Source: Saprospiraceae bacterium (GTDB lineage Bacteria > Bacteroidota > Bacteroidia > Chitinophagales > Saprospiraceae). Taken from it: 48,755 nucleotides of DNA. Under the pieces are notes generated by a model. That model was not told the origin of the DNA. It did not search any database and saw only the letters and a list, made by a program, of their open reading frames with translations. Of the stretch, positions 1 to 48,755 are shown piece by piece (within the stretch, counting starts at the first letter, position 1; each line of letters begins with the position of its first letter). The stretch lies in NCBI GenBank assembly GCA_015490175.1, contig WFYJ01000267.1:1-48755 (forward strand), written 5' to 3'. The translations under genes and the position numbers were made by a program.

Positions 1-3000
1 GATCGCCGCAGTCGAAGGCCGTTTGCGAAAGCGTCATCGAATCGATGCTGCAGTTGTCCGTCGAGCCGTTGTTCACCGCAGCAGCGCTCGTGCTGCCCAT
101 GCCATTGGCATCGAGCTGTACGGTGACGTCCTGGCACTGAGCGGTGGGTGCAATGTTGTCTTCCACCGTCACCGTGGCCGTGCACGTGGCGGTATTTCCT
201 GCATCGTCAGCCACTTCCAAAGTTACGGTGTTGGCACCCAGATCGTCGCAGTCGAAGTTGTCCGGGTGGGGGTCAAGAGAGGCCACGTTACAGTTGTCCG
301 TCGAGCCACCGTCAATATCCATTCCGGTGATCGACGCCATACCCATAGCATCCAGTTGTACCGTTACATCCTGGCATACTGCTGTGGGCGGCGTAATGTC
401 ATTACCCGTCAACGCGACCGTACAGGTGGCCGTATTTCCACCATAATCCGTGACCGTAATGGTGACATCATGCGTCATTCCATGTGCCGAGGCAAGCACG
501 GTTCCTGCCGTGGGCGATTGGGTAATCGAGCCCACACCACAATCGTCCGTGGCGCCCACTTCGCCCGTGAGATTGGGCACGGTAAGCGCGCAGGAAGCAT
601 CCAGGTTTACATTCCTGTCGGCCGGGCAGAGCGTGATGACCGGCGCCACATTGTCTTCGACGGTGATGTCCAAAGTGTTGATCGTCGAACAACCATTGAT
701 GGTCTCTTCCACCATCAAGGTGTGCGGCCCACCAGTGGCCATGCCCCACAAAATATCAATGGAGGGACCGGTAGCTGCCGTGACAATCGTACCACCCGAA
801 TAGAGGATCCACTGGTAGGTGGCACCGGCTGCCGTATTGTCGGTGGTGACGCTATAGGTATGCGTCGATGCCGGGCATACTGAAACGGGGCCGGTGATCG
901 GGTTGGGTGCGGGTGCCGGATCCACCGTAATGGTCACCGATGCCGTGGCCGAGGTACAGCTATTGGCATCCGTCACCACAAAATTCAGGATGGCCGTACC
1001 CGCCCCAGTGGCAAGGAAGTTGGGCGACTGGTCGGTGGGCATGTCGATGGTACCCGTGGCCGTGGATGCTGCATCGAGGCTCCACATGTAGTTGTACGGC
1101 GCCGTTCCGGAAACCACGATACCAATAAGGGCCGCCGACTCTCCTTCACAGATGGTCGTATTCGTTGCCGAAGCAGCCACATCCGGCACGGGGTTCACAT
1201 TGATCGTGGCATTCACCGTACCACTTTCACATCCATTATCATCTGCAACCGCGTAGCTTACATCAATGGTACCAGCAGGCGCCCCCGGGGCGATAGTGAG
1301 GGTGGCGGTACCATCGTTATTGTTAATCAATGTGGCTGCTGCCTGGATTGCAGGATCACTGGCACCCGTGATGGTCCAGGTATGCACCGTCAGTGTCCCG
1401 CTTCCGGCCACCGGCTGGCCATCGAGCGTGGCGCTGCTGCCAATACACACGCCTGTGCTCGGGTTCGAAACGATGGGCCCGGCCGTTGGAGGATCGTTGA
1501 CGGTAATGGTCGTAGATGCGGTAGCCGTACAGCCATTGGCATCCGTTACCGTCACCGAGTAAGTCGTCGTAGTACCAGGATTCTCGCTCAGGAACTGAGC
1601 CATAGAACCATTGCTCCACAGGTAGGTGAAAGGTGCAGTACCCGTAGCCGAGGCAGTAAGCAGTACATTGTCGCCTGAACAGATTACCCCATCATTGGCT
1701 GTCGTGCCAGAGGTTTCACTCACCAAGATGCTGACAGTCGGATTGCTCGTTATAGTAACAGCATAGGTATCCGATCCCATGCAGCCATTGGCATCAGTTA
1801 CGGTCACCGAATAGGATTGCAGACCTGCAGCAGGTGCAACGGTGATGGTCTGGGTCATGTCGCCCGTATTCCACATGTATGCGGTGTATCCCGCACCGGC
1901 ATCCAGTGTAATGCTGTCGCCTTCACAGATATGACCGTCGTTGTCGGCAAGGCCCGAGGTTTCGGAAGCGACAATCGTGGGTGCGGGATTGGGGTTGACC
2001 GATACGGTGACGGTATCGCTGCTGGTACAGCCATTGGCATCGGTCACGGTATATTCCACTTCCACGGTACCTGCGACCGTACCGGTCAGGTCGGCCGTGC
2101 CGTTTCCATTATCCACGAGCGTGGCATCGCCGGTACCACCGATCTTGGTCCAGGCATGGGTATAAGGCATGGCGCCACCCGAGGGGTTGCCGTCGAGAGT
2201 AATGGTGTTGCCTACACACACGTCGGTCGGGCCAGTGATATTGGCCGAAAGGGTGGATTGCACCGTTACAAGGGCAGTGCAGTTGTCCGAATTGCCCACC
2301 GTGTCCTTTACGGTCAGTGTTACGGACACGGTCGAGCCGTTATCGGCGCAGGTGAACGAATTGGGCGATACCGACGAATTTGTGATAGCACAGTTGTCGG
2401 TGCTGCCGCCGTCCACATCGGCTGCAGTAATGGAGGCGGTGCCCGTCGCGGCATCCAGCGTGACGGTAATATCCTGACAAACAGCTACCGGGGCTTCCGT
2501 GTCGTTGACCAAAATGTTGAAGGTACACGAAGCGGAATTGCCCGTGGAGTCTGTTGCCGTAGCGGTGACTGAGGTAAGGCCTACGGGGAAGGTGCTTCCC
2601 GGCGCATGGCTGTAGGTAATAGTTGCCGAGCAGTTGTCCGTGGCCGTAGCGGCAAAGCTCACATCGGCCCCGCACACCCCCGGATCGTTATTCGTCGTGA
2701 TGTCGGCCGGACAAGTAATCACCGGGTCTTCCACATCGTTCACCGTCACGTCGAAGGTGCACTGGGCCGTATTGCCACCATCGTCGGTGGCGGTAGCCGT
2801 CACGGTGGTGGTGCCCACGGGGAAAGCCGTGCCACTGGCCTGTGAGTAGGTAATGGTCACATTACAGTTGTCGGTAGCCGTAGCCGGCGGATAGTTTACC
2901 ACGGCCTCGCACAAACCCGGATCGTTGTTCACTGTCTGATTGGGCGGACAAGAGATGGTGGGCGGAGTATTATCCTGTACGGTTACTGTGGCATTGCAGG

Positions 3001-4618
3001 TGGACATATTGCCATTCACGTCCACCACATCGAGCGTCACCGTATTGGGTCCGATATTGGTGCAATCGAAATTGGAAGGCGTTACGGAAAGCGAATTGAG
3101 GCCACAGGCATCGTTGGAGCCGTTGTCCACATCGGCAGCCGTAATACTGGCCTGCCCCGTGGCATCGAGCACTACGGTAATGTCCTGGCAAAGAGCCTCG
3201 GGCGCCACATTGTCTTCGACCGTCACCTGTGCCATGCAATTGTCAGCGTTGCCGCTGCCGTCGGTGGCCGTAAGGGTGACGTTTACGGGCGTACCTGTAT
3301 CGGCACAACTGAAAGTGGTGATATCCAGGGAGAGATTTACGGGTGGGCAGTTGTCGGTACTGCCATTATCGACGTCGGTGGGGCTGATGGACGCGTTACC
3401 CGTGGCGTCGAGCTGTACGGTAATGTTCTGGCAGGCGGCCACAGGTGCGATATTGTCCTGCACCGTCACATTGGCCGTGCAGGTACTGCTGTTGCCGGAA
3501 AGATCCGAAGCCATGAGCGTCACTGTCTGCGTGGTACCGGCATGGCTGCAATCGAAGGCAGAGGGATTTACCGAAAGGTTGACCGTGCCGCAGTTGTCAC
3601 TGCTGCCGCCGTCCACATCAGCGGGGCTGACAGTGGCCGTCCCCATGGCGTCCAGCAATACGGTGGCATCCTGGCAAAGAGCCGTGGGTGGCGTATCATC
3701 CTGGACCGTCACCGTGGCGTTGCAGGTGCTGCTGTTGCCATTGGCATCGGTTACTTGCAGCGTCACGGTCTGATTGCCGATGTCGGCGCAGGTAAATACA
3801 GCTGGATCGGCAGGTGCAAGGAGCGCAAAGGAAAGCGCCCCCGGGCAATTATCGGTCGAGCCGCCATCGACGTCGGTAGCCTGGACGGTAACCGAGCCGG
3901 AAGCATCGAGCGATACGGTGATGTCCTGGCACACAGCTGTAGGCGGCGTATTGTCCTGTACGGTGACCGTCACCGTCGTTGCCGGCGAGGTGCCACAGAA
4001 GTTGGTCTCCGTCACGTCGAAGGTGAGCGTACCCGGTCCGGCGGCATTGATAGTGGTGCCGGACAGCGTGGCGCCCGTGCCGCCGTCGTTGAAATTGGTG
4101 ATGTTGAAGGTCGAAGCACCCTGCGTGTTGTTGGCGGAGCTCACGCCCGCGGCCACGAGGGCATCAACGGAACTGTTGGGGCACATGGCAAAGTCGGAAG
4201 CTGTCGGGGGATTGACCGGATCATCTTCAATAATGAAGGTGATGGTCGTCGTTTCGCCTACCAGGCAGGTGCCGCCCGGGTCGTCCGTCACTTCATAGGT
4301 AACCGTGTACGTACCCGGCGCCGTACCGGCCATCACGGTCAGGACGTTGACACCATCGAGGGCACCCGGAATGTTGTGGGTAAACATCCCGACCGTTTGC
4401 ATGCCTGCCGGCGGGATATCCGGGGCAATGTTGTAGGTGGTGGAGGCAATATCGGTTTCACAGATGGTCAGCGTACCGCCATCGGGTACGCCGTTGAGGG
4501 TGGGATTACACTGGGACCACCCCGTTTCCGGCAAGAAGCACAATGCTGCGCACACAGCAACAAAGACCGGAACACCAACCTGAAAACCACGGAAAAAGGT
4601 AAAGGATCGGCTCCTCAT
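1..4618 (-). CDS. Giant HYR/SprB-like repeat surface protein (C-terminus beyond the window)
   Basis: One frame stays open from an ATG at 4618 to the window edge, about 1539 codons, with no stop. A signal peptide is visible (RSRSFTFFRG followed by a hydrophobic stretch ending near ETGWSQ). After an N-terminal part of about 215 residues come about seven HYR-like modules of about 80 residues. Each has the pattern C-x-D-I/A-T-V-x-L-D-A, then D-V-D-G-G-S-x-D-N-C, F-x-C and VT-D-x-x-G-N-S-S-T-C. Residues about 780-1320 carry at least four SprB/PKD-like units with VTDANGCT-type signatures, and HYR modules then resume up to the edge (last residues AFDCGD). Such proteins in Bacteroidota are usually exported by the type IX system as adhesins or gliding-related surface proteins. 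That role is inferred, because the sorting domain would lie outside the window. The even pairs of Cys suggest an extracellular, disulfide-bonded protein. Confidence 0.88.
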   Translation of the reverse strand, partial: MRSRSFTFFRGFQVGVPVFVAVCAALCFLPETGWSQCNPTLNGVPDGGTLTICETDIASTTYNIAPDIPPAGMQTVGMFTHNIPGALDGVNVLTVMAGTAPGTYTVTYEVTDDPGGTCLVGETTTITFIIEDDPVNPPTASDFAMCPNSSVDALVAAGVSSANNTQGASTFNITNFNDGGTGATLSGTTINAAGPGTLTFDVTETNFCGTSPATTVTVTVQDNTPPTAVCQDITVSLDASGSVTVQATDVDGGSTDNCPGALSFALLAPADPAVFTCADIGNQTVTLQVTDANGNSSTCNATVTVQDDTPPTALCQDATVLLDAMGTATVSPADVDGGSSDNCGTVNLSVNPSAFDCSHAGTTQTVTLMASDLSGNSSTCTANVTVQDNIAPVAACQNITVQLDATGNASISPTDVDNGSTDNCPPVNLSLDITTFSCADTGTPVNVTLTATDGSGNADNCMAQVTVEDNVAPEALCQDITVVLDATGQASITAADVDNGSNDACGLNSLSVTPSNFDCTNIGPNTVTLDVVDVNGNMSTCNATVTVQDNTPPTISCPPNQTVNNDPGLCEAVVNYPPATATDNCNVTITYSQASGTAFPVGTTTVTATATDDGGNTAQCTFDVTVNDVEDPVITCPADITTNNDPGVCGADVSFAATATDNCSATITYSHAPGSTFPVGLTSVTATATDSTGNSASCTFNILVNDTEAPVAVCQDITVTLDAATGTASITAADVDGGSTDNCAITNSSVSPNSFTCADNGSTVSVTLTVKDTVGNSDNCTALVTVQSTLSANITGPTDVCVGNTITLDGNPSGGAMPYTHAWTKIGGTGDATLVDNGNGTADLTGTVAGTVEVEYTVTDANGCTSSDTVTVSVNPNPAPTIVASETSGLADNDGHICEGDSITLDAGAGYTAYMWNTGDMTQTITVAPAAGLQSYSVTVTDANGCMGSDTYAVTITSNPTVSILVSETSGTTANDGVICSGDNVLLTASATGTAPFTYLWSNGSMAQFLSENPGTTTTYSVTVTDANGCTATASTTITVNDPPTAGPIVSNPSTGVCIGSSATLDGQPVAGSGTLTVHTWTITGASDPAIQAAATLINNNDGTATLTIAPGAPAGTIDVSYAVADDNGCESGTVNATINVNPVPDVAASATNTTICEGESAALIGIVVSGTAPYNYMWSLDAASTATGTIDMPTDQSPNFLATGAGTAILNFVVTDANSCTSATASVTITVDPAPAPNPITGPVSVCPASTHTYSVTTDNTAAGATYQWILYSGGTIVTAATGPSIDILWGMATGGPHTLMVEETINGCSTINTLDITVEDNVAPVITLCPADRNVNLDASCALTVPNLTGEVGATDDCGVGSITQSPTAGTVLASAHGMTHDVTITVTDYGGNTATCTVALTGNDITPPTAVCQDVTVQLDAMGMASITGMDIDGGSTDNCNVASLDPHPDNFDCDDLGANTVTLEVADDAGNTATCTATVTVEDNIAPTAQCQDVTVQLDANGMGSTSAAAVNNGSTDNCSIDSMTLSQTAFDCGD
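2280..3960 (-). repeat. Tandem HYR-encoding DNA repeats, period about 240 bp
   Basis: The + strand signature CAGTTGTCGG (coding for the DNC motif on the minus strand), or a close variant, recurs near 2394, 2630, 2865, 3105, 3351, 3591 and 3848, a spacing of 235-257 bp. Each unit encodes one HYR module of the surface protein. The units have diverged, which suggests old duplication rather than fresh slippage. Confidence 0.8.
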
Positions 4619-5112
4619 GTGATTACAATTTGTTAGTAATATTCGGTTATTCACTAATGTAAAGCGTGCGGCAACGCGTACAGAACCAACCGGGTTACAG
4701 CCGGCGTTGCACACGAACACGGGTCGAAGTTAACAGCAATTTCCTCACCAAACAATCCCTTCTCCATTTTTTTTTCAGAAAAAAAAGCAAACTCATTTTG
4801 TGACATGAAGGAGCAGCGGCAAAAGCCTTCCGCAGAAAAACACATAACACTCACTATCAACACACTACACGACGCCCTTGATTGCCCACCTGAATAGATT
4901 TTTTTTCAACGGGTCCGGGATTCGAGGATTGGGCCCGACAACCGAGCCTGCTCCCCGACGCCAAGACTTTTTTCATCGGCCTCTTGACTTTGTCCATCAC
5001 AATCCCCTATCATTGCGCCATGCTTTCGCAAATGCCCCATAGTGCGTGTTGTTGCTGTGCTTTCGGCCTTGCCGGAAGGGAGTGACTGCGCGCGTATGTG
5101 GACTTGCGGTGT

Positions 5113-5149
5113 CACAGGCCTTTCCGGCAAAAGTCCGGGAGGGCCTGTG
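5113..5149. repeat. Dyad CACAGGCC...GGCCTGTG with inner CCGG pair
   Basis: The arms at 5113-5120 and 5142-5149 are perfect 8-bp reverse complements. Inside them, two CCGG blocks can pair around CAAAAGT. It is the first of three successive dyads upstream of cysM that share the CCTTTCCGG/CCGGAAAGG core. Confidence 0.6.
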
Positions 5150-5312
5150 GCATTCTGGCCCGATTATGGGAAGCAGGCTGAACGTTTACAAACTGAAATC
5201 GACATGATCCGCCATTTTGCCATCTGTTGTTGTGCAGCATGTTGTCCGATCCTTCCGTTCCGGAAAGGAGGTGGCTGACTTGTCGCACGACCGACAGCAG
5301 GCAGTGATACAG

Positions 5313-5343
5313 GGGCCTTTCCGGAACGAAGCCGGAAAGGCCC
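5313..5343 (+). terminator. Perfect 12-bp hairpin before cysM (terminator- or attenuator-like)
   Basis: The arm GGGCCTTTCCGG at 5313-5324 pairs perfectly with CCGGAAAGGCCC at 5332-5343 across the loop AACGAAG. TTGTCTTTTCC follows, so the structure resembles an intrinsic terminator on the + strand. No gene is seen just upstream, and the cysM start lies 52 bases beyond. It could end a short leader transcript, act as an attenuator, or be a repeated extragenic palindrome. Confidence 0.5.
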
Positions 5344-5364
5344 TTGTCTTTTCCCCGTGTTTCA

Positions 5365-5377
5365 TTTGCCGAAAGGC
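5365..5377 (+). repeat. TTT-flanked GAAA mini-hairpin upstream of cysM
   Basis: TTTGCC-GAAA-GGC, a member of the dispersed mini-hairpin family described in the findings. It ends 17 bases before the cysM ATG, inside the probable leader. Confidence 0.65.
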
Positions 5378-5394
5378 ACAAAAACAAAACCACC

Positions 5395-6339
5395 ATGACC
5401 ACATCCACACACACCTCTCTGTCCGAGTCGCTGCACCGCCAGATGCGCCGCATTGCGCGCCAGGTGGGCCACACGCCCCTGTACGAGCTGCGCAATGTGT
5501 TTCACAAGCCCGGCGTGCGGCTGTTCGCCAAACTCGAGTGGCAGCAGCTCAGCGGCAGCGTGAAGGCACGTGCCGGCTGGCGCATCCTCAGCACGGCCAT
5601 CCGCTCGGGGCAGCTCGACGGTCAGCGCCGCCTGCTCGACGCCACCAGCGGCAACACTGGCATTGCCTACGCCACCTTTGCGGCGGCGCTCGGGGTGCCG
5701 GTCACGCTCTGCATGCCCGAAAACGCTTCGGAGGCGCGCAAGCGCATCCTGCGCTCGCTGGGTGCCGAGCTCATCCTCACCAGCCGGCTCGAAGGCACCG
5801 ACGGCGCCCAACAGTATGCCGCCGCCCTGGCCGCCGAGCGGCCCGACCTGTACTACCACGCCAACCAGTACGCCAACGACGCCAACTGGCAGGCCCACTA
5901 CCACTCCACCGCGCTCGAGATCTGGGAACAAACGAAGGGTCAGGTGACGCACTTCGTGGCCGGACTCGGCACCTCGGGCACCATTACGGGCACGGGGCGC
6001 CGCCTGCGCGCACTCAAACCCGAGATCGAGATCGTGGCGCTGCAGCCCGACACGCCCATGCACGGCCTCGAAGGCTGGAAGCACATGGCCACGGCCATCG
6101 TGCCGCGCATCTACGACCCCTCGGTACACGACCGCATCGTGGAAGTGAACACGCTCGAAGCCCTCGAGATGGTGCGGCGTGCCGCCCGCGAGGAAGGGCT
6201 GCTCATCGGCCCCTCGAGTGGAGCCAATCTTGCCGGCGCCATCAAGGTGGCCGAACAGCTCGACGAGGGCGTGGTGGTGACCACCTTTGCCGATACGGCC
6301 GACAAGTACGCCGAGGTGATGACCGAAATATTCGGTTGA
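5395..6339 (+). CDS. cysM: CysM-type O-(phospho)serine / O-acetylserine sulfhydrylase
   Basis: PLP-dependent enzyme of 314 residues, the usual size for cysteine synthases. The Schiff-base lysine is K57 in LSGSVKAR. The substrate loop SGNTG is at 85-89, the phosphate-binding loop GLGTSGTITG is at 190-199, and GPSSGAN lies near the end. The motif QYAN-x-AN-x3-HY (158-169) resembles mycobacterial CysM more than CysK, from memory of the family. The downstream genes encode a JAMM protease, a small Gly-Gly carrier and an E1/rhodanese. This suggests the sulfur donor is a protein thiocarboxylate rather than free sulfide, as for M. tuberculosis CysM with CysO. An in-frame ATG at 5344 exists, but the family starts better at 5395. 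Whether the acceptor is O-phosphoserine or O-acetylserine cannot be read directly. Confidence 0.92.
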   Translation: MTTSTHTSLSESLHRQMRRIARQVGHTPLYELRNVFHKPGVRLFAKLEWQQLSGSVKARAGWRILSTAIRSGQLDGQRRLLDATSGNTGIAYATFAAALGVPVTLCMPENASEARKRILRSLGAELILTSRLEGTDGAQQYAAALAAERPDLYYHANQYANDANWQAHYHSTALEIWEQTKGQVTHFVAGLGTSGTITGTGRRLRALKPEIEIVALQPDTPMHGLEGWKHMATAIVPRIYDPSVHDRIVEVNTLEALEMVRRAAREEGLLIGPSSGANLAGAIKVAEQLDEGVVVTTFADTADKYAEVMTEIFG

Positions 6340-6370
6340 GCCGCTACTTTTTTCAAAAAAACGAAGTCTC

Positions 6371-6826
6371 ATGTCCCGCGCTGTTTTTACCCTCGTCCTG
6401 TCGCCCGAAGTGGACGCACACATCCGCCGCCACGGCGAAGCAGCCTGGCCGTACGAGTGTTGCGGTTTCCTGTACGGCCCGGCCGACGGCAATCCGCGCC
6501 TCATCACCCGGGCGCTGCGCGCGCCCAACAGCAAGGAAGGCGACCAGCGCCGCCGCTTCGAAATCGCCCCGACGGACTACCTCGAGGCCGAGCGATATGC
6601 CGCCGATCATGGCTTGCAACTGCTCGGCATCTACCACTCGCACCCGGAACACCCCGCCGTGGCCTCGAAGCACGACCTGGCGCAGGCCATGCCCTTTTTC
6701 AGCTACGTCATCGTCTCGGTGCGCGGAGGACGTGCCGCAGAGATGCGGTCGTGGCGACTGCGCGACGAGGTGCGCGCCTTCGACGAGGAGACCATCCTGA
6801 TTGCACCTGCTTTCGCAAAACACTGA
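6371..6826 (+). CDS. JAMM/MPN metallopeptidase, Mec+-like
   Basis: A 151-residue single-domain JAMM (Mov34/MPN/PAD-1) zinc protease. The catalytic Glu is E29 in PYECCGF, and the metal site is H89-S-H91-P with S99-x-x-D102, so all JAMM residues are present. Bacterial enzymes of this size cut after the Gly-Gly tail of small ubiquitin-like sulfur carriers. Mec+ of mycobacteria releases cysteine from CysO-cysteine, and QbsD and HcyD trim residues beyond the di-glycine. The gene starts 31 bases after cysM and ends 28 bases before the carrier gene, so co-transcription is likely. The C-terminal AFAK is encoded by one copy of the dispersed mini-hairpin motif (6809-6820). Confidence in the family is high; the substrate is inferred from context. 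Confidence 0.9.
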   Translation: MSRAVFTLVLSPEVDAHIRRHGEAAWPYECCGFLYGPADGNPRLITRALRAPNSKEGDQRRRFEIAPTDYLEAERYAADHGLQLLGIYHSHPEHPAVASKHDLAQAMPFFSYVIVSVRGGRAAEMRSWRLRDEVRAFDEETILIAPAFAKH

Positions 6827-6854
6827 TTGTCAAACCTCCAAAAACGCTGCGATC

Positions 6855-7130
6855 ATGGCCAAAATTCTGATCCCCACCCCGCTGCGCAAATTCACCGGCA
6901 ATGCCGCTACGTTTGAAGTGAAAGGCGCCACCGTGGCCGAAGCGCTGCGCGCCCTTGCCGAGGCACATCCCCAACTCAAGCCGCACCTGTTCGACAATGC
7001 CGGCCGGCTGCGCAGCTTCATCCGCGTGTACGTGGGCGAAGACGACATCGCTACCTTGCAACGCGAAGACACCCCGCTGACCGACGAGGCCGTGGTGAGC
7101 ATCGTGCCGGCCATTGCGGGGGGAAGTTGA
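6855..7130 (+). CDS. cysO: CysO/MoaD/ThiS-like sulfur-carrier protein with GGS tail
   Basis: A 91-residue beta-grasp protein, typical MoaD/ThiS/CysO size. The start MAKILIPTPLRKFTG follows the family pattern. The C-terminus reads VSIVPAIAGGS, with the di-glycine followed by a single extra serine. Carriers are activated at the terminal glycine by an E1 adenylating enzyme and then converted to a thiocarboxylate, so the serine would have to be removed first. The adjacent JAMM protease is the obvious candidate. The neighbouring CysM and MoeZ-like proteins support a CysO role in cysteine synthesis. A MoaD role in molybdopterin synthesis is less likely, because no moa genes are nearby. I preferred the ATG at 6855 over an upstream in-frame ATG at 6801 that overlaps the protease gene. 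Confidence 0.85.
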   Translation: MAKILIPTPLRKFTGNAATFEVKGATVAEALRALAEAHPQLKPHLFDNAGRLRSFIRVYVGEDDIATLQREDTPLTDEAVVSIVPAIAGGS

Positions 7131-7194
7131 GCGTTGAGGGTCAGGCTCCGGGGATCCGGGACTCAACATCGCTGGCTCTGCCAGCGTCTCAACG
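7125..7194. repeat. GTTGAG/CTCAAC element with hairpins upstream of moeZ
   Basis: GTTGAG occurs at 7125-7130 (overlapping the cysO stop) and 7133-7138. The inverse CTCAAC is at 7163-7168 and 7189-7194. Between them lie CCGG-GGAT-CCGG and the perfect hairpin CGCTGGC-TCT-GCCAGCG. The layout matches the larger array downstream of moeZ. Confidence 0.6.
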
Positions 7195-7278
7195 GATGCA
7201 CGCCGAGCATCTCAAATCCTCGCTTCCCCGGTTCTTCGGTTCTTCATCCAATATTCACCATCCAAAACCGACCGGAAA

Positions 7279-8418
7279 ATGAGCCAACCAACCATTCTTT
7301 CCCCTGCCGAGCTGGCGCGCTATGCCCGTCACATCGCCATACCGGAATTCGGCGTCGAGGGCCAGGAAAAGCTGAAGCGCGGCAGCGTGCTCGTCATCGG
7401 ATCGGGCGGGCTGGGCAGTCCGCTGCTGCTGTACCTCGCTGCGGCGGGCGTGGGCCGCATCGGCATCGTGGACTTCGACCTGGTGGACGAGAGCAACCTG
7501 CAGCGGCAGGTGCTCTTCAGCGTGGATGACGTGGGCCGGCCCAAGGCGCTCGTAGCCAAAGAACGGCTCCAGAAGCTCAACCCGCACATCGAGATCGAGG
7601 TGTATCTCGAGCGCTTCAGCACCGAGAATGCGCGTGCGCTGGTACGCCGGTACGACGTGGTGGCCGACGGCACCGACAACTTTCCCACGCGCTACCTCGT
7701 CAACGACGCCTGCGTGCTCGAAGACCGCGTCAACGTCTATGCGTCCATTTTCCGCTTCGAGGGGCAGGTTTCCGTGTTCAACTACCGCTATGCCGACGGC
7801 ACGCGCGGCCCCAACTACCGCGACATGTTTCCCGAGCCGCCACCGCCGGGCCTGGTGCCCAACTGCGCCGAGGGTGGCGTGCTGGGCGTGCTGCCCGGCA
7901 TCATCGGCTCGATGCAGGCCAGCGAGGTGATCAAGGTGCTCACGGGCGTGGGCGAGCCGCTGGCCGGCCGTCTCTTCCTGTTCGATGCGGCCACCTTCAG
8001 TACGCGCATCCTGAAAGTGCCCAAAAACCCCGACACGCGCATCACCGGACTGATCAACTACGATCAATTCTGCGGGCTTTCGCCAAAAGAAGAGACGCCC
8101 GTCCGATCGATCACGGTGCAGGAGCTGGCCCGCCTGCGCGAAAGCGGTGCCGACTTTCAGCTCATCGACGTGCGCGAGCCCTACGAGTACGGCATCGCCA
8201 ATCTGGGGGGCGAGCTGATCCCGCTGGGCAGCATCGAGGAGGCGGCCGACCGCATCGCGCGCGACAGAATGGTCGTGCTCTACTGCCGCAGCGGTCAGCG
8301 CAGTGCCGACGCCATCCGGCGGCTGCAGCAACGCTTCGGCTTCGACAACCTCTACAACCTCGAAGGCGGCATCCTGGCCTGGGCGCGCGAAATCGATGCG
8401 TCGGTGCCGACGTACTGA
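7279..8418 (+). CDS. moeZ: MoeZ/MoeB-type E1 adenylyl- and sulfurtransferase with rhodanese domain
   Basis: A 379-residue fusion of a ThiF/MoeB/HesA E1-like domain (about 1-260) and a C-terminal rhodanese domain (about 280-379). The nucleotide loop GSGGLGS is at 41-47, followed by the acidic strand IVDFD and NLQRQ. The conserved cysteine C196 sits in VPNCAEGGVLG. The rhodanese active loop CRSGQRS has its Cys at about 336, so persulfide transfer is plausible. Such proteins adenylate the Gly-Gly end of MoaD/CysO carriers and then form the thiocarboxylate, so it would feed the CysO-like protein encoded upstream. The gap to cysO is 148 bases and contains hairpins, so expression may be partly uncoupled. 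The segment GLSPKE is encoded by one mini-hairpin motif copy (8075-8088). Confidence 0.9.
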   Translation: MSQPTILSPAELARYARHIAIPEFGVEGQEKLKRGSVLVIGSGGLGSPLLLYLAAAGVGRIGIVDFDLVDESNLQRQVLFSVDDVGRPKALVAKERLQKLNPHIEIEVYLERFSTENARALVRRYDVVADGTDNFPTRYLVNDACVLEDRVNVYASIFRFEGQVSVFNYRYADGTRGPNYRDMFPEPPPPGLVPNCAEGGVLGVLPGIIGSMQASEVIKVLTGVGEPLAGRLFLFDAATFSTRILKVPKNPDTRITGLINYDQFCGLSPKEETPVRSITVQELARLRESGADFQLIDVREPYEYGIANLGGELIPLGSIEEAADRIARDRMVVLYCRSGQRSADAIRRLQQRFGFDNLYNLEGGILAWAREIDASVPTY

Positions 8419-8420
8419 GG

Positions 8421-8752
8421 GTTGAGACTCGGCCCTGAAGGGCCTCGCGTTGAGACAGTGCTTCGCGCTGATGTTGAGACGGTGCTGCCCACCGGTGTTG
8501 AGATTCCGACGAGTCGGAACAGGATCCGCTGCGCGCCGGTGTTGAGGGTGCTTTGCCCGGTGGGGTCAAGCGCGTCCTTTTACACTTCCGGCGATTGGGG
8601 TTGCATGACATGCTGTTCCCCGGACTTTTCAAGCAAAAACAAAACAAACATCAAGCGCCGCCCCTCGGGGCGGCGCTTGTCTCAACAGGCGCAGGTCATT
8701 GCGGTTCTCGCACGGCCTGCGGTCTCAACGTGGGGCCAAGGCCCCGCTCAAC
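8421..8752. repeat. GTTGAG array with variable small hairpins and inverted right half
   Basis: GTTGAG starts at 8421, 8449, 8473, 8497 and 8541, a spacing of 24-44 bases. Most copies are followed by a different small hairpin: GGCCCT-GA-AGGGCC, AGTGC-TTC-GCGCT, CGGTG-CTGCC-CACCG and CCGAC-GA-GTCGG. After the central terminator hairpin the inverse CTCAAC starts at 8681, 8724 and 8747, again separated by dyads such as GGGGCC-AA-GGCCCC. The family is not known to me. Confidence 0.6.
8652..8679 (-). terminator. Strong GC hairpin with minus-strand U-tract (nhaC side)
   Basis: CAAGCGCCGCCCC at 8652-8664 is a perfect 13-bp reverse complement of 8667-8679. On the minus strand the stem is followed by ATGTTTGTTTTGTTTTTG, a U-rich tail, so it fits an intrinsic terminator for the nhaC transcript about 250 bases downstream of its stop. 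On the + strand no T-run follows. Confidence 0.65.
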
Positions 8753-8880
8753 AGTGTCACTGCCTGTCGCGTGACCGCCGCCATGCAAAATACTTCTGCA
8801 CGCAACTTCATTCGCCGGTGCTGTAAGACCTGCCTCGTCGGGAAAGCCAGCAAGGTGTGTGGTGTGGCACCTTGTCTGTT

Positions 8881-8915
8881 TTTTGGCGAAAGCCGGGTTT
8901 CATTTGGCGAAAGCC
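8881..8915 (+). repeat. Two direct copies of the TTTGGC-GAAA-GCC mini-hairpin
   Basis: TTTTGGCGAAAGCC at 8881-8894 and TTTGGCGAAAGCC at 8903-8915, nine bases apart in the same orientation, just beyond the nhaC stop codon. Confidence 0.7.
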
Positions 8916-8926
8916 GAAAAATCAGC

Positions 8927-11020
8927 TCAGGCCTCGGTCGGTTCGGGTACGGGCTTGCCGAAGGTGCGCAGCACGAAGAACAGCAGCACCAGGCCGGCCG
9001 TACCCAGCAGCACCGAGATGCCCCAGCCGCCGCCCAGCAGCGTGGACAGGCCGCCACAGACCATGGCCACGGCCCCAACCGTCAGTGCATAGGGCAACTG
9101 GGTGCGCACGTGGTCAATGTGGTTGCAGTCGGATGCCAGCGACGACAGGATGGTCGTATCGGAGATGGGGGAGCAGTGGTCGCCCAGCACCGAAGCGCCC
9201 AGCACGACGGAGATGACGTTGAGCACGATCTCGTGTGCCAGCTCGGGCGCCACGCCCTGCGACACGCAGATCTGCCAGGTGGTCGGTATGGCGATGGGAT
9301 ACAGGATGGCCATGGTGCTCCAGCTCGAACCGGTGGAGAAAGAGATGAACGCCGCCAGCACGAACACGATCACGGGCATGAGCAGCGGGTTGATGCTGTC
9401 TTTGAGGGCCAGCGACAGGTAGTGGGCCGTGTGCAGGTCTTCGGTGGTGGCTGCCAGCGACCAGGCCAGCGCGAGGATGACGATGGCCGGCATCATGGTT
9501 TTCAGACCCGAGACCATGGTGTGCATGGTGTCGGTCAGGTTCATGATGCGGCTGTACAGGGTCATGAGTATGGCGAGCGTGAGGCCGCTCAGTGAGGCCC
9601 ACAGCAACGCCACATAGGCATCGGCCAGGCCGACGACGTAGCCCAGCTTGCCCACGAGTGTGGCTTCGGCGCCGACCACCGGCCCGATGTGTTGCCAGGT
9701 GGCACCCCAGCTCCACCCTTCCACCGGTACGCCGGCAGCGACCAGCTCGGCGCGGGCGCCGGCCAGTCCCGTGTCGGCCAGACCGAATATGGTGACGAGG
9801 ATGACGGTGAGGACGGGAAAGAAGGCGTGATACCACTTGCGAGGCACCCGCGCCACGGGTGCCAGGTCTTCCATGTGTTCTTCTTCCACTTCGCGCGTTT
9901 CCACGTCGTGCACCTTGCCCGTGGTGCGGGCGCGGTATTCGGCCTTCCACATGGGACCGTAGTCGCGCCGGAGGAAGATGACAAAGAGCATGAAGGCCAG
10001 CGTCAGCACGGGGTAGAACGAGTACTTGAGCGAGTGGAGGAAGATGGCATAGGGCGTCTGCTCGTATGGGTAGCCTTCGAGGTTGGCCATGCCGCTGTCG
10101 ATGTAGCCCAGCTCGGCGCCGATCCAGGTGGTGATGAAGGCCACGGCCGCCACGGGTGCTGCCGTGGCATCCACGATGTAGGCCAGCTTCTCGCGCGACA
10201 CGCGGAAGCGATCCGTCACCGAGCGCATGGTGTTGCCCACGATGAGCGTGTTGGCGTAGTCGTCGAAGAAGATGGCCACGCCCATCAGCCAGGTGATGAA
10301 CTGGGCGCTGCGCGGGCCGCGCGCAAAGCGCGAAAAGGCCTTGACCACGCCGGCCATGCCGCCATTGCGCGAAATGACGGCCACCATGCCGCCGATGAGC
10401 AGCGAAAAGACGATGACGGAAAGATGGCCCGTGTCGCTCAGGGCATGCAACAGATAACCGGCCACCACCTCGAAAAACGACTGAAAGAAGTAGTAAAACG
10501 AATCGACGCGCAAGCCGCCCGCAATGAAGGCCCCCGACCAGATGCCCGCGAACAGCGACACCACCACCTCGCGGAACAGCAACGCCAGCAGGATGGCGAT
10601 GAGGGGCGGCACCACCGACAGCCACAAAGGAATGTGACGGATGCGCAGGCCGTTGTCGGTATAGCGCGCCAGGTGGTACAGCGCATAGTCGTGTGCGCCC
10701 GTACGCAAAAACACCAGGCGCCCGCGCGGGTCGAGGTCATCGGCCAGCGTGGCCAGCCCGTCCTGAAAGTCGAGCACCACCGGCTCGCCGTTCAGCTCGA
10801 TGCGTACGGGGCCGGTCAGGCCGGCGGCATGCAGCTTGACCACGCCGTCATCTTCGACGAGCTGGTAGTCGGCCAGTACCGGCTCGGTGAGGGCGTCGAG
10901 GGTGTCCACTACAGGGACCACCGCAGAAGTATCGGTCGCCAGACTGTCTTGCGAAAAAGAAATGAAAGGCAGACTGCAAATCAGCGCAAAGACGACGAGG
11001 ATCCGGTTGGTCATGTTCAT
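8927..11020 (-). CDS. nhaC: NhaC-family Na+/H+ antiporter with N-terminal signal peptide and periplasmic domain
   Basis: A 697-residue inner-membrane protein. The first 22 or so residues form a signal peptide (LVVFALICSLPFISFSQ). About 110 soluble residues follow, then about 11-12 membrane segments start near IPLWLSVVPPLIAILLALLF. NhaC signatures include IFFDDYANTLIVGNTMRS, FSTGSSWSTMAILYPIAIP and LGASVLGDHCSPISDTT. The family exchanges external protons or substrates against Na+, for pH and sodium homeostasis. Typical NhaC proteins of about 450-550 residues lack a cleaved leader and this extracytoplasmic domain, so the N-terminal 135 residues are the odd part. An alternative start is the ATG at 11014. 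The gene is divergent from the FG-GAP protein gene. Confidence 0.88.
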   Translation of the reverse strand: MNMTNRILVVFALICSLPFISFSQDSLATDTSAVVPVVDTLDALTEPVLADYQLVEDDGVVKLHAAGLTGPVRIELNGEPVVLDFQDGLATLADDLDPRGRLVFLRTGAHDYALYHLARYTDNGLRIRHIPLWLSVVPPLIAILLALLFREVVVSLFAGIWSGAFIAGGLRVDSFYYFFQSFFEVVAGYLLHALSDTGHLSVIVFSLLIGGMVAVISRNGGMAGVVKAFSRFARGPRSAQFITWLMGVAIFFDDYANTLIVGNTMRSVTDRFRVSREKLAYIVDATAAPVAAVAFITTWIGAELGYIDSGMANLEGYPYEQTPYAIFLHSLKYSFYPVLTLAFMLFVIFLRRDYGPMWKAEYRARTTGKVHDVETREVEEEHMEDLAPVARVPRKWYHAFFPVLTVILVTIFGLADTGLAGARAELVAAGVPVEGWSWGATWQHIGPVVGAEATLVGKLGYVVGLADAYVALLWASLSGLTLAILMTLYSRIMNLTDTMHTMVSGLKTMMPAIVILALAWSLAATTEDLHTAHYLSLALKDSINPLLMPVIVFVLAAFISFSTGSSWSTMAILYPIAIPTTWQICVSQGVAPELAHEIVLNVISVVLGASVLGDHCSPISDTTILSSLASDCNHIDHVRTQLPYALTVGAVAMVCGGLSTLLGGGWGISVLLGTAGLVLLFFVLRTFGKPVPEPTEA

Positions 11021-11031
11021 TTCGTTTTACA

Positions 11032-11044
11032 TTTGGCGAAAGCC
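11032..11044 (+). repeat. TTTGGC-GAAA-GCC mini-hairpin in the nhaC / FG-GAP divergent region
   Basis: One copy of the dispersed motif, 12 bases upstream of the nhaC start on its template side and about 80 bases before the next + gene. The variant TTTTGGC-GGCA-GCC lies a little further on, near 11089. Confidence 0.6.
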
Positions 11045-11123
11045 GGGCCGCCCTTTTCTGTCGGTGCCCTGCTTCCTCGCTCAGCCATTTTGGCGGCAGC
11101 CAAGAAACAAAATTCCTGAAAAA

Positions 11124-13409
11124 ATGGCCTTCCGCTCATTTACCCCCCTGTTTTTCAGTGCATTCGCTCTGGTACTCCTTTCCCGCGAGTTGGCGGCCCA
11201 GCCTGCCGGCCGCATGTGGTTTGCGCTTTCGCAAAATGAAGCCCCGCTGAAGCTCGGCCTGAGCGGCGGCCTGAACACGCCCCAGTTTCACGCTGCCGAC
11301 CTCGACCTCGACGGCGACGACGATCTGCTGGTCTTCGACCGCACGGGCAACCAGTGGGTCACCTTCCGCAATGACGGCAGCACCGCTCAGCCCGACTGGC
11401 AGTTCGATCCGGCGCTTGCGCAAAACCTGCCCGCGCAGCGCAACTGGGTGCTGGTGCGCGACTTCAACGGCGACGGTCTGCCCGACCTGTTCGGCCACAG
11501 CCAGCCCGAAGGCATCAGCGGCGTGCGCGTGTGGCGCGGCTACGACGACGGCGGCACGCTCAAGTTTGCGCGCGTGCTCTTCCCCGACTTCCAGAAAGAC
11601 GTGCTGTGGTTCGAGCTGGCCAACGGCACCCCCACCCAGATCTACGTCAGCAACGTGGACCTGCCCGCCCTCGAAGACGTGGACCAGGACGGCGACCTCG
11701 ACCTGCTGACCTACGACATCGGCGGCAGCTATCTGGAGTGGTATCGCAATACCTCGGCCGAAAACGGCTTCGGTGCCGACTCGCTGCGCTTTGTGCGCGA
11801 AGACATGTGCTGGGGGCGCTTCTACGAATCGTCTTTCTCGCAGACCATCGCGCTGAGCGACGATCCCGACCAGTGCGCGCAGGGCTTCGCCCCGCCCAAA
11901 GGCGGCCTGCCCGAGGCCCTGCACCCGGGCTCGACGACCCTCGTGCTCGACATTGACGGCGACGGCGACCTCGACGCCCTCATCGGCGACATCATCTCGC
12001 CCTATCTCATTCTCCTGAAAAACAGCACTACCGATCCCGCCGCCTGGATGACCGAACAGGACCCGACCTGGCCCTCCGACGACACGCCCGTCGAGATTCC
12101 CTACTTCGCCGCGGCCTTCCTGCTCGACATCGACGGCGACGGCCTCGACGACGTGATGGCCGCCCCCAACGCCATCAACAACGCACCCACCTACCAGTCG
12201 GCATGGTGGTACCGCAACACGGGCACGGCCAACGCCCCCCACTTCGAGCTGCAAACCAAATCATTCCTGATCGAAGACATGCTCGACCTGGGTGCGGGCG
12301 CCCACCCCGCCTTCGCCGACGTGGATGCCGACGGCGACCTCGATCTGGTGGTGGGCAACCACTCCTACTTCCTGCCCGACGGCAATCACGACGCGCGCCT
12401 CCACCTGCTGCGCAATACGGGCACACCCACCGCGCCGGCTTTCGAGCTGGCCGACGCCGACTGGCTCTTCCTCGGCCAGTTCAGTACGCAGGCATGGAGC
12501 TACGCCCCCGCCTTCGGCGACCTCGACCAGGATGGCGATCTCGACCTGGTGGTGGGCACCTCCGAGGGCAAGCTCTTCTTCCTCGAAAACACGGCCGGCC
12601 CCGATCAGCCCATGAGCTTCAGCGCGCCGCAATATTTCTGGCAACAGATAGACGTGGGCCTCAACGCGCGCCCCTTCATTGCCGACCTCGATGGCGATGG
12701 CCTGGCCGACCTCGTCATCGGCGAGACCAACGGAAATGTCAACTACTTCCCCAACATCGGCACGCCGGGCAATCCGCTGTTTCACCCCAACCCCGACGAG
12801 GCGCCCAACAACTTCTTCCTCGGCCAGGTGGATGCCACCGTGCCGGGCGACGTACAGGGCTATTCCACGCCCGTGCTCGTGCCGAACGGCACCGACTGGT
12901 ACCTGCTCACCGGCACCAAGGCCGGCACGCTCGAGCTCTACGGCGACGTCGGCACGCACCTCGACAGCGGTCCCTTCACCCTCATTGACGACCACTGGCT
13001 CGGCATAGACGTGGGCGCACGCTCGGCACCGGCCCTGGCCGACCTCGACGGCGACGGCTGGCTCGACCTGGTGGTGGGCAACCTGCGCGGCGGCATCGAA
13101 GCATGGCACACGCCCCTGCCCGCACAGACGACCGTGGCCACCACCGAACCGCACCGCCCCCCCCGCCTCTTCCGGCTTTCGCCAAATCCCGCCGCCGACC
13201 ACTGCACGCTCGTCCGGCTTTCGCCAAACGGCACCCGTGCCCATGTCGCCCTTCTCGACCTGAACGGGCGTGTCCTCTGGGAGACTGCCACCAACGACGA
13301 TCGCGTCGAAGTGCCGCTCCGGCATTTGCCGAAAGGCGTCTATCTCTGTCGCATGCGCACGGGCGAGGGCACGCAGAGTGAGCTGGTTGTGGTGAGGAGT
13401 GAGGAGTGA
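11124..13409 (+). CDS. Secreted FG-GAP/VCBS repeat protein with T9SS type A sorting domain
   Basis: A 761-residue protein with signal peptide (SFTPLFFSAFALVLLSRELA, then AQPAG). Nine or so calcium-binding FG-GAP motifs follow, for example DLDLDGDDDLL, DFNGDGLPD, DVDQDGDLD, DIDGDGDLD, DVDADGDLD and DLDGDGWLD, which predicts a beta-propeller surface protein. Residues about 682-761 form a type IX secretion type A domain: FRLSPNPAADH, then LDLNGRVLWE and LPKGVYLCRM. The protein should cross the outer membrane and be anchored or released. The function of the propeller is unknown. Three mini-hairpin motif copies fall within 165 bases of the sorting-domain sequence (13174, 13216, 13325) and encode RLSPN, RLSPN and LPKGV. 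Confidence 0.9.
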   Translation: MAFRSFTPLFFSAFALVLLSRELAAQPAGRMWFALSQNEAPLKLGLSGGLNTPQFHAADLDLDGDDDLLVFDRTGNQWVTFRNDGSTAQPDWQFDPALAQNLPAQRNWVLVRDFNGDGLPDLFGHSQPEGISGVRVWRGYDDGGTLKFARVLFPDFQKDVLWFELANGTPTQIYVSNVDLPALEDVDQDGDLDLLTYDIGGSYLEWYRNTSAENGFGADSLRFVREDMCWGRFYESSFSQTIALSDDPDQCAQGFAPPKGGLPEALHPGSTTLVLDIDGDGDLDALIGDIISPYLILLKNSTTDPAAWMTEQDPTWPSDDTPVEIPYFAAAFLLDIDGDGLDDVMAAPNAINNAPTYQSAWWYRNTGTANAPHFELQTKSFLIEDMLDLGAGAHPAFADVDADGDLDLVVGNHSYFLPDGNHDARLHLLRNTGTPTAPAFELADADWLFLGQFSTQAWSYAPAFGDLDQDGDLDLVVGTSEGKLFFLENTAGPDQPMSFSAPQYFWQQIDVGLNARPFIADLDGDGLADLVIGETNGNVNYFPNIGTPGNPLFHPNPDEAPNNFFLGQVDATVPGDVQGYSTPVLVPNGTDWYLLTGTKAGTLELYGDVGTHLDSGPFTLIDDHWLGIDVGARSAPALADLDGDGWLDLVVGNLRGGIEAWHTPLPAQTTVATTEPHRPPRLFRLSPNPAADHCTLVRLSPNGTRAHVALLDLNGRVLWETATNDDRVEVPLRHLPKGVYLCRMRTGEGTQSELVVVRSEE
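13174..13337. repeat. Three mini-hairpin motif copies inside the T9SS domain coding sequence
   Basis: GGCTTTCGCCAAA at 13174-13186 and 13216-13228, and TTTGCCGAAAGGC at 13325-13337. The first two read as the reverse orientation on the coding strand. Confidence 0.7.
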
Positions 13410-13535
13410 GGAGGGAAGAGGGAAAGGGGACCGCGAGCGATCGACGGTCGCAGGCATATTCCTCTGCCGGTGGTGTCCTTGAATAGATGATCTCGCATCC
13501 CGAAAAAGGACCGGCTGCAAAAAAGTGTTGCGTGT

Positions 13536-13897
13536 AGGGTTTAGAGTTTAGAGTTTAAAGTTTAGAGTTTAGAGTTTAAAGTTTTTATCGTTGGTTATCA
13601 ATGTTTTGTCAAATTATCGATTCTTCGGTTCCTCGGTTCCTCATTCATTGCAACCGCAGCTTTCAGACGCAGAGGGGCGCGGCTTGTACGCAGTTTTCAC
13701 CTGTCGTTGAGGATTGAGGGTGTAGGGTTGAGGGTTTACAACTCTGTGAAAATCAGTGTGTGCTAAGTGGCGCTCTGTGTAACTGAAAATTTTTCGACTT
13801 TTTCCAGCAAGCCTCTTTGCTCAAATACTCGGTTCTTCGGTTCCTCGGTTCCTCAGTCATTGAAACCGCAGCCTTTGGCCGCAGAAAACGCAGTTTG
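13536..13897 (+). repeat. Long dispersed intergenic repeat, copy A
   Basis: The order of modules is: TTTAGAGTTTAGAGTTTAAA, TTTTTATCGTTGGTTATCA, GGTTCCTCGGTTCCTC, AACCGCAGC, TTGAGGGTTTACAACTCTG, TGAAAATCAGTG, CTCTGTGTAACTGAA, then again GGTTCTTCGGTTCCTC and CATTGAAACCGCAGCC. The same modules in the same order occur at 32346-32646, and part of them inverted at 48549-48621. Confidence 0.75.
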
Positions 13898-13993
13898 ACA
13901 TCAGTTGATCGGGGACACGACTCCTCTGCTTTCCCACTTCCGCTGCAGCAGGCAGGCCCGAAGGAAGCAGGCATTCATCTGTCCTTGGTCCCG

Positions 13994-14002
13994 TACCTTT
14001 GC
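13994..14002 (+). promoter_or_regulatory. Putative Bacteroidota -7 box TACCTTTGC before yggS
   Basis: Matches TAnnTTTGC, the sigma-ABfr type -7 element, 23 bases before the yggS ATG. No clear TTG lies at the right distance upstream. Confidence 0.5.
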
Positions 14003-14024
14003 GGCCGGACCAAAAAGACGAGGG

Positions 14025-14681
14025 ATGGACTACGAAAGTCTCAAACACATACTCGACGAAAAAGGCGTCAAACTCGTTGCCGTCTCGAAAACGCAGCCGC
14101 CCGAGCGCATTCTCGAGCTCTACGAAAAAGGCCATCGCCTCTTTGGGGAGAACCGGGTGCAGGAGCTGGTGCCCAAGTACGAGGCGCTGCCCAAAGACAT
14201 CGAGTGGCACCTCATCGGTCACCTGCAGACCAACAAGGTCAAATACATTGCTCCGTTTGTGGCCCTGATCCATTCGGTGGACCGCTTCAAGCTGCTGCGC
14301 GAGATCGACAAGCAGGCCGCGAAAGTGGGCCGCACCATTGATTGCCTGTTGCAATTTCACATCGCCCGGGAAGAGACCAAGTTCGGCTTCCACGAAGCCG
14401 AAGCCATCGCCATGCTCGAGCGCGAGGAGTTCGGCGCCTTGCAGCACGTGCGCATCTGCGGTGTGATGGGCATGGCCACCTTCACCGACGACCGCGCGCA
14501 GGTGCGTCGCGAGTTCCGATCGCTCCGACAGATCTTCGAGCGCCTCAAAGCCGACTATTTCGCCGACCAGCCGCACTTCCGCGAGCTGTCCATGGGCATG
14601 TCGGGCGACTGGGACATTGCCGTGGAAGAAGGCAGCACCATGGTGCGCATCGGCAGCCTGCTCTTCGGGCCGAGGAGTTGA
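14025..14681 (+). CDS. yggS: YggS/PLPBP family PLP homeostasis protein
   Basis: A 218-residue cytosolic single-domain TIM-barrel PLP-binding protein. K22 in LVAVSKTQP is the Schiff-base lysine. Further family motifs are FGENRVQEL, WHLIGHLQTNK and, near the end, LSMGMSGDWDIA, which binds the cofactor phosphate. YggS proteins have no proven enzymatic activity; they buffer pyridoxal phosphate and affect amino-acid pools. The length is slightly below the usual 230, with a shorter N-terminal helix. The gene stands alone, with its own promoter-like box directly upstream, and converges with the nuclease gene downstream. Confidence 0.93.
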   Translation: MDYESLKHILDEKGVKLVAVSKTQPPERILELYEKGHRLFGENRVQELVPKYEALPKDIEWHLIGHLQTNKVKYIAPFVALIHSVDRFKLLREIDKQAAKVGRTIDCLLQFHIAREETKFGFHEAEAIAMLEREEFGALQHVRICGVMGMATFTDDRAQVRREFRSLRQIFERLKADYFADQPHFRELSMGMSGDWDIAVEEGSTMVRIGSLLFGPRS

Positions 14682-14797
14682 TGTGCCCGAGCGGTTGGAA
14701 TCTGCTTTACGGTTTGCAGGGCTGACGCAACGACACCGCGTGGGCGGCGTCGCAACAGCCAGTGCTGTGAGGTATTCACCATGCGATCCTGCTGCCC

Positions 14798-16222
14798 CTA
14801 CCCTGCTGCCCGATCGAGATGGATGACGCGCACTGATGCCGGCGGGTCGGCCAGATAGCGCTGGATGATGCGATTGGTCTCGGGATTGGAGCGACGCGGA
14901 CGCACCAGCTCGCGCAGGGCTTCGATGTCGTGGGGCAGCTCGTCGGCTTCCACGAAAGCGAAACCCACGTAGCGGCCGTCTTCGACGAGCACGATGGAAT
15001 GCTCGCCGGCATGGCGCCCTCTGTCGAGGAGTACGAAATCGCGATCGAAGACAGTCTTCAACACCTCTTCGGCCGCGCGCACGCGGGCGTTGTAGCTTTC
15101 GGGCCCTTCCGCGCCGATGCAGGCGCCATGGCAGCGCTTGAGGTGATAGTCGAAGCAGGGGCCTTCCCCTTCATCGAGATGGGTGAGGCGGGCGCACAGC
15201 TCGAAGTCGCGCACCACCTGCTGCAGGCGTGCTTTGGCGCGGTACACCTTGGGGTATTCACTCAGGATGCGAAAGTCGGCGCGTGCTTCGCGGCAGGGCT
15301 GGTTGGTGAGTTTTTCCACGTCGAGGTGGAGATAGCCCTGCTCATCGCGCCATTGCACCAGCCCCCACGGGAAATGGCGCGACCGCTGGGAGCGATTGAG
15401 CCTGGGTCGCAGCCGCTTGATCTCGTCCGATTCGAGCAGCAGGGCGATGAGTTCATTGCCGGTGAGCTCATAGCTGATGTCGCGCACGTAGCGCTGCATG
15501 CGCCCGCCTTTCGCTTCCATGTTGGCGAAGTGCTGCACCACGCGCTTGCGGATGTTTTTGCTCTTGCCCACGTACACCACCTCGCCCGTCGCGTCGTGGA
15601 AGTAGTACACGCCGCAGGCTTCGGGCAGCGATTCTATCTTTTTGATGGAAAACCCCGGTGGCAACTTCGACTCGCGCAAGCCCAGGTTGATGAATTTTTT
15701 GGCGGCAGCCGAACCCCGCTGTCGCTCAAGAATCTGCTCAAACAGCAAGGCCGTGGCACGGGCATCGCCGAGGGCACGATGCCGGTTTTCGACCGGAATC
15801 CTCAGGTGGCGGATGAGGCTGTCGAGGCTGTAGGAAGGCAAGCCCGGGAAAGCCTGGCGCGCCAAACGCACCGTACACAACTGCTTGCGCGTGTAGGTAT
15901 AGCCCAGCCGCCGGAACTCCTCGCGCACGAAACTGTAGTCGAACCGCACGTTGTGCGCCACGAAGATAGCCCCTTCGGTGCGCTCGACGATTTCGCGCGC
16001 CACCTCGTAGAAGCGGGGCGCGTCGGCCAACATGTCGTTGGTGATGCCCGTCAGCTCCGTGATACCGTACGGAATGGGCACTTCCGGGTTGATGAGCGTG
16101 CTCCACTCGTCGAGCACCCGCTCGCCGTCGTGGAGAACAATGGCGATTTCCGTAATCTTGTCGCGTGGTGCTTTCAGCCCCGTGGTCTCGATGTCGATGA
16201 TGGCGTAGCGTCGTGGATTCAT
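14798..16222 (-). CDS. DEDDh exonuclease fused to UvrC/Cho-like GIY-YIG endonuclease
   Basis: A 474-residue fusion. The N-terminal ~180 residues are a DNA polymerase III epsilon-like exonuclease: motif I IIDIETTG (D10, E12), motif II AHNVRFDYSF, motif III HRALGDARAT (H and D). Residues about 200-290 form a GIY-YIG nuclease: CGVYYFHDATGEVVYVGKSK, with the metal-binding Glu in TGNELIALLLESDEIK. The C-terminal part resembles the UvrC/Cho region with CFDYHLKRCHGAC. Such fusions are annotated in several phyla as exonuclease-UvrC-like repair proteins and are distinct from the full UvrC of nucleotide excision repair. The joint roles (incision plus trimming) are inference. A TATTTTTGC box on the minus strand at 16266-16274 fits its promoter. 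Confidence 0.88.
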   Translation of the reverse strand: MNPRRYAIIDIETTGLKAPRDKITEIAIVLHDGERVLDEWSTLINPEVPIPYGITELTGITNDMLADAPRFYEVAREIVERTEGAIFVAHNVRFDYSFVREEFRRLGYTYTRKQLCTVRLARQAFPGLPSYSLDSLIRHLRIPVENRHRALGDARATALLFEQILERQRGSAAAKKFINLGLRESKLPPGFSIKKIESLPEACGVYYFHDATGEVVYVGKSKNIRKRVVQHFANMEAKGGRMQRYVRDISYELTGNELIALLLESDEIKRLRPRLNRSQRSRHFPWGLVQWRDEQGYLHLDVEKLTNQPCREARADFRILSEYPKVYRAKARLQQVVRDFELCARLTHLDEGEGPCFDYHLKRCHGACIGAEGPESYNARVRAAEEVLKTVFDRDFVLLDRGRHAGEHSIVLVEDGRYVGFAFVEADELPHDIEALRELVRPRRSNPETNRIIQRYLADPPASVRVIHLDRAAG

Positions 16223-16249
16223 TCGGTGCGTGTTGGCTGAAGCTGCCGA

Positions 16250-16265
16250 TTTTGCGGAAGCAAAT
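16250..16265 (+). repeat. TTTTGC-GGAA-GCAAAT mini-hairpin variant in the divergent promoter region
   Basis: A 5-6 bp stem closed by GGAA, between the nuclease gene (-) and the NamZ-like gene (+). It is the only copy with a GGAA loop. Confidence 0.5.
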
Positions 16266-16274
16266 GCAAAAATA
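16266..16274 (-). promoter_or_regulatory. Putative -7 box TATTTTTGC for the nuclease fusion gene
   Basis: On the minus strand the sequence matches TAnnTTTGC and sits 44 bases before the start codon at 16222. It overlaps the ATG of the divergent NamZ-like gene. Confidence 0.5.
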
Positions 16275-17509
16275 TGGTTTTCAGGGCAACAAAAAAGTGC
16301 AACCCTTTTCTTTTTCTGCTACTCGTGCTGGCACTGGCCTGCCAGTCTTCCGCGCCGCCCCGCTCGGCCACTTCCCCTCAGGGCCGCCTTTCGGCAAATG
16401 AAACCCGCGTGCGCCCCGGTGCCGAACGCCTTGAAGTGGTACTGCCCCTGCTGCGCGGCAAAAGAGTGGGCCTGGTGGTCAACCACACCTCGCTGGTCGG
16501 TCAGACCCATCTGGTGGACACGCTGCTGGCCAGTGGCATCAAAGTGGTGCGCATCTTCGCGCCCGAGCACGGCTTCCGCGGCACGGCCGACGCCGGCGAG
16601 CGCCTCACCGACAGTCGCGACCCCCGCACCGGCCTGCCCGTCATTTCGCTCTACGGCAAAAAGAAAAAGCCCGCACCGAAAGACCTGGCAGGCCTCGACC
16701 TCGTGGTGTACGACATCCAGGACGTGGGTGCCCGCTTTTACACCTACATCTCGACCATGAGCCTGGTGATGGAAGCCTGCGCCGAACAGGGCGTGCCTTT
16801 CCTCGTGCTGGACCGCCCCGACCCCAACGGCCACTACGTCGATGGCCCCGTGCTCGACACGGCCTTTCGCTCGTTTGTGGGCATGCACCCTGTGCCCGTA
16901 GTCTATGGCATGACGCCCGGCGAGTATGCGCGCATGGTCAACGGCGAGGGCTGGCTGAAAGGCGGCATCCACTGCGCGCTCGATGTGGTGCCCTGCGCGG
17001 GCTACACCCACGACACGCCCTATACCCTGCCGGTGCGGCCCAGCCCCAACCTGCCCAACATGCGGGCCGTGTATCTCTACCCTTCGCTGTGCTTCTTCGA
17101 GCCCACGGTGGTCAGCGTGGGCCGCGGCACCGACAAGCAGTTCCAGGTGATCGGCGCGCCCGAAGCGCCCATTGGCGATTACGAATTCAGGCCGATGCCC
17201 ATGCCGGGCGCGCGCCATCCCAAGCACGAGGGCAAGCGCTGCCGCGGCTTCGACCTCACCACCCTCGCTCCCGAAGCCATACGCAACCAGCGACAGCTCG
17301 ACCTCAGCTGGCTCATTCGCTTCTACCAGGCATGGCCCGACAAATCGTCCTTTTTCCTTTCGGAAAAAACGTTCGACCGCCTGGCCGGCACCGACCAGTT
17401 GCGCCGACAACTGGCCGCGGGCATGAGTGAAGAAGAAATCCGGCAAAGCTGGCAGCAGGACCTGCAGCGCTTTCGCCTGATGCGCAGGAAGTACCTGCTG
17501 TACGACTGA
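16274..17509 (+). CDS. NamZ-like exo-beta-N-acetylmuramidase (DUF1343, GH171) lipoprotein
   Basis: A 411-residue protein with a lipoprotein signal: hydrophobic LFLLLVLALAC with lipobox Cys at residue 23. DUF1343 motifs are intact: VVNHTSLVG, FAPEHGFRG, VYDIQDVGARFYTYISTM and LDRPDPNG. Characterised members (NamZ of Bacillus and Tannerella) remove terminal N-acetylmuramic acid from peptidoglycan fragments, so a role in cell-wall recycling in the periplasm is likely. The length matches the family. The residues RLSANE near the mature N-terminus are encoded by a mini-hairpin copy (16386-16398). Another perfect dyad, TTTTTCC-TTTC-GGAAAAA, lies at 17351-17368 within the coding sequence. Confidence 0.88.
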   Translation: MVFRATKKCNPFLFLLLVLALACQSSAPPRSATSPQGRLSANETRVRPGAERLEVVLPLLRGKRVGLVVNHTSLVGQTHLVDTLLASGIKVVRIFAPEHGFRGTADAGERLTDSRDPRTGLPVISLYGKKKKPAPKDLAGLDLVVYDIQDVGARFYTYISTMSLVMEACAEQGVPFLVLDRPDPNGHYVDGPVLDTAFRSFVGMHPVPVVYGMTPGEYARMVNGEGWLKGGIHCALDVVPCAGYTHDTPYTLPVRPSPNLPNMRAVYLYPSLCFFEPTVVSVGRGTDKQFQVIGAPEAPIGDYEFRPMPMPGARHPKHEGKRCRGFDLTTLAPEAIRNQRQLDLSWLIRFYQAWPDKSSFFLSEKTFDRLAGTDQLRRQLAAGMSEEEIRQSWQQDLQRFRLMRRKYLLYD

Positions 17510-17527
17510 ACATCCCAAAAACGACAA

Positions 17528-17557
17528 AAGCGCCAGCCGAACTCTCGACTGACGCTT
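17528..17557 (-). terminator. Terminator of tRNA-Val transcript
   Basis: On the minus strand AAGCGUCAGUCGA pairs with UCGGCUGGCGCUU, a 13-bp stem with two G-U pairs and a 4-base loop. TTTGTCGTTTTT follows. It lies just past the tRNA 3' end. The two wobble pairs would be C-A mismatches on the other strand, which supports the minus direction. Confidence 0.75.
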
Positions 17558-17564
17558 GACACTG

Positions 17565-17639
17565 TGGGCGGTGTAGGATTCGAACCTACGACCCCCTGCT
17601 TGTAAGGCAGGTGCTCTAAACCAACTGAGCTAACCGCCC
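17565..17639 (-). tRNA. tRNA-Val (anticodon UAC)
   Basis: The minus strand folds into a 75-nt cloverleaf: acceptor GGGCGGT pairing with ACCGCCC plus discriminator A, D-arm with AGCTCAGTTGG, anticodon stem CCTGC/GCAGG around loop CTTACAA (anticodon TAC), and T-arm with GGTTCGAATCC. The CCA end is not encoded. Confidence 0.95.
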
Positions 17640-17677
17640 GATTCTCTTTCATTCGTGCCCTTTCTTTCAAAGGCGAC

Positions 17678-17708
17678 GCAAATATATGGGCACTTTCATT
17701 AGTTGCAA
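17678..17708 (-). promoter_or_regulatory. Promoter of tRNA-Val: TTG-N19-TATATTTGC
   Basis: On the minus strand TTG (17708-17706) is followed after exactly 19 bases by TATATTTGC (17686-17678), the full Bacteroidota -33/-7 arrangement. It sits about 40 bases before the tRNA 5' end. Confidence 0.8.
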
Positions 17709-17847
17709 ACCTCTCGGCACAAAAAAAGTTATCGACTCAGACCAACAATTTGATTTTCAGCCACCTTGTTGGATGAAAAAATTTTGCAGCAACATTGCGC
17801 CCGACACAGCGGCCTGTAACCGTTTCAGGATGCTGCCCAAGGGAAGC

Positions 17848-17856
17848 TAAATTTGC
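17848..17856 (+). promoter_or_regulatory. Putative -7 box TAAATTTGC before the AsmA-like gene
   Basis: Matches TAnnTTTGC, 25 bases before the ATG at 17881. No TTG is visible at the expected -33 position. Confidence 0.5.
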
Positions 17857-17880
17857 CTGCAACAAACACTCATCCCCATC

Positions 17881-20379
17881 ATGGCCACCATTCTCCGCCG
17901 CATACTGATTGCGCTTCTTTTCGGTTTTCTGTTGCTGGTGCTCCTTTCGGTCGTCATTGCCAGCCAGTTCAGAGAAGCCTTGGGCCGACAGGCGCTGGGC
18001 CTGCTACAAGATCAACTGCGCACCGAGCTGCGCGTCGGCCGGATTGACCTGGCGATCCTCGAGACCTTTCCCAGTGCGGCCATTGTGCTGGAAGACGTGG
18101 TGCTGAAGGATCGGTTCGGTAAAGACCTGTTGCGCGCCGAGAAGCTGGCGTTGAAGTTCAGGCCCTTCAGCCTTTTCACTGACCACATCCGGGTCCACAC
18201 GCTGCTGGTGCGCAACGGCGAGCTCATCCTGCGCACCGACGCCCGCGGGCGCGCCAATTACGACATCCTCAAGCGCAGCGACGATGAGTCTGCGGCGCAA
18301 AGCGGCAACCTGGGTTTGTCCCTCCGCGACGCCCAATTGGTCAACCTGGATCTGGTGTACAGCGACGCCCGCCAGAAACTCGAATGGTCGGGCTTGTTGG
18401 CCGACGTCCTGCTCTCGGGCGACTTCTCGCAGGACGAAGTGACGCTCAACTCGGTGGGGCAAGTTTTTTCGCGCCATCTGCGCGTGGACACCATCACCTA
18501 TCTCGACCACACGCGCCTGGGCTGGGACGCCGACCTGTTGCTCGACCTCGAGGGGGGCGCCTACCGCTTCCGCAAAATGCACCTGGCCGTGGAAGACAGC
18601 CCCTTCGAGCTGCGCGGACAGATCCTTTCAGAAAAGCAGGGCACGAGCTATGACCTCAAGCTGACGAGCGAAGAAGCCGACCTGCGCTCCGTGAGTCGGC
18701 TGCTGCCGCGCGAATGGAAAGAACAACTGGGCTATTTCGAAAGCCGGGGCGAGCTGCGCGTGCAAGCAACGATCCTGGGCACCATGGCCGGCGGGCAATA
18801 CCCTGCCGTCGATTTCGAGCTGGCCCTGGACGAAGGCACTATCGAGAGTCCGCGCCTGGGCTATCCGCTCAAAGGGGTACGCATGCGCGCCACCTTCACC
18901 AATGGCCGCGGGCGCAGCATGGCCACCTCGCGCCTCGAAATCAACCCGCTGAGCGGATACTTCAACCGCCAGCGTTTCGACATGAGGCTGCGCGTGCACG
19001 ACCTCGACGATCCGCATATCGACTTTTCGCTCGACGGCATCATCCCCGTGGCAGCCGTCTATCGGCTGCTCGATGCCAATGCCATCCAGCAAGGCAAAGG
19101 CAATATCGAAATCAGAGACCTCCACATCGAAGGGCGCTATGCCGACATGTTGCGCCCCGAGCGCATGCCCCGCGTCAAGGCGTCGGGCACCCTTGCCCTC
19201 GACGATGCCGGCCTGCGCATCAACGGCGAAGCGCTGGAAGTAGATCACGGCATGCTGACGCTGCAGGAAGATCGCCTGCACATCGCCGACTTCAAAGCCG
19301 AAGGTGCCGGCAGCGAATGGACCATGGAAGGATGGTTCGACCACCTCATTCCCGTCTTGCTCAGCGACACCACCGCGCGCGACCTGAGGCTGAACTTCGA
19401 GGTCACCCTCCACGCGCCGCGCCTCGACCTGGACCGCGTCCTGCACTGGTTCGAGATGCCGGTCAAGGAAGGCGAAGTGCGGCAGGTGGTGTTCGACTCA
19501 CTGCAGGAAGACCACATCCGCCAGCGGGTGCGCCTGACCAGCCTGCTTGAGGGCACCTTCGAAACGCGCATCGACGCCTTCAACTACCGCCTCGTCGAAC
19601 TTGACAGCTTTGCCGGCAAGCTATCCGTCCGTGCGGGCGCCATGCAACTGGCCGGCGCCGCCCTGGGCATGGGTGGCCGCTGGCAACTCGACGGTCAGGC
19701 CGACCTGGGGCGCCGGCCCGCCGTGCACGCACGCCTGCAGGCACAACACATAGACGCACACGAGCTGTTTCGCCAAGGCGAAAACTTCGGCCAGAGCGTG
19801 CTGCGCAGCGAGCATCTCGAGGGCACCCTCAACACCAAAACCATCGTCGAAGCGCATTGGGACGAGCAAGGCAATTTCCTCTACGACCAGCTCGAGGTGA
19901 CCGGCGGCATCGGCATTCGCGACGGCCACCTCAACAACTTCGAGATGCTGGAAGCTTTTGCCGACTACGTCCGCATCGAAGACCTCAAGCGCCTCTCCAT
20001 TGCCGACATGGAAGCCTGGTTCGACATCCGCGACGAAACGGTCTTTCTGCCCACCACCTTCGTGCGCAGCAGCGTGGTCAACCTGCTCATCACCGGCGAG
20101 CACACCTTTGAAAACGAAATCCAATACTACCTCAAGCTGAATGCCGCCCAGGCCGCCCTGCGCCAGCTCAGGCGCCGCCAGGGCGAGCCCGAACCGCTGC
20201 CCGACAAACGTCGCGGCTGGTTCAACCTGCACTACCACATCTTCGGCACCGTGGACGACTTCGACTACGAGCTCGACCGCCCCGCCGTGGAGGCCGCCTT
20301 GCGCCGCGGCGAACATTACCGACAGGCCATCCAGGAAACGCTCAGACGGGAATTTGGCGACAGCCGGGTCCTGTTTTGA
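17881..20379 (+). CDS. AsmA-like envelope protein
   Basis: An 832-residue protein with a single N-terminal membrane segment (RRILIALLFGFLLLVLLSVV), followed by a long, mostly beta-strand periplasmic part. The AsmA-family N-terminal pattern is present (LRVGRIDLAILETFPSAAI, then VLKDRFGKDLLRAEKLALKF). The repeated low-similarity strands resemble the AsmA/TamB/Vps13-type lipid-transfer groove. The C-terminal part includes EAFADYVRIEDLKRLS and ends in a charged helical tail. Bacteroidota carry several such proteins; a role in outer-membrane lipid transport or assembly is family-level knowledge. A TAAATTTGC box precedes the gene, and the next gene starts about 100 bases downstream with its own promoter. 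Confidence 0.82.
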   Translation: MATILRRILIALLFGFLLLVLLSVVIASQFREALGRQALGLLQDQLRTELRVGRIDLAILETFPSAAIVLEDVVLKDRFGKDLLRAEKLALKFRPFSLFTDHIRVHTLLVRNGELILRTDARGRANYDILKRSDDESAAQSGNLGLSLRDAQLVNLDLVYSDARQKLEWSGLLADVLLSGDFSQDEVTLNSVGQVFSRHLRVDTITYLDHTRLGWDADLLLDLEGGAYRFRKMHLAVEDSPFELRGQILSEKQGTSYDLKLTSEEADLRSVSRLLPREWKEQLGYFESRGELRVQATILGTMAGGQYPAVDFELALDEGTIESPRLGYPLKGVRMRATFTNGRGRSMATSRLEINPLSGYFNRQRFDMRLRVHDLDDPHIDFSLDGIIPVAAVYRLLDANAIQQGKGNIEIRDLHIEGRYADMLRPERMPRVKASGTLALDDAGLRINGEALEVDHGMLTLQEDRLHIADFKAEGAGSEWTMEGWFDHLIPVLLSDTTARDLRLNFEVTLHAPRLDLDRVLHWFEMPVKEGEVRQVVFDSLQEDHIRQRVRLTSLLEGTFETRIDAFNYRLVELDSFAGKLSVRAGAMQLAGAALGMGGRWQLDGQADLGRRPAVHARLQAQHIDAHELFRQGENFGQSVLRSEHLEGTLNTKTIVEAHWDEQGNFLYDQLEVTGGIGIRDGHLNNFEMLEAFADYVRIEDLKRLSIADMEAWFDIRDETVFLPTTFVRSSVVNLLITGEHTFENEIQYYLKLNAAQAALRQLRRRQGEPEPLPDKRRGWFNLHYHIFGTVDDFDYELDRPAVEAALRRGEHYRQAIQETLRREFGDSRVLF

Positions 20380-20382
20380 GGG

Positions 20383-20414
20383 TTGAGGTCTGCGCGAGGC
20401 TTTTCATACTTTTG
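20383..20414 (+). promoter_or_regulatory. Putative promoter TTG-N21-TACTTTTG for the beta-lactamase-like gene
   Basis: TTG at 20383-20385 and TACTTTTG at 20407-20414, spaced by 21 bases, close to the preferred 19. It lies 66-84 bases before the candidate start codons. Confidence 0.55.
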
Positions 20415-20480
20415 ACTCAGGCAAATCTTCCCGGCGCATGCTGCAGACGGTATCCGGATGCGCTGCCGGGCTTGTTCGTG

Positions 20481-22028
20481 ATGTCAACCTTCGAAACGAT
20501 GCTGCGCACACATTTGCTCTTGTTATTCGTCTGTCTCCGCCTTTCGGCAAATGCTTTCCAGACCCAGGCCGACTGGCAATGGCTCGACACGACCGTCACG
20601 CGCGCCCTGGACACCTTCGGCACCACAGGGCTGGCCATCGCCGTGGTGCAAGACGGCCAGGTCGTCTTTGCAAAGGGGTACGGCCGGGCCGATGCGGAAG
20701 CAGGCATTCCTCTGACCACCCGCCACCTGTTCAACATCGCCTCGTGCAGCAAGGCCTTCACTGCGGCGGCCGTGGCGCTGCTGGTCGAGGAAGGCAAGTT
20801 GAGCTGGGACGACAAGGTGACGGACTGGCTGCCCGAGTTTCGCCTCAGCGACGACTGGATCACGCGCCAGCTCGAAGTGCGCGACCTGCTGTGCCATCGT
20901 TCGGGCCTGGCCACCTTCATGGGCGACCTTTTGTGGTACCACTCCCGCTACACCGATGAGGAAGTGATGCGTCGCATGCGCTACCTGCCCATCGAGCGCG
21001 ACTTCCGCAGCGAGTACGGTTATCAGAACAACATGTACATGGTGGCGGGCCTCATCATCGAGCGGGCCTCGGGCATGGACTGGGAGCGGTTCGTTCGCGA
21101 GCGCCTGCTTCTGCCACTCGACATGACGCATACGCGCACTTCCAACGATTCGCTCAAGGGCTACGATCCGCTGGCATGGCCGCACATCGGCGGCAGGCGC
21201 ATCGAACCGCACGACTTCAACGCCACCAAGCCCGCCGCATCGCTCTTCGCCAGCGTGGACGACCTGACGCACTGGGTGCAGATGTGGCTCGATGAGGGCC
21301 GGTATGCCGGCAGGTCCATTTTGCCGCAAGGCAGCCTGCAAGCACTCACCAGCCCGCAGACCATCATGCGCGTCAATGGCTTCGAGCGCGCCCTGGGTAC
21401 CCACTTCAAGGCCTACGCCCTGGGCTGGCGCCTGTTCGACTACGGCGGCAAGATGGTGGTGGAGCATGACGGCGGCATGCCGGGCTACATCAGCAAGATA
21501 ACTCTCGTGCCCGAGGCCAACCTCGGCATCATCATCCTCAACAACGGCATGGATTTCTTCATCAACTCGGCCCTGCGCTACCAGATCCTTCAACGCGCTC
21601 TCGGCACTGCCGACACGCGTGACTTCATCGCCCAATATGCCCGCTTCCGCAAAAACTACCTCCAGCGCAAGGCCGAACAGGAAGCCCGCCGGTTGGCCGC
21701 ACGCGTCGAGGGCACCCGGCCTTCGCTGCCGCCCGATGCCTGGACGGGCGTGTACGAAGACCGCTGGTACGGAAAGGCCATCGTCAGTCAGAAAAAGGAC
21801 GGATCGCTGCTGCTGACCTTCGAGCCGGCAGCCGAAGTATTTACCGGGCCGCTGACCCACTGGCATTACGACACGTGGCGGGTGGACTTCCGCGACCCAT
21901 TCCTCACCTTCGGGCTGGTCAAATTCGAAATGGACGCCTACGGCCAACCCACCGGCTTCACCATCGACCTGCCCAGCGACGACTTCCACTTCGACAAGCT
22001 GCATTTCCGGAAGGTGGATGGAGAGTGA
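20481..22028 (+). CDS. Secreted serine beta-lactamase-like (class C / AmpH-type) hydrolase with DUF3471-type C-terminus
   Basis: A 515-residue protein if started at 20481; an in-frame ATG at 20499 gives a more compact signal peptide (MLRTHLLLLFVCLRLSANA). The frame is open further upstream to 20376, but that part precedes the promoter box. Residues about 30-390 form a beta-lactamase/DD-peptidase fold: S88-C-S-K91 is the nucleophile motif, YQN (in YGYQNNMYM) the second motif, and HDGGMPGY the third. The last ~100 residues (LPPDAWTGVYEDRWYGKA onward) look like a DUF3471 domain. Family members are esterases, D-aminopeptidases or penicillin-binding enzymes; antibiotic resistance is not implied. 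The signal-peptide end RLSAN is encoded by a mini-hairpin copy (20540-20552). Confidence 0.87.
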   Translation: MSTFETMLRTHLLLLFVCLRLSANAFQTQADWQWLDTTVTRALDTFGTTGLAIAVVQDGQVVFAKGYGRADAEAGIPLTTRHLFNIASCSKAFTAAAVALLVEEGKLSWDDKVTDWLPEFRLSDDWITRQLEVRDLLCHRSGLATFMGDLLWYHSRYTDEEVMRRMRYLPIERDFRSEYGYQNNMYMVAGLIIERASGMDWERFVRERLLLPLDMTHTRTSNDSLKGYDPLAWPHIGGRRIEPHDFNATKPAASLFASVDDLTHWVQMWLDEGRYAGRSILPQGSLQALTSPQTIMRVNGFERALGTHFKAYALGWRLFDYGGKMVVEHDGGMPGYISKITLVPEANLGIIILNNGMDFFINSALRYQILQRALGTADTRDFIAQYARFRKNYLQRKAEQEARRLAARVEGTRPSLPPDAWTGVYEDRWYGKAIVSQKKDGSLLLTFEPAAEVFTGPLTHWHYDTWRVDFRDPFLTFGLVKFEMDAYGQPTGFTIDLPSDDFHFDKLHFRKVDGE

Positions 22029-22078
22029 AGCGTGAAGAGAGAGGAGTGAGTAGTGAAGGGCCTTCGACCAAAAAGCAA

Positions 22079-22112
22079 ATGCATCTCTGCGCGCGCTTGC
22101 ACAGAGATGCAT
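22079..22112 (-). terminator. rpsT terminator hairpin
   Basis: ATGCATCTCTG (22079-22089) and CAGAGATGCAT (22102-22112) form a perfect 11-bp stem with a 12-base loop. On the minus strand TTTGCTTTTT follows, consistent with termination downstream of rpsT. Confidence 0.65.
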
Positions 22113-22141
22113 CGAGGGCCGGCCATAAAGAAAAGGGCGAA

Positions 22142-22396
22142 TCAGCCGAGCGAGGCCACGTGCTTCATCAGCTTGCTCTTCAGGTTGGCAGCCTTGTTCT
22201 TGTGCCAGATGTTGCGCTTGGCCAGGCGGTCGATCTTGCTGACCACCTTGGGCAGAAACTTCTCGGCTTCTTCCTTGTCGGTGATCGAGCGCAACGTCTT
22301 GATCATGGTACGCGTCGACTTTTTGTAATAACGGTTGTGCAGCCGACGCTTTTGAATCTGGCGGATACGCTTCTTTGCTGACTTGTGATTTGCCAT
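22142..22396 (-). CDS. rpsT: 30S ribosomal protein S20
   Basis: An 84-residue, strongly basic, all-helical protein starting MANHKSAKKRIRQ, the classical S20 start, with YYKKSTRTMIKTLR and NIWHKNKAANLKSKL further on. S20 binds 16S rRNA in the body of the small subunit. It is monocistronic here, flanked by a minus-strand promoter box (22457-22465) and a terminator hairpin. Confidence 0.96.
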   Translation of the reverse strand: MANHKSAKKRIRQIQKRRLHNRYYKKSTRTMIKTLRSITDKEEAEKFLPKVVSKIDRLAKRNIWHKNKAANLKSKLMKHVASLG

Positions 22397-22456
22397 ATCG
22401 GTTCAGAAAATTGTTTGGTTCGAAACGCAGGGAAAGCCCCCTTTTTCAACTGGACG

Positions 22457-22465
22457 GCAAAGATA
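22457..22465 (-). promoter_or_regulatory. Putative -7 box TATCTTTGC for rpsT
   Basis: On the minus strand it matches TAnnTTTGC, 61 bases before the rpsT start codon. Confidence 0.55.
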
Positions 22466-22503
22466 GACTTTTTCAGAAAACCCGACCCCGCCTCCGTGTT
22501 TTT

Positions 22504-22516
22504 TTTGGCGAAAGCC
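22504..22516 (+). repeat. TTTGGC-GAAA-GCC mini-hairpin between rpsT and sucA
   Basis: Non-coding copy of the dispersed motif in the 249-base divergent region, preceded by a run of T. Confidence 0.6.
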
Positions 22517-22580
22517 GAGGCATGGGGCAGAGATCGCCGGGAGGGGCGAAAATTCGCGTGATTGGAGACACTTTCAGGCA

Positions 22581-22588
22581 TAATTTTG
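22581..22588 (+). promoter_or_regulatory. Putative -7 box TAATTTTG for sucA
   Basis: Matches TAnnTTTG, 58 bases before the sucA start at 22646. TTG at 22562-22564 is 16 bases upstream, shorter than the ideal spacing. Confidence 0.45.
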
Positions 22589-22645
22589 TTTGATATTTGC
22601 GCGAATCTGGAAAAACCCGGTCCACCAACCAACAGAAGTCCAGCC

Positions 22646-25393
22646 ATGACTGACTTTTCGTTCGTCTTCAACGCACACCCCAACTACATCGCCTCGCTCT
22701 ACGAGCAATACCAGCGCGATCCCGAATCGGTCGAAGAGAGCTGGCGCCTGTTTTTCCGCGGCTTCGACTTTGCGCTTGCGCAAAACGGAGCCCCCAGCGG
22801 CGATGCCACCGCCTCGAAAGAGCAGATCGACAAGGAGCTGCGCGTGTACGCCATCATCGTGGCCTACCGCAACCGCGGCCATCTGCGCTCGCAGACCAAC
22901 CCCATCCGGGCGCGCCGCGACCGCCGGCCCAACCTCGATCTGGCCGACTTCAACCTCACCGAGGCCGATCTGGAGCGCCACTTCGTGGCCGGGCGCGAGA
23001 TCGGGCTCGAAAACGCCACGCTGCGCCGGATCATCGAGCACCTCGAGAAGGTGTATTGCGGCCACATCGGCTTCGAGTTCATGCACATCCGCGAGCGGGT
23101 CAAGCGGCGCTGGCTGCGCGAGCGCATCGAGCGCATCATGCCCGAGAAGAGCTTCGGGCTGAGCATAGACGAAAAGCGCCGCATCCTCGAGAAGCTCAAC
23201 GGCGCCGTCGTCTTCGAGAAGTTTCTCAACACCAAGTACGTGGGCCAGAAGCGCTTCTCGCTCGAAGGCGGCGAAAGCACCATCCCCGCCCTCGACTTCA
23301 TCATCAACAAGGGCGCAGCGCTGGGTGTGGAAGAGTTCGTGATGGGCATGGCCCACCGCGGCCGCCTCAACGTGCTGGCCAATATCCTGGGCAAGACCTA
23401 CGAGCAGATCTTCAACGAGTTCGAGGACTTCGTCATTCCCGACCAGAGCTTCGGCGACGGCGACGTGAAGTATCACATGGGCTATTCGTCGCAAGTAGAG
23501 ACGCCTTCCGGCAAAAAGGTCCACCTGAAGCTGGCGCCCAACCCCTCGCACCTCGAGAGTGTGGATCCGGTGGTGGAAGGCTTCACGCGCGCCAAGGGCG
23601 ACCTGCTCTACGACAACGACTACGACCGCATCATGCCCATCCTCATCCATGGCGATGCCGCCATCGCCGGCCAGGGTGTGGTGTACGAGACGGTGCAGAT
23701 GAGCCAGCTGCAGGGCTACTACACGGGCGGCACCGTGCACTTCGTCATCAACAACCAGGTGGGCTTCACCACCGACTTCTACGACGCCCGCTCTTCGACC
23801 TACTGCACCGACGTGGCCAAGGTCGTGGATGCGCCGGTGTTCCACGTCAACGGCGACGATCCCGAGGCCGTGGTGTTCGTGGCCCAGCTCGCCGCCGAAT
23901 ACCGCCAGACGTTCCACACCGACGTGTTCATCGACATGGTGTGCTACCGCCGCCACGGCCACAACGAAGGCGACGACCCGCAGTTCACCCAGCCCGAGAT
24001 GTACCAGATCATCAAGAAGCATCCCGATGTGCGCACCCTCTACGTCGAGATGCTGACCGAACGCGGCGATATCGAAAAACAGTTGGCCGAAGAGCTGGAA
24101 GACAAGTTCTGGAAAGAGTTGCAGGCGCGCCTCGACGAAGTCAAGGAAAAGCCACTGCCCTACGAGTACCAGCCCCCCGAAGAGGCCTGGCGCAAGCTGA
24201 AGAAACGCACCACCGCCGAAGACTTCGAGCAGTCTCCCGTCACAGGCGTGCCGGAAGACCAGGTCAGGCTGGTCATCGAACACCTGCTCACGCTGCCCGA
24301 CTGGCTCAACCCCGTGAGCAAGGTCAAGCGCCTGCTCAAACACACGCGCAAGCTCTGGGACGAAGGCAAGCTCGACTGGGCCATGGCCGAGCTGCTGGCC
24401 TACGGCACCATTCTGCTGCAAGGCCAGAACGTGCGCATGAGCGGCCAGGACGTGCGCCGCGGCACTTTCTCGCATCGCCATGCCGTGTTTTACGATAACG
24501 GCACCGAGGCCATCTACAACCGCCTCGAAGGCATGCAGGAAGGCCAGGGCAAGTTTTACATTTTCAACTCGCTGCTCTCGGAGTTCGGCGTGCTGGGCTT
24601 CGAGTACGGCTATTCACTGGCCACGCCCGACACGCTCGTCATCTGGGAAGCGCAGTTCGGCGACTTTGCCAACGGCGCCCAGGTCATCTTCGACCAGTAC
24701 ATCAGCTCGGCCGAGAGCAAGTGGCAACGCCAGAGCGGCCTGGTGATGCTGCTGCCGCACGGCTACGAAGGGCAGGGCCCCGAGCACTCGAGCGCCCGCC
24801 TCGAGCGCTACCTGCAGGCCAGTGCCGAGTACAACATCACGGTGGCCAACTGCACCACGCCGGCCAACTTCTTCCATCTGCTGCGCCGCCAACTGGCACG
24901 CCCCTTCCGCAAGCCGCTCGTCGTGATGACGCCCAAGTCGCTGCTGCGCCACCCCCGCGTGATATCGTCCATCGATGAGTTTACGGGCGAGACGCGCTTC
25001 CGCGAACTGATTGACGACCCGGCCGTCACCACCAGGGCTGCCGCCAAAAAGGTGAAGACGCTGTTGTTGTGCAGCGGCAAGATCTATTACGAGTTGCTGG
25101 CAAAAAAAGAAGCCGACCAGCGCGACGACGTGGCCATCGTGCGCCTCGAACAGCTCTACCCGCTGCCCGAAAAGCAGTTGGACGAGCTGTTTGCCAAATA
25201 CAAAGGTGCTGCCATCCGCTGGGTACAGGAAGAACCGGCCAACATGGGTGCCTGGCAGTACGTGCTGTCGTGGTATTGCGGTCGGGTGCCGATGCAACTG
25301 GTGTCGCGCAAGCCCAGCGCCTCGCCCGCCACGGGCTTCAAGAAAAAGCACGACCAGGAGCAGCAGGCCATCATCGAGAAGGCTTTTGCCTGA
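22646..25393 (+). CDS. sucA: 2-oxoglutarate dehydrogenase E1 component
   Basis: A 915-residue ThDP-dependent E1, the normal SucA length. The N-terminal segment FVFNAHPNYIASLYEQYQRD resembles the short E2-binding helix of SucA. Core motifs are GMAHRGRLNVLANILGK, HGDAAIAGQGVVYE, INNQVGFTTD and YRRHGHNEGDDP, all typical of the catalytic domains. It decarboxylates 2-oxoglutarate and reductively succinylates the lipoyl group of E2 (SucB) in the TCA cycle. No sucB or lpd follows, so the complex must be assembled from distant genes. I chose the ATG at 22646; an upstream in-frame ATG at 22562 lies before the promoter box. A perfect terminator follows the stop. ALAQNG near the N-terminus is encoded by a mini-hairpin copy (22774-22785). 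Confidence 0.95.
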   Translation: MTDFSFVFNAHPNYIASLYEQYQRDPESVEESWRLFFRGFDFALAQNGAPSGDATASKEQIDKELRVYAIIVAYRNRGHLRSQTNPIRARRDRRPNLDLADFNLTEADLERHFVAGREIGLENATLRRIIEHLEKVYCGHIGFEFMHIRERVKRRWLRERIERIMPEKSFGLSIDEKRRILEKLNGAVVFEKFLNTKYVGQKRFSLEGGESTIPALDFIINKGAALGVEEFVMGMAHRGRLNVLANILGKTYEQIFNEFEDFVIPDQSFGDGDVKYHMGYSSQVETPSGKKVHLKLAPNPSHLESVDPVVEGFTRAKGDLLYDNDYDRIMPILIHGDAAIAGQGVVYETVQMSQLQGYYTGGTVHFVINNQVGFTTDFYDARSSTYCTDVAKVVDAPVFHVNGDDPEAVVFVAQLAAEYRQTFHTDVFIDMVCYRRHGHNEGDDPQFTQPEMYQIIKKHPDVRTLYVEMLTERGDIEKQLAEELEDKFWKELQARLDEVKEKPLPYEYQPPEEAWRKLKKRTTAEDFEQSPVTGVPEDQVRLVIEHLLTLPDWLNPVSKVKRLLKHTRKLWDEGKLDWAMAELLAYGTILLQGQNVRMSGQDVRRGTFSHRHAVFYDNGTEAIYNRLEGMQEGQGKFYIFNSLLSEFGVLGFEYGYSLATPDTLVIWEAQFGDFANGAQVIFDQYISSAESKWQRQSGLVMLLPHGYEGQGPEHSSARLERYLQASAEYNITVANCTTPANFFHLLRRQLARPFRKPLVVMTPKSLLRHPRVISSIDEFTGETRFRELIDDPAVTTRAAAKKVKTLLLCSGKIYYELLAKKEADQRDDVAIVRLEQLYPLPEKQLDELFAKYKGAAIRWVQEEPANMGAWQYVLSWYCGRVPMQLVSRKPSASPATGFKKKHDQEQQAIIEKAFA

Positions 25394-25425
25394 AGGCTAC
25401 AGGACTGACATGACTCAGGCCCGGG

Positions 25426-25457
25426 TCGCCATTTGCCTTTCGGCAAATGGCGATTTT
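25426..25457 (+). terminator. sucA terminator built on a mini-hairpin motif
   Basis: TCGCCATTTGCC (25426-25437), loop TTTC, GGCAAATGGCGA (25442-25453): a perfect 12-bp stem followed by TTTT. The inner 16 bases (25432-25447) are one copy of the TTTGCC-GAAA-GGC family. It may serve both convergent genes. Confidence 0.85.
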
Positions 25458-25642
25458 CATTTGGCCTCGCCGGTGCCGCGATCGAACAGGGCGATCGCCA
25501 GCCCCACGGCCAGTCCGATGAAAGCCTGATGCACGACGAAGTTGCGATCGAAACCGCCATCCTGGCTGTACTCGACGAACAGGCGGATGAGCAGGTAAAG
25601 CAAGGCGATGAACAGCACGCGCAGCACGAGCGACTTGGTCAT
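25457..25642 (-). CDS. Small two-helix membrane protein
   Basis: A 61-residue frame starting MTKSLVLRVLFIALLYLLI with two hydrophobic stretches (about 5-22 and 43-56) separated by a polar part containing EYSQDGGFDRNF. No family is recognised. It is divergent from the TPR-like gene at 25739 with under 100 bases between, and convergent with sucA, whose terminator abuts its stop codon. The clean start, the clear membrane topology and the fit between neighbours make it a likely real gene, but the function is unknown. Confidence 0.6.
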   Translation of the reverse strand: MTKSLVLRVLFIALLYLLIRLFVEYSQDGGFDRNFVVHQAFIGLAVGLAIALFDRGTGEAK

Positions 25643-25738
25643 AGCGGCAAAAATTTGTGGCAGGCCCGCCCGCCGCCATGGCAGGCGCCGCCGCCAATCC
25701 AGGCGACAATTGCGATCTTGCGGCCAAAATACCGCACG

Positions 25739-26257
25739 ATGCGTCTTTTGCACAAACTCATCCTTATCGGCCTGTCGCTGGCGCTGGGCGTAGTGCTGCA
25801 CCTCCGCGAAGGCCTGAATGCCGCCTGGTACCTCTACGCGGCAGCGCTCCTGCTCGTGCTGGGCCATTTGCTCCTGGGCAACGTGGGGCAGGCGTGGAGC
25901 GCCCTGCAGCAAGGCGACCAGGAGCGCGCCCGCAAGCTGCTCGACGAGGTCTGGCAGCCCGACTGGCTGTTGCCCGCCCACCGCGGCCGCTACTATCTGA
26001 CTGCAGCCCTTTTGGCCCTACACCAGAAAGACCTCAACGAAGGGCAGCGCCTGCTGCAACGCGCCCTCGAGATCGAGGCCCTGCCCCGGCTCGACCGGGC
26101 CGTGGCCTTGCTCAACCTGGCACATATCTACATGGTGCAGGGTCGGCACGAGGAGGCCGCACGCCTGCTCGACGAAGCCGAGCGCCATGCCGGCAAAAAC
26201 GGCCCCGTGCTGCACCAGGTACGCAAGGCACGAGCCCTGCTTTCGCAAAACGCCTGA
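25739..26257 (+). CDS. Membrane-anchored TPR-like protein
   Basis: A 172-residue protein with two N-terminal membrane helices (LHKLILIGLSLALGVVL and WYLYAAALLLVLGHLLLG) and a cytosolic helical repeat part with TPR-like pairs (ARKLLDEVWQPDWLLP, GQRLLQRALEIEALPRLD, EEAARLLDEAERHAG). No specific family is recognised. It is followed at 59 bases by a gene of the same layout, so the two look like an old tandem duplication. The terminal LLSQNA is encoded by mini-hairpin motif 26239-26250, only a few bases before the stop. Confidence 0.72.
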   Translation: MRLLHKLILIGLSLALGVVLHLREGLNAAWYLYAAALLLVLGHLLLGNVGQAWSALQQGDQERARKLLDEVWQPDWLLPAHRGRYYLTAALLALHQKDLNEGQRLLQRALEIEALPRLDRAVALLNLAHIYMVQGRHEEAARLLDEAERHAGKNGPVLHQVRKARALLSQNA

Positions 26258-26278
26258 GCCCGCAGGCGTGCAATTGCG

Positions 26279-26287
26279 TACCTTTGC
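26279..26287 (+). promoter_or_regulatory. Putative -7 box TACCTTTGC before the second TPR-like gene
   Basis: Matches TAnnTTTGC, 30 bases before the ATG at 26317. No clear -33 TTG. Confidence 0.45.
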
Positions 26288-26316
26288 GCCGGATTTTTCA
26301 GACCAAACCCCGAACT

Positions 26317-26931
26317 ATGTTTTCGATCAATATCTATCTGCGCTTTGCACTGATGGTCCTGCTCATCGGTGGCGGCATTGCCCTTTCGGTGTTCTACGGA
26401 TTCTGGTATGGCTTCCCCTTCTGGCTGGTCGGTCTGTTTTTGCTGATCGGATACGTGGCCCTGGGCACCGTCCAGTCGGCAGCACAGATCATGCAGACGG
26501 GCGACGTGGACGCTGCCGAGCGCCGGCTGAAGCTGACGCTGACGCCCCGGCTGCTCTACGTCACCAACCGCGCCTACTACTACATGCTCAAAGGCACCAT
26601 TGCCATGCAACGCAAACAGGTCGATGAGGCCGAAGCGTGGTTCCGCAAGGCGCGCGAACTGGAGCTGCCTACCGACAACGAAAAGGCCATGATCCTCCTG
26701 CAACTGGCCGGCGTAGCGGCTAAACGGCACAAGTGGAACCAGGCGCGCATCTATTTGCGCGACATCAAGAAACTGAAAGTGACTGAAGAGGAGCTCAAAC
26801 GCCAGATCAAGGAGTTCGAAAAGGCACTGGCCAGTTCCGGCCAGCTCAAGGCAGCCACCCGCGCCGGCATGGCCCACCGCGGAGGCATGCGCCAGCCCGG
26901 CGGCAAACGCCGGCGCCCGCGCATGAAGTGA
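26317..26931 (+). CDS. Membrane-anchored TPR-like protein (paralogue of the preceding gene)
   Basis: A 204-residue protein with two N-terminal helices (FALMVLLIGGGIALSVFYGF and FWLVGLFLLIGYVALG), then TPR-like helices (DVDAAERRLKLTL, QVDEAEAWFRKARELELP, WNQARIYLRDIKKLKV). It ends in a basic low-complexity tail rich in Arg, Gly and Lys (RQPGGKRRRPRMK) that the upstream paralogue lacks. The tail could bind nucleic acid or membranes; that is speculation. It has its own promoter-like box, so it may be expressed separately from the first copy. Confidence 0.75.
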   Translation: MFSINIYLRFALMVLLIGGGIALSVFYGFWYGFPFWLVGLFLLIGYVALGTVQSAAQIMQTGDVDAAERRLKLTLTPRLLYVTNRAYYYMLKGTIAMQRKQVDEAEAWFRKARELELPTDNEKAMILLQLAGVAAKRHKWNQARIYLRDIKKLKVTEEELKRQIKEFEKALASSGQLKAATRAGMAHRGGMRQPGGKRRRPRMK

Positions 26932-27023
26932 CCTTTGCCAAGCCATACGTACCAATGATGTCCAACACATGGCCTGACGCCCATTCGGCTCTGGTCAGAT
27001 TTTCGAATACTGGCCGGATTGTG

Positions 27024-27032
27024 TAAACTTGC
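27024..27032 (+). promoter_or_regulatory. Weak -7 box TAAACTTGC before the DUF4332 gene
   Basis: One mismatch to TAnnTTTGC, 59 bases before the ATG at 27091. Confidence 0.35.
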
Positions 27033-27090
27033 CGAAGCACATGCGTCACATGCAGGTGACCTTATTCCATCATCATCAAAAAACCGAACT

Positions 27091-27501
27091 ATGGCTTACA
27101 AGCTGATTGACATCATGGGTATTGGTGAGGTCTATGCCAAGACCCTCGAAGAAAAAGCCGGACTGAAGACCACCGACGACCTGCTCGAAGCAGCCGCCAC
27201 GCGCCAGGGCCGCAAAGCACTGGCCGAAAAAACGGGCATTGACGAGAGCCGCATCCTGCGTTGGGTCAACATGGCAGACCTGTTCCGCATCAAGGGCGTG
27301 TCGGAAAAATTCTCCAACCTGCTCGAATATGCCGGTGTGGATACCGTCAAGGAATTGCGCAACCGCAATGCCGAAAACCTGTACCACAAGATGCGCGAGG
27401 TGAACGCCGAGCGCAAGGTCGTGGCTCGCACACCCACGCTCAAGGAGGTGCAGAGCTGGATCGAGCAGGCCAAGCAGATGGAACCCAAAGTGACGTACTG
27501 A
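27091..27501 (+). CDS. DUF4332 helix-hairpin-helix protein
   Basis: A 136-residue soluble helical protein. Two helix-hairpin-helix-like units are visible: DIMGIGEVYAKTLEEKAGLK near the N-terminus and LFRIKGVSEKFSNLLEYAGV in the middle, with GIDESRILRWVNMADL between, as in DUF4332 proteins. These HhH units resemble those of DNA-binding proteins, but the molecular role of the family is not established. The gene stands alone with a good terminator at 27533-27566. Confidence 0.8.
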   Translation: MAYKLIDIMGIGEVYAKTLEEKAGLKTTDDLLEAAATRQGRKALAEKTGIDESRILRWVNMADLFRIKGVSEKFSNLLEYAGVDTVKELRNRNAENLYHKMREVNAERKVVARTPTLKEVQSWIEQAKQMEPKVTY

Positions 27502-27532
27502 CACAGGCAATCGTACGCTTCGCGCAAAAAGG

Positions 27533-27570
27533 AACGCCTCGTCTTCTGCAGAGAAGACGGGGCGTTTTGC
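27533..27570 (+). terminator. Terminator after the DUF4332 gene
   Basis: AACGCCTCGTCTTC (27533-27546) pairs with GAAGACGGGGCGTT (27553-27566), a 14-bp stem with one T-G wobble and a 6-base loop. TTGCTTTG follows. Confidence 0.75.
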
Positions 27571-27596
27571 TTTGTAGCCTGGCCCGAAGCCTTTGC

Positions 27597-27887
27597 TCAC
27601 CTGGCGGGATACAGCACGATGCGTTCCGCCGCCACCGATTCCACCTTTTCGCGACTGAAAAACAGGGGAAAGAAGCCGTCCGCGGCCCACAGCCCGAACA
27701 GGTCGCGGTAGTGTTTCGAGTCCGGATCGCCCGACTGTCCCGGCGCATTCGACGCCAGGCAGCGATCCCAGTCGCCCGTATCCACGATGATGCGGAAGGT
27801 GGCGCCGTGCGTCTGCCGCAGGCTGCTGCCCGTATTGTTGAGTGTGAAGGCGTTGCCGCAGAGAAGGATGAGGCAAGGTCGTCTCAT
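27597..27887 (-). pseudogene. Remnant of a penicillin acylase family enzyme (C-terminal end only)
   Basis: The frame GNAFTLNNTGSSLRQTHG, then FRIIVDTGDWDRCLASNAPG, QSGDPDSKHYRDLF, LWAADGFFPLFFSR and ending in ERIVLYPAR matches the extreme C-terminus of penicillin/N-acyl-homoserine-lactone acylases, from family knowledge. Those enzymes are usually about 700-850 residues, and only about 85 recognisable residues are left. The catalytic N-terminal serine of the beta chain and everything before it are missing. Upstream lies the intact Sua5 gene, so the 5' part was deleted. The reading frame is still open, which suggests a fairly recent loss. Confidence 0.75.
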
Positions 27888-27925
27888 GGCGCGGAAAGGT
27901 TGGTCCGGCCACAAGTTGTCCAAAT

Positions 27926-27937
27926 TTTTGCGCAAGC
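27926..27937 (+). repeat. TTTTGC-GCAA-GC mini-hairpin near the acylase remnant
   Basis: GCAA-loop member of the dispersed family, located between the acylase remnant and the Sua5 stop codon, so close to the deletion border. Confidence 0.55.
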
Positions 27938-27942
27938 GAAAA

Positions 27943-28542
27943 TCAATGACGCAGGAAGATGAGCTCGCCATCGGCTGCCACGCGCGCCACTACCGAGGGC
28001 TCGGCCGGCTCGGTATCCCACTGGCGATAGCGCACCACGTAGTCCATCTGTTCGATCACCTCGGAACTCACTTCGCCAAAGTGCGCGGGGAAGGGCGCAC
28101 CGCTGACGTTGGCCGAAGTGGATACGACGGGCTTGCCAAGGCGGCGCACCAGCTCGCGACAGAAGTCGTCTTGCGGGATGCGGATACCGATGCTGCCGTC
28201 GGGCGCCACGAGGTTTTCGGGCAGGTTGCGGGCGCCTTCGTAAATGATGGTCAGCGGCCGCTGGTGGTAGGCCAGCAGCGTCTCGATGCGCGGATGGACA
28301 TAGCCCACGTACTGACGGATCATCTCGACCGAATCGGCCAGCAGCAGGAAGGGCTTGTCGGGGCGGCGCCGCTTGATGGCATACACGCGCTCGATAGCCT
28401 CGGCCCGGGTGGCGTCGCAGCCGATGCCCCAGATGGTATCGGTCGGGTACAAAATGACGCCGCCGGCTTGCAATACGCGGGCAGCCGTATCCAGGTCGGT
28501 TGCCCGAATCTGATCAATTTTTTCGGGAGTAAGCGTGTGCAT
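27943..28542 (-). CDS. tsaC: L-threonylcarbamoyladenylate synthase (Sua5/TsaC/YwlC)
   Basis: A 199-residue cytosolic enzyme of the Sua5/YciO/YrdC fold. Motifs are AGGVILYPTDTIWGIGCDA, KRRRPDKPF, IGIRIPQDDF and KPVVSTSANVSGAP, which bind threonine, bicarbonate/ATP and the product. It makes the activated carbamoyl-threonine used for the universal t6A37 modification of ANN-decoding tRNAs. The length fits the short TsaC type without the C-terminal Sua5 domain. The other t6A genes are not nearby. A near-match -7 box on the minus strand (CATCTTTGC at about 28656-28664) may be its promoter. Confidence 0.93.
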   Translation of the reverse strand: MHTLTPEKIDQIRATDLDTAARVLQAGGVILYPTDTIWGIGCDATRAEAIERVYAIKRRRPDKPFLLLADSVEMIRQYVGYVHPRIETLLAYHQRPLTIIYEGARNLPENLVAPDGSIGIRIPQDDFCRELVRRLGKPVVSTSANVSGAPFPAHFGEVSSEVIEQMDYVVRYRQWDTEPAEPSVVARVAADGELIFLRH

Positions 28543-28855
28543 AGGCGCTGGGGTTTGGAGGCATCAACGCTTTGCTTGCGCAAAAGATTACGCCCCCATC
28601 GAGGAAACGGCATATGCCCGGCGCCTCCATGGGGCTATATGGATGCCGGTTGCGGGCAAAGATGCAGCAAACGATCGGATCGCAGCCGTTCTGCCACCGA
28701 ATGGAATGCCTCTGTTTTGTCCCGTTTCCATCCGAAGAAGCAACCATATCCTTGCCAATGGGCGACCTTTGTCCATACACGAATTGTTTCTGAAAAGCGA
28801 AAATTCGCATATTGCAAGCACGCTCCATGCGTTATGAGAAAACAGCACCAGCTAC
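28543..28855. other. Divergent intergenic region, Sua5 / PKD protein
   Basis: 313 bases without a credible gene. It contains a TTTTGC-GCAA-GC mini-hairpin at 28574-28585, a near-match minus-strand promoter box at about 28656-28664, and a small dyad TCCAT...ATGGA near 28626. Confidence 0.5.
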
Positions 28856-31207
28856 ATGAACAGGCAGGACACATCATTTTCCGGCAGGCGGAATGAGCAA
28901 ACAGGTGTAGCCGGCTTCTTTTTTTCCGGCTTTCGCCAAAAAAAGTGGCGTGGGGCAGGCGGTATTTGCCGAAAGGCCATGCTGGTGGTTGCCGGCGTGC
29001 TGTGGGTATGGGCGTTGCAGGCGGCCCACATCATCGGGGGTGAGATCACCTATACTTGCCTGGGCAACGACACCTACCGCTTCACCATGAAGATCTACCG
29101 CGACTGTGCGGGCGGCGGCGCCCAGTTCGACTCGGCCCCCAACAGCAATTCACTGCCCGGCACCGTCACGGTCTTCCACGGCACCAACATCTACACCATC
29201 ATCACGCTGCAGGCGCCGGTGGTGACCAGCATCCAGCCCGAGATCAGCAATCCCTGCCTCGTGGTGCCGCCCGGCATCTGCGTCGAAGAGGGCGTGTACA
29301 CCTTCACGCTGACGCTGCCCAAGAGCAACCAGAGCTACACGGTCTCGTACCAGCGCTGCTGCCGCAACAACACCATCACCAACATCGTTGACCCGGGCAA
29401 CGTGGGTGCCACCTACACCATCGAGCTGACGCCCGAAGCCCAACAGGTGTGCAACAGCAGCCCGAGCTTCAACGACTTTCCGCCCATCGTCATCTGCGCC
29501 GGCGAAGATATCGACTTCGACTTTTCGGCCACCGACCCCGATGGCGACCAGTTGGTGTACGAGTTCTGCGCGCCGTTCAAAGGGGGCGGCCCCAACACCG
29601 GCCAGCCCACCATCCCTACCGGCGTGGCGCCCGACCCCGACCTGCCTCCGCCATACATTCCCGTCAACTTCATTTCGCCGCCATACAGCCCGCTCAACCC
29701 CATGGGGGGCGATCCGCAGGTGACCATTGACCCGAACACGGGCCTGATCACGGGCGTGCCCACCACGCTGGGCCAGTTTGTGGTGGGCGTTTGCGTGTCG
29801 GAGTATCGCAACGGAGAATTGCTGAGCGTGCTGCGCCGCGATTTCCAGTTCAATGTGACGACCTGCGACCCCACCGTCGTGGCCGACATTGCCGAAGACA
29901 CTACAGTGATGAAGCAGGGGCGCACCTTCAACGTGGTGAACGCCTGCGGCGCCAGCCAGATCACAATCGACAACGAGAGCTATCAGCAGCAGTACATCGA
30001 GAACGCCTACTGGGAGTTTTTCATTGATGGCGCCTGGCAAACCATCAACCAGTGGGATGCCACGGTCACTCTGCCCGGCATCGGCTCCTACGACGGCCAG
30101 CTCATCCTCAACCCCAACACCGACTGCGGCGACACGGCCTACGTCCAGATCAACGTCTTCCCATCCATCGAAGCGGACTTCGACTACGATTACGATACCT
30201 GCCAAGCCGGGCCGGTGCAGTTTACCGACCTGTCCAGTTCGGGTGCGGGTCCGGGCTCGATCGTGCAATGGCAGTGGCAGTTCGGCGATGGGGGCGGTTC
30301 GACGGCCCGGCACCCTTCCTACACCTATTCCGAGCCGGGCTACCACGACGTCAGCCTCACCGTGACCGACACCAACAGCTGTAGCGCCACGAGCACGCGG
30401 ACCATTTCCTACTTCCCCGTGCCCAAGACGCTGATCGTGTCGCCCACCACGTTCAACGGCTGTCAGCCTGCCGAAATCTTTTTCGACAACCTTTCCAGCC
30501 CGATCAACGAGGAGTACGACATCTGGTGGGAGTTTGGCGACGGCGGCACGAGCACCGAGATCAGCCCTGTCTACGTCTATCAGGATACCGGCCTGTTCAC
30601 CATCTCGCTTTCGGTGGTGTCGCCGCTGGGCTGCGAGACCGACACGGTGTTTTACGACTGGATCCGCGTGCGGCCCTCGCCCACGGCAGGCTTCACCTAC
30701 GATCCACCCGTTGTGTCGCGCTTCGAGCCTACGGTCACCTTCACGGATCAGTCGCGCGATGCGGTCAAGTGGCAGTGGTTCTTCCCCGACGGCACGGTAG
30801 CGGCCCTGCCCAATGTAGTGCACACCTTCCCCGACACGGGCATGCAAGAGGTGGTGCAGGTAGTCACGCACCTGAGCGGATGCACCGATACGGCGCGGGC
30901 ATTCATCGACGTCATTCCCGACATCCGCTACTTCCTGCCCAATGCCTTTTCGCCCAATTACGACGGCATCAACGACTTTTTCCGGGGTGCGGGCGTGCTC
31001 GATGGCGTGCAGGACTTCCACCTGACCATCTGGAACCGCTGGGGCGAGCTGATCTTCGAGACCACCGATCCGACCGAAAGCTGGAACGGCCGCAAGCAGA
31101 ATACGGGTGCCGAAGCGCCGCCCGGCATCTACGTGGTGGTGGCCTCCATGCGCAGCCCGCGCGGCGAACAGCTCGAATTTCGCGGGTTCGTCACCCTGGT
31201 CCGGTAG
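28856..31207 (+). CDS. Secreted PKD-domain protein with gliding-motility-associated C-terminal domain
   Basis: Up to 783 residues. The hydrophobic export segment MLVVAGVLWVWALQA begins at 28979. Starting there leaves no basic n-region, so I keep the first in-frame ATG at 28856, with low certainty about the true start. The mature part opens with HIIGGEITYTCLGNDTY, a start shared by many Bacteroidota surface proteins. PKD units follow at about 460-560 (QWQWQFGDGGG), 560-640 (IWWEFGDGGTS) and 650-720 (KWQWFFPDGT). The end FLPNAFSPNYDGINDFF to GFVTLVR is the gliding-associated, type B T9SS sorting domain. It is expected on the cell surface as an adhesin or gliding-linked protein. Two inverted mini-hairpin copies (28928, 28965) lie before the hydrophobic segment. 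Confidence 0.87.
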   Translation: MNRQDTSFSGRRNEQTGVAGFFFSGFRQKKWRGAGGICRKAMLVVAGVLWVWALQAAHIIGGEITYTCLGNDTYRFTMKIYRDCAGGGAQFDSAPNSNSLPGTVTVFHGTNIYTIITLQAPVVTSIQPEISNPCLVVPPGICVEEGVYTFTLTLPKSNQSYTVSYQRCCRNNTITNIVDPGNVGATYTIELTPEAQQVCNSSPSFNDFPPIVICAGEDIDFDFSATDPDGDQLVYEFCAPFKGGGPNTGQPTIPTGVAPDPDLPPPYIPVNFISPPYSPLNPMGGDPQVTIDPNTGLITGVPTTLGQFVVGVCVSEYRNGELLSVLRRDFQFNVTTCDPTVVADIAEDTTVMKQGRTFNVVNACGASQITIDNESYQQQYIENAYWEFFIDGAWQTINQWDATVTLPGIGSYDGQLILNPNTDCGDTAYVQINVFPSIEADFDYDYDTCQAGPVQFTDLSSSGAGPGSIVQWQWQFGDGGGSTARHPSYTYSEPGYHDVSLTVTDTNSCSATSTRTISYFPVPKTLIVSPTTFNGCQPAEIFFDNLSSPINEEYDIWWEFGDGGTSTEISPVYVYQDTGLFTISLSVVSPLGCETDTVFYDWIRVRPSPTAGFTYDPPVVSRFEPTVTFTDQSRDAVKWQWFFPDGTVAALPNVVHTFPDTGMQEVVQVVTHLSGCTDTARAFIDVIPDIRYFLPNAFSPNYDGINDFFRGAGVLDGVQDFHLTIWNRWGELIFETTDPTESWNGRKQNTGAEAPPGIYVVVASMRSPRGEQLEFRGFVTLVR
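28928..28977. repeat. Inverted pair of mini-hairpin motifs at the PKD gene start
   Basis: GGCTTTCGCCAAA at 28928-28940 and TTTGCCGAAAGGC at 28965-28977. The second copy ends one base before the alternative start codon at 28979. Confidence 0.65.
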
Positions 31208-31219
31208 GCCGGCACTGCC

Positions 31220-32317
31220 CTATCGCACCAGCCATTCGGCACGCGCACTACCCAGGCGCAACCAGTGGTCGGCCAGCACAAGCGCCGTCATCGCTTCGAC
31301 GATGGGCACGGCCCGAGGCACCACGCAGGGGTCGTGGCGGCCCTTTCCTTCCACGGTGGTGGGGCGCCCCTGCCGATCCACCGACTCCTGGGCGGGCACG
31401 ATGGTCGCCACGGGCTTGAAGGCCGCGCGGAAGTAAATGGGCATGCCATTGCTGATGCCGCCCTGGATGCCGCCCGAGTGGTTGGTGCGCGTGCGGATGC
31501 GGCCTTCGTCGTCGGTATGGAAGGCGTCGTTGTGCTGCGAGCCGCGCATGCACACCCCATCGAAGCCCGACCCGTATTCGAAGCCCTTGCAGGCATTGAT
31601 ACTGAGGATGGCCTTGCCCAGGTCGGCGTGCAAGCGGTCGAAGACGGGCTCGCCCAGGCCTGCCGGCACGCCCGTGGCCACGCAGCTCACCACGCCGCCC
31701 ACCGTGTCGCCGGCCTTGCGCACCTCGCGGATCAGCGCTTCCATGCGCGCGGCCGTGTCGGCATCGGGGCAGCGTACGGGATTGGATTCAGTGCGCGCCA
31801 GATCGAGCTGGTGCCACTCGGCATCCAGCCGGATGTCGCCCACCTGGCTCACCCAGGCCTGCACCTCGACGCCGAGGGTGCGCAACAGCATTTTGGCGAA
31901 AGCCCCGGCGGCCACGCGGGCTGCCGTCTCGCGCGCCGACGAGCGCCCTCCGCCGCGATAGTCGCGCCGGCCGTAGCGCGCCTCCCAACTGAAGTCCGCG
32001 TGCGAGGGTCGGTACTTGTCAGCGATATGGCTGTAGTCGCGCGAGCGGGCGTCGCGGTTGCGGATGAGGATGGCGATGGGCATGCCCGTGGTGCGCCCCT
32101 CGAATACGCCCGACAGGATTTCGGCCTCGTCGGCCTCCTTGCGCTGGGTGACGATGGCCGACTGCCCGGGGCGGCGGCGGGCCAGGTCGCGCCGCAACAG
32201 CGCTTCATCCACCTCGATGCCTGCCGGACAGCCATCGATGACCACACCAATGGCCGGGCCATGGCTTTCGCCAAAAGTCGTAATGCGAAACAGCGTACCG
32301 AAAGTGTTGCCTGCCAT
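31220..32317 (-). CDS. aroC: Chorismate synthase
   Basis: A 365-residue FMN-dependent enzyme of the shikimate pathway, converting 5-enolpyruvylshikimate 3-phosphate to chorismate. Family signatures include [20 protein letters not shown] at the N-terminus, [37 protein letters not shown] and [13 protein letters not shown]. The length is standard. The gene overlaps no neighbour; upstream is copy B of the long dispersed repeat, and the start codon itself overlaps a TTTTGC-GAAA-GC motif (32317-32328). Two more motif copies lie within the gene, one encoding part of TTFGESHG (32273-32286), where the protein sequence is strongly conserved. Confidence 0.96.
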
Positions 32318-32328
32318 TTTGCGAAAGC
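32317..32328 (+). repeat. TTTTGC-GAAA-GC mini-hairpin at the aroC start codon
   Basis: The motif begins at the first base of the aroC ATG (antisense side) and extends upstream into the probable leader. Confidence 0.55.
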
Positions 32329-32683
32329 GTGAAAAAGTAAAGTTCAGGGTTTAGAGTTCAGAGTTTAAAGTTTAAAGTTTTTATCATTGATTATCAGTTT
32401 CTTGTCAAATCATCGGTTCCTCGGTTCTTCGCTTTCTCACTCATTGAAACCGCAGCCTTCGGCCGCAGATTCACGCAGTTTGTGCGCAGTTTTTGACCTG
32501 TTGTTGAGGGTTGAGCGTGTAGGGTTGAGGGTTTACAACTCTGTGAAAATCAGTGCGTGCTCAGTGAGCTCTGTGTAACTGAATGATCTTTCGGATTTTT
32601 TTTCAGCAGGCTCAATCCTCGGTTCTTCGGTTCCTCAAAACCTCATCCAGACAGACTTTTTGCCGCAAATCCGCATCCCGGTT
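32318..32683. other. Intergenic region between aroC and thrA
   Basis: 366 bases without a gene, almost wholly occupied by copy B of the long dispersed repeat. Confidence 0.65.
32346..32646 (+). repeat. Long dispersed intergenic repeat, copy B
   Basis: The module order matches copy A at 13536-13897: TTTAGAG/TTTAAAG run, TTTTTATCATTGATTATCA, GGTTCCTCGGTTCTTC, CATTGAAACCGCAGCC, GTTGAGGGTTTACAACTCTG, TGAAAATCAGTG, CTCTGTGTAACTGAA and GGTTCTTCGGTTCCTC. The identity is high in blocks, with small indels between them. Confidence 0.75.
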
Positions 32684-35140
32684 TCACGACAGGAAGTTGC
32701 CAATGCGAATGATTTCTGCAAATACGCCGGCTGCGGTCACTTCGGCACCTGCACCGGGGCCGCGCACCACGAGCGGCCGTTCGCTGTAGCGTTCGGTCGT
32801 AAAGACAATCATGTTGTCGCTGCCGCTGAGGTTGTAAAAGGGATGCTCGGGACCTACGCGGAGCAACCGGATAGTCGCTTGTCCGTTTTCCAGTACGGCT
32901 GCAAACCGCAACACCTTGCCTTCCTCTTCGGCCTCCTGTCGCAGTTGGTCGAAATGCGCATCCGCTGCTTCGAGTGCCTGGAAAAACTCGTCCACAGTGG
33001 CAGCGTTGCGCACTTCTTCCGGCAGGATGTATTCTATTTCCACGTCTTTTTGTTCGAGCGGCAAGCCCGTTTCGCGTGCCAGGATGATGATTTTGCGGCG
33101 CACGTCAATGCCGTTGAGGTCGGTACGCGGATCGGGTTCGGTATAGCCGCGCTTGCGCGCTTCCCTTACGATTTCGCTGAAACGGGTGCCTTTTTTGAAG
33201 TTGTTGAAGATGAAGGAGAGCGAACCGGAAAGAATGCCTTCGATTTTGAGTATGCGGTCGCCGCTCTGGATCAGGTCGGTCAGCGTGGAGATGACGGGCA
33301 GGCCGGCACCCACGTTGGTCTCGTACATGAAGGGCACGCCTCTCTTGGCAGCAATCTGTTTGAGTCGTTGGTATTGCAGGTAGGAAGAGGAGGTGGCAAT
33401 CTTGTTGGGCGTGGAGATGGAGATGCTGGCGTCCAGAATACTTTCGTAAAACGATGCCACCTTTTCCGAGGCAGTGTTGTCCACGAAGATGGAATTCGAC
33501 AGGTTGAGCGCTTTCATTTGCGCCACGAAGCGCGCCATGCTCATGGGCTCGCCTTCGGCATTGAGCCTTTCTTTCCATTCGTGCGGTGCGATGCCTTCCG
33601 GATCGAAGAGCATCTTTTTGCTGTTGGCCAATCCCGTGATCTTGATTTCCAGGCCGCTCTTTTCGCGCAGCCAGTCGGCTTGTTGCTGTATTTGTCTGAG
33701 CAGCGTGCTGCCGATCAGGCCGACACCTACGAGGAAGAGGTGGAGCTCCTTGGTGTCGCTGAGGAAGAAGGCCTCGTGCAGGGCGTTGAGCGCCTTGCTT
33801 TCGTCTTCGCGGTTGATGACGACCGAGATGTTCAGCTCGGACGAGCCCTGGGCGATGGCCACGGCATTGATGCCGTTTTTGCCCAGGGCCTGGAAAAGCC
33901 TGCCGGCAATGCCGGGGCGATAGCGCATGTTTTCGCCGATGATGGCGACCACGGCCAGGTTTTCTTCGAGGCGCACACCTTCGATGGCGCCTTTTTCCAA
34001 CTCGAATGCGAACGCTTTCTCTACGCGGCGCTTCGCCTTTTTGGCGTCGGAGGGCTGCACGGCAAAGCTGATGGATTGCTCGGAAGAACCCTGCGTGATG
34101 AGGATGACGTTGATGCCTGCCTGGGCCAAGGCGCCGAACAGGCGGGCGGCCGTGCCCGGCACGCCCACCATGCCGCTACCCGACAACGTCAGCAGCGCAA
34201 TGTCGGAAATGGAACTGATGCCCTTGACCGCACGCGGCGAAGGAGGCACCTCCCTGGCGATGCGCGTACCCGGAAAGTCGGGGTTGAACGTGTTTTTGAT
34301 GACGATCGGAATCTCTTTCTTCAGTGCCGGCTGTATGGTAGGCGGATAAATCACTTTGGCACCGAAATGCGACATCTCCATGGCCTCGTTGTAGGTCAGT
34401 GCCGGAATGGTGAACGCCTTTTTCACCTTGCGCGGGTCGGCGGTGAGCACCCCGTCCACGTCGGTCCAGATCTCGATGAGGCTGGCGTCGAGCCCGGCGG
34501 CCAGCAGCGCAGCCGTATAGTCGGATCCGCCACGTCCCAGCGTGGTCGTCAGCCCTCCCTTCGTAGAGCCAATGAAACCGGTGACAACCTGAATTTCCGG
34601 ATGCTGTGCGTAGTGTTCCCGGATCAGGGAACAGGTCAGCTCTTCCAGCACGCGGGCCGCCCCGAAATGCTTGTCGGTCTTGATCACTTTGCGGGCATCG
34701 AGATAGGCTGCGGGCACGCCTTCGCTGCGCAGCGCATGGGTGATGATGAACGCGGAGGTGCGCTCGCCAAAGCTGAGCACGTAGTCCATCGTGCGGGGCG
34801 AGGCTTCGCGCACCAGAAAAATGCCGTGCAGCAGGTTGCGCAGCACCTCGTGGCTGTGCTCCAACTGGGGCCAGATCTCGGAGCGCAGTGGCTCGTCGAG
34901 CAATTCGGCTGCCGCGTCGAAATGGCGCTGGCGCAACTGTTCGAACGCCTCCTTCCAGGCCTCATCGCCTTTTTCTGCCAGCCTGCTCATCCTGATCAGC
35001 AGATCCGTATGGCCACCAAAAGCAGAAAAGACGACCGTGAACCGTTCGCCTTCACTGTAGTACCGTTTCAAAATCTGCAACACGTTTCGGATGCGGGAGG
35101 CATTGGCCACCGAAGAGCCGCCAAACTTCAAAACCTTCAT
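32684..35140 (-). CDS. thrA: Bifunctional aspartokinase / homoserine dehydrogenase
   Basis: An 818-residue fusion. The N-terminal aspartokinase begins MKVLKFGGSSVANASRIRN and continues with the kinase core (GRGGSDYTAALLAAGL, WTDVDGVLTADPRKVKKA). ACT regulatory repeats follow (about 320-450: LTLSGSGMVGVPGTAARLF, VVAIIGENMRYRPGIAGRLF). The homoserine dehydrogenase half starts at the NAD loop LFLVGVGLIGSTLLRQI and includes MYETNVGAGLPVISTL. It makes aspartyl phosphate and later reduces aspartate semialdehyde to homoserine for Thr and Met synthesis. The start at 35140 fits the family; an upstream in-frame ATG at 35200 adds 20 unconserved residues. thrB and thrC are not adjacent. A TACTTTTGC box at 35396-35404 would give a leader of about 250 bases. 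Confidence 0.95.
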   Translation of the reverse strand: MKVLKFGGSSVANASRIRNVLQILKRYYSEGERFTVVFSAFGGHTDLLIRMSRLAEKGDEAWKEAFEQLRQRHFDAAAELLDEPLRSEIWPQLEHSHEVLRNLLHGIFLVREASPRTMDYVLSFGERTSAFIITHALRSEGVPAAYLDARKVIKTDKHFGAARVLEELTCSLIREHYAQHPEIQVVTGFIGSTKGGLTTTLGRGGSDYTAALLAAGLDASLIEIWTDVDGVLTADPRKVKKAFTIPALTYNEAMEMSHFGAKVIYPPTIQPALKKEIPIVIKNTFNPDFPGTRIAREVPPSPRAVKGISSISDIALLTLSGSGMVGVPGTAARLFGALAQAGINVILITQGSSEQSISFAVQPSDAKKAKRRVEKAFAFELEKGAIEGVRLEENLAVVAIIGENMRYRPGIAGRLFQALGKNGINAVAIAQGSSELNISVVINREDESKALNALHEAFFLSDTKELHLFLVGVGLIGSTLLRQIQQQADWLREKSGLEIKITGLANSKKMLFDPEGIAPHEWKERLNAEGEPMSMARFVAQMKALNLSNSIFVDNTASEKVASFYESILDASISISTPNKIATSSSYLQYQRLKQIAAKRGVPFMYETNVGAGLPVISTLTDLIQSGDRILKIEGILSGSLSFIFNNFKKGTRFSEIVREARKRGYTEPDPRTDLNGIDVRRKIIILARETGLPLEQKDVEIEYILPEEVRNAATVDEFFQALEAADAHFDQLRQEAEEEGKVLRFAAVLENGQATIRLLRVGPEHPFYNLSGSDNMIVFTTERYSERPLVVRGPGAGAEVTAAGVFAEIIRIGNFLS

Positions 35141-35395
35141 TGGGCTTCCACCTTTTTGATTGGGTATATGTGTGCGAGGTGGTCGGCTTGTTGGTGCCAA
35201 CCAGATCGCAAGAACTCAAATATGTGTCCAATTCTCGAGCCCAGGCCGCTTGCCCTTCTTCTTTATTGTCCGGCAAAAAACGAGGTCCAAGGCGCTGCTG
35301 CCGAATTCATTGCGCCGCAGCCCCGGCGCGGTTGCCGCAAATGAAGTGCGACAGCGCCAATCACTGCTGTGGTGCGCCGCTGCGCCGCCAGGGCC

Positions 35396-35404
35396 GCAAA
35401 AGTA
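35396..35404 (-). promoter_or_regulatory. Putative -7 box TACTTTTGC for thrA
   Basis: On the minus strand it matches TAnnTTTGC, 256 bases before the thrA start, implying a long untranslated leader. Confidence 0.45.
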
Positions 35405-35538
35405 GGAGAATGCTGCAATAGAGAGATAAATGCCGGCCACTTATTTTGCTTTATAATGTTTTGATAATCAGTTGTGTTTGTGGATGTCTGTAAAGGCTTG
35501 CCGAGACTTTTGTCACCGGTTTAATTGCAATTTTGCTC

Positions 35539-35546
35539 TATCTTGC
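35539..35546 (+). promoter_or_regulatory. Weak -7 box TATCTTGC before deoC
   Basis: One base short of TAnnTTTGC. It lies 12 bases before an in-frame ATG at 35558 and 45 bases before the preferred start at 35591, which favours the latter. Confidence 0.4.
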
Positions 35547-35590
35547 GCCCCGTTTCCATGAACGTTAATCCCGGAAAACACCCATTGCAC

Positions 35591-36250
35591 ATGACCCCGG
35601 TAAAACTGATAGACCACACCCTCCTGAAACCTGACACCGCCGAAAAGGACATTACCCGCCTTTGCAATGAGGCTCGTCAATATGGCTTTGGTGCGGTGTG
35701 CATTCCGCCTTTTTACGTCAAGCATGCCGTCGAGCTGCTCGAGGCCGAGGAGGACGTCAAGGTGGCCACGGTGATTGGTTTTCCCATGGGTTACTCGGCC
35801 ACGGCAGCCAAGGTCGAAGAGATCAAACGCGCCATTGATGAAGGCGCACACGAGATGGACGTGGTCGTCAATCTGTGTGCGGTCAAGAATGGCAACTGGA
35901 ATTTCGTGCGCAACGACATCGACAGCATGACGCGGGCGGCCCATCTCCACGGTCGCATCATCAAGGTCATCCTGGAAACGGCCCTGCTTGCCGACGAAGA
36001 AATCGAAAAACTGGCAGCCATTTGCACGGAAGTGTCGCCCGACTTCGTGAAGACATCCACCGGCTTCAATGGCGGAGGGGCCACCGTCGAAGTGGTGCGC
36101 AAGCTGCGCGGCCTGTTGCCCGATCACATCCAGATCAAAGCTTCGGGCGGCATCCGCGATGCGGCTACGATGCAGCAGATGATCGAAGCCGGCGCCGGCC
36201 GCATCGGCACGTCTTCGGGTGTGGCCATCGCTGCCGAGTTGGGCGGTTGA
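35591..36250 (+). CDS. deoC: Deoxyribose-phosphate aldolase
   Basis: A 219-residue class I aldolase (TIM barrel) starting MTPVKLIDHTLLKPDTA. The Schiff-base lysine is K154 in FVKTSTGF, and the second active-site lysine is K183 in IKASGGIRDA. It cleaves 2-deoxyribose 5-phosphate to acetaldehyde and glyceraldehyde 3-phosphate in deoxynucleoside catabolism. Earlier in-frame ATGs at 35525 and 35558 would add 22 or 11 unconserved residues and lie at or before the promoter box. A separate box precedes the next gene, so it is probably monocistronic. Confidence 0.94.
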   Translation: MTPVKLIDHTLLKPDTAEKDITRLCNEARQYGFGAVCIPPFYVKHAVELLEAEEDVKVATVIGFPMGYSATAAKVEEIKRAIDEGAHEMDVVVNLCAVKNGNWNFVRNDIDSMTRAAHLHGRIIKVILETALLADEEIEKLAAICTEVSPDFVKTSTGFNGGGATVEVVRKLRGLLPDHIQIKASGGIRDAATMQQMIEAGAGRIGTSSGVAIAAELGG

Positions 36251-36307
36251 CGTCCTTCTTTTTTTCGCCTCTTTTGCTGCCGGCCGTACGGCACGTCCAA
36301 ATCGGCC

Positions 36308-36316
36308 TATCTTTGC
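36308..36316 (+). promoter_or_regulatory. Putative -7 box TATCTTTGC before the SPOR gene
   Basis: Matches TAnnTTTGC, 48 bases before the ATG at 36364. Confidence 0.5.
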
Positions 36317-36363
36317 AGGTGCACCCTCAGGTGCCGTGTTCCTGCATTTCAATTTTTGGCCTC

Positions 36364-36774
36364 ATGAGAACGATGCTCGTACTGGTTTTTGCGGCAGCAT
36401 TTGGCGCAAGCTGCTTTGGCCAGCAGGCTGCACCAGACCCTTCCCCTCGCTATATGCCGCAGCCCGAGGTGGCGGCTCTGTTCGACAAGTTCGTACGGCT
36501 CAACAAGAGCACGCCGACGGTTCGTGGCTGGCGCATTCAGTTGTTGGCATCCACCGACCGCTCGCGCGTGGAACGCGAGCTGATTCGCTTTCGGACCTTG
36601 TATCCCGACATCACGGCCGACTGGGTGCACCAGCGCCCCTACTACAAGTTGCTGGCCGGCGCCTTCGAGTCGCGCGACGAAGCCTACCGATACCTCTACA
36701 TCATCCGGCAGGATTACCCCAACGCATTCCCGGCACGCGACGACTCCATCCGTCCCGAAGAGTTGCTGTATTGA
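36364..36774 (+). CDS. Secreted SPOR-like domain protein
   Basis: A 136-residue protein with a signal peptide (MRTMLVLVFAAAFGASCFGQ). Its C-terminal ~80 residues have the SPOR pattern: WRIQLLASTDRSRVERELIR, then PYYKLLAGAFESRDEAYRYL. SPOR domains bind glycan strands lacking stem peptides at the septum. The protein lacks a membrane anchor after cleavage, so it should be periplasmic. It is followed by dapD after 66 bases that contain a mini-hairpin copy (36781-36793). Confidence 0.8.
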   Translation: MRTMLVLVFAAAFGASCFGQQAAPDPSPRYMPQPEVAALFDKFVRLNKSTPTVRGWRIQLLASTDRSRVERELIRFRTLYPDITADWVHQRPYYKLLAGAFESRDEAYRYLYIIRQDYPNAFPARDDSIRPEELLY

Positions 36775-36780
36775 TCTGCC

Positions 36781-36793
36781 GCCTTTCGGCAAA
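36781..36793 (-). repeat. TTTGCC-GAAA-GGC mini-hairpin between SPOR gene and dapD
   Basis: Minus-orientation copy, 48 bases before the dapD start. Confidence 0.6.
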
Positions 36794-36840
36794 AAATTCC
36801 CGGCAACGGTTTGCAAACAAAACGAACAACATCCACCAAC

Positions 36841-37659
36841 ATGACCGATCTGCAAGCGACCATTGAACAGGCGTGGGAAGACCGCAGCCTGTTGCACGAC
36901 CCGCGCGTACAGAGTGCCATCCGCCAGGTCATCGACCTGCTCGACAAGGGGGAGCTGCGCGTGGCCGAGCCCGACGAGGCCGGCAACTGGAAAGTGAATG
37001 TATGGGTCAAGAAAGCCGTCGTGCTCTACTTCCCCATCCAGAAGATGGAGACCATCGAGCTGCCTCCGTTCGAGTTTCACGACAAGATCCCGCTCAAGAC
37101 CAATTACGCCGCCCAGGGCGTGCGCGTGGTGCCTCATGCCATTGCCCGTTACGGCTCTTTTCTCGAAAAAGGAGTGATCATGATGCCCAGCTACGTCAAT
37201 ATCGGGGCATGGGTGGGCAGCGGCACCATGATCGATACCTGGGCGACGGTGGGTTCCTGTGCGCAGATCGGCCGCAATGTCCACCTGAGTGGGGGCGTCG
37301 GCATCGGCGGCGTACTCGAGCCGCTCCAGGCAGAGCCCGTCATCATCGAAGACGATGCCTTCATCGGCTCGCGCTGCATCGTGGTGGAAGGCGTGCGCGT
37401 GGGCCGCGAAGCCGTGCTCGGCGCCAACGTGGTGCTCACACAGTCCACGCGCATCATCGACGTCACGGGCCCCGAGCCGGTGACGCATCGCGGCTATGTG
37501 CCGCCGCGTTCGGTGGTCATCCCTGGTTCCTATTCCAGAGAATTTCCCGCAGGTACGTATCAGGTGAGCTGTGCGCTCATCATTGGCAAGCGCAAGGAAA
37601 GCACCGACAAGAAGGTGTCGCTCAACGAGGCCTTGCGCGATTACAGCGTGGCGGTCTGA
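36841..37659 (+). CDS. dapD: 2,3,4,5-tetrahydropyridine-2,6-dicarboxylate N-succinyltransferase
   Basis: A 272-residue left-handed beta-helix acyltransferase with hexapeptide repeats in the middle (MMPSYVNIGAWVGSGTMID, ATVGSCAQIGRNVHLSGGVG). EPVIIEDDAFIGSRCIVVEG follows, with the C-terminal PGSYSREFPAGTYQVSCALI. It transfers succinyl from succinyl-CoA to tetrahydrodipicolinate in the lysine/meso-DAP pathway. The start MTDLQATIEQAWEDR fits the family. The next gene begins 9 bases downstream, so dapD and the GH3-family gene are probably one operon, though no functional link between them is known to me. Confidence 0.95.
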   Translation: MTDLQATIEQAWEDRSLLHDPRVQSAIRQVIDLLDKGELRVAEPDEAGNWKVNVWVKKAVVLYFPIQKMETIELPPFEFHDKIPLKTNYAAQGVRVVPHAIARYGSFLEKGVIMMPSYVNIGAWVGSGTMIDTWATVGSCAQIGRNVHLSGGVGIGGVLEPLQAEPVIIEDDAFIGSRCIVVEGVRVGREAVLGANVVLTQSTRIIDVTGPEPVTHRGYVPPRSVVIPGSYSREFPAGTYQVSCALIIGKRKESTDKKVSLNEALRDYSVAV

Positions 37660-37668
37660 CAGAGGGCT

Positions 37669-39198
37669 ATGAGAAAATTGATCAACAAGGCTTTCGCCAA
37701 AATATACCGCGCCCGCTATCGGCGCCTTGCCCACACCCTCGCGCACCCGCACGATGCCCAGCGCCAGGTCTTCGAACAGCTCATCCATGCCGGCCGACAG
37801 ACGGAGTGGGGGCGCGCTTTCGGCTATGGCGACATTGCCGACCCGAAGATGTTTGCCCGCCGCGTGCCCGTGCAACACTACGAAGACCTGAAGCCATGGA
37901 TCGATCGGATGATGCTGGGCGAGCGCGACGTGCTGTGGCCTGGCGAAGTGCGCTGGTTCAGCAAGTCGTCGGGCACCACCTCGGGGCGCAGCAAATTCAT
38001 TCCCGTGTCTGCCCAAAACCTGCGCCAGTGCCACATCCGCGGTAGCTGGGACACGATGACCTTCTTCTATAACCAGCGGGCCGACGCCAGGCAGTTTGCC
38101 TGCAAGAGCTTGCTGATGGGCGGGAGTCTGGCACCCTATGAGAAACATCCGCGCACGATGCGGGGCGACATCTCGGCCATCATGATCAAGCACATGCCCT
38201 GGTTTGCTCGCCCCTTCTTTACGCCCGACTTCGAGACGGCACTCATGGCCGACTTTGAAAAGAAAATCGAGCGCATGGCCCATATCACCAGCCGCGAGCC
38301 CCGCGTGGTGATGGTCGGTGGCGTGCCCACCTGGTCGGTCGTGCTGTTTCGCCGCATCCTCGAGTTGACGGGCAAGCGCCACATGCTCGAAGTGTGGCCC
38401 GAGTTTCAGCTCTACGTGCATGGCGGGGTGAGCTTTGCGCCGTACAAAAAGCAGTTTCGCGCGTTCTTCCCTTCCGATCAGGTGAGCTATCAGGAGGTGT
38501 ACAATGCTTCCGAGGGCTATTTCGCTGCCCAGGACCAGCTCGGCACCGAGGGCATGGCGCTGCTGGTGCGCAACGGCGTGTACTACGAGTTCATCCCGAT
38601 GAGCGAGTGGGGGTCCGACAAGCCGCTCACGCTCACGCTCGAGGAGGTAGAAACGGGCAAGAACTACGCGCTGGTCATTTCGACCAATGCGGGGCTGTGG
38701 CGCTATGCCATCGGCGATACCGTCATGTTTACCTCGCTCAACCCTTATCGCATCACGGTGACGGGACGCACGCGCCAGTTCATCAACGTCTTTGGCGAGG
38801 AGGTGATGGTAGAGAATACCGACAGGGCGATCGAGATGACGTGCGAGCAAACGGGTGCTGTGGTGCTGGAATACACGGTAGGGCCGGTCTGGCTCGAAGG
38901 CAGCTCGAAAGGCGGGCATGAGTGGATCGTCGAGTTCGAAAAGCTGCCGCCCGATCTGGAAGAGTTCCGCTGCCTGCTCGACCAGAACCTGCAAAAGGTC
39001 AATTCCGACTACGAAGCCAAGCGCTTTGGCGATCTTGCGCTCGACTTGTTGCTCCTGCACGTGGCGCCGCCGGGTACCTTTTTCAACTGGCTCAAGGCAC
39101 GCGGCCAGTTCGGCGGGCAGCACAAGGTGCCTCGCCTGTCCAACGATCGGAAATATCTGGACGAGTTACTGCAGTGGTTGGAGCGAACCCCTTCCTGA
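37669..39198 (+). CDS. GH3 auxin-responsive-promoter family protein (acyl-adenylating amide synthase fold)
   Basis: A 509-residue protein of the plant-GH3-like branch of the ANL adenylate-forming superfamily. The ATP/AMP motifs are FSKSSGTTSGRSKFIPVS (about 98-115), VYNASEGYFAAQD and STNAGLWRYAIGDTVMF. Plant relatives adenylate carboxylic acids such as jasmonate or indole-3-acetate and join them to amino acids. Bacteroidota members are common, but their substrates are not established. It is directly downstream of dapD. The N-terminal INKAFAKIY is encoded by a mini-hairpin copy (37689-37702). Confidence 0.87.
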   Translation: MRKLINKAFAKIYRARYRRLAHTLAHPHDAQRQVFEQLIHAGRQTEWGRAFGYGDIADPKMFARRVPVQHYEDLKPWIDRMMLGERDVLWPGEVRWFSKSSGTTSGRSKFIPVSAQNLRQCHIRGSWDTMTFFYNQRADARQFACKSLLMGGSLAPYEKHPRTMRGDISAIMIKHMPWFARPFFTPDFETALMADFEKKIERMAHITSREPRVVMVGGVPTWSVVLFRRILELTGKRHMLEVWPEFQLYVHGGVSFAPYKKQFRAFFPSDQVSYQEVYNASEGYFAAQDQLGTEGMALLVRNGVYYEFIPMSEWGSDKPLTLTLEEVETGKNYALVISTNAGLWRYAIGDTVMFTSLNPYRITVTGRTRQFINVFGEEVMVENTDRAIEMTCEQTGAVVLEYTVGPVWLEGSSKGGHEWIVEFEKLPPDLEEFRCLLDQNLQKVNSDYEAKRFGDLALDLLLLHVAPPGTFFNWLKARGQFGGQHKVPRLSNDRKYLDELLQWLERTPS

Positions 39199-39233
39199 AC
39201 GCTGTCGGGCGAAGGGGGGCGCTGTGGGCGGCG

Positions 39234-39249
39234 TTTTGCGAAAGCAAAA
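39234..39249. repeat. Palindromic mini-hairpin TTTTGC-GAAA-GCAAAA between convergent genes
   Basis: A 6-bp perfect stem with a GAAA loop, between the GH3-family stop and the DUF4837 stop. T and A runs flank the stem on both strands, so it may act as a small bidirectional terminator. Confidence 0.6.
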
Positions 39250-39261
39250 GGAGCAAAGCCC

Positions 39262-40344
39262 TCAGAACTTGACCGTGTTGAGGATCACTTCCAGTTGCTC
39301 CAGGTAATCGCGATGGTCTTCGCCGGGCGCCCAGATGAAGCCATCGAGGAAAATGATTTCGTTGGTCTTCGGGTTGACCATGAGCAGGCTGATGAAAGGG
39401 CCGCCCATGTAGTCATTGACGATTTCCCAGATGCCGCGGGCTTCGAGGGCCGGCACGTTGTTCACGCGCCGGGGGGTGACGATGAGGGGCAGGTGCACGT
39501 CATCGATGCGCATGTAGGTGTTTTCGATGCGCGTGGAGATGTATTTGCGCCCCAGCTCGTCGCGGATCCTTTTCAGGCCTTCCTTTGAAAACTGTTCGGT
39601 ACTGGTGTAGGGGCGCTTGTGGATGAGGATGTTGCTGCTCAGCTCTTTGGTCTCCTTGCGTATCCACATGAAATGGTTGTCGGGGTCGTACACGGCCTTG
39701 AAGTAGTCTTTGGGCACGCGCAAGTAGATGCCAAACTTGTCCTGGATTTCGGTGATGAGCTCTTCGTGTTCGCCTGCCTGGTATGCCGTGGCTTCGATGC
39801 GCGGCCGCTCGTGCTTTTTGATGCGCTGGATGACGGCATCGGAGTTTTCCTGGATGTTGCGGATCAGCTTGTCGGCTCCAAGTCCGTACATGTACACGAA
39901 CAACTGGCCTTTGGCCCACTTGTCGCCTTCCCAGGCTGCGATGCCGTAGCCCTTGCCTGCTCTGATCTTCCGAATCCTTTCGGGGCCGAGCTGGCTGATG
40001 ACCATCTGCGTGGTCGGAGAGTCTTCGTCGCTCAGGTCGGCCACGAACACGTAGTTGCGCATCTGCTTGCGCACCGGATCCTTTTGCAGCTCTTCAGGTG
40101 TGTAGTGAATCAGATCGAAGATGGGTTCGGGCCGCGGCAACAGCAAGAATGGCCCGGCCAGATGGTAGTCGAGCGAATCGCCGACGGCACCTTCCCATAC
40201 CTCCTCGTCAGCTACGACGACCACCTGGTTGATTTTGCCGTAGGCTACCGGCAAAGACTGAAGCACGGTTGGCGTGCTTTCTTCCGTACAGGCAGAAAAG
40301 AGGAGGAGAAGGGATATGAACAGAAATGCACAGGATGATTTCAT
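39262..40344 (-). CDS. DUF4837 family lipoprotein
   Basis: A 360-residue protein with a lipoprotein signal peptide: CAFLFISLLLLFSAC, lipobox Cys at about residue 19. It is followed by the DUF4837 start LPVAYGKINQVVVVADEEVW. Later conserved stretches include RNYVFVADLSD, GIYLRVPKDYFKAVYD and ENTYMRIDDVHLPL. The family is found in Bacteroidota and has no established function; it is predicted to be anchored in the envelope facing the periplasm or surface. A TATTTTTGC box on the minus strand lies about 50 bases upstream. Confidence 0.82.
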   Translation of the reverse strand: MKSSCAFLFISLLLLFSACTEESTPTVLQSLPVAYGKINQVVVVADEEVWEGAVGDSLDYHLAGPFLLLPRPEPIFDLIHYTPEELQKDPVRKQMRNYVFVADLSDEDSPTTQMVISQLGPERIRKIRAGKGYGIAAWEGDKWAKGQLFVYMYGLGADKLIRNIQENSDAVIQRIKKHERPRIEATAYQAGEHEELITEIQDKFGIYLRVPKDYFKAVYDPDNHFMWIRKETKELSSNILIHKRPYTSTEQFSKEGLKRIRDELGRKYISTRIENTYMRIDDVHLPLIVTPRRVNNVPALEARGIWEIVNDYMGGPFISLLMVNPKTNEIIFLDGFIWAPGEDHRDYLEQLEVILNTVKF

Positions 40345-40392
40345 GCGGCAATTTTTGAATGATATGCTGGCACGGCCTCTGTCGGTCGCGCG

Positions 40393-40401
40393 GCAAAAAT
40401 A
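40393..40401 (-). promoter_or_regulatory. Putative -7 box TATTTTTGC for the DUF4837 gene
   Basis: On the minus strand it matches TAnnTTTGC, 49 bases before the start codon at 40344. Confidence 0.5.
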
Positions 40402-40677
40402 CGAACGCCCCGTTCATGGATCGGTTGCAGCGGAGCCGCCCGTTATTCGCATGGATGCACATTTGTATCTTTTTGGTGCAAGAATTTCCGGCTGGTGTCG
40501 GCTTGCAGATCATGGCGCATGTACACGGTGCAAAAACTGCGTCGTGCGGCGACTGCAAGCTGGGGTTTGTCATGGGGCCGCTTCTTCGCATCCACGAATC
40601 TTCATTCGCGACAGCCTTTTCCGACTTTTGCAGGGGGGACTCTATGGAAAAATGACCAGGGCCACAGGACAAAGCCC

Positions 40678-40686
40678 TATTTTTGC
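40678..40686 (+). promoter_or_regulatory. Putative -7 box TATTTTTGC for the alpha/beta hydrolase gene
   Basis: Matches TAnnTTTGC, 32 bases before the ATG at 40718. Confidence 0.5.
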
Positions 40687-40717
40687 AGCCTGAAAAAAGA
40701 GGAAAAAGCAGGCGATC

Positions 40718-41497
40718 ATGAAGTATCCTGTAAAAGAAGAAGGAGAATTCAAATATATCGAAACCGGCGGTGGCGAAGAGCACTTGCTGCTGCTGCATGG
40801 CTTGTTTGGTGCCCTGAGCAACTTCCAGGGCATCCTGGATCATTTCGGCGACAAGTACAACGTGGTGGTGCCCATCTTGCCCATTTTCGAGATGCCCCTG
40901 CGCAAGGTGTCGGTGAAAGGGCTGGTGGAGCACGTGGCCCGCTTCGTGGAGCATAAGGGCTACGGCAAGGTGCATGTGTTGGGCAATTCACTGGGTGGTC
41001 ACATTGCACTGCTCTATGCCCTCGGCTATCCCGAGAAAGTCAAGTCCATCATTCTGACCGGCAGCTCGGGCCTGTTCGAGAGCGCCATGGGCAGCACCTT
41101 CCCCAAGCGCGGCGACTACGACTTCATCAAGCGCAAGACCGAAGCCACGTTCTACGATCCCAGGGTGGCTTCCAAAGAACTGGTGGACGAGGTGTTCGAC
41201 ATCGTCAATGATCGCAACAAGGGCATCCGCATCATCGCCACGGCCAAGTCGGCCGTGCGCCACAACTTGGGCGACAAGCTGCATCAGATCAAGGCGCCCG
41301 TGTTGCTGATCTGGGGCAAACAGGACAACGTCACACCGCCGTTCGTGGCCGAGAAATTCCACGAGCTGTTGCCCAACTCGCGGCTGGTTTTCATCGACAA
41401 GTGCGGGCATGCGCCCATGATGGAACATCCCGAAGCATTCAATCGCCACCTCGAAGACTTTCTGCAAGAAGTGGTGAAACAGGACGTGCCGGCCTGA
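40718..41497 (+). CDS. Alpha/beta-fold hydrolase
   Basis: A 259-residue cytosolic hydrolase. The oxyanion region is LLLLHGLFGALSNF, the nucleophile elbow GNSLGGH (Ser), the acid WGKQDNVTPP (Asp) and the catalytic His CGHAPMMEHP. The triad is complete. No signal peptide is present. The substrate cannot be told from sequence; relatives are esterases, haloperoxidase-like or C-C bond hydrolases. The GGGP synthase gene begins 71 bases downstream in the same direction, so a link to lipid metabolism is possible but unproven. Confidence 0.85.
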   Translation: MKYPVKEEGEFKYIETGGGEEHLLLLHGLFGALSNFQGILDHFGDKYNVVVPILPIFEMPLRKVSVKGLVEHVARFVEHKGYGKVHVLGNSLGGHIALLYALGYPEKVKSIILTGSSGLFESAMGSTFPKRGDYDFIKRKTEATFYDPRVASKELVDEVFDIVNDRNKGIRIIATAKSAVRHNLGDKLHQIKAPVLLIWGKQDNVTPPFVAEKFHELLPNSRLVFIDKCGHAPMMEHPEAFNRHLEDFLQEVVKQDVPA

Positions 41498-41539
41498 GCC
41501 ACACCTCATTGCCCCGTTCCGGCATTGCCCCCTTTTCGC

Positions 41540-41548
41540 TACCTTGGC
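41540..41548 (+). promoter_or_regulatory. Weak -7 box TACCTTGGC before the GGGP synthase gene
   Basis: One mismatch to TAnnTTTGC, 20 bases before the ATG at 41569. Confidence 0.3.
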
Positions 41549-41568
41549 AGCAAACACTTGCCAAGGCC

Positions 41569-42339
41569 ATGCCCCGCGACACCATTTATCGAGGTTTGCT
41601 TGCCGCAAAACGCGAAGGCAGAAAGCAGTTTGCCGTGCTGGTGGACCCCGACAAAATGCGCATGGGGCACCTGGATGCCGTGCTGGCCATGGCTGCTCAG
41701 GGCCTGGTCGATTACTTTTTCATTGGCGGGAGCCTTATCGTCAACAACATGCTCGACGAGTGCCTCACGCAGATGAAGGCCGCTTCCAACGTGCCGCTCA
41801 TCCTCTTTCCCGGCAACTCGTTCCAGCTCAGCTATCGCGCCGACGCCATACTGTTCCTTTCTCTCATTTCGGGCCGCAATGCCGAGCTGCTCATCGGCAA
41901 TCACGTCATTGCCGCACCCTATCTTCGCCTCAGTCCACTCGAAATTTTGCCGACAGGCTACATGCTCATCGACGGAGGCACCATGACCACCGTGCTGTAC
42001 ATGAGCAACACCAAGCCCATTCCAGCCGCTAAAGACGACATCGCCGTGTGTACGGCCCTTGCCGGCGAAATGCTGGGCCTCAAGCTCATCTTCATGGATG
42101 CCGGCAGCGGGGCCGAGCAGCCGGTCAGTGAACGCATGATCGAAGCGGTGAGCGGCGCCGTCAGCGTGCCCCTCATCGTGGGGGGCGGCATCCGCACTCC
42201 CGAGAAAGCCGAAGCCAATGTGCGCGCCGGCGCCGACCTCATCGTCGTGGGCAACGCCATCGAAAAGGATCCGCAGCTGCTCGCGGAAATCAGCCACGCC
42301 ATTCACGGATACAGGGACAATGGGCAAACAGAGGGCTGA
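41569..42339 (+). CDS. Geranylgeranylglyceryl-phosphate synthase-like protein (GGGPS/PcrB family)
   Basis: A 256-residue TIM-barrel prenyltransferase starting MPRDTIYRGLLAAK. Family motifs in order are AVLVDPDKMR, FFIGGSLIVNN, VPLILFPGNSFQLS, LPTGYMLIDGG, IFMDAGSGAEQPV, VPLIVGGGIRTPEKA and GADLIVVGNAIEKDP, the last two binding the glycerol-phosphate group. Archaeal members make the ether bond of archaeal lipids from geranylgeranyl diphosphate and sn-glycerol 1-phosphate. Homologues are also known in Bacteroidota, where the product's role is less clear. Members of this length belong to the larger group II rather than short PcrB. An upstream in-frame extension to 41401 overlaps the hydrolase gene and was not used. 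Confidence 0.88.
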   Translation: MPRDTIYRGLLAAKREGRKQFAVLVDPDKMRMGHLDAVLAMAAQGLVDYFFIGGSLIVNNMLDECLTQMKAASNVPLILFPGNSFQLSYRADAILFLSLISGRNAELLIGNHVIAAPYLRLSPLEILPTGYMLIDGGTMTTVLYMSNTKPIPAAKDDIAVCTALAGEMLGLKLIFMDAGSGAEQPVSERMIEAVSGAVSVPLIVGGGIRTPEKAEANVRAGADLIVVGNAIEKDPQLLAEISHAIHGYRDNGQTEG

Positions 42340-42500
42340 GGAAAAACTGAAAAATGGAGCGATCGGGATGTCGATTGCAGCTCAATGCAGATATTTCGCT
42401 CGAAGTGGACGGATGGCAAAGCACAATTTCGGGATAGTGCTCGAAATGATGCAGCGCCATATTCGCAAACAGTAATCATTTTCAAAGAAAGCACTCGACT

Positions 42501-45500
42501 ATGAAAGGACTCATCAGACTCGCGGCGGCATTGCTGCTGCTATGGCACGTACCCGGGCTGCACGCCCAGGTGACGTTCCCCGAAAACGGGGTGAGCGATC
42601 CGCGCGAAGGCTTGCATGCTTTCACCAATGCCACCATCTACACCCGTTACGATCAGAAGCTCGACAACGCCACACTGGTCATTCGCAAGGGCAAGGTCGA
42701 GGCGGTCGGTGTGGATGTAGAGGTGCCCAGAGGCGCCGTGGTACACGACCTGCAAGGGAAAGTCATCTATCCCTCTTTCATTGATCTGTATACCGATTAC
42801 GGCATGCCGAAGGCGAACCGGCAGCAGCGCGGAGGGCAGACCAGCATGCATCGCTTTGAGCGTCGCCCGCAGCCGCTCACCTCACGCAAAGGTGCGTGGG
42901 CGTGGAATGAAGCCCTGAAAGTGGACTTCCGCGCGCACGAGCACTTTACCGCCGATGCCAAAACGGCCAAGGCCCTGCGCGAGGCCGGCTTCGGCAGCGT
43001 GCTGAGCCACCGCATGGACGGCATCGCTCGCGGCACCGGCACGCTCGTCACGCTTGGCGAAGGGCGTGCCCACGAGCTCATCGTCAGGGAAAAAGCGTCG
43101 AACCACCTGTCTTTCAACAAGGGCAGCTCGCAACAGAGCTATCCCGGCTCGCTCATGGGAGCCATTGCCTTGTTGCGGCAGACTTACTACGATGGCCGCT
43201 GGTATGCCGAGGCGGGGCGCAAGGAAGAAGTCAACAACTCGCTCGAAGCGTGGAACGCCGTGCAGGCGCTGCCTCAGATCTTCGAAGTGCGCGACAAGTG
43301 GGAAGCACTGCGCGCCTGGCGCATCGGCAAGGAGTTTGGCGTCAGCTACATCATCAAAGGGGCCGGCGACGAGTACCAGCGCCTCGACGAGCTGAAGGCG
43401 ACGGGCATGGCTTTCATCGTGCCGCTCAACTTTCCCGATGCCTACGATGTGGAAGATCCGCTCGATGCCATGCAGGTCTCGTTGGCCGAAATGAAGCATT
43501 GGGAGCTGGCGCCGACCAATCCCGCTCGTCTGGAGCAGGCAGGCATCACCTTCGCACTTACGGCTCACGGGCTGAAAAAGCCTTCCGAACTGTTGCGCCG
43601 TTTGCGCAAAGCCGTCCAATACGGCCTGAGCAAGGAAGGAGCACTCAAGGCGCTTACCTGGACGCCGGCCCACCTCATCGATGCGACCGATCAACTGGGC
43701 AGCCTCGAGCCCGGCAAGCTGGCCAACTTCCTCATCACCTCGGGCGATCTGTTTGACGACAAAACCAAAATCTACGAGAACTGGATCAAGGGTGAGCAGT
43801 TCGTCCTCGAGCGCATGCCCGAGGTAGACCTGACGGGTACGTATGAGCTGAAAGTGGGCGACGATGTCTGGACGCTCAAAGTGAGCGGCAATGCGGAAAA
43901 GCCCGGAATGAAACTTCAGGTAAACGACTCCACTACTATTGATGTATCGCACAAATATGCACACGGCCGGATCACGCTGAGCTGGTCGCCCTCGAAAGAA
44001 GCCAAAGGCAAGGTGCGCCTCTCGGGCGTCGTCGAAGACGACCGCTGGTGGGGCCGCGGCCAACTGGTCGATGGCACCTGGGTGGACTGGCAGGCCGTGC
44101 CCGCGGTTGCGGCACCGCAAGAAGGCGACAAACCCGAGCGGCCCGATCGCGACAAAAAGAAGAAAGAAGATCCGCTGGCCGACCTCGGCGAGGTGTGGTA
44201 TCCCTTCACTGCCTACGGCTGGACGGAGCGTCCCACGCAGAAGACCTGGCTGATCAAAAACGCCACCGTCTGGACCAACGAAGCTGAAGGGGTGCTCCGG
44301 AACACGGACGTGCTGATTCAGGATGGCAAGATTGCCAAAATAGGCAAGGGCCTCAAGGCCAACGACGCCATCGAGATCGATGCGACGGGGATGCACCTCA
44401 CACCCGGCATCATCGACGAACACACGCATATCGCCATCACGCGCGGCGTAAACGAAGGCACCCAGGCCAGCTCGGCCGAGGTGCGCGTAGGCGACGTGAT
44501 CAACCCCGAAGACATCAACATCTATCGCCAGTTGTCGGGTGGCGTTACGACGGCGCAGCAGCTCCACGGCTCGGCCAACCCCATTGGCGGACAGTCGTCG
44601 ATCATCAAATTCCGCTGGGGCTACGACGATCAGGGCATGAAATTCGAAGGCGCCGACGAGTTCATCAAGTTCGCGCTGGGCGAAAACGTCAAGCAATCGA
44701 ACTGGGGCGACAACTTCCGCTCGCGCTTCCCGCAGACGCGCATGGGCGTCGAGCAGGTTTATGAAGATTACTTTACGCGTGCCCGCGAGTACGGCGAGCG
44801 GAAGCGTTCGGGCAAGCCCTACCGCGTCGATCTGGAGCTGGAAGCCCTGCTCGAGATCCTCGAAGGCAAGCGCTTCATCACCTGCCACTCCTACCGCCAG
44901 AGCGAGATCAACATGCTGATGAAGGTGGCCGAGCGCTTCGGCTTCCGCGTCAATACCTTCACTCACATCCTCGAAGGATACAAGGTGGCCGACAAGATGG
45001 CCAGGCACGGTGCCGGCGGCTCCACCTTCAGCGACTGGTGGGCATACAAGTTCGAGGTGTACGAAGCCATTCCCTACAACGGACCGCTCATGCACGAGCA
45101 GGGCGTCACGGTGGCCTACAACTCCGACGATGCCGAGATGGCGCGTCGCCTCAACCAGGAAGCGGCCAAGGCCGTGAAATACGGCGGTTTGAGCGAGGAG
45201 GAGGCCCTCAAGTTCGTCACGCTCAACCCCGCCAGGCTGCTGCACATCGACGATCGCGTGGGCAGCATCAAGGTGGGCAAGGACGCCGACGTGGTGCTGT
45301 GGTCCGATCACCCGCTTTCGATCTACGCCCGCGCCGAGATGACCTTCGTCGATGGCATCAAGTTTTTCGATCGCAAGGAGGAGGCCGTGCTGCGCCGGCG
45401 CAACGAGCAGGAGCGCAATCGCCTCATCCAGAAAATGCTTGCCGCAAAGAAAAAAGGCGCGCATACGCAGCACCCCAAAGGCCGCATGCCACACTTGTAT

Positions 45501-45542
45501 CACTGTGAGGATCTGACCGACGAGATCCGTGGCGACGAGTAA
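42501..45542 (+). CDS. Secreted two-domain amidohydrolase-superfamily protein
   Basis: A 1013-residue protein with a signal peptide (MKGLIRLAAALLLLWHVPG, then LHAQ). It has two amidohydrolase-like halves joined by a charged linker (KPERPDRDKKKKEDP at about 550). The C-terminal half (about 590-960) has the metal ligands: GIIDEHTHIA (HxH), TCHSYRQSE (His), NTFTHILEG (His) and AYNSDDAEM (Asp). The N-terminal half has the fold's strands and an end-pattern (AHLIDATDQLGSLEPGKLAN), but the HxH position reads PSFIDLYTDYG, so its metal site is lost. Such Bacteroidota proteins are annotated as imidazolonepropionase-like or peptidase-like; the substrate is unknown. The next gene, 35 bases downstream, encodes another degenerate member. 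Confidence 0.85.
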   Translation: MKGLIRLAAALLLLWHVPGLHAQVTFPENGVSDPREGLHAFTNATIYTRYDQKLDNATLVIRKGKVEAVGVDVEVPRGAVVHDLQGKVIYPSFIDLYTDYGMPKANRQQRGGQTSMHRFERRPQPLTSRKGAWAWNEALKVDFRAHEHFTADAKTAKALREAGFGSVLSHRMDGIARGTGTLVTLGEGRAHELIVREKASNHLSFNKGSSQQSYPGSLMGAIALLRQTYYDGRWYAEAGRKEEVNNSLEAWNAVQALPQIFEVRDKWEALRAWRIGKEFGVSYIIKGAGDEYQRLDELKATGMAFIVPLNFPDAYDVEDPLDAMQVSLAEMKHWELAPTNPARLEQAGITFALTAHGLKKPSELLRRLRKAVQYGLSKEGALKALTWTPAHLIDATDQLGSLEPGKLANFLITSGDLFDDKTKIYENWIKGEQFVLERMPEVDLTGTYELKVGDDVWTLKVSGNAEKPGMKLQVNDSTTIDVSHKYAHGRITLSWSPSKEAKGKVRLSGVVEDDRWWGRGQLVDGTWVDWQAVPAVAAPQEGDKPERPDRDKKKKEDPLADLGEVWYPFTAYGWTERPTQKTWLIKNATVWTNEAEGVLRNTDVLIQDGKIAKIGKGLKANDAIEIDATGMHLTPGIIDEHTHIAITRGVNEGTQASSAEVRVGDVINPEDINIYRQLSGGVTTAQQLHGSANPIGGQSSIIKFRWGYDDQGMKFEGADEFIKFALGENVKQSNWGDNFRSRFPQTRMGVEQVYEDYFTRAREYGERKRSGKPYRVDLELEALLEILEGKRFITCHSYRQSEINMLMKVAERFGFRVNTFTHILEGYKVADKMARHGAGGSTFSDWWAYKFEVYEAIPYNGPLMHEQGVTVAYNSDDAEMARRLNQEAAKAVKYGGLSEEEALKFVTLNPARLLHIDDRVGSIKVGKDADVVLWSDHPLSIYARAEMTFVDGIKFFDRKEEAVLRRRNEQERNRLIQKMLAAKKKGAHTQHPKGRMPHLYHCEDLTDEIRGDE

Positions 45543-45577
45543 TCGGCGACGAACGGTTTTTCAATTCCTGAAAGAAA

Positions 45578-46888
45578 ATGAAAATGAAAATGAGACACAT
45601 ATTTTTTTTACTACTGATTGCTTTGCTGCCGCTGCGTGGCGCCCTGTGGGCCCAGTACGTACCCGTGCCGGCACCGCCCCAGCAAGAGCCCATTGCCATC
45701 GTCAACGCCACGCTGCACCTGGGCAATGGCCAGGTGATCGAAAACGGCATCATCGCTTTCGACAAGGGGAAAATCACGCTCGTCAGCGACGGCCGGCAGC
45801 GGCCCGACCTTTCGGGGCACCGCATCATTGACGCCACGGGCCGGCACGTCTATCCGGGCTTCATCGCGACCAACACTTCGCTCGGCCTGGTCGAGATCGG
45901 CGCCGTACGCGCCACGGTGGACTACCGCGAGGTGGGCACCTACAATCCCAACGTGCGCGCCCTCATCGCCTACAATACCGACTCGGAAGTGATTCCCACA
46001 GTGCGCTCCAACGGCGTGCTGCTGGTACAGACCACGCCCTCGGGCGGGCGCATCCCCGGCATGTCGAGCGTCATGATGACCGACGGATGGAACTGGGAAG
46101 ATGCCGTGTTGCAGGCCGATGACGGCGTACACCTCAATTGGCCGTCGCCGTATTCGTTCAACTGGCGCACGCGCCGCATTACCAAAAACGAGCGCTACGA
46201 CGAGCAGGTGACGGACCTGCGCAAGTTCTTCGACGAGGCCTACGCCTATTACCAGCGGCCCGAAGTGGAAGAGAAGAACCTGCGCTTCGAGGCCATGAAG
46301 CCCGTTTTCGAGGGTACGCGCAACCTCTACATCCACGCCGAGCTGGCCACCAACATCGAGGAGGCCGTCCTCTTTGCCGAGGACTACGGCATCAGGCCGG
46401 TCATCGTCGAAGCTACCGACGCCTGGCTCGTGGCCGATTTTCTGAAAGCGCACGGCGTGCCCGTGATCCTGCGCACCACCTTCAACCTGCCGCGCCGCCC
46501 CGACGAGCCGGTGGATCTGCCCTTCCGCACGCCCGCCCTGCTCCATGAAAAGGGCGTGCAGTTCTGCTTTTCGCAAAAGGGCTTCTGGCAGCAGTTCAAC
46601 CTGCCCTTCGTGGCCGGCCAAGCCGTGGCCTACGGATTGCCCTACGAGGAAGCCGTGCGTGCCCTCACCGGCGCCACCGCCGAGATTCTCGGCATTGCCG
46701 ATCGCGTGGGCACGCTCGAACCCGGCAAGGACGCCACGCTCTTCATCAGCGAGGGCGACGCACTCGACATGCGCACCAACCAGGTGACGCACGCCTTCAT
46801 CCAGGGCCGCCGGATCAACCTCGACAACAAGCACAAGATGCTCTACCGCAAATTCAAGGCGAAGTACGAGCAGATACAGCAGCGCTGA
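45578..46888 (+). CDS. Secreted amidohydrolase-like protein lacking the HxH metal motif
   Basis: A 436-residue protein with a signal peptide (RHIFFLLLIALLPLRGALWA). The fold pattern is that of amidohydrolases: IAIVNATLHLGNGQVIENG, IIDATGRHVYPGFI and the C-terminal GIADRVGTLEPGKDATLFIS. Where catalytic members have HxH after the PGFID strand, this one reads PGFIATNTSLG. A metal site is therefore unlikely unless supplied elsewhere; one His in LYIHAELA remains. It resembles the inactive N-terminal half of the upstream protein and may be its partner in a complex, which is inference. ATGs at 45584 and 45590 are alternative starts. A terminator follows. Confidence 0.82.
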   Translation: MKMKMRHIFFLLLIALLPLRGALWAQYVPVPAPPQQEPIAIVNATLHLGNGQVIENGIIAFDKGKITLVSDGRQRPDLSGHRIIDATGRHVYPGFIATNTSLGLVEIGAVRATVDYREVGTYNPNVRALIAYNTDSEVIPTVRSNGVLLVQTTPSGGRIPGMSSVMMTDGWNWEDAVLQADDGVHLNWPSPYSFNWRTRRITKNERYDEQVTDLRKFFDEAYAYYQRPEVEEKNLRFEAMKPVFEGTRNLYIHAELATNIEEAVLFAEDYGIRPVIVEATDAWLVADFLKAHGVPVILRTTFNLPRRPDEPVDLPFRTPALLHEKGVQFCFSQKGFWQQFNLPFVAGQAVAYGLPYEEAVRALTGATAEILGIADRVGTLEPGKDATLFISEGDALDMRTNQVTHAFIQGRRINLDNKHKMLYRKFKAKYEQIQQR

Positions 46889-46892
46889 TTTT

Positions 46893-46972
46893 GGCTTTCG
46901 CCAAATGCAGCCCTGCCGTTTGCCGAAAGGCGGATGACCCGATCGGAGGACATCCGCTTTTTTTGCGCAAGC
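46893..46972. repeat. Three mini-hairpin motifs around the amidohydrolase terminator
   Basis: GGCTTTCGCCAAA at 46893-46905 (minus), TTTGCCGAAAGGC at 46919-46931 (plus) and TTTTGCGCAAGC at 46961-46972 (plus), so three of the sequence classes occur within 80 bases. Confidence 0.7.
46930..46964 (+). terminator. Terminator after the amidohydrolase pair
   Basis: GCGGATG (46930-46936) and CATCCGC (46951-46957) form a 7-bp stem with a 14-base loop, directly followed by seven T. Confidence 0.7.
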
Positions 46973-47015
46973 GGACGATTGAACGAAAAGGAGGATCTTC
47001 GCCCCAAATCCGACG

Positions 47016-48047
<1,032 letters not shown>

Positions 48048-48316
48048 CGACGAAAAGCCTTCCGCACACGCTTTCTGGCATCCTTTTTGAAAAAATGGAG
48101 GGCAGTCGGGCCTTTGCCGGAACTGTCTCATCCCCCCTTCCGGCCCTGCAGTGATACTACTGCCGGCCGGCCTGCCACCACCCCAAGTGGGAAAATATTT
48201 CCAGACGCAAGACTGTGAGGGAACCTTGCCGAAATACAGGTTTCGGCGGGCGGTTGCCGTGCCTTTTCAGGTGTGGCAAGGTGGTTTTTTGGTCTCAAGG
48301 AAAAGAAACAAACAAG

Positions 48317-48412
48317 GTGAAAGAGCGAGAAGTGCCTGTACTGTTGAAGGATGTCCGGTTCTGGGTGTTGTGTGTGTCGTTGGCGGTGCTGCTCATCCTG
48401 CTGTTGATATGA
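48317..48412 (+). CDS. Possible 31-residue membrane peptide (GTG start)
   Basis: GTG at 48317 opens a frame reading VKEREVPVLLKDV, then FWVLCVSLAVLLILLLI and a stop, that is a short charged head and one membrane helix. AT- and purine-rich sequence (AAGGAAAAGAAACAAACAAG) lies just upstream. An in-frame ATG at 48215 adds 34 unconvincing residues. The composition and topology are suggestive only; no family is recognised. Confidence 0.3.
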   Translation: MKEREVPVLLKDVRFWVLCVSLAVLLILLLI

Positions 48413-48548
48413 ACGGGAGGATAGCGGTACTTGTCATACTCAACGCAATTCGGTTTGGGAACTTTTGACGATAGCCAATGGACGCCAGACGATTTTTTGA
48501 GATGGAGAGAAGAGAGATGGAGTGAAGGAGTGAAAGAGTGACCCACTG

Positions 48549-48621
48549 CGCAAACTGCGTCAGGGCTGCGTTTTCTGCGGCCGAAGGCTGCGGTTTCAAT
48601 GATTGAAGGACCAAGAACCGA
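48549..48621 (-). repeat. Partial inverted copy C of the long dispersed repeat
   Basis: On the minus strand it reads GGTTCTTGGTCCTTC, CATTGAAACCGCAGCC, TTCGGCCGCAGAAAACGCAG and GCAGTTTGCGC, the same module order as the AACCGCAGCC part of copies A and B. Confidence 0.7.
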
Positions 48622-48646
48622 GCGCACTGAAAAAAGTCCGTAACAA

Positions 48647-48724
48647 CCCCGACTTTGGTCGGGGCAGGTTCCCGACTTGTCGGGATGACGCCCCGATGCT
48701 CGGAGCCTGTCCCGGTTTACCGGG
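48647..48724. repeat. Cluster of short CCCGAC/GTCGGG hairpins
   Basis: CCCCGAC-TTTG-GTCGGGG (48647-48664), TCCCGAC-TT-GTCGGGA (48670-48685) and CCCGG-TTTA-CCGGG (48711-48724) follow one another, with a weaker CCCCGATGCTCGG dyad between. The first two share the arm CCCGAC. Confidence 0.65.
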
Positions 48725-48755
48725 GGCAAGCTGTGACGCGTGTCCACTATAGATA

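Follow-up and report, generated by a model that had tools for sequence, protein, structure and literature searches.

A Short Hairpin Motif Dispersed in Some Saprospiraceae Genomes Is Held by Base Pairing and Enriched in the T9SS Sorting Domains of One of Them

Results

Three Hairpin Copies in the Sorting-Domain DNA of a Secreted Protein Gene

The window, that is, the whole 48,755-nt stretch of DNA analysed, includes a gene whose product is a secreted protein with FG-GAP repeats and, at its C terminus, a T9SS type A sorting domain (Table 1). The C terminus matched TIGR04183 with 42.5 bits (cut-off 23) and PF18962 with 33 bits (cut-off 27). By these profiles the domain is an ordinary member of its class, and what is unusual is the DNA motif overlying its codons, nothing else. 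The original prediction had placed three copies of a mini-hairpin in this domain, and we found all three as exact 13-mers, GGCTTTCGCCAAA twice and TTTGCCGAAAGGC once, within a span of 164 bases. The two words are a single motif on opposite strands, composed of TTT, a 3-bp stem and a GAAA-type loop. The peptides said to be encoded, RLSPN twice and LPKGV, were read from the sorting-domain translation as RLSPN, RLSPN and HLPKGV. Their supposed conservation held in part: as judged by eye across 84 sequences of C-terminal sorting domains (CTDs), the first RLSPN belongs to the conserved PNP element and LPKGV to the LPxG[VI]Y element, whereas the sequence around the second RLSPN is variable. The presence of three copies in one CTD is unremarkable, since the 35 copies in the other 83 CTDs already predict about 0.8 of the 84 with at least three copies, and one was seen. 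Across the window, matches to the 13-mer with up to two mismatches numbered 31, as compared with 1.96 ± 1.55 in shuffles.

Table 1. Host gene, sorting domain and hairpin copies in the window.
Feature	Position	Strand	Basis or remark
Secreted FG-GAP repeat protein gene, C-terminal T9SS sorting domain	11124..13409	+	Pfam FG-GAP_3 and Por_Secre_tail; start codon from simple ORF caller
T9SS type A sorting domain	13179..13394	+	TIGR04183, above cut-off
Hairpin copy, ACC stem, TTTACCGAAAGGT	3567..3579	+	
Hairpin copy, GCC stem	5365..5377	+	
Hairpin copy, TGC stem	6808..6820	-	
Hairpin copy, GGC stem	8075..8087	-	
Hairpin copy, GGC stem	8882..8894	+	
Hairpin copy, GGC stem	8903..8915	+	
Hairpin copy, GGC stem, between divergent genes	11032..11044	+	
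Hairpin copy TTT-GGC-GAAA-GCC (GGCTTTCGCCAAA)	13174..13186	-	Sense strand encodes RLSPN of conserved PNP element
Hairpin copy TTT-GGC-GAAA-GCC (GGCTTTCGCCAAA)	13216..13228	-	Sense strand encodes second RLSPN, variable stretch
Hairpin copy TTT-GCC-GAAA-GGC (TTTGCCGAAAGGC)	13325..13337	+	Encodes HLPKG of LPxG[VI]Y element
Hairpin copy, GCC stem	16386..16398	-	
Hairpin copy, TCC stem, TTTTCCGAAAGGA	17355..17367	-	
Hairpin copy, GCC stem	20539..20551	-	
Hairpin copy, GGC stem, intergenic	22504..22516	+	Context by simple ORF caller
Hairpin copy, GCC stem	25435..25447	-	
Hairpin copy, TGC stem	26238..26250	-	
Hairpin copy, GGC stem, upstream of PKD/CHU_C T9SS protein	28928..28940	-	Pfam for protein
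Hairpin copy, GCC stem	28965..28977	+	
Hairpin copy, GGC stem, within chorismate synthase	31892..31904	+	Pfam for protein
Hairpin copy, GGC stem, within chorismate synthase ORF	32263..32275	-	Pfam for protein
Hairpin copy, TAC stem, TTTTACGAAAGTA	33439..33451	-	
Hairpin copy, GCC stem	36781..36793	-	
Hairpin copy, GGC stem	37689..37701	-	
Hairpin copy, TGC stem	39234..39246	+	
Hairpin copy, GGC stem, intergenic	46893..46905	-	Faces copy at 46919..46931
Hairpin copy, GCC stem, intergenic	46919..46931	+	

Base Pairing Is Kept While the Stem Letters Vary

The copies belong to a motif that is scattered genome-wide in some Saprospiraceae, 5'-TTT-xyC-GN(A/C)A-Gy'x'-3', in which an unpaired TTT is followed by a stem of 2-3 bp with a GNNA-type loop. 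Sampling 408 kb of the genome gave 80 occurrences of TTTGCCGAAAGGC and 48 of TTTGGCGAAAGCC, against Markov expectations of 0.085 and 0.021. The whole genome contained 382 copies of TTTGGCGAAAGCC and none of its reversed control, and 1877 copies of TTTNNCGAAAG as compared with 46 of the reversed control. When the stem of TTTGCCGAAAGGC was varied, the 18 single mutants totalled 3 occurrences in the 408-kb sample (expected 0.82) and the 18 non-restoring double mutants 5 (expected 0.42), as compared with 60 for the nine pair-restoring double mutants (expected 0.21).

An arm-shuffle test on TTTnnCGNAAGnn gave 216 paired matches among 274 in the same genome (shuffled mean 61.6, maximum 85), 62 among 101 in a congener, G001 (20.4, maximum 32), and 170 among 389 in genome G027 (39.4, maximum 58). 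Full pairing in G098 (8 of 28) was not above the best shuffle (maximum 8), the middle pair being formed in 26 matches and the outer pair in 9; in G180, too, the paired matches (5 of 6) equalled the best shuffle. The middle pair in G027 was C-G in 92 cases, G-C in 81, T-A in 28 and A-T in 24, with 45 for all remaining combinations together. At the outer pair in the genome of the window, T.G (43) was about as common as T-A (44), whereas G.T was rare (3, as compared with 162 G-C), suggesting that it is the TTT strand that folds. TTT preceded 180 GAAA hairpins, against 4 for the next trinucleotides. The loops were GAAA (170), GGAA (26), GCAA (18), GGCA (12), GACA (7) and GAGA (1), with no GCGA, GGGA or GTGA; in contrast to RNA GNRA loops, the third base is A or C and seldom G. 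The persistence of pairing through changes of the stem letters suggests that what is recognised is a single strand folded back on itself, and we consider it very likely that the motif is read in this form.

Perfect copies outnumbered single mutants by 128 to 8 for the GCC and GGC stems in the genome of the window and by 35 to 19 in G001 (loop positions 7 and 8 aside in both). For the TGC stem in the former genome the ratio was 25 to 13, with T.G in 8 of the 13, and for four stems in G027 it was 46 to 72. The scarcity of decayed copies is thus not general across stems and genomes. A longer conserved element was sought and rejected: the genome of the window showed no more than a weak GGGY consensus 5-8 bases 5' of TTT and an A-rich flank, both gone in G027.

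Hairpin Enrichment in the Sorting Domains of This Genome

The expectation that other T9SS domains of the genome would be enriched in the motif was borne out. The 84 CTDs held 38 GAAA-type copies in 20.3 kb (1.87/kb), with at least one copy in 33 of them. The parts of these ORFs upstream of the CTDs, as far as contained in the sampled DNA, had 17 copies in 104 kb (0.16/kb), and called genes had 90 copies in 323 kb (0.28/kb). Synonymous resampling of the CTDs yielded a mean of 0.17 and a maximum of 2 copies.

We found that 32 of the 63 LPxG sites in these CTDs are written as the hairpin, and that the hairpin is retained although the residue in the slot can be K, E, T, Q or A. Such variation is consistent with copies that arose repeatedly where they now stand, at a position where the peptide tolerates change, rather than with copying of tails. 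The further proposal, that the motif aids recombination or shuffling among surface-protein tails, found no support: copies lie throughout the genome, in either orientation, in and outside genes, and flanks of CTD copies were no more similar than controls (0.35/0.39 for 19 LPKG copies, 0.33/0.38 for 35 LPxG sites anchored one base off). Protein identity, motif residues included, was 27.5% among the 19 LPKG-motif CTDs and 24.4% between them and 51 motif-free CTDs.

In small samples of ten CTDs per relative, central copies numbered two in G001 (five outside), one in G027 (six outside) and none in the motif-free G007. In this last small sample (2.4 kb of CTDs), used to look for pre-adaptation of CTD nucleotides, near-matches with up to three mismatches numbered 0, as compared with 14 in 29.8 kb of flanks; with up to four mismatches, the densities were 5.72/kb and 4.60/kb, respectively.

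Copies Are Evenly Spread and Lie on Both Strands

With gene contexts taken from a simple ORF caller, 143 of 244 copies were genic (60 sense, 83 antisense), 100 intergenic and 1 at an edge. Intergenic copies were enriched about twofold, as such DNA makes up 19.8% of positions; tandem intergenic stretches held 25 copies in gene direction and 21 opposed. Density was highest between divergent genes (29 copies in 17.6 kb) and lowest between convergent ones (9 in 13.9 kb), which, together with the 5' position of the T run, is unlike an intrinsic terminator. GAAA-type copies occurred about once per 2.4 kb, evenly and on both strands. In 77 bins of 5 kb, the variance was 1.64 for a mean of 2.00; no motif-free islands stood out, since the bins without a copy (8 of 77) were about as many as a Poisson distribution gives. 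Gaps shorter than 150 bases numbered 14 (9 expected). Neighbouring copies on these short contigs, which do not form a closed genome, had the same orientation in 76 cases and the opposite one in 73.

The Motif Is Patchy in the Family and Turns over in Place

The motif reached at least three times the control in 17 of 248 family genomes, the genome of the window included, and in 9 of 112 genera as counted by hand; the motif-bearing genera are a minority of the family and show stem and loop dialects. Outside the family, among 389 Bacteroidota, none exceeded about 2.1 times the control, as read by hand. At least one paired copy was present in 17 of 80 named chorismate synthase loci; an AsmA-like protein query found no relatives in the collected genome contigs. 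A phage origin was also considered and rejected, as the 15-mer form in viral contigs amounted to 63 stretches with one match each, and a single additional paired copy, across the 468 kb that these loci span, looks like chance.

Alignment with G001 covered 52 distinct sites of the window's genome. The motif was kept at 10 and exactly one substitution short at 5; 43 alignments were ungapped and 9 gapped. The copies thus turn over in place by point mutation. Between these two genomes, no kept site differed in the stem and no compensatory stem changes were seen at orthologous sites.

Candidate Machinery

T2SSF (type IV pilus platform), a family present in known DUS/USS bacteria, was not found in the genome of the window or in G001; it was present in 3 of 40 genomes searched, G027 being outside those 40. 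ComEC was present in 27 of 28 genomes, the window's own included, and was discarded as a distinguishing gene because it was present in 13 of the 14 motif-rich genomes and in all 14 motif-poor ones. Y1_Tnp (Y1/RAYT transposase) was not found in the genome of the window or in G001; it occurs in 45 of 60 genomes, with two in G027. Y2_Tnp was present in 2 motif-rich and 3 motif-poor genomes, out of 14 in each group.

Discussion

Among known systems, the hairpin motif resembles the DUS of Neisseriaceae and the USS of Pasteurellaceae, which are likewise short, occur in more than 1000 copies, in both orientations, in and outside genes, and have family-restricted dialects. DUS dialects have been described (PMC3630211), and a genome is described as having almost 1,500 copies of DUS with no general orientation bias (PMC2346458). 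The motif shares with these the strong genome-wide over-representation in both orientations, the restriction to one family with dialects and, in the genomes searched, the ComEC channel, though this is common to motif-rich and motif-poor genomes. Known uptake sequences are linear and generally read in double-stranded DNA, whereas the motif has variable stem letters with pairing kept in place of a linear fixed consensus, and seems to be read as a folded strand; type IV pilus machinery, with T2SSF as the sole marker, was not found in the two congeneric genomes. HIP1, Chi and other over-represented oligonucleotides are also short words of extreme abundance; those are fixed words, unlike a pairing rule with many words, and Chi would show a local polarity, whereas neighbouring copies on the short contigs had the same and the opposite orientation about equally often. 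Stem-loop sequence families of bacterial genomes have been found by clustering similar sequences, and two thirds are reported as having a common structure and being intergenic (PMC2267715). The present motif is like them in being a repeat family with secondary structure; as compared with the families described there, its unit is 13 nt, its flanks are hardly conserved and most copies are genic. Four spellings of the 13-mers gave no match in the open-access papers searched, to which our claim of novelty is limited.

Our leading explanation, held tentatively, is that the folded TTT-hairpin may be a self-DNA signal in uptake or recombination, with gains by point mutation favoured and the richness of CTDs arising from the peptides that can be encoded. 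By analogy with DUS, a protein would recognise the folded hairpin in self DNA during DNA uptake and recombination. Alleles gaining a copy would be favoured, with drive as the putative cause, and copies would accumulate through point mutation wherever the encoded protein tolerates them. The ligand would be single-stranded DNA; as both strands and all gene contexts are used, this is more probable than RNA. The CTDs of this genome may be rich in copies because the motif can encode LPxG[VI]Y and LSPNP with little change. On the other side stand the points made above: T2SSF was not found in the window's genome or G001, ComEC does not track the motif, known uptake sequences are linear, orthologous sites showed no compensatory stem change, full pairing in G098 and G180 did not exceed the best shuffle, and decayed copies are not scarce in every stem and genome. 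It is possible, though more doubtful, that several Saprospiraceae lineages carry at least 1000 single-stranded DNA mini-hairpins, evolved by point mutation and read by shape, as a first structure-coded self-DNA signal with lineage dialects and without type IV pili or a REP transposase.

An unlikely alternative that still deserves weight is a single-strand initiation signal, in which a primase, restart protein or RNA polymerase would load at the folded TTT-hairpin and start synthesis 5' of it. Hairpin initiation signals exist in some phages and plasmids, and the unvarying, unpaired TTT on the 5' side of a paired stem, the even spread over both strands and the weak GGGY consensus are consistent with such a role. 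However, use on the lagging strand should bias the orientation of neighbours, which is unbiased on these short contigs, the patchy occurrence in one family is unlike a core replication signal, and GGGY is missing in G027.

An RNA signal, acting as a UUU-hairpin in transcripts through stability, pausing or small-RNA binding, for example, appears less likely again. The hairpin does fold as RNA (-3.4 kcal/mol for GCC and GGC stems) and intergenic copies are enriched, but the predicted RNA fold of the complement strand is at least as good (-4.2), antisense copies are no rarer than sense ones, tandem intergenic copies hardly follow gene direction, and GNGA loops are nearly absent. In the window, tRNA was the sole Rfam family over threshold. 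We regard a double-stranded DNA site for a dimeric protein as improbable: the arms are inverted repeats, as such a site requires, yet degenerate half-sites should give mixed arms, which made up 2 of 195 in the window's genome (left GC, GG or TG; right GC, CC or CA), and TTT and the loop are asymmetric.

It is very improbable that the motif is mobile in the manner of REP sequences, with an HUH transposase (RAYT/Y1 or Y2) as the agent of its spread. It resembles REP sequences as a short hairpin with a fixed 5' motif in hundreds of copies; unlike REP/RAYT elements, it occurs in a genome and a congener without detected Y1 transposase, its copies change by substitution in place, as the ungapped alignments and the sites one substitution short indicate, and they occur in coding sequence, and Y2_Tnp is no commoner in motif-rich genomes. 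We give hardly any credence to a role of the copies as recombination sites through which surface-protein tails would exchange sorting domains, since, although the enrichment of CTDs in this genome is genuine and large, the flanks and protein identities described above speak against it and the majority of copies lie outside CTDs. An origin as a by-product of mutation, for example through template switching that turns short palindromes into perfect ones, or of codon usage seems just as remote: mini-hairpins of the GNNA type, when built on C-G pairs, fold with unusual stability in DNA, but the nearly obligatory TTT, the failure of synonymous resampling to approach the 38 copies of the CTDs and the absence of the motif from many family members argue against it.

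That pairing holds so dispersed a motif, whichever strand or reading frame it falls in, implies that the cell has a reader that acts on folded single-stranded DNA throughout the chromosome. As an uptake or recombination signal, the motif would bring Bacteroidota into the range of DUS-like self-recognition, by a recognition principle that is new; as a priming signal, it would mean structure-coded starts on a bacterial chromosome. Either way, the tails of surface proteins are shaped by it: with half of the LPxG sites written as the hairpin, a constraint on DNA helps to choose amino acids in secreted proteins.

Three Hairpins in the Sorting Domain of the Window

The three 13-mers that the original prediction placed in T9SS sorting-domain sequence were all found as exact matches and, when read from the TTT-starting strand, are a single object on two strands, in which an unpaired TTT precedes a 3-bp stem with a GAAA loop. 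Their host is the T9SS sorting domain of an FG-GAP protein (TIGR04183, 42.5 bits; PF18962 match).

Hairpins and other features observed in the window
Feature	Position	Strand	Remark
Close hairpin pair	8882-8915
Hairpin TTT-GGC-GAAA-GCC	13174	minus	Encodes RLSPN
Hairpin TTT-GGC-GAAA-GCC	13216	minus	Encodes RLSPN
Hairpin TTT-GCC-GAAA-GGC	13325	plus	Encodes HLPKG
AT-rich repeats resembling GTTTAGAGTTTA	13538-13585		Just 3' of the T9SS gene
TTCGGTTCCTCGGTTCCTC, two exact copies	13624, 13836
tRNA gene	17565-17639	minus	Only hit in the window to reach an Rfam gathering threshold
Close hairpin pair	28928-28977
Close hairpin pair	46893-46931

Base Pairing Is the Conserved Property

In the whole genome to which the window belongs, TTTGGCGAAAGCC occurred 382 times and TTTNNCGAAAG 1877 times, as compared with 0 and 46 for the reversed controls. 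A sample consisting of the window and 20 further stretches (408 kb in total) contained 191 copies of TTTnnCGAAAGnn, with matching arms in 170 and eleven stem types. We found that TTTGCCGAAAGGC was present in 80 copies (0.085 expected); its single stem mutants (18 forms) totaled 3 (0.82 expected) and its non-restoring double mutants (18 forms) 5 (0.42 expected), as compared with 60 for the pair-restoring double mutants (nine forms, 0.21 expected). Of the sites in this genome with GC, GG or TG as left arm and GC, CC or CA as right arm, 193 were matched and 2 mixed. We also redealt the right arms among sites, and the 216 paired sites of 274 in this genome stood against a shuffled mean of 61.6 and a maximum of 85. 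The corresponding counts were 62/101 in the congener G001 (mean 20.4, maximum 32), 170/389 in G027 (39.4, 58), 31/42 in G104 (14.4, 21), 13/18 in G110 (5.2, 10) and 12/21 in G060 (2.8, 8). The best shuffle was not exceeded in G180, sampled over 16.6 kb only (5/6 paired; mean 1.8, best 5), or in G098 (8/28; mean 3.7, best 8); by position, the middle pair in G098 matched at 26/28 sites and the relaxed outer pair at 9/28. The samples of G004, G018 and G030 had few sites and were therefore left without a verdict. Pairing is thus the conserved property of the motif. DNA folding prediction gave the hairpin -2.3 kcal/mol, nearly lost upon change of one arm; as the complement strand folds equally well on paper, this supports pairing weakly. 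The outer pair in the genome of the window was T.G in 43 copies and T-A in 44, with G.T in 3 versus G-C in 162, a wobble pattern that points to the TTT strand as the folded one.

The TTT was nearly obligatory, preceding 180 GAAA hairpins, with at most 4 preceded by any other trinucleotide. Loops were chiefly GNAA or GNCA and seldom GNGA (C-G-closed paired matches: GAAA 170, GGAA 26, GCAA 18, GGCA 12, GACA 7). According to our own ORF caller, 100 of the 244 GNNA-loop copies in the sample were intergenic, as compared with 19.8% of sampled positions; 60 were sense, 83 antisense and 1 at a gene edge. Neighbouring hairpins were randomly oriented (76 same, 73 opposite) and spread slightly more evenly than Poisson (mean 2.00 and variance 1.64 per 5 kb, 77 bins). 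Pairs less than 150 bases apart numbered 14 (9 expected), and in five of these the two hairpins point their TTT ends toward one another. The flanks showed a weak consensus 5' of TTT, with GGGY at a distance of 5-8 bases and CA at 1-2 bases, and were A-rich 1-6 bases 3' of the hairpin; both contexts were absent from G027.

Enrichment in Sorting Domains

We examined every one of the genome's 84 TIGR04183 matches (20.3 kb). The expectation that other sorting domains would share the enrichment was borne out in this genome, with 38 GAAA-type copies (1.87/kb), as compared with 17 in 104.4 kb of the upstream parts of the same ORFs, as far as covered (0.16/kb); called genes overall had 90 copies over 323 kb (0.28/kb). 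In 200 synonymous resamplings, the mean was 0.17 copies and the maximum 2. At least one copy was found in 33 of the 84 domains, two in three domains and three in that of the window only; when every GN(A/C)A loop was counted, the total rose to 54 copies in 44 domains (2.66/kb versus 0.33/kb). In ten domains per relative, central copies numbered 2 in G001, 1 in G027 and 0 in the motif-free G007. LPxG sites were written TTTGCCGNMAGG in 32 of 63 cases, with K in 19, E in 4, and T, A and Q in 3 each; in this slot, the residue changes while the hairpin persists. The flanks of the 19 LPKG copies were no more similar than those of 35 control sites, which were anchored one base off, with a small expected effect. 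The predicted enrichment is therefore real in this genome, the proposed domain shuffling via hairpins is unsupported, and the data are more simply explained if copies arose independently in a peptide slot that tolerates them.

Turnover, Dialects and Distribution

Long aligned pieces of the genome and G001 were 69-74% identical. The motif was kept at 10 of 52 distinct aligned sites; G001 was exactly one substitution short at 5, and gaps occurred in 9 alignments. In the reverse comparison, 10 of 15 sites were kept. No compensatory stem change was seen, as no kept orthologous site differed in its stem. These data show that copies change in place. With loop positions 7 and 8 set aside, GCC and GGC stems gave 128 perfect copies versus 8 single mutants in the genome of the window and 35 versus 19 in G001. 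The sharpness of these stems was seen neither for the TGC stem (25 versus 13) nor in G027 (four stems, 46 versus 72).

By hand count, TTTNNCGNAAG exceeded three times its reversed control in 17 of 248 Saprospiraceae genomes, including that of the window (9 of 112 genera), and stayed below a ratio of 2.8 in the remainder; by hand reading, none of 389 Bacteroidota outside the family exceeded about 2.1. A paired GNAA copy was absent from 63 of 80 chorismate synthase loci, some of them short and some of other families, and relatives can be without the motif. G027, of a 42% GC genus, uses stems TGC, TCC and GGC with loops GCAA, GAAA, GTAA and GGAA. In G098 (stretches L375-L378), GT mostly precedes TTT, and the outer pair is often G.T or A.G. 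The 100-kb sample of G110 (stretches L362-L366) had other over-represented 10-mers: CCGTCGTGCT was present in 12 copies, and a set of overlapping words centred on GGTTAGCCAG in 7.

Discussion

The nearest behavioural analogue is the DNA uptake sequence (DUS), with almost 1,500 copies in a genome without general orientation bias (van Passel, PMC2346458) and with dialects (Frye et al., PMC3630211). By this analogy, the hairpins may serve in uptake, a tentative reading to which we give somewhat less than an even chance. Uptake sequences have a linear consensus, unlike the present motif; a profile search of this genome and G001 gave no match to the T2SSF (type IV pilus) family expected for them, and ComEC, which 27 of 28 genomes encode, fails to separate motif-rich from motif-poor ones. 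Priming, RNA and duplex-dimer readings rank behind uptake. REP elements are a poor match, as no Y1 transposase was found in this genome or G001 and copies turn over in place. The motif was therefore assigned to neither class.

Searches of an open-access collection, to which most subscription papers do not belong, turned up no description of such a motif, judged by titles and abstract starts, and none of its papers contained any of four spellings of the 13-mers. A 2026 inverted-repeat survey used arms of at least 10 bases (PMC13155455) and a 2008 stem-loop family survey clustered similar sequences (PMC2267715); therefore, neither would be expected to detect it.

Taken together, our data show that the hairpin is a base-paired unit in which the TTT is fixed, carried on both strands, with lineage dialects and in-place turnover. 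Because neither transcript orientation is preferred, its paired state would be read in single-stranded DNA.
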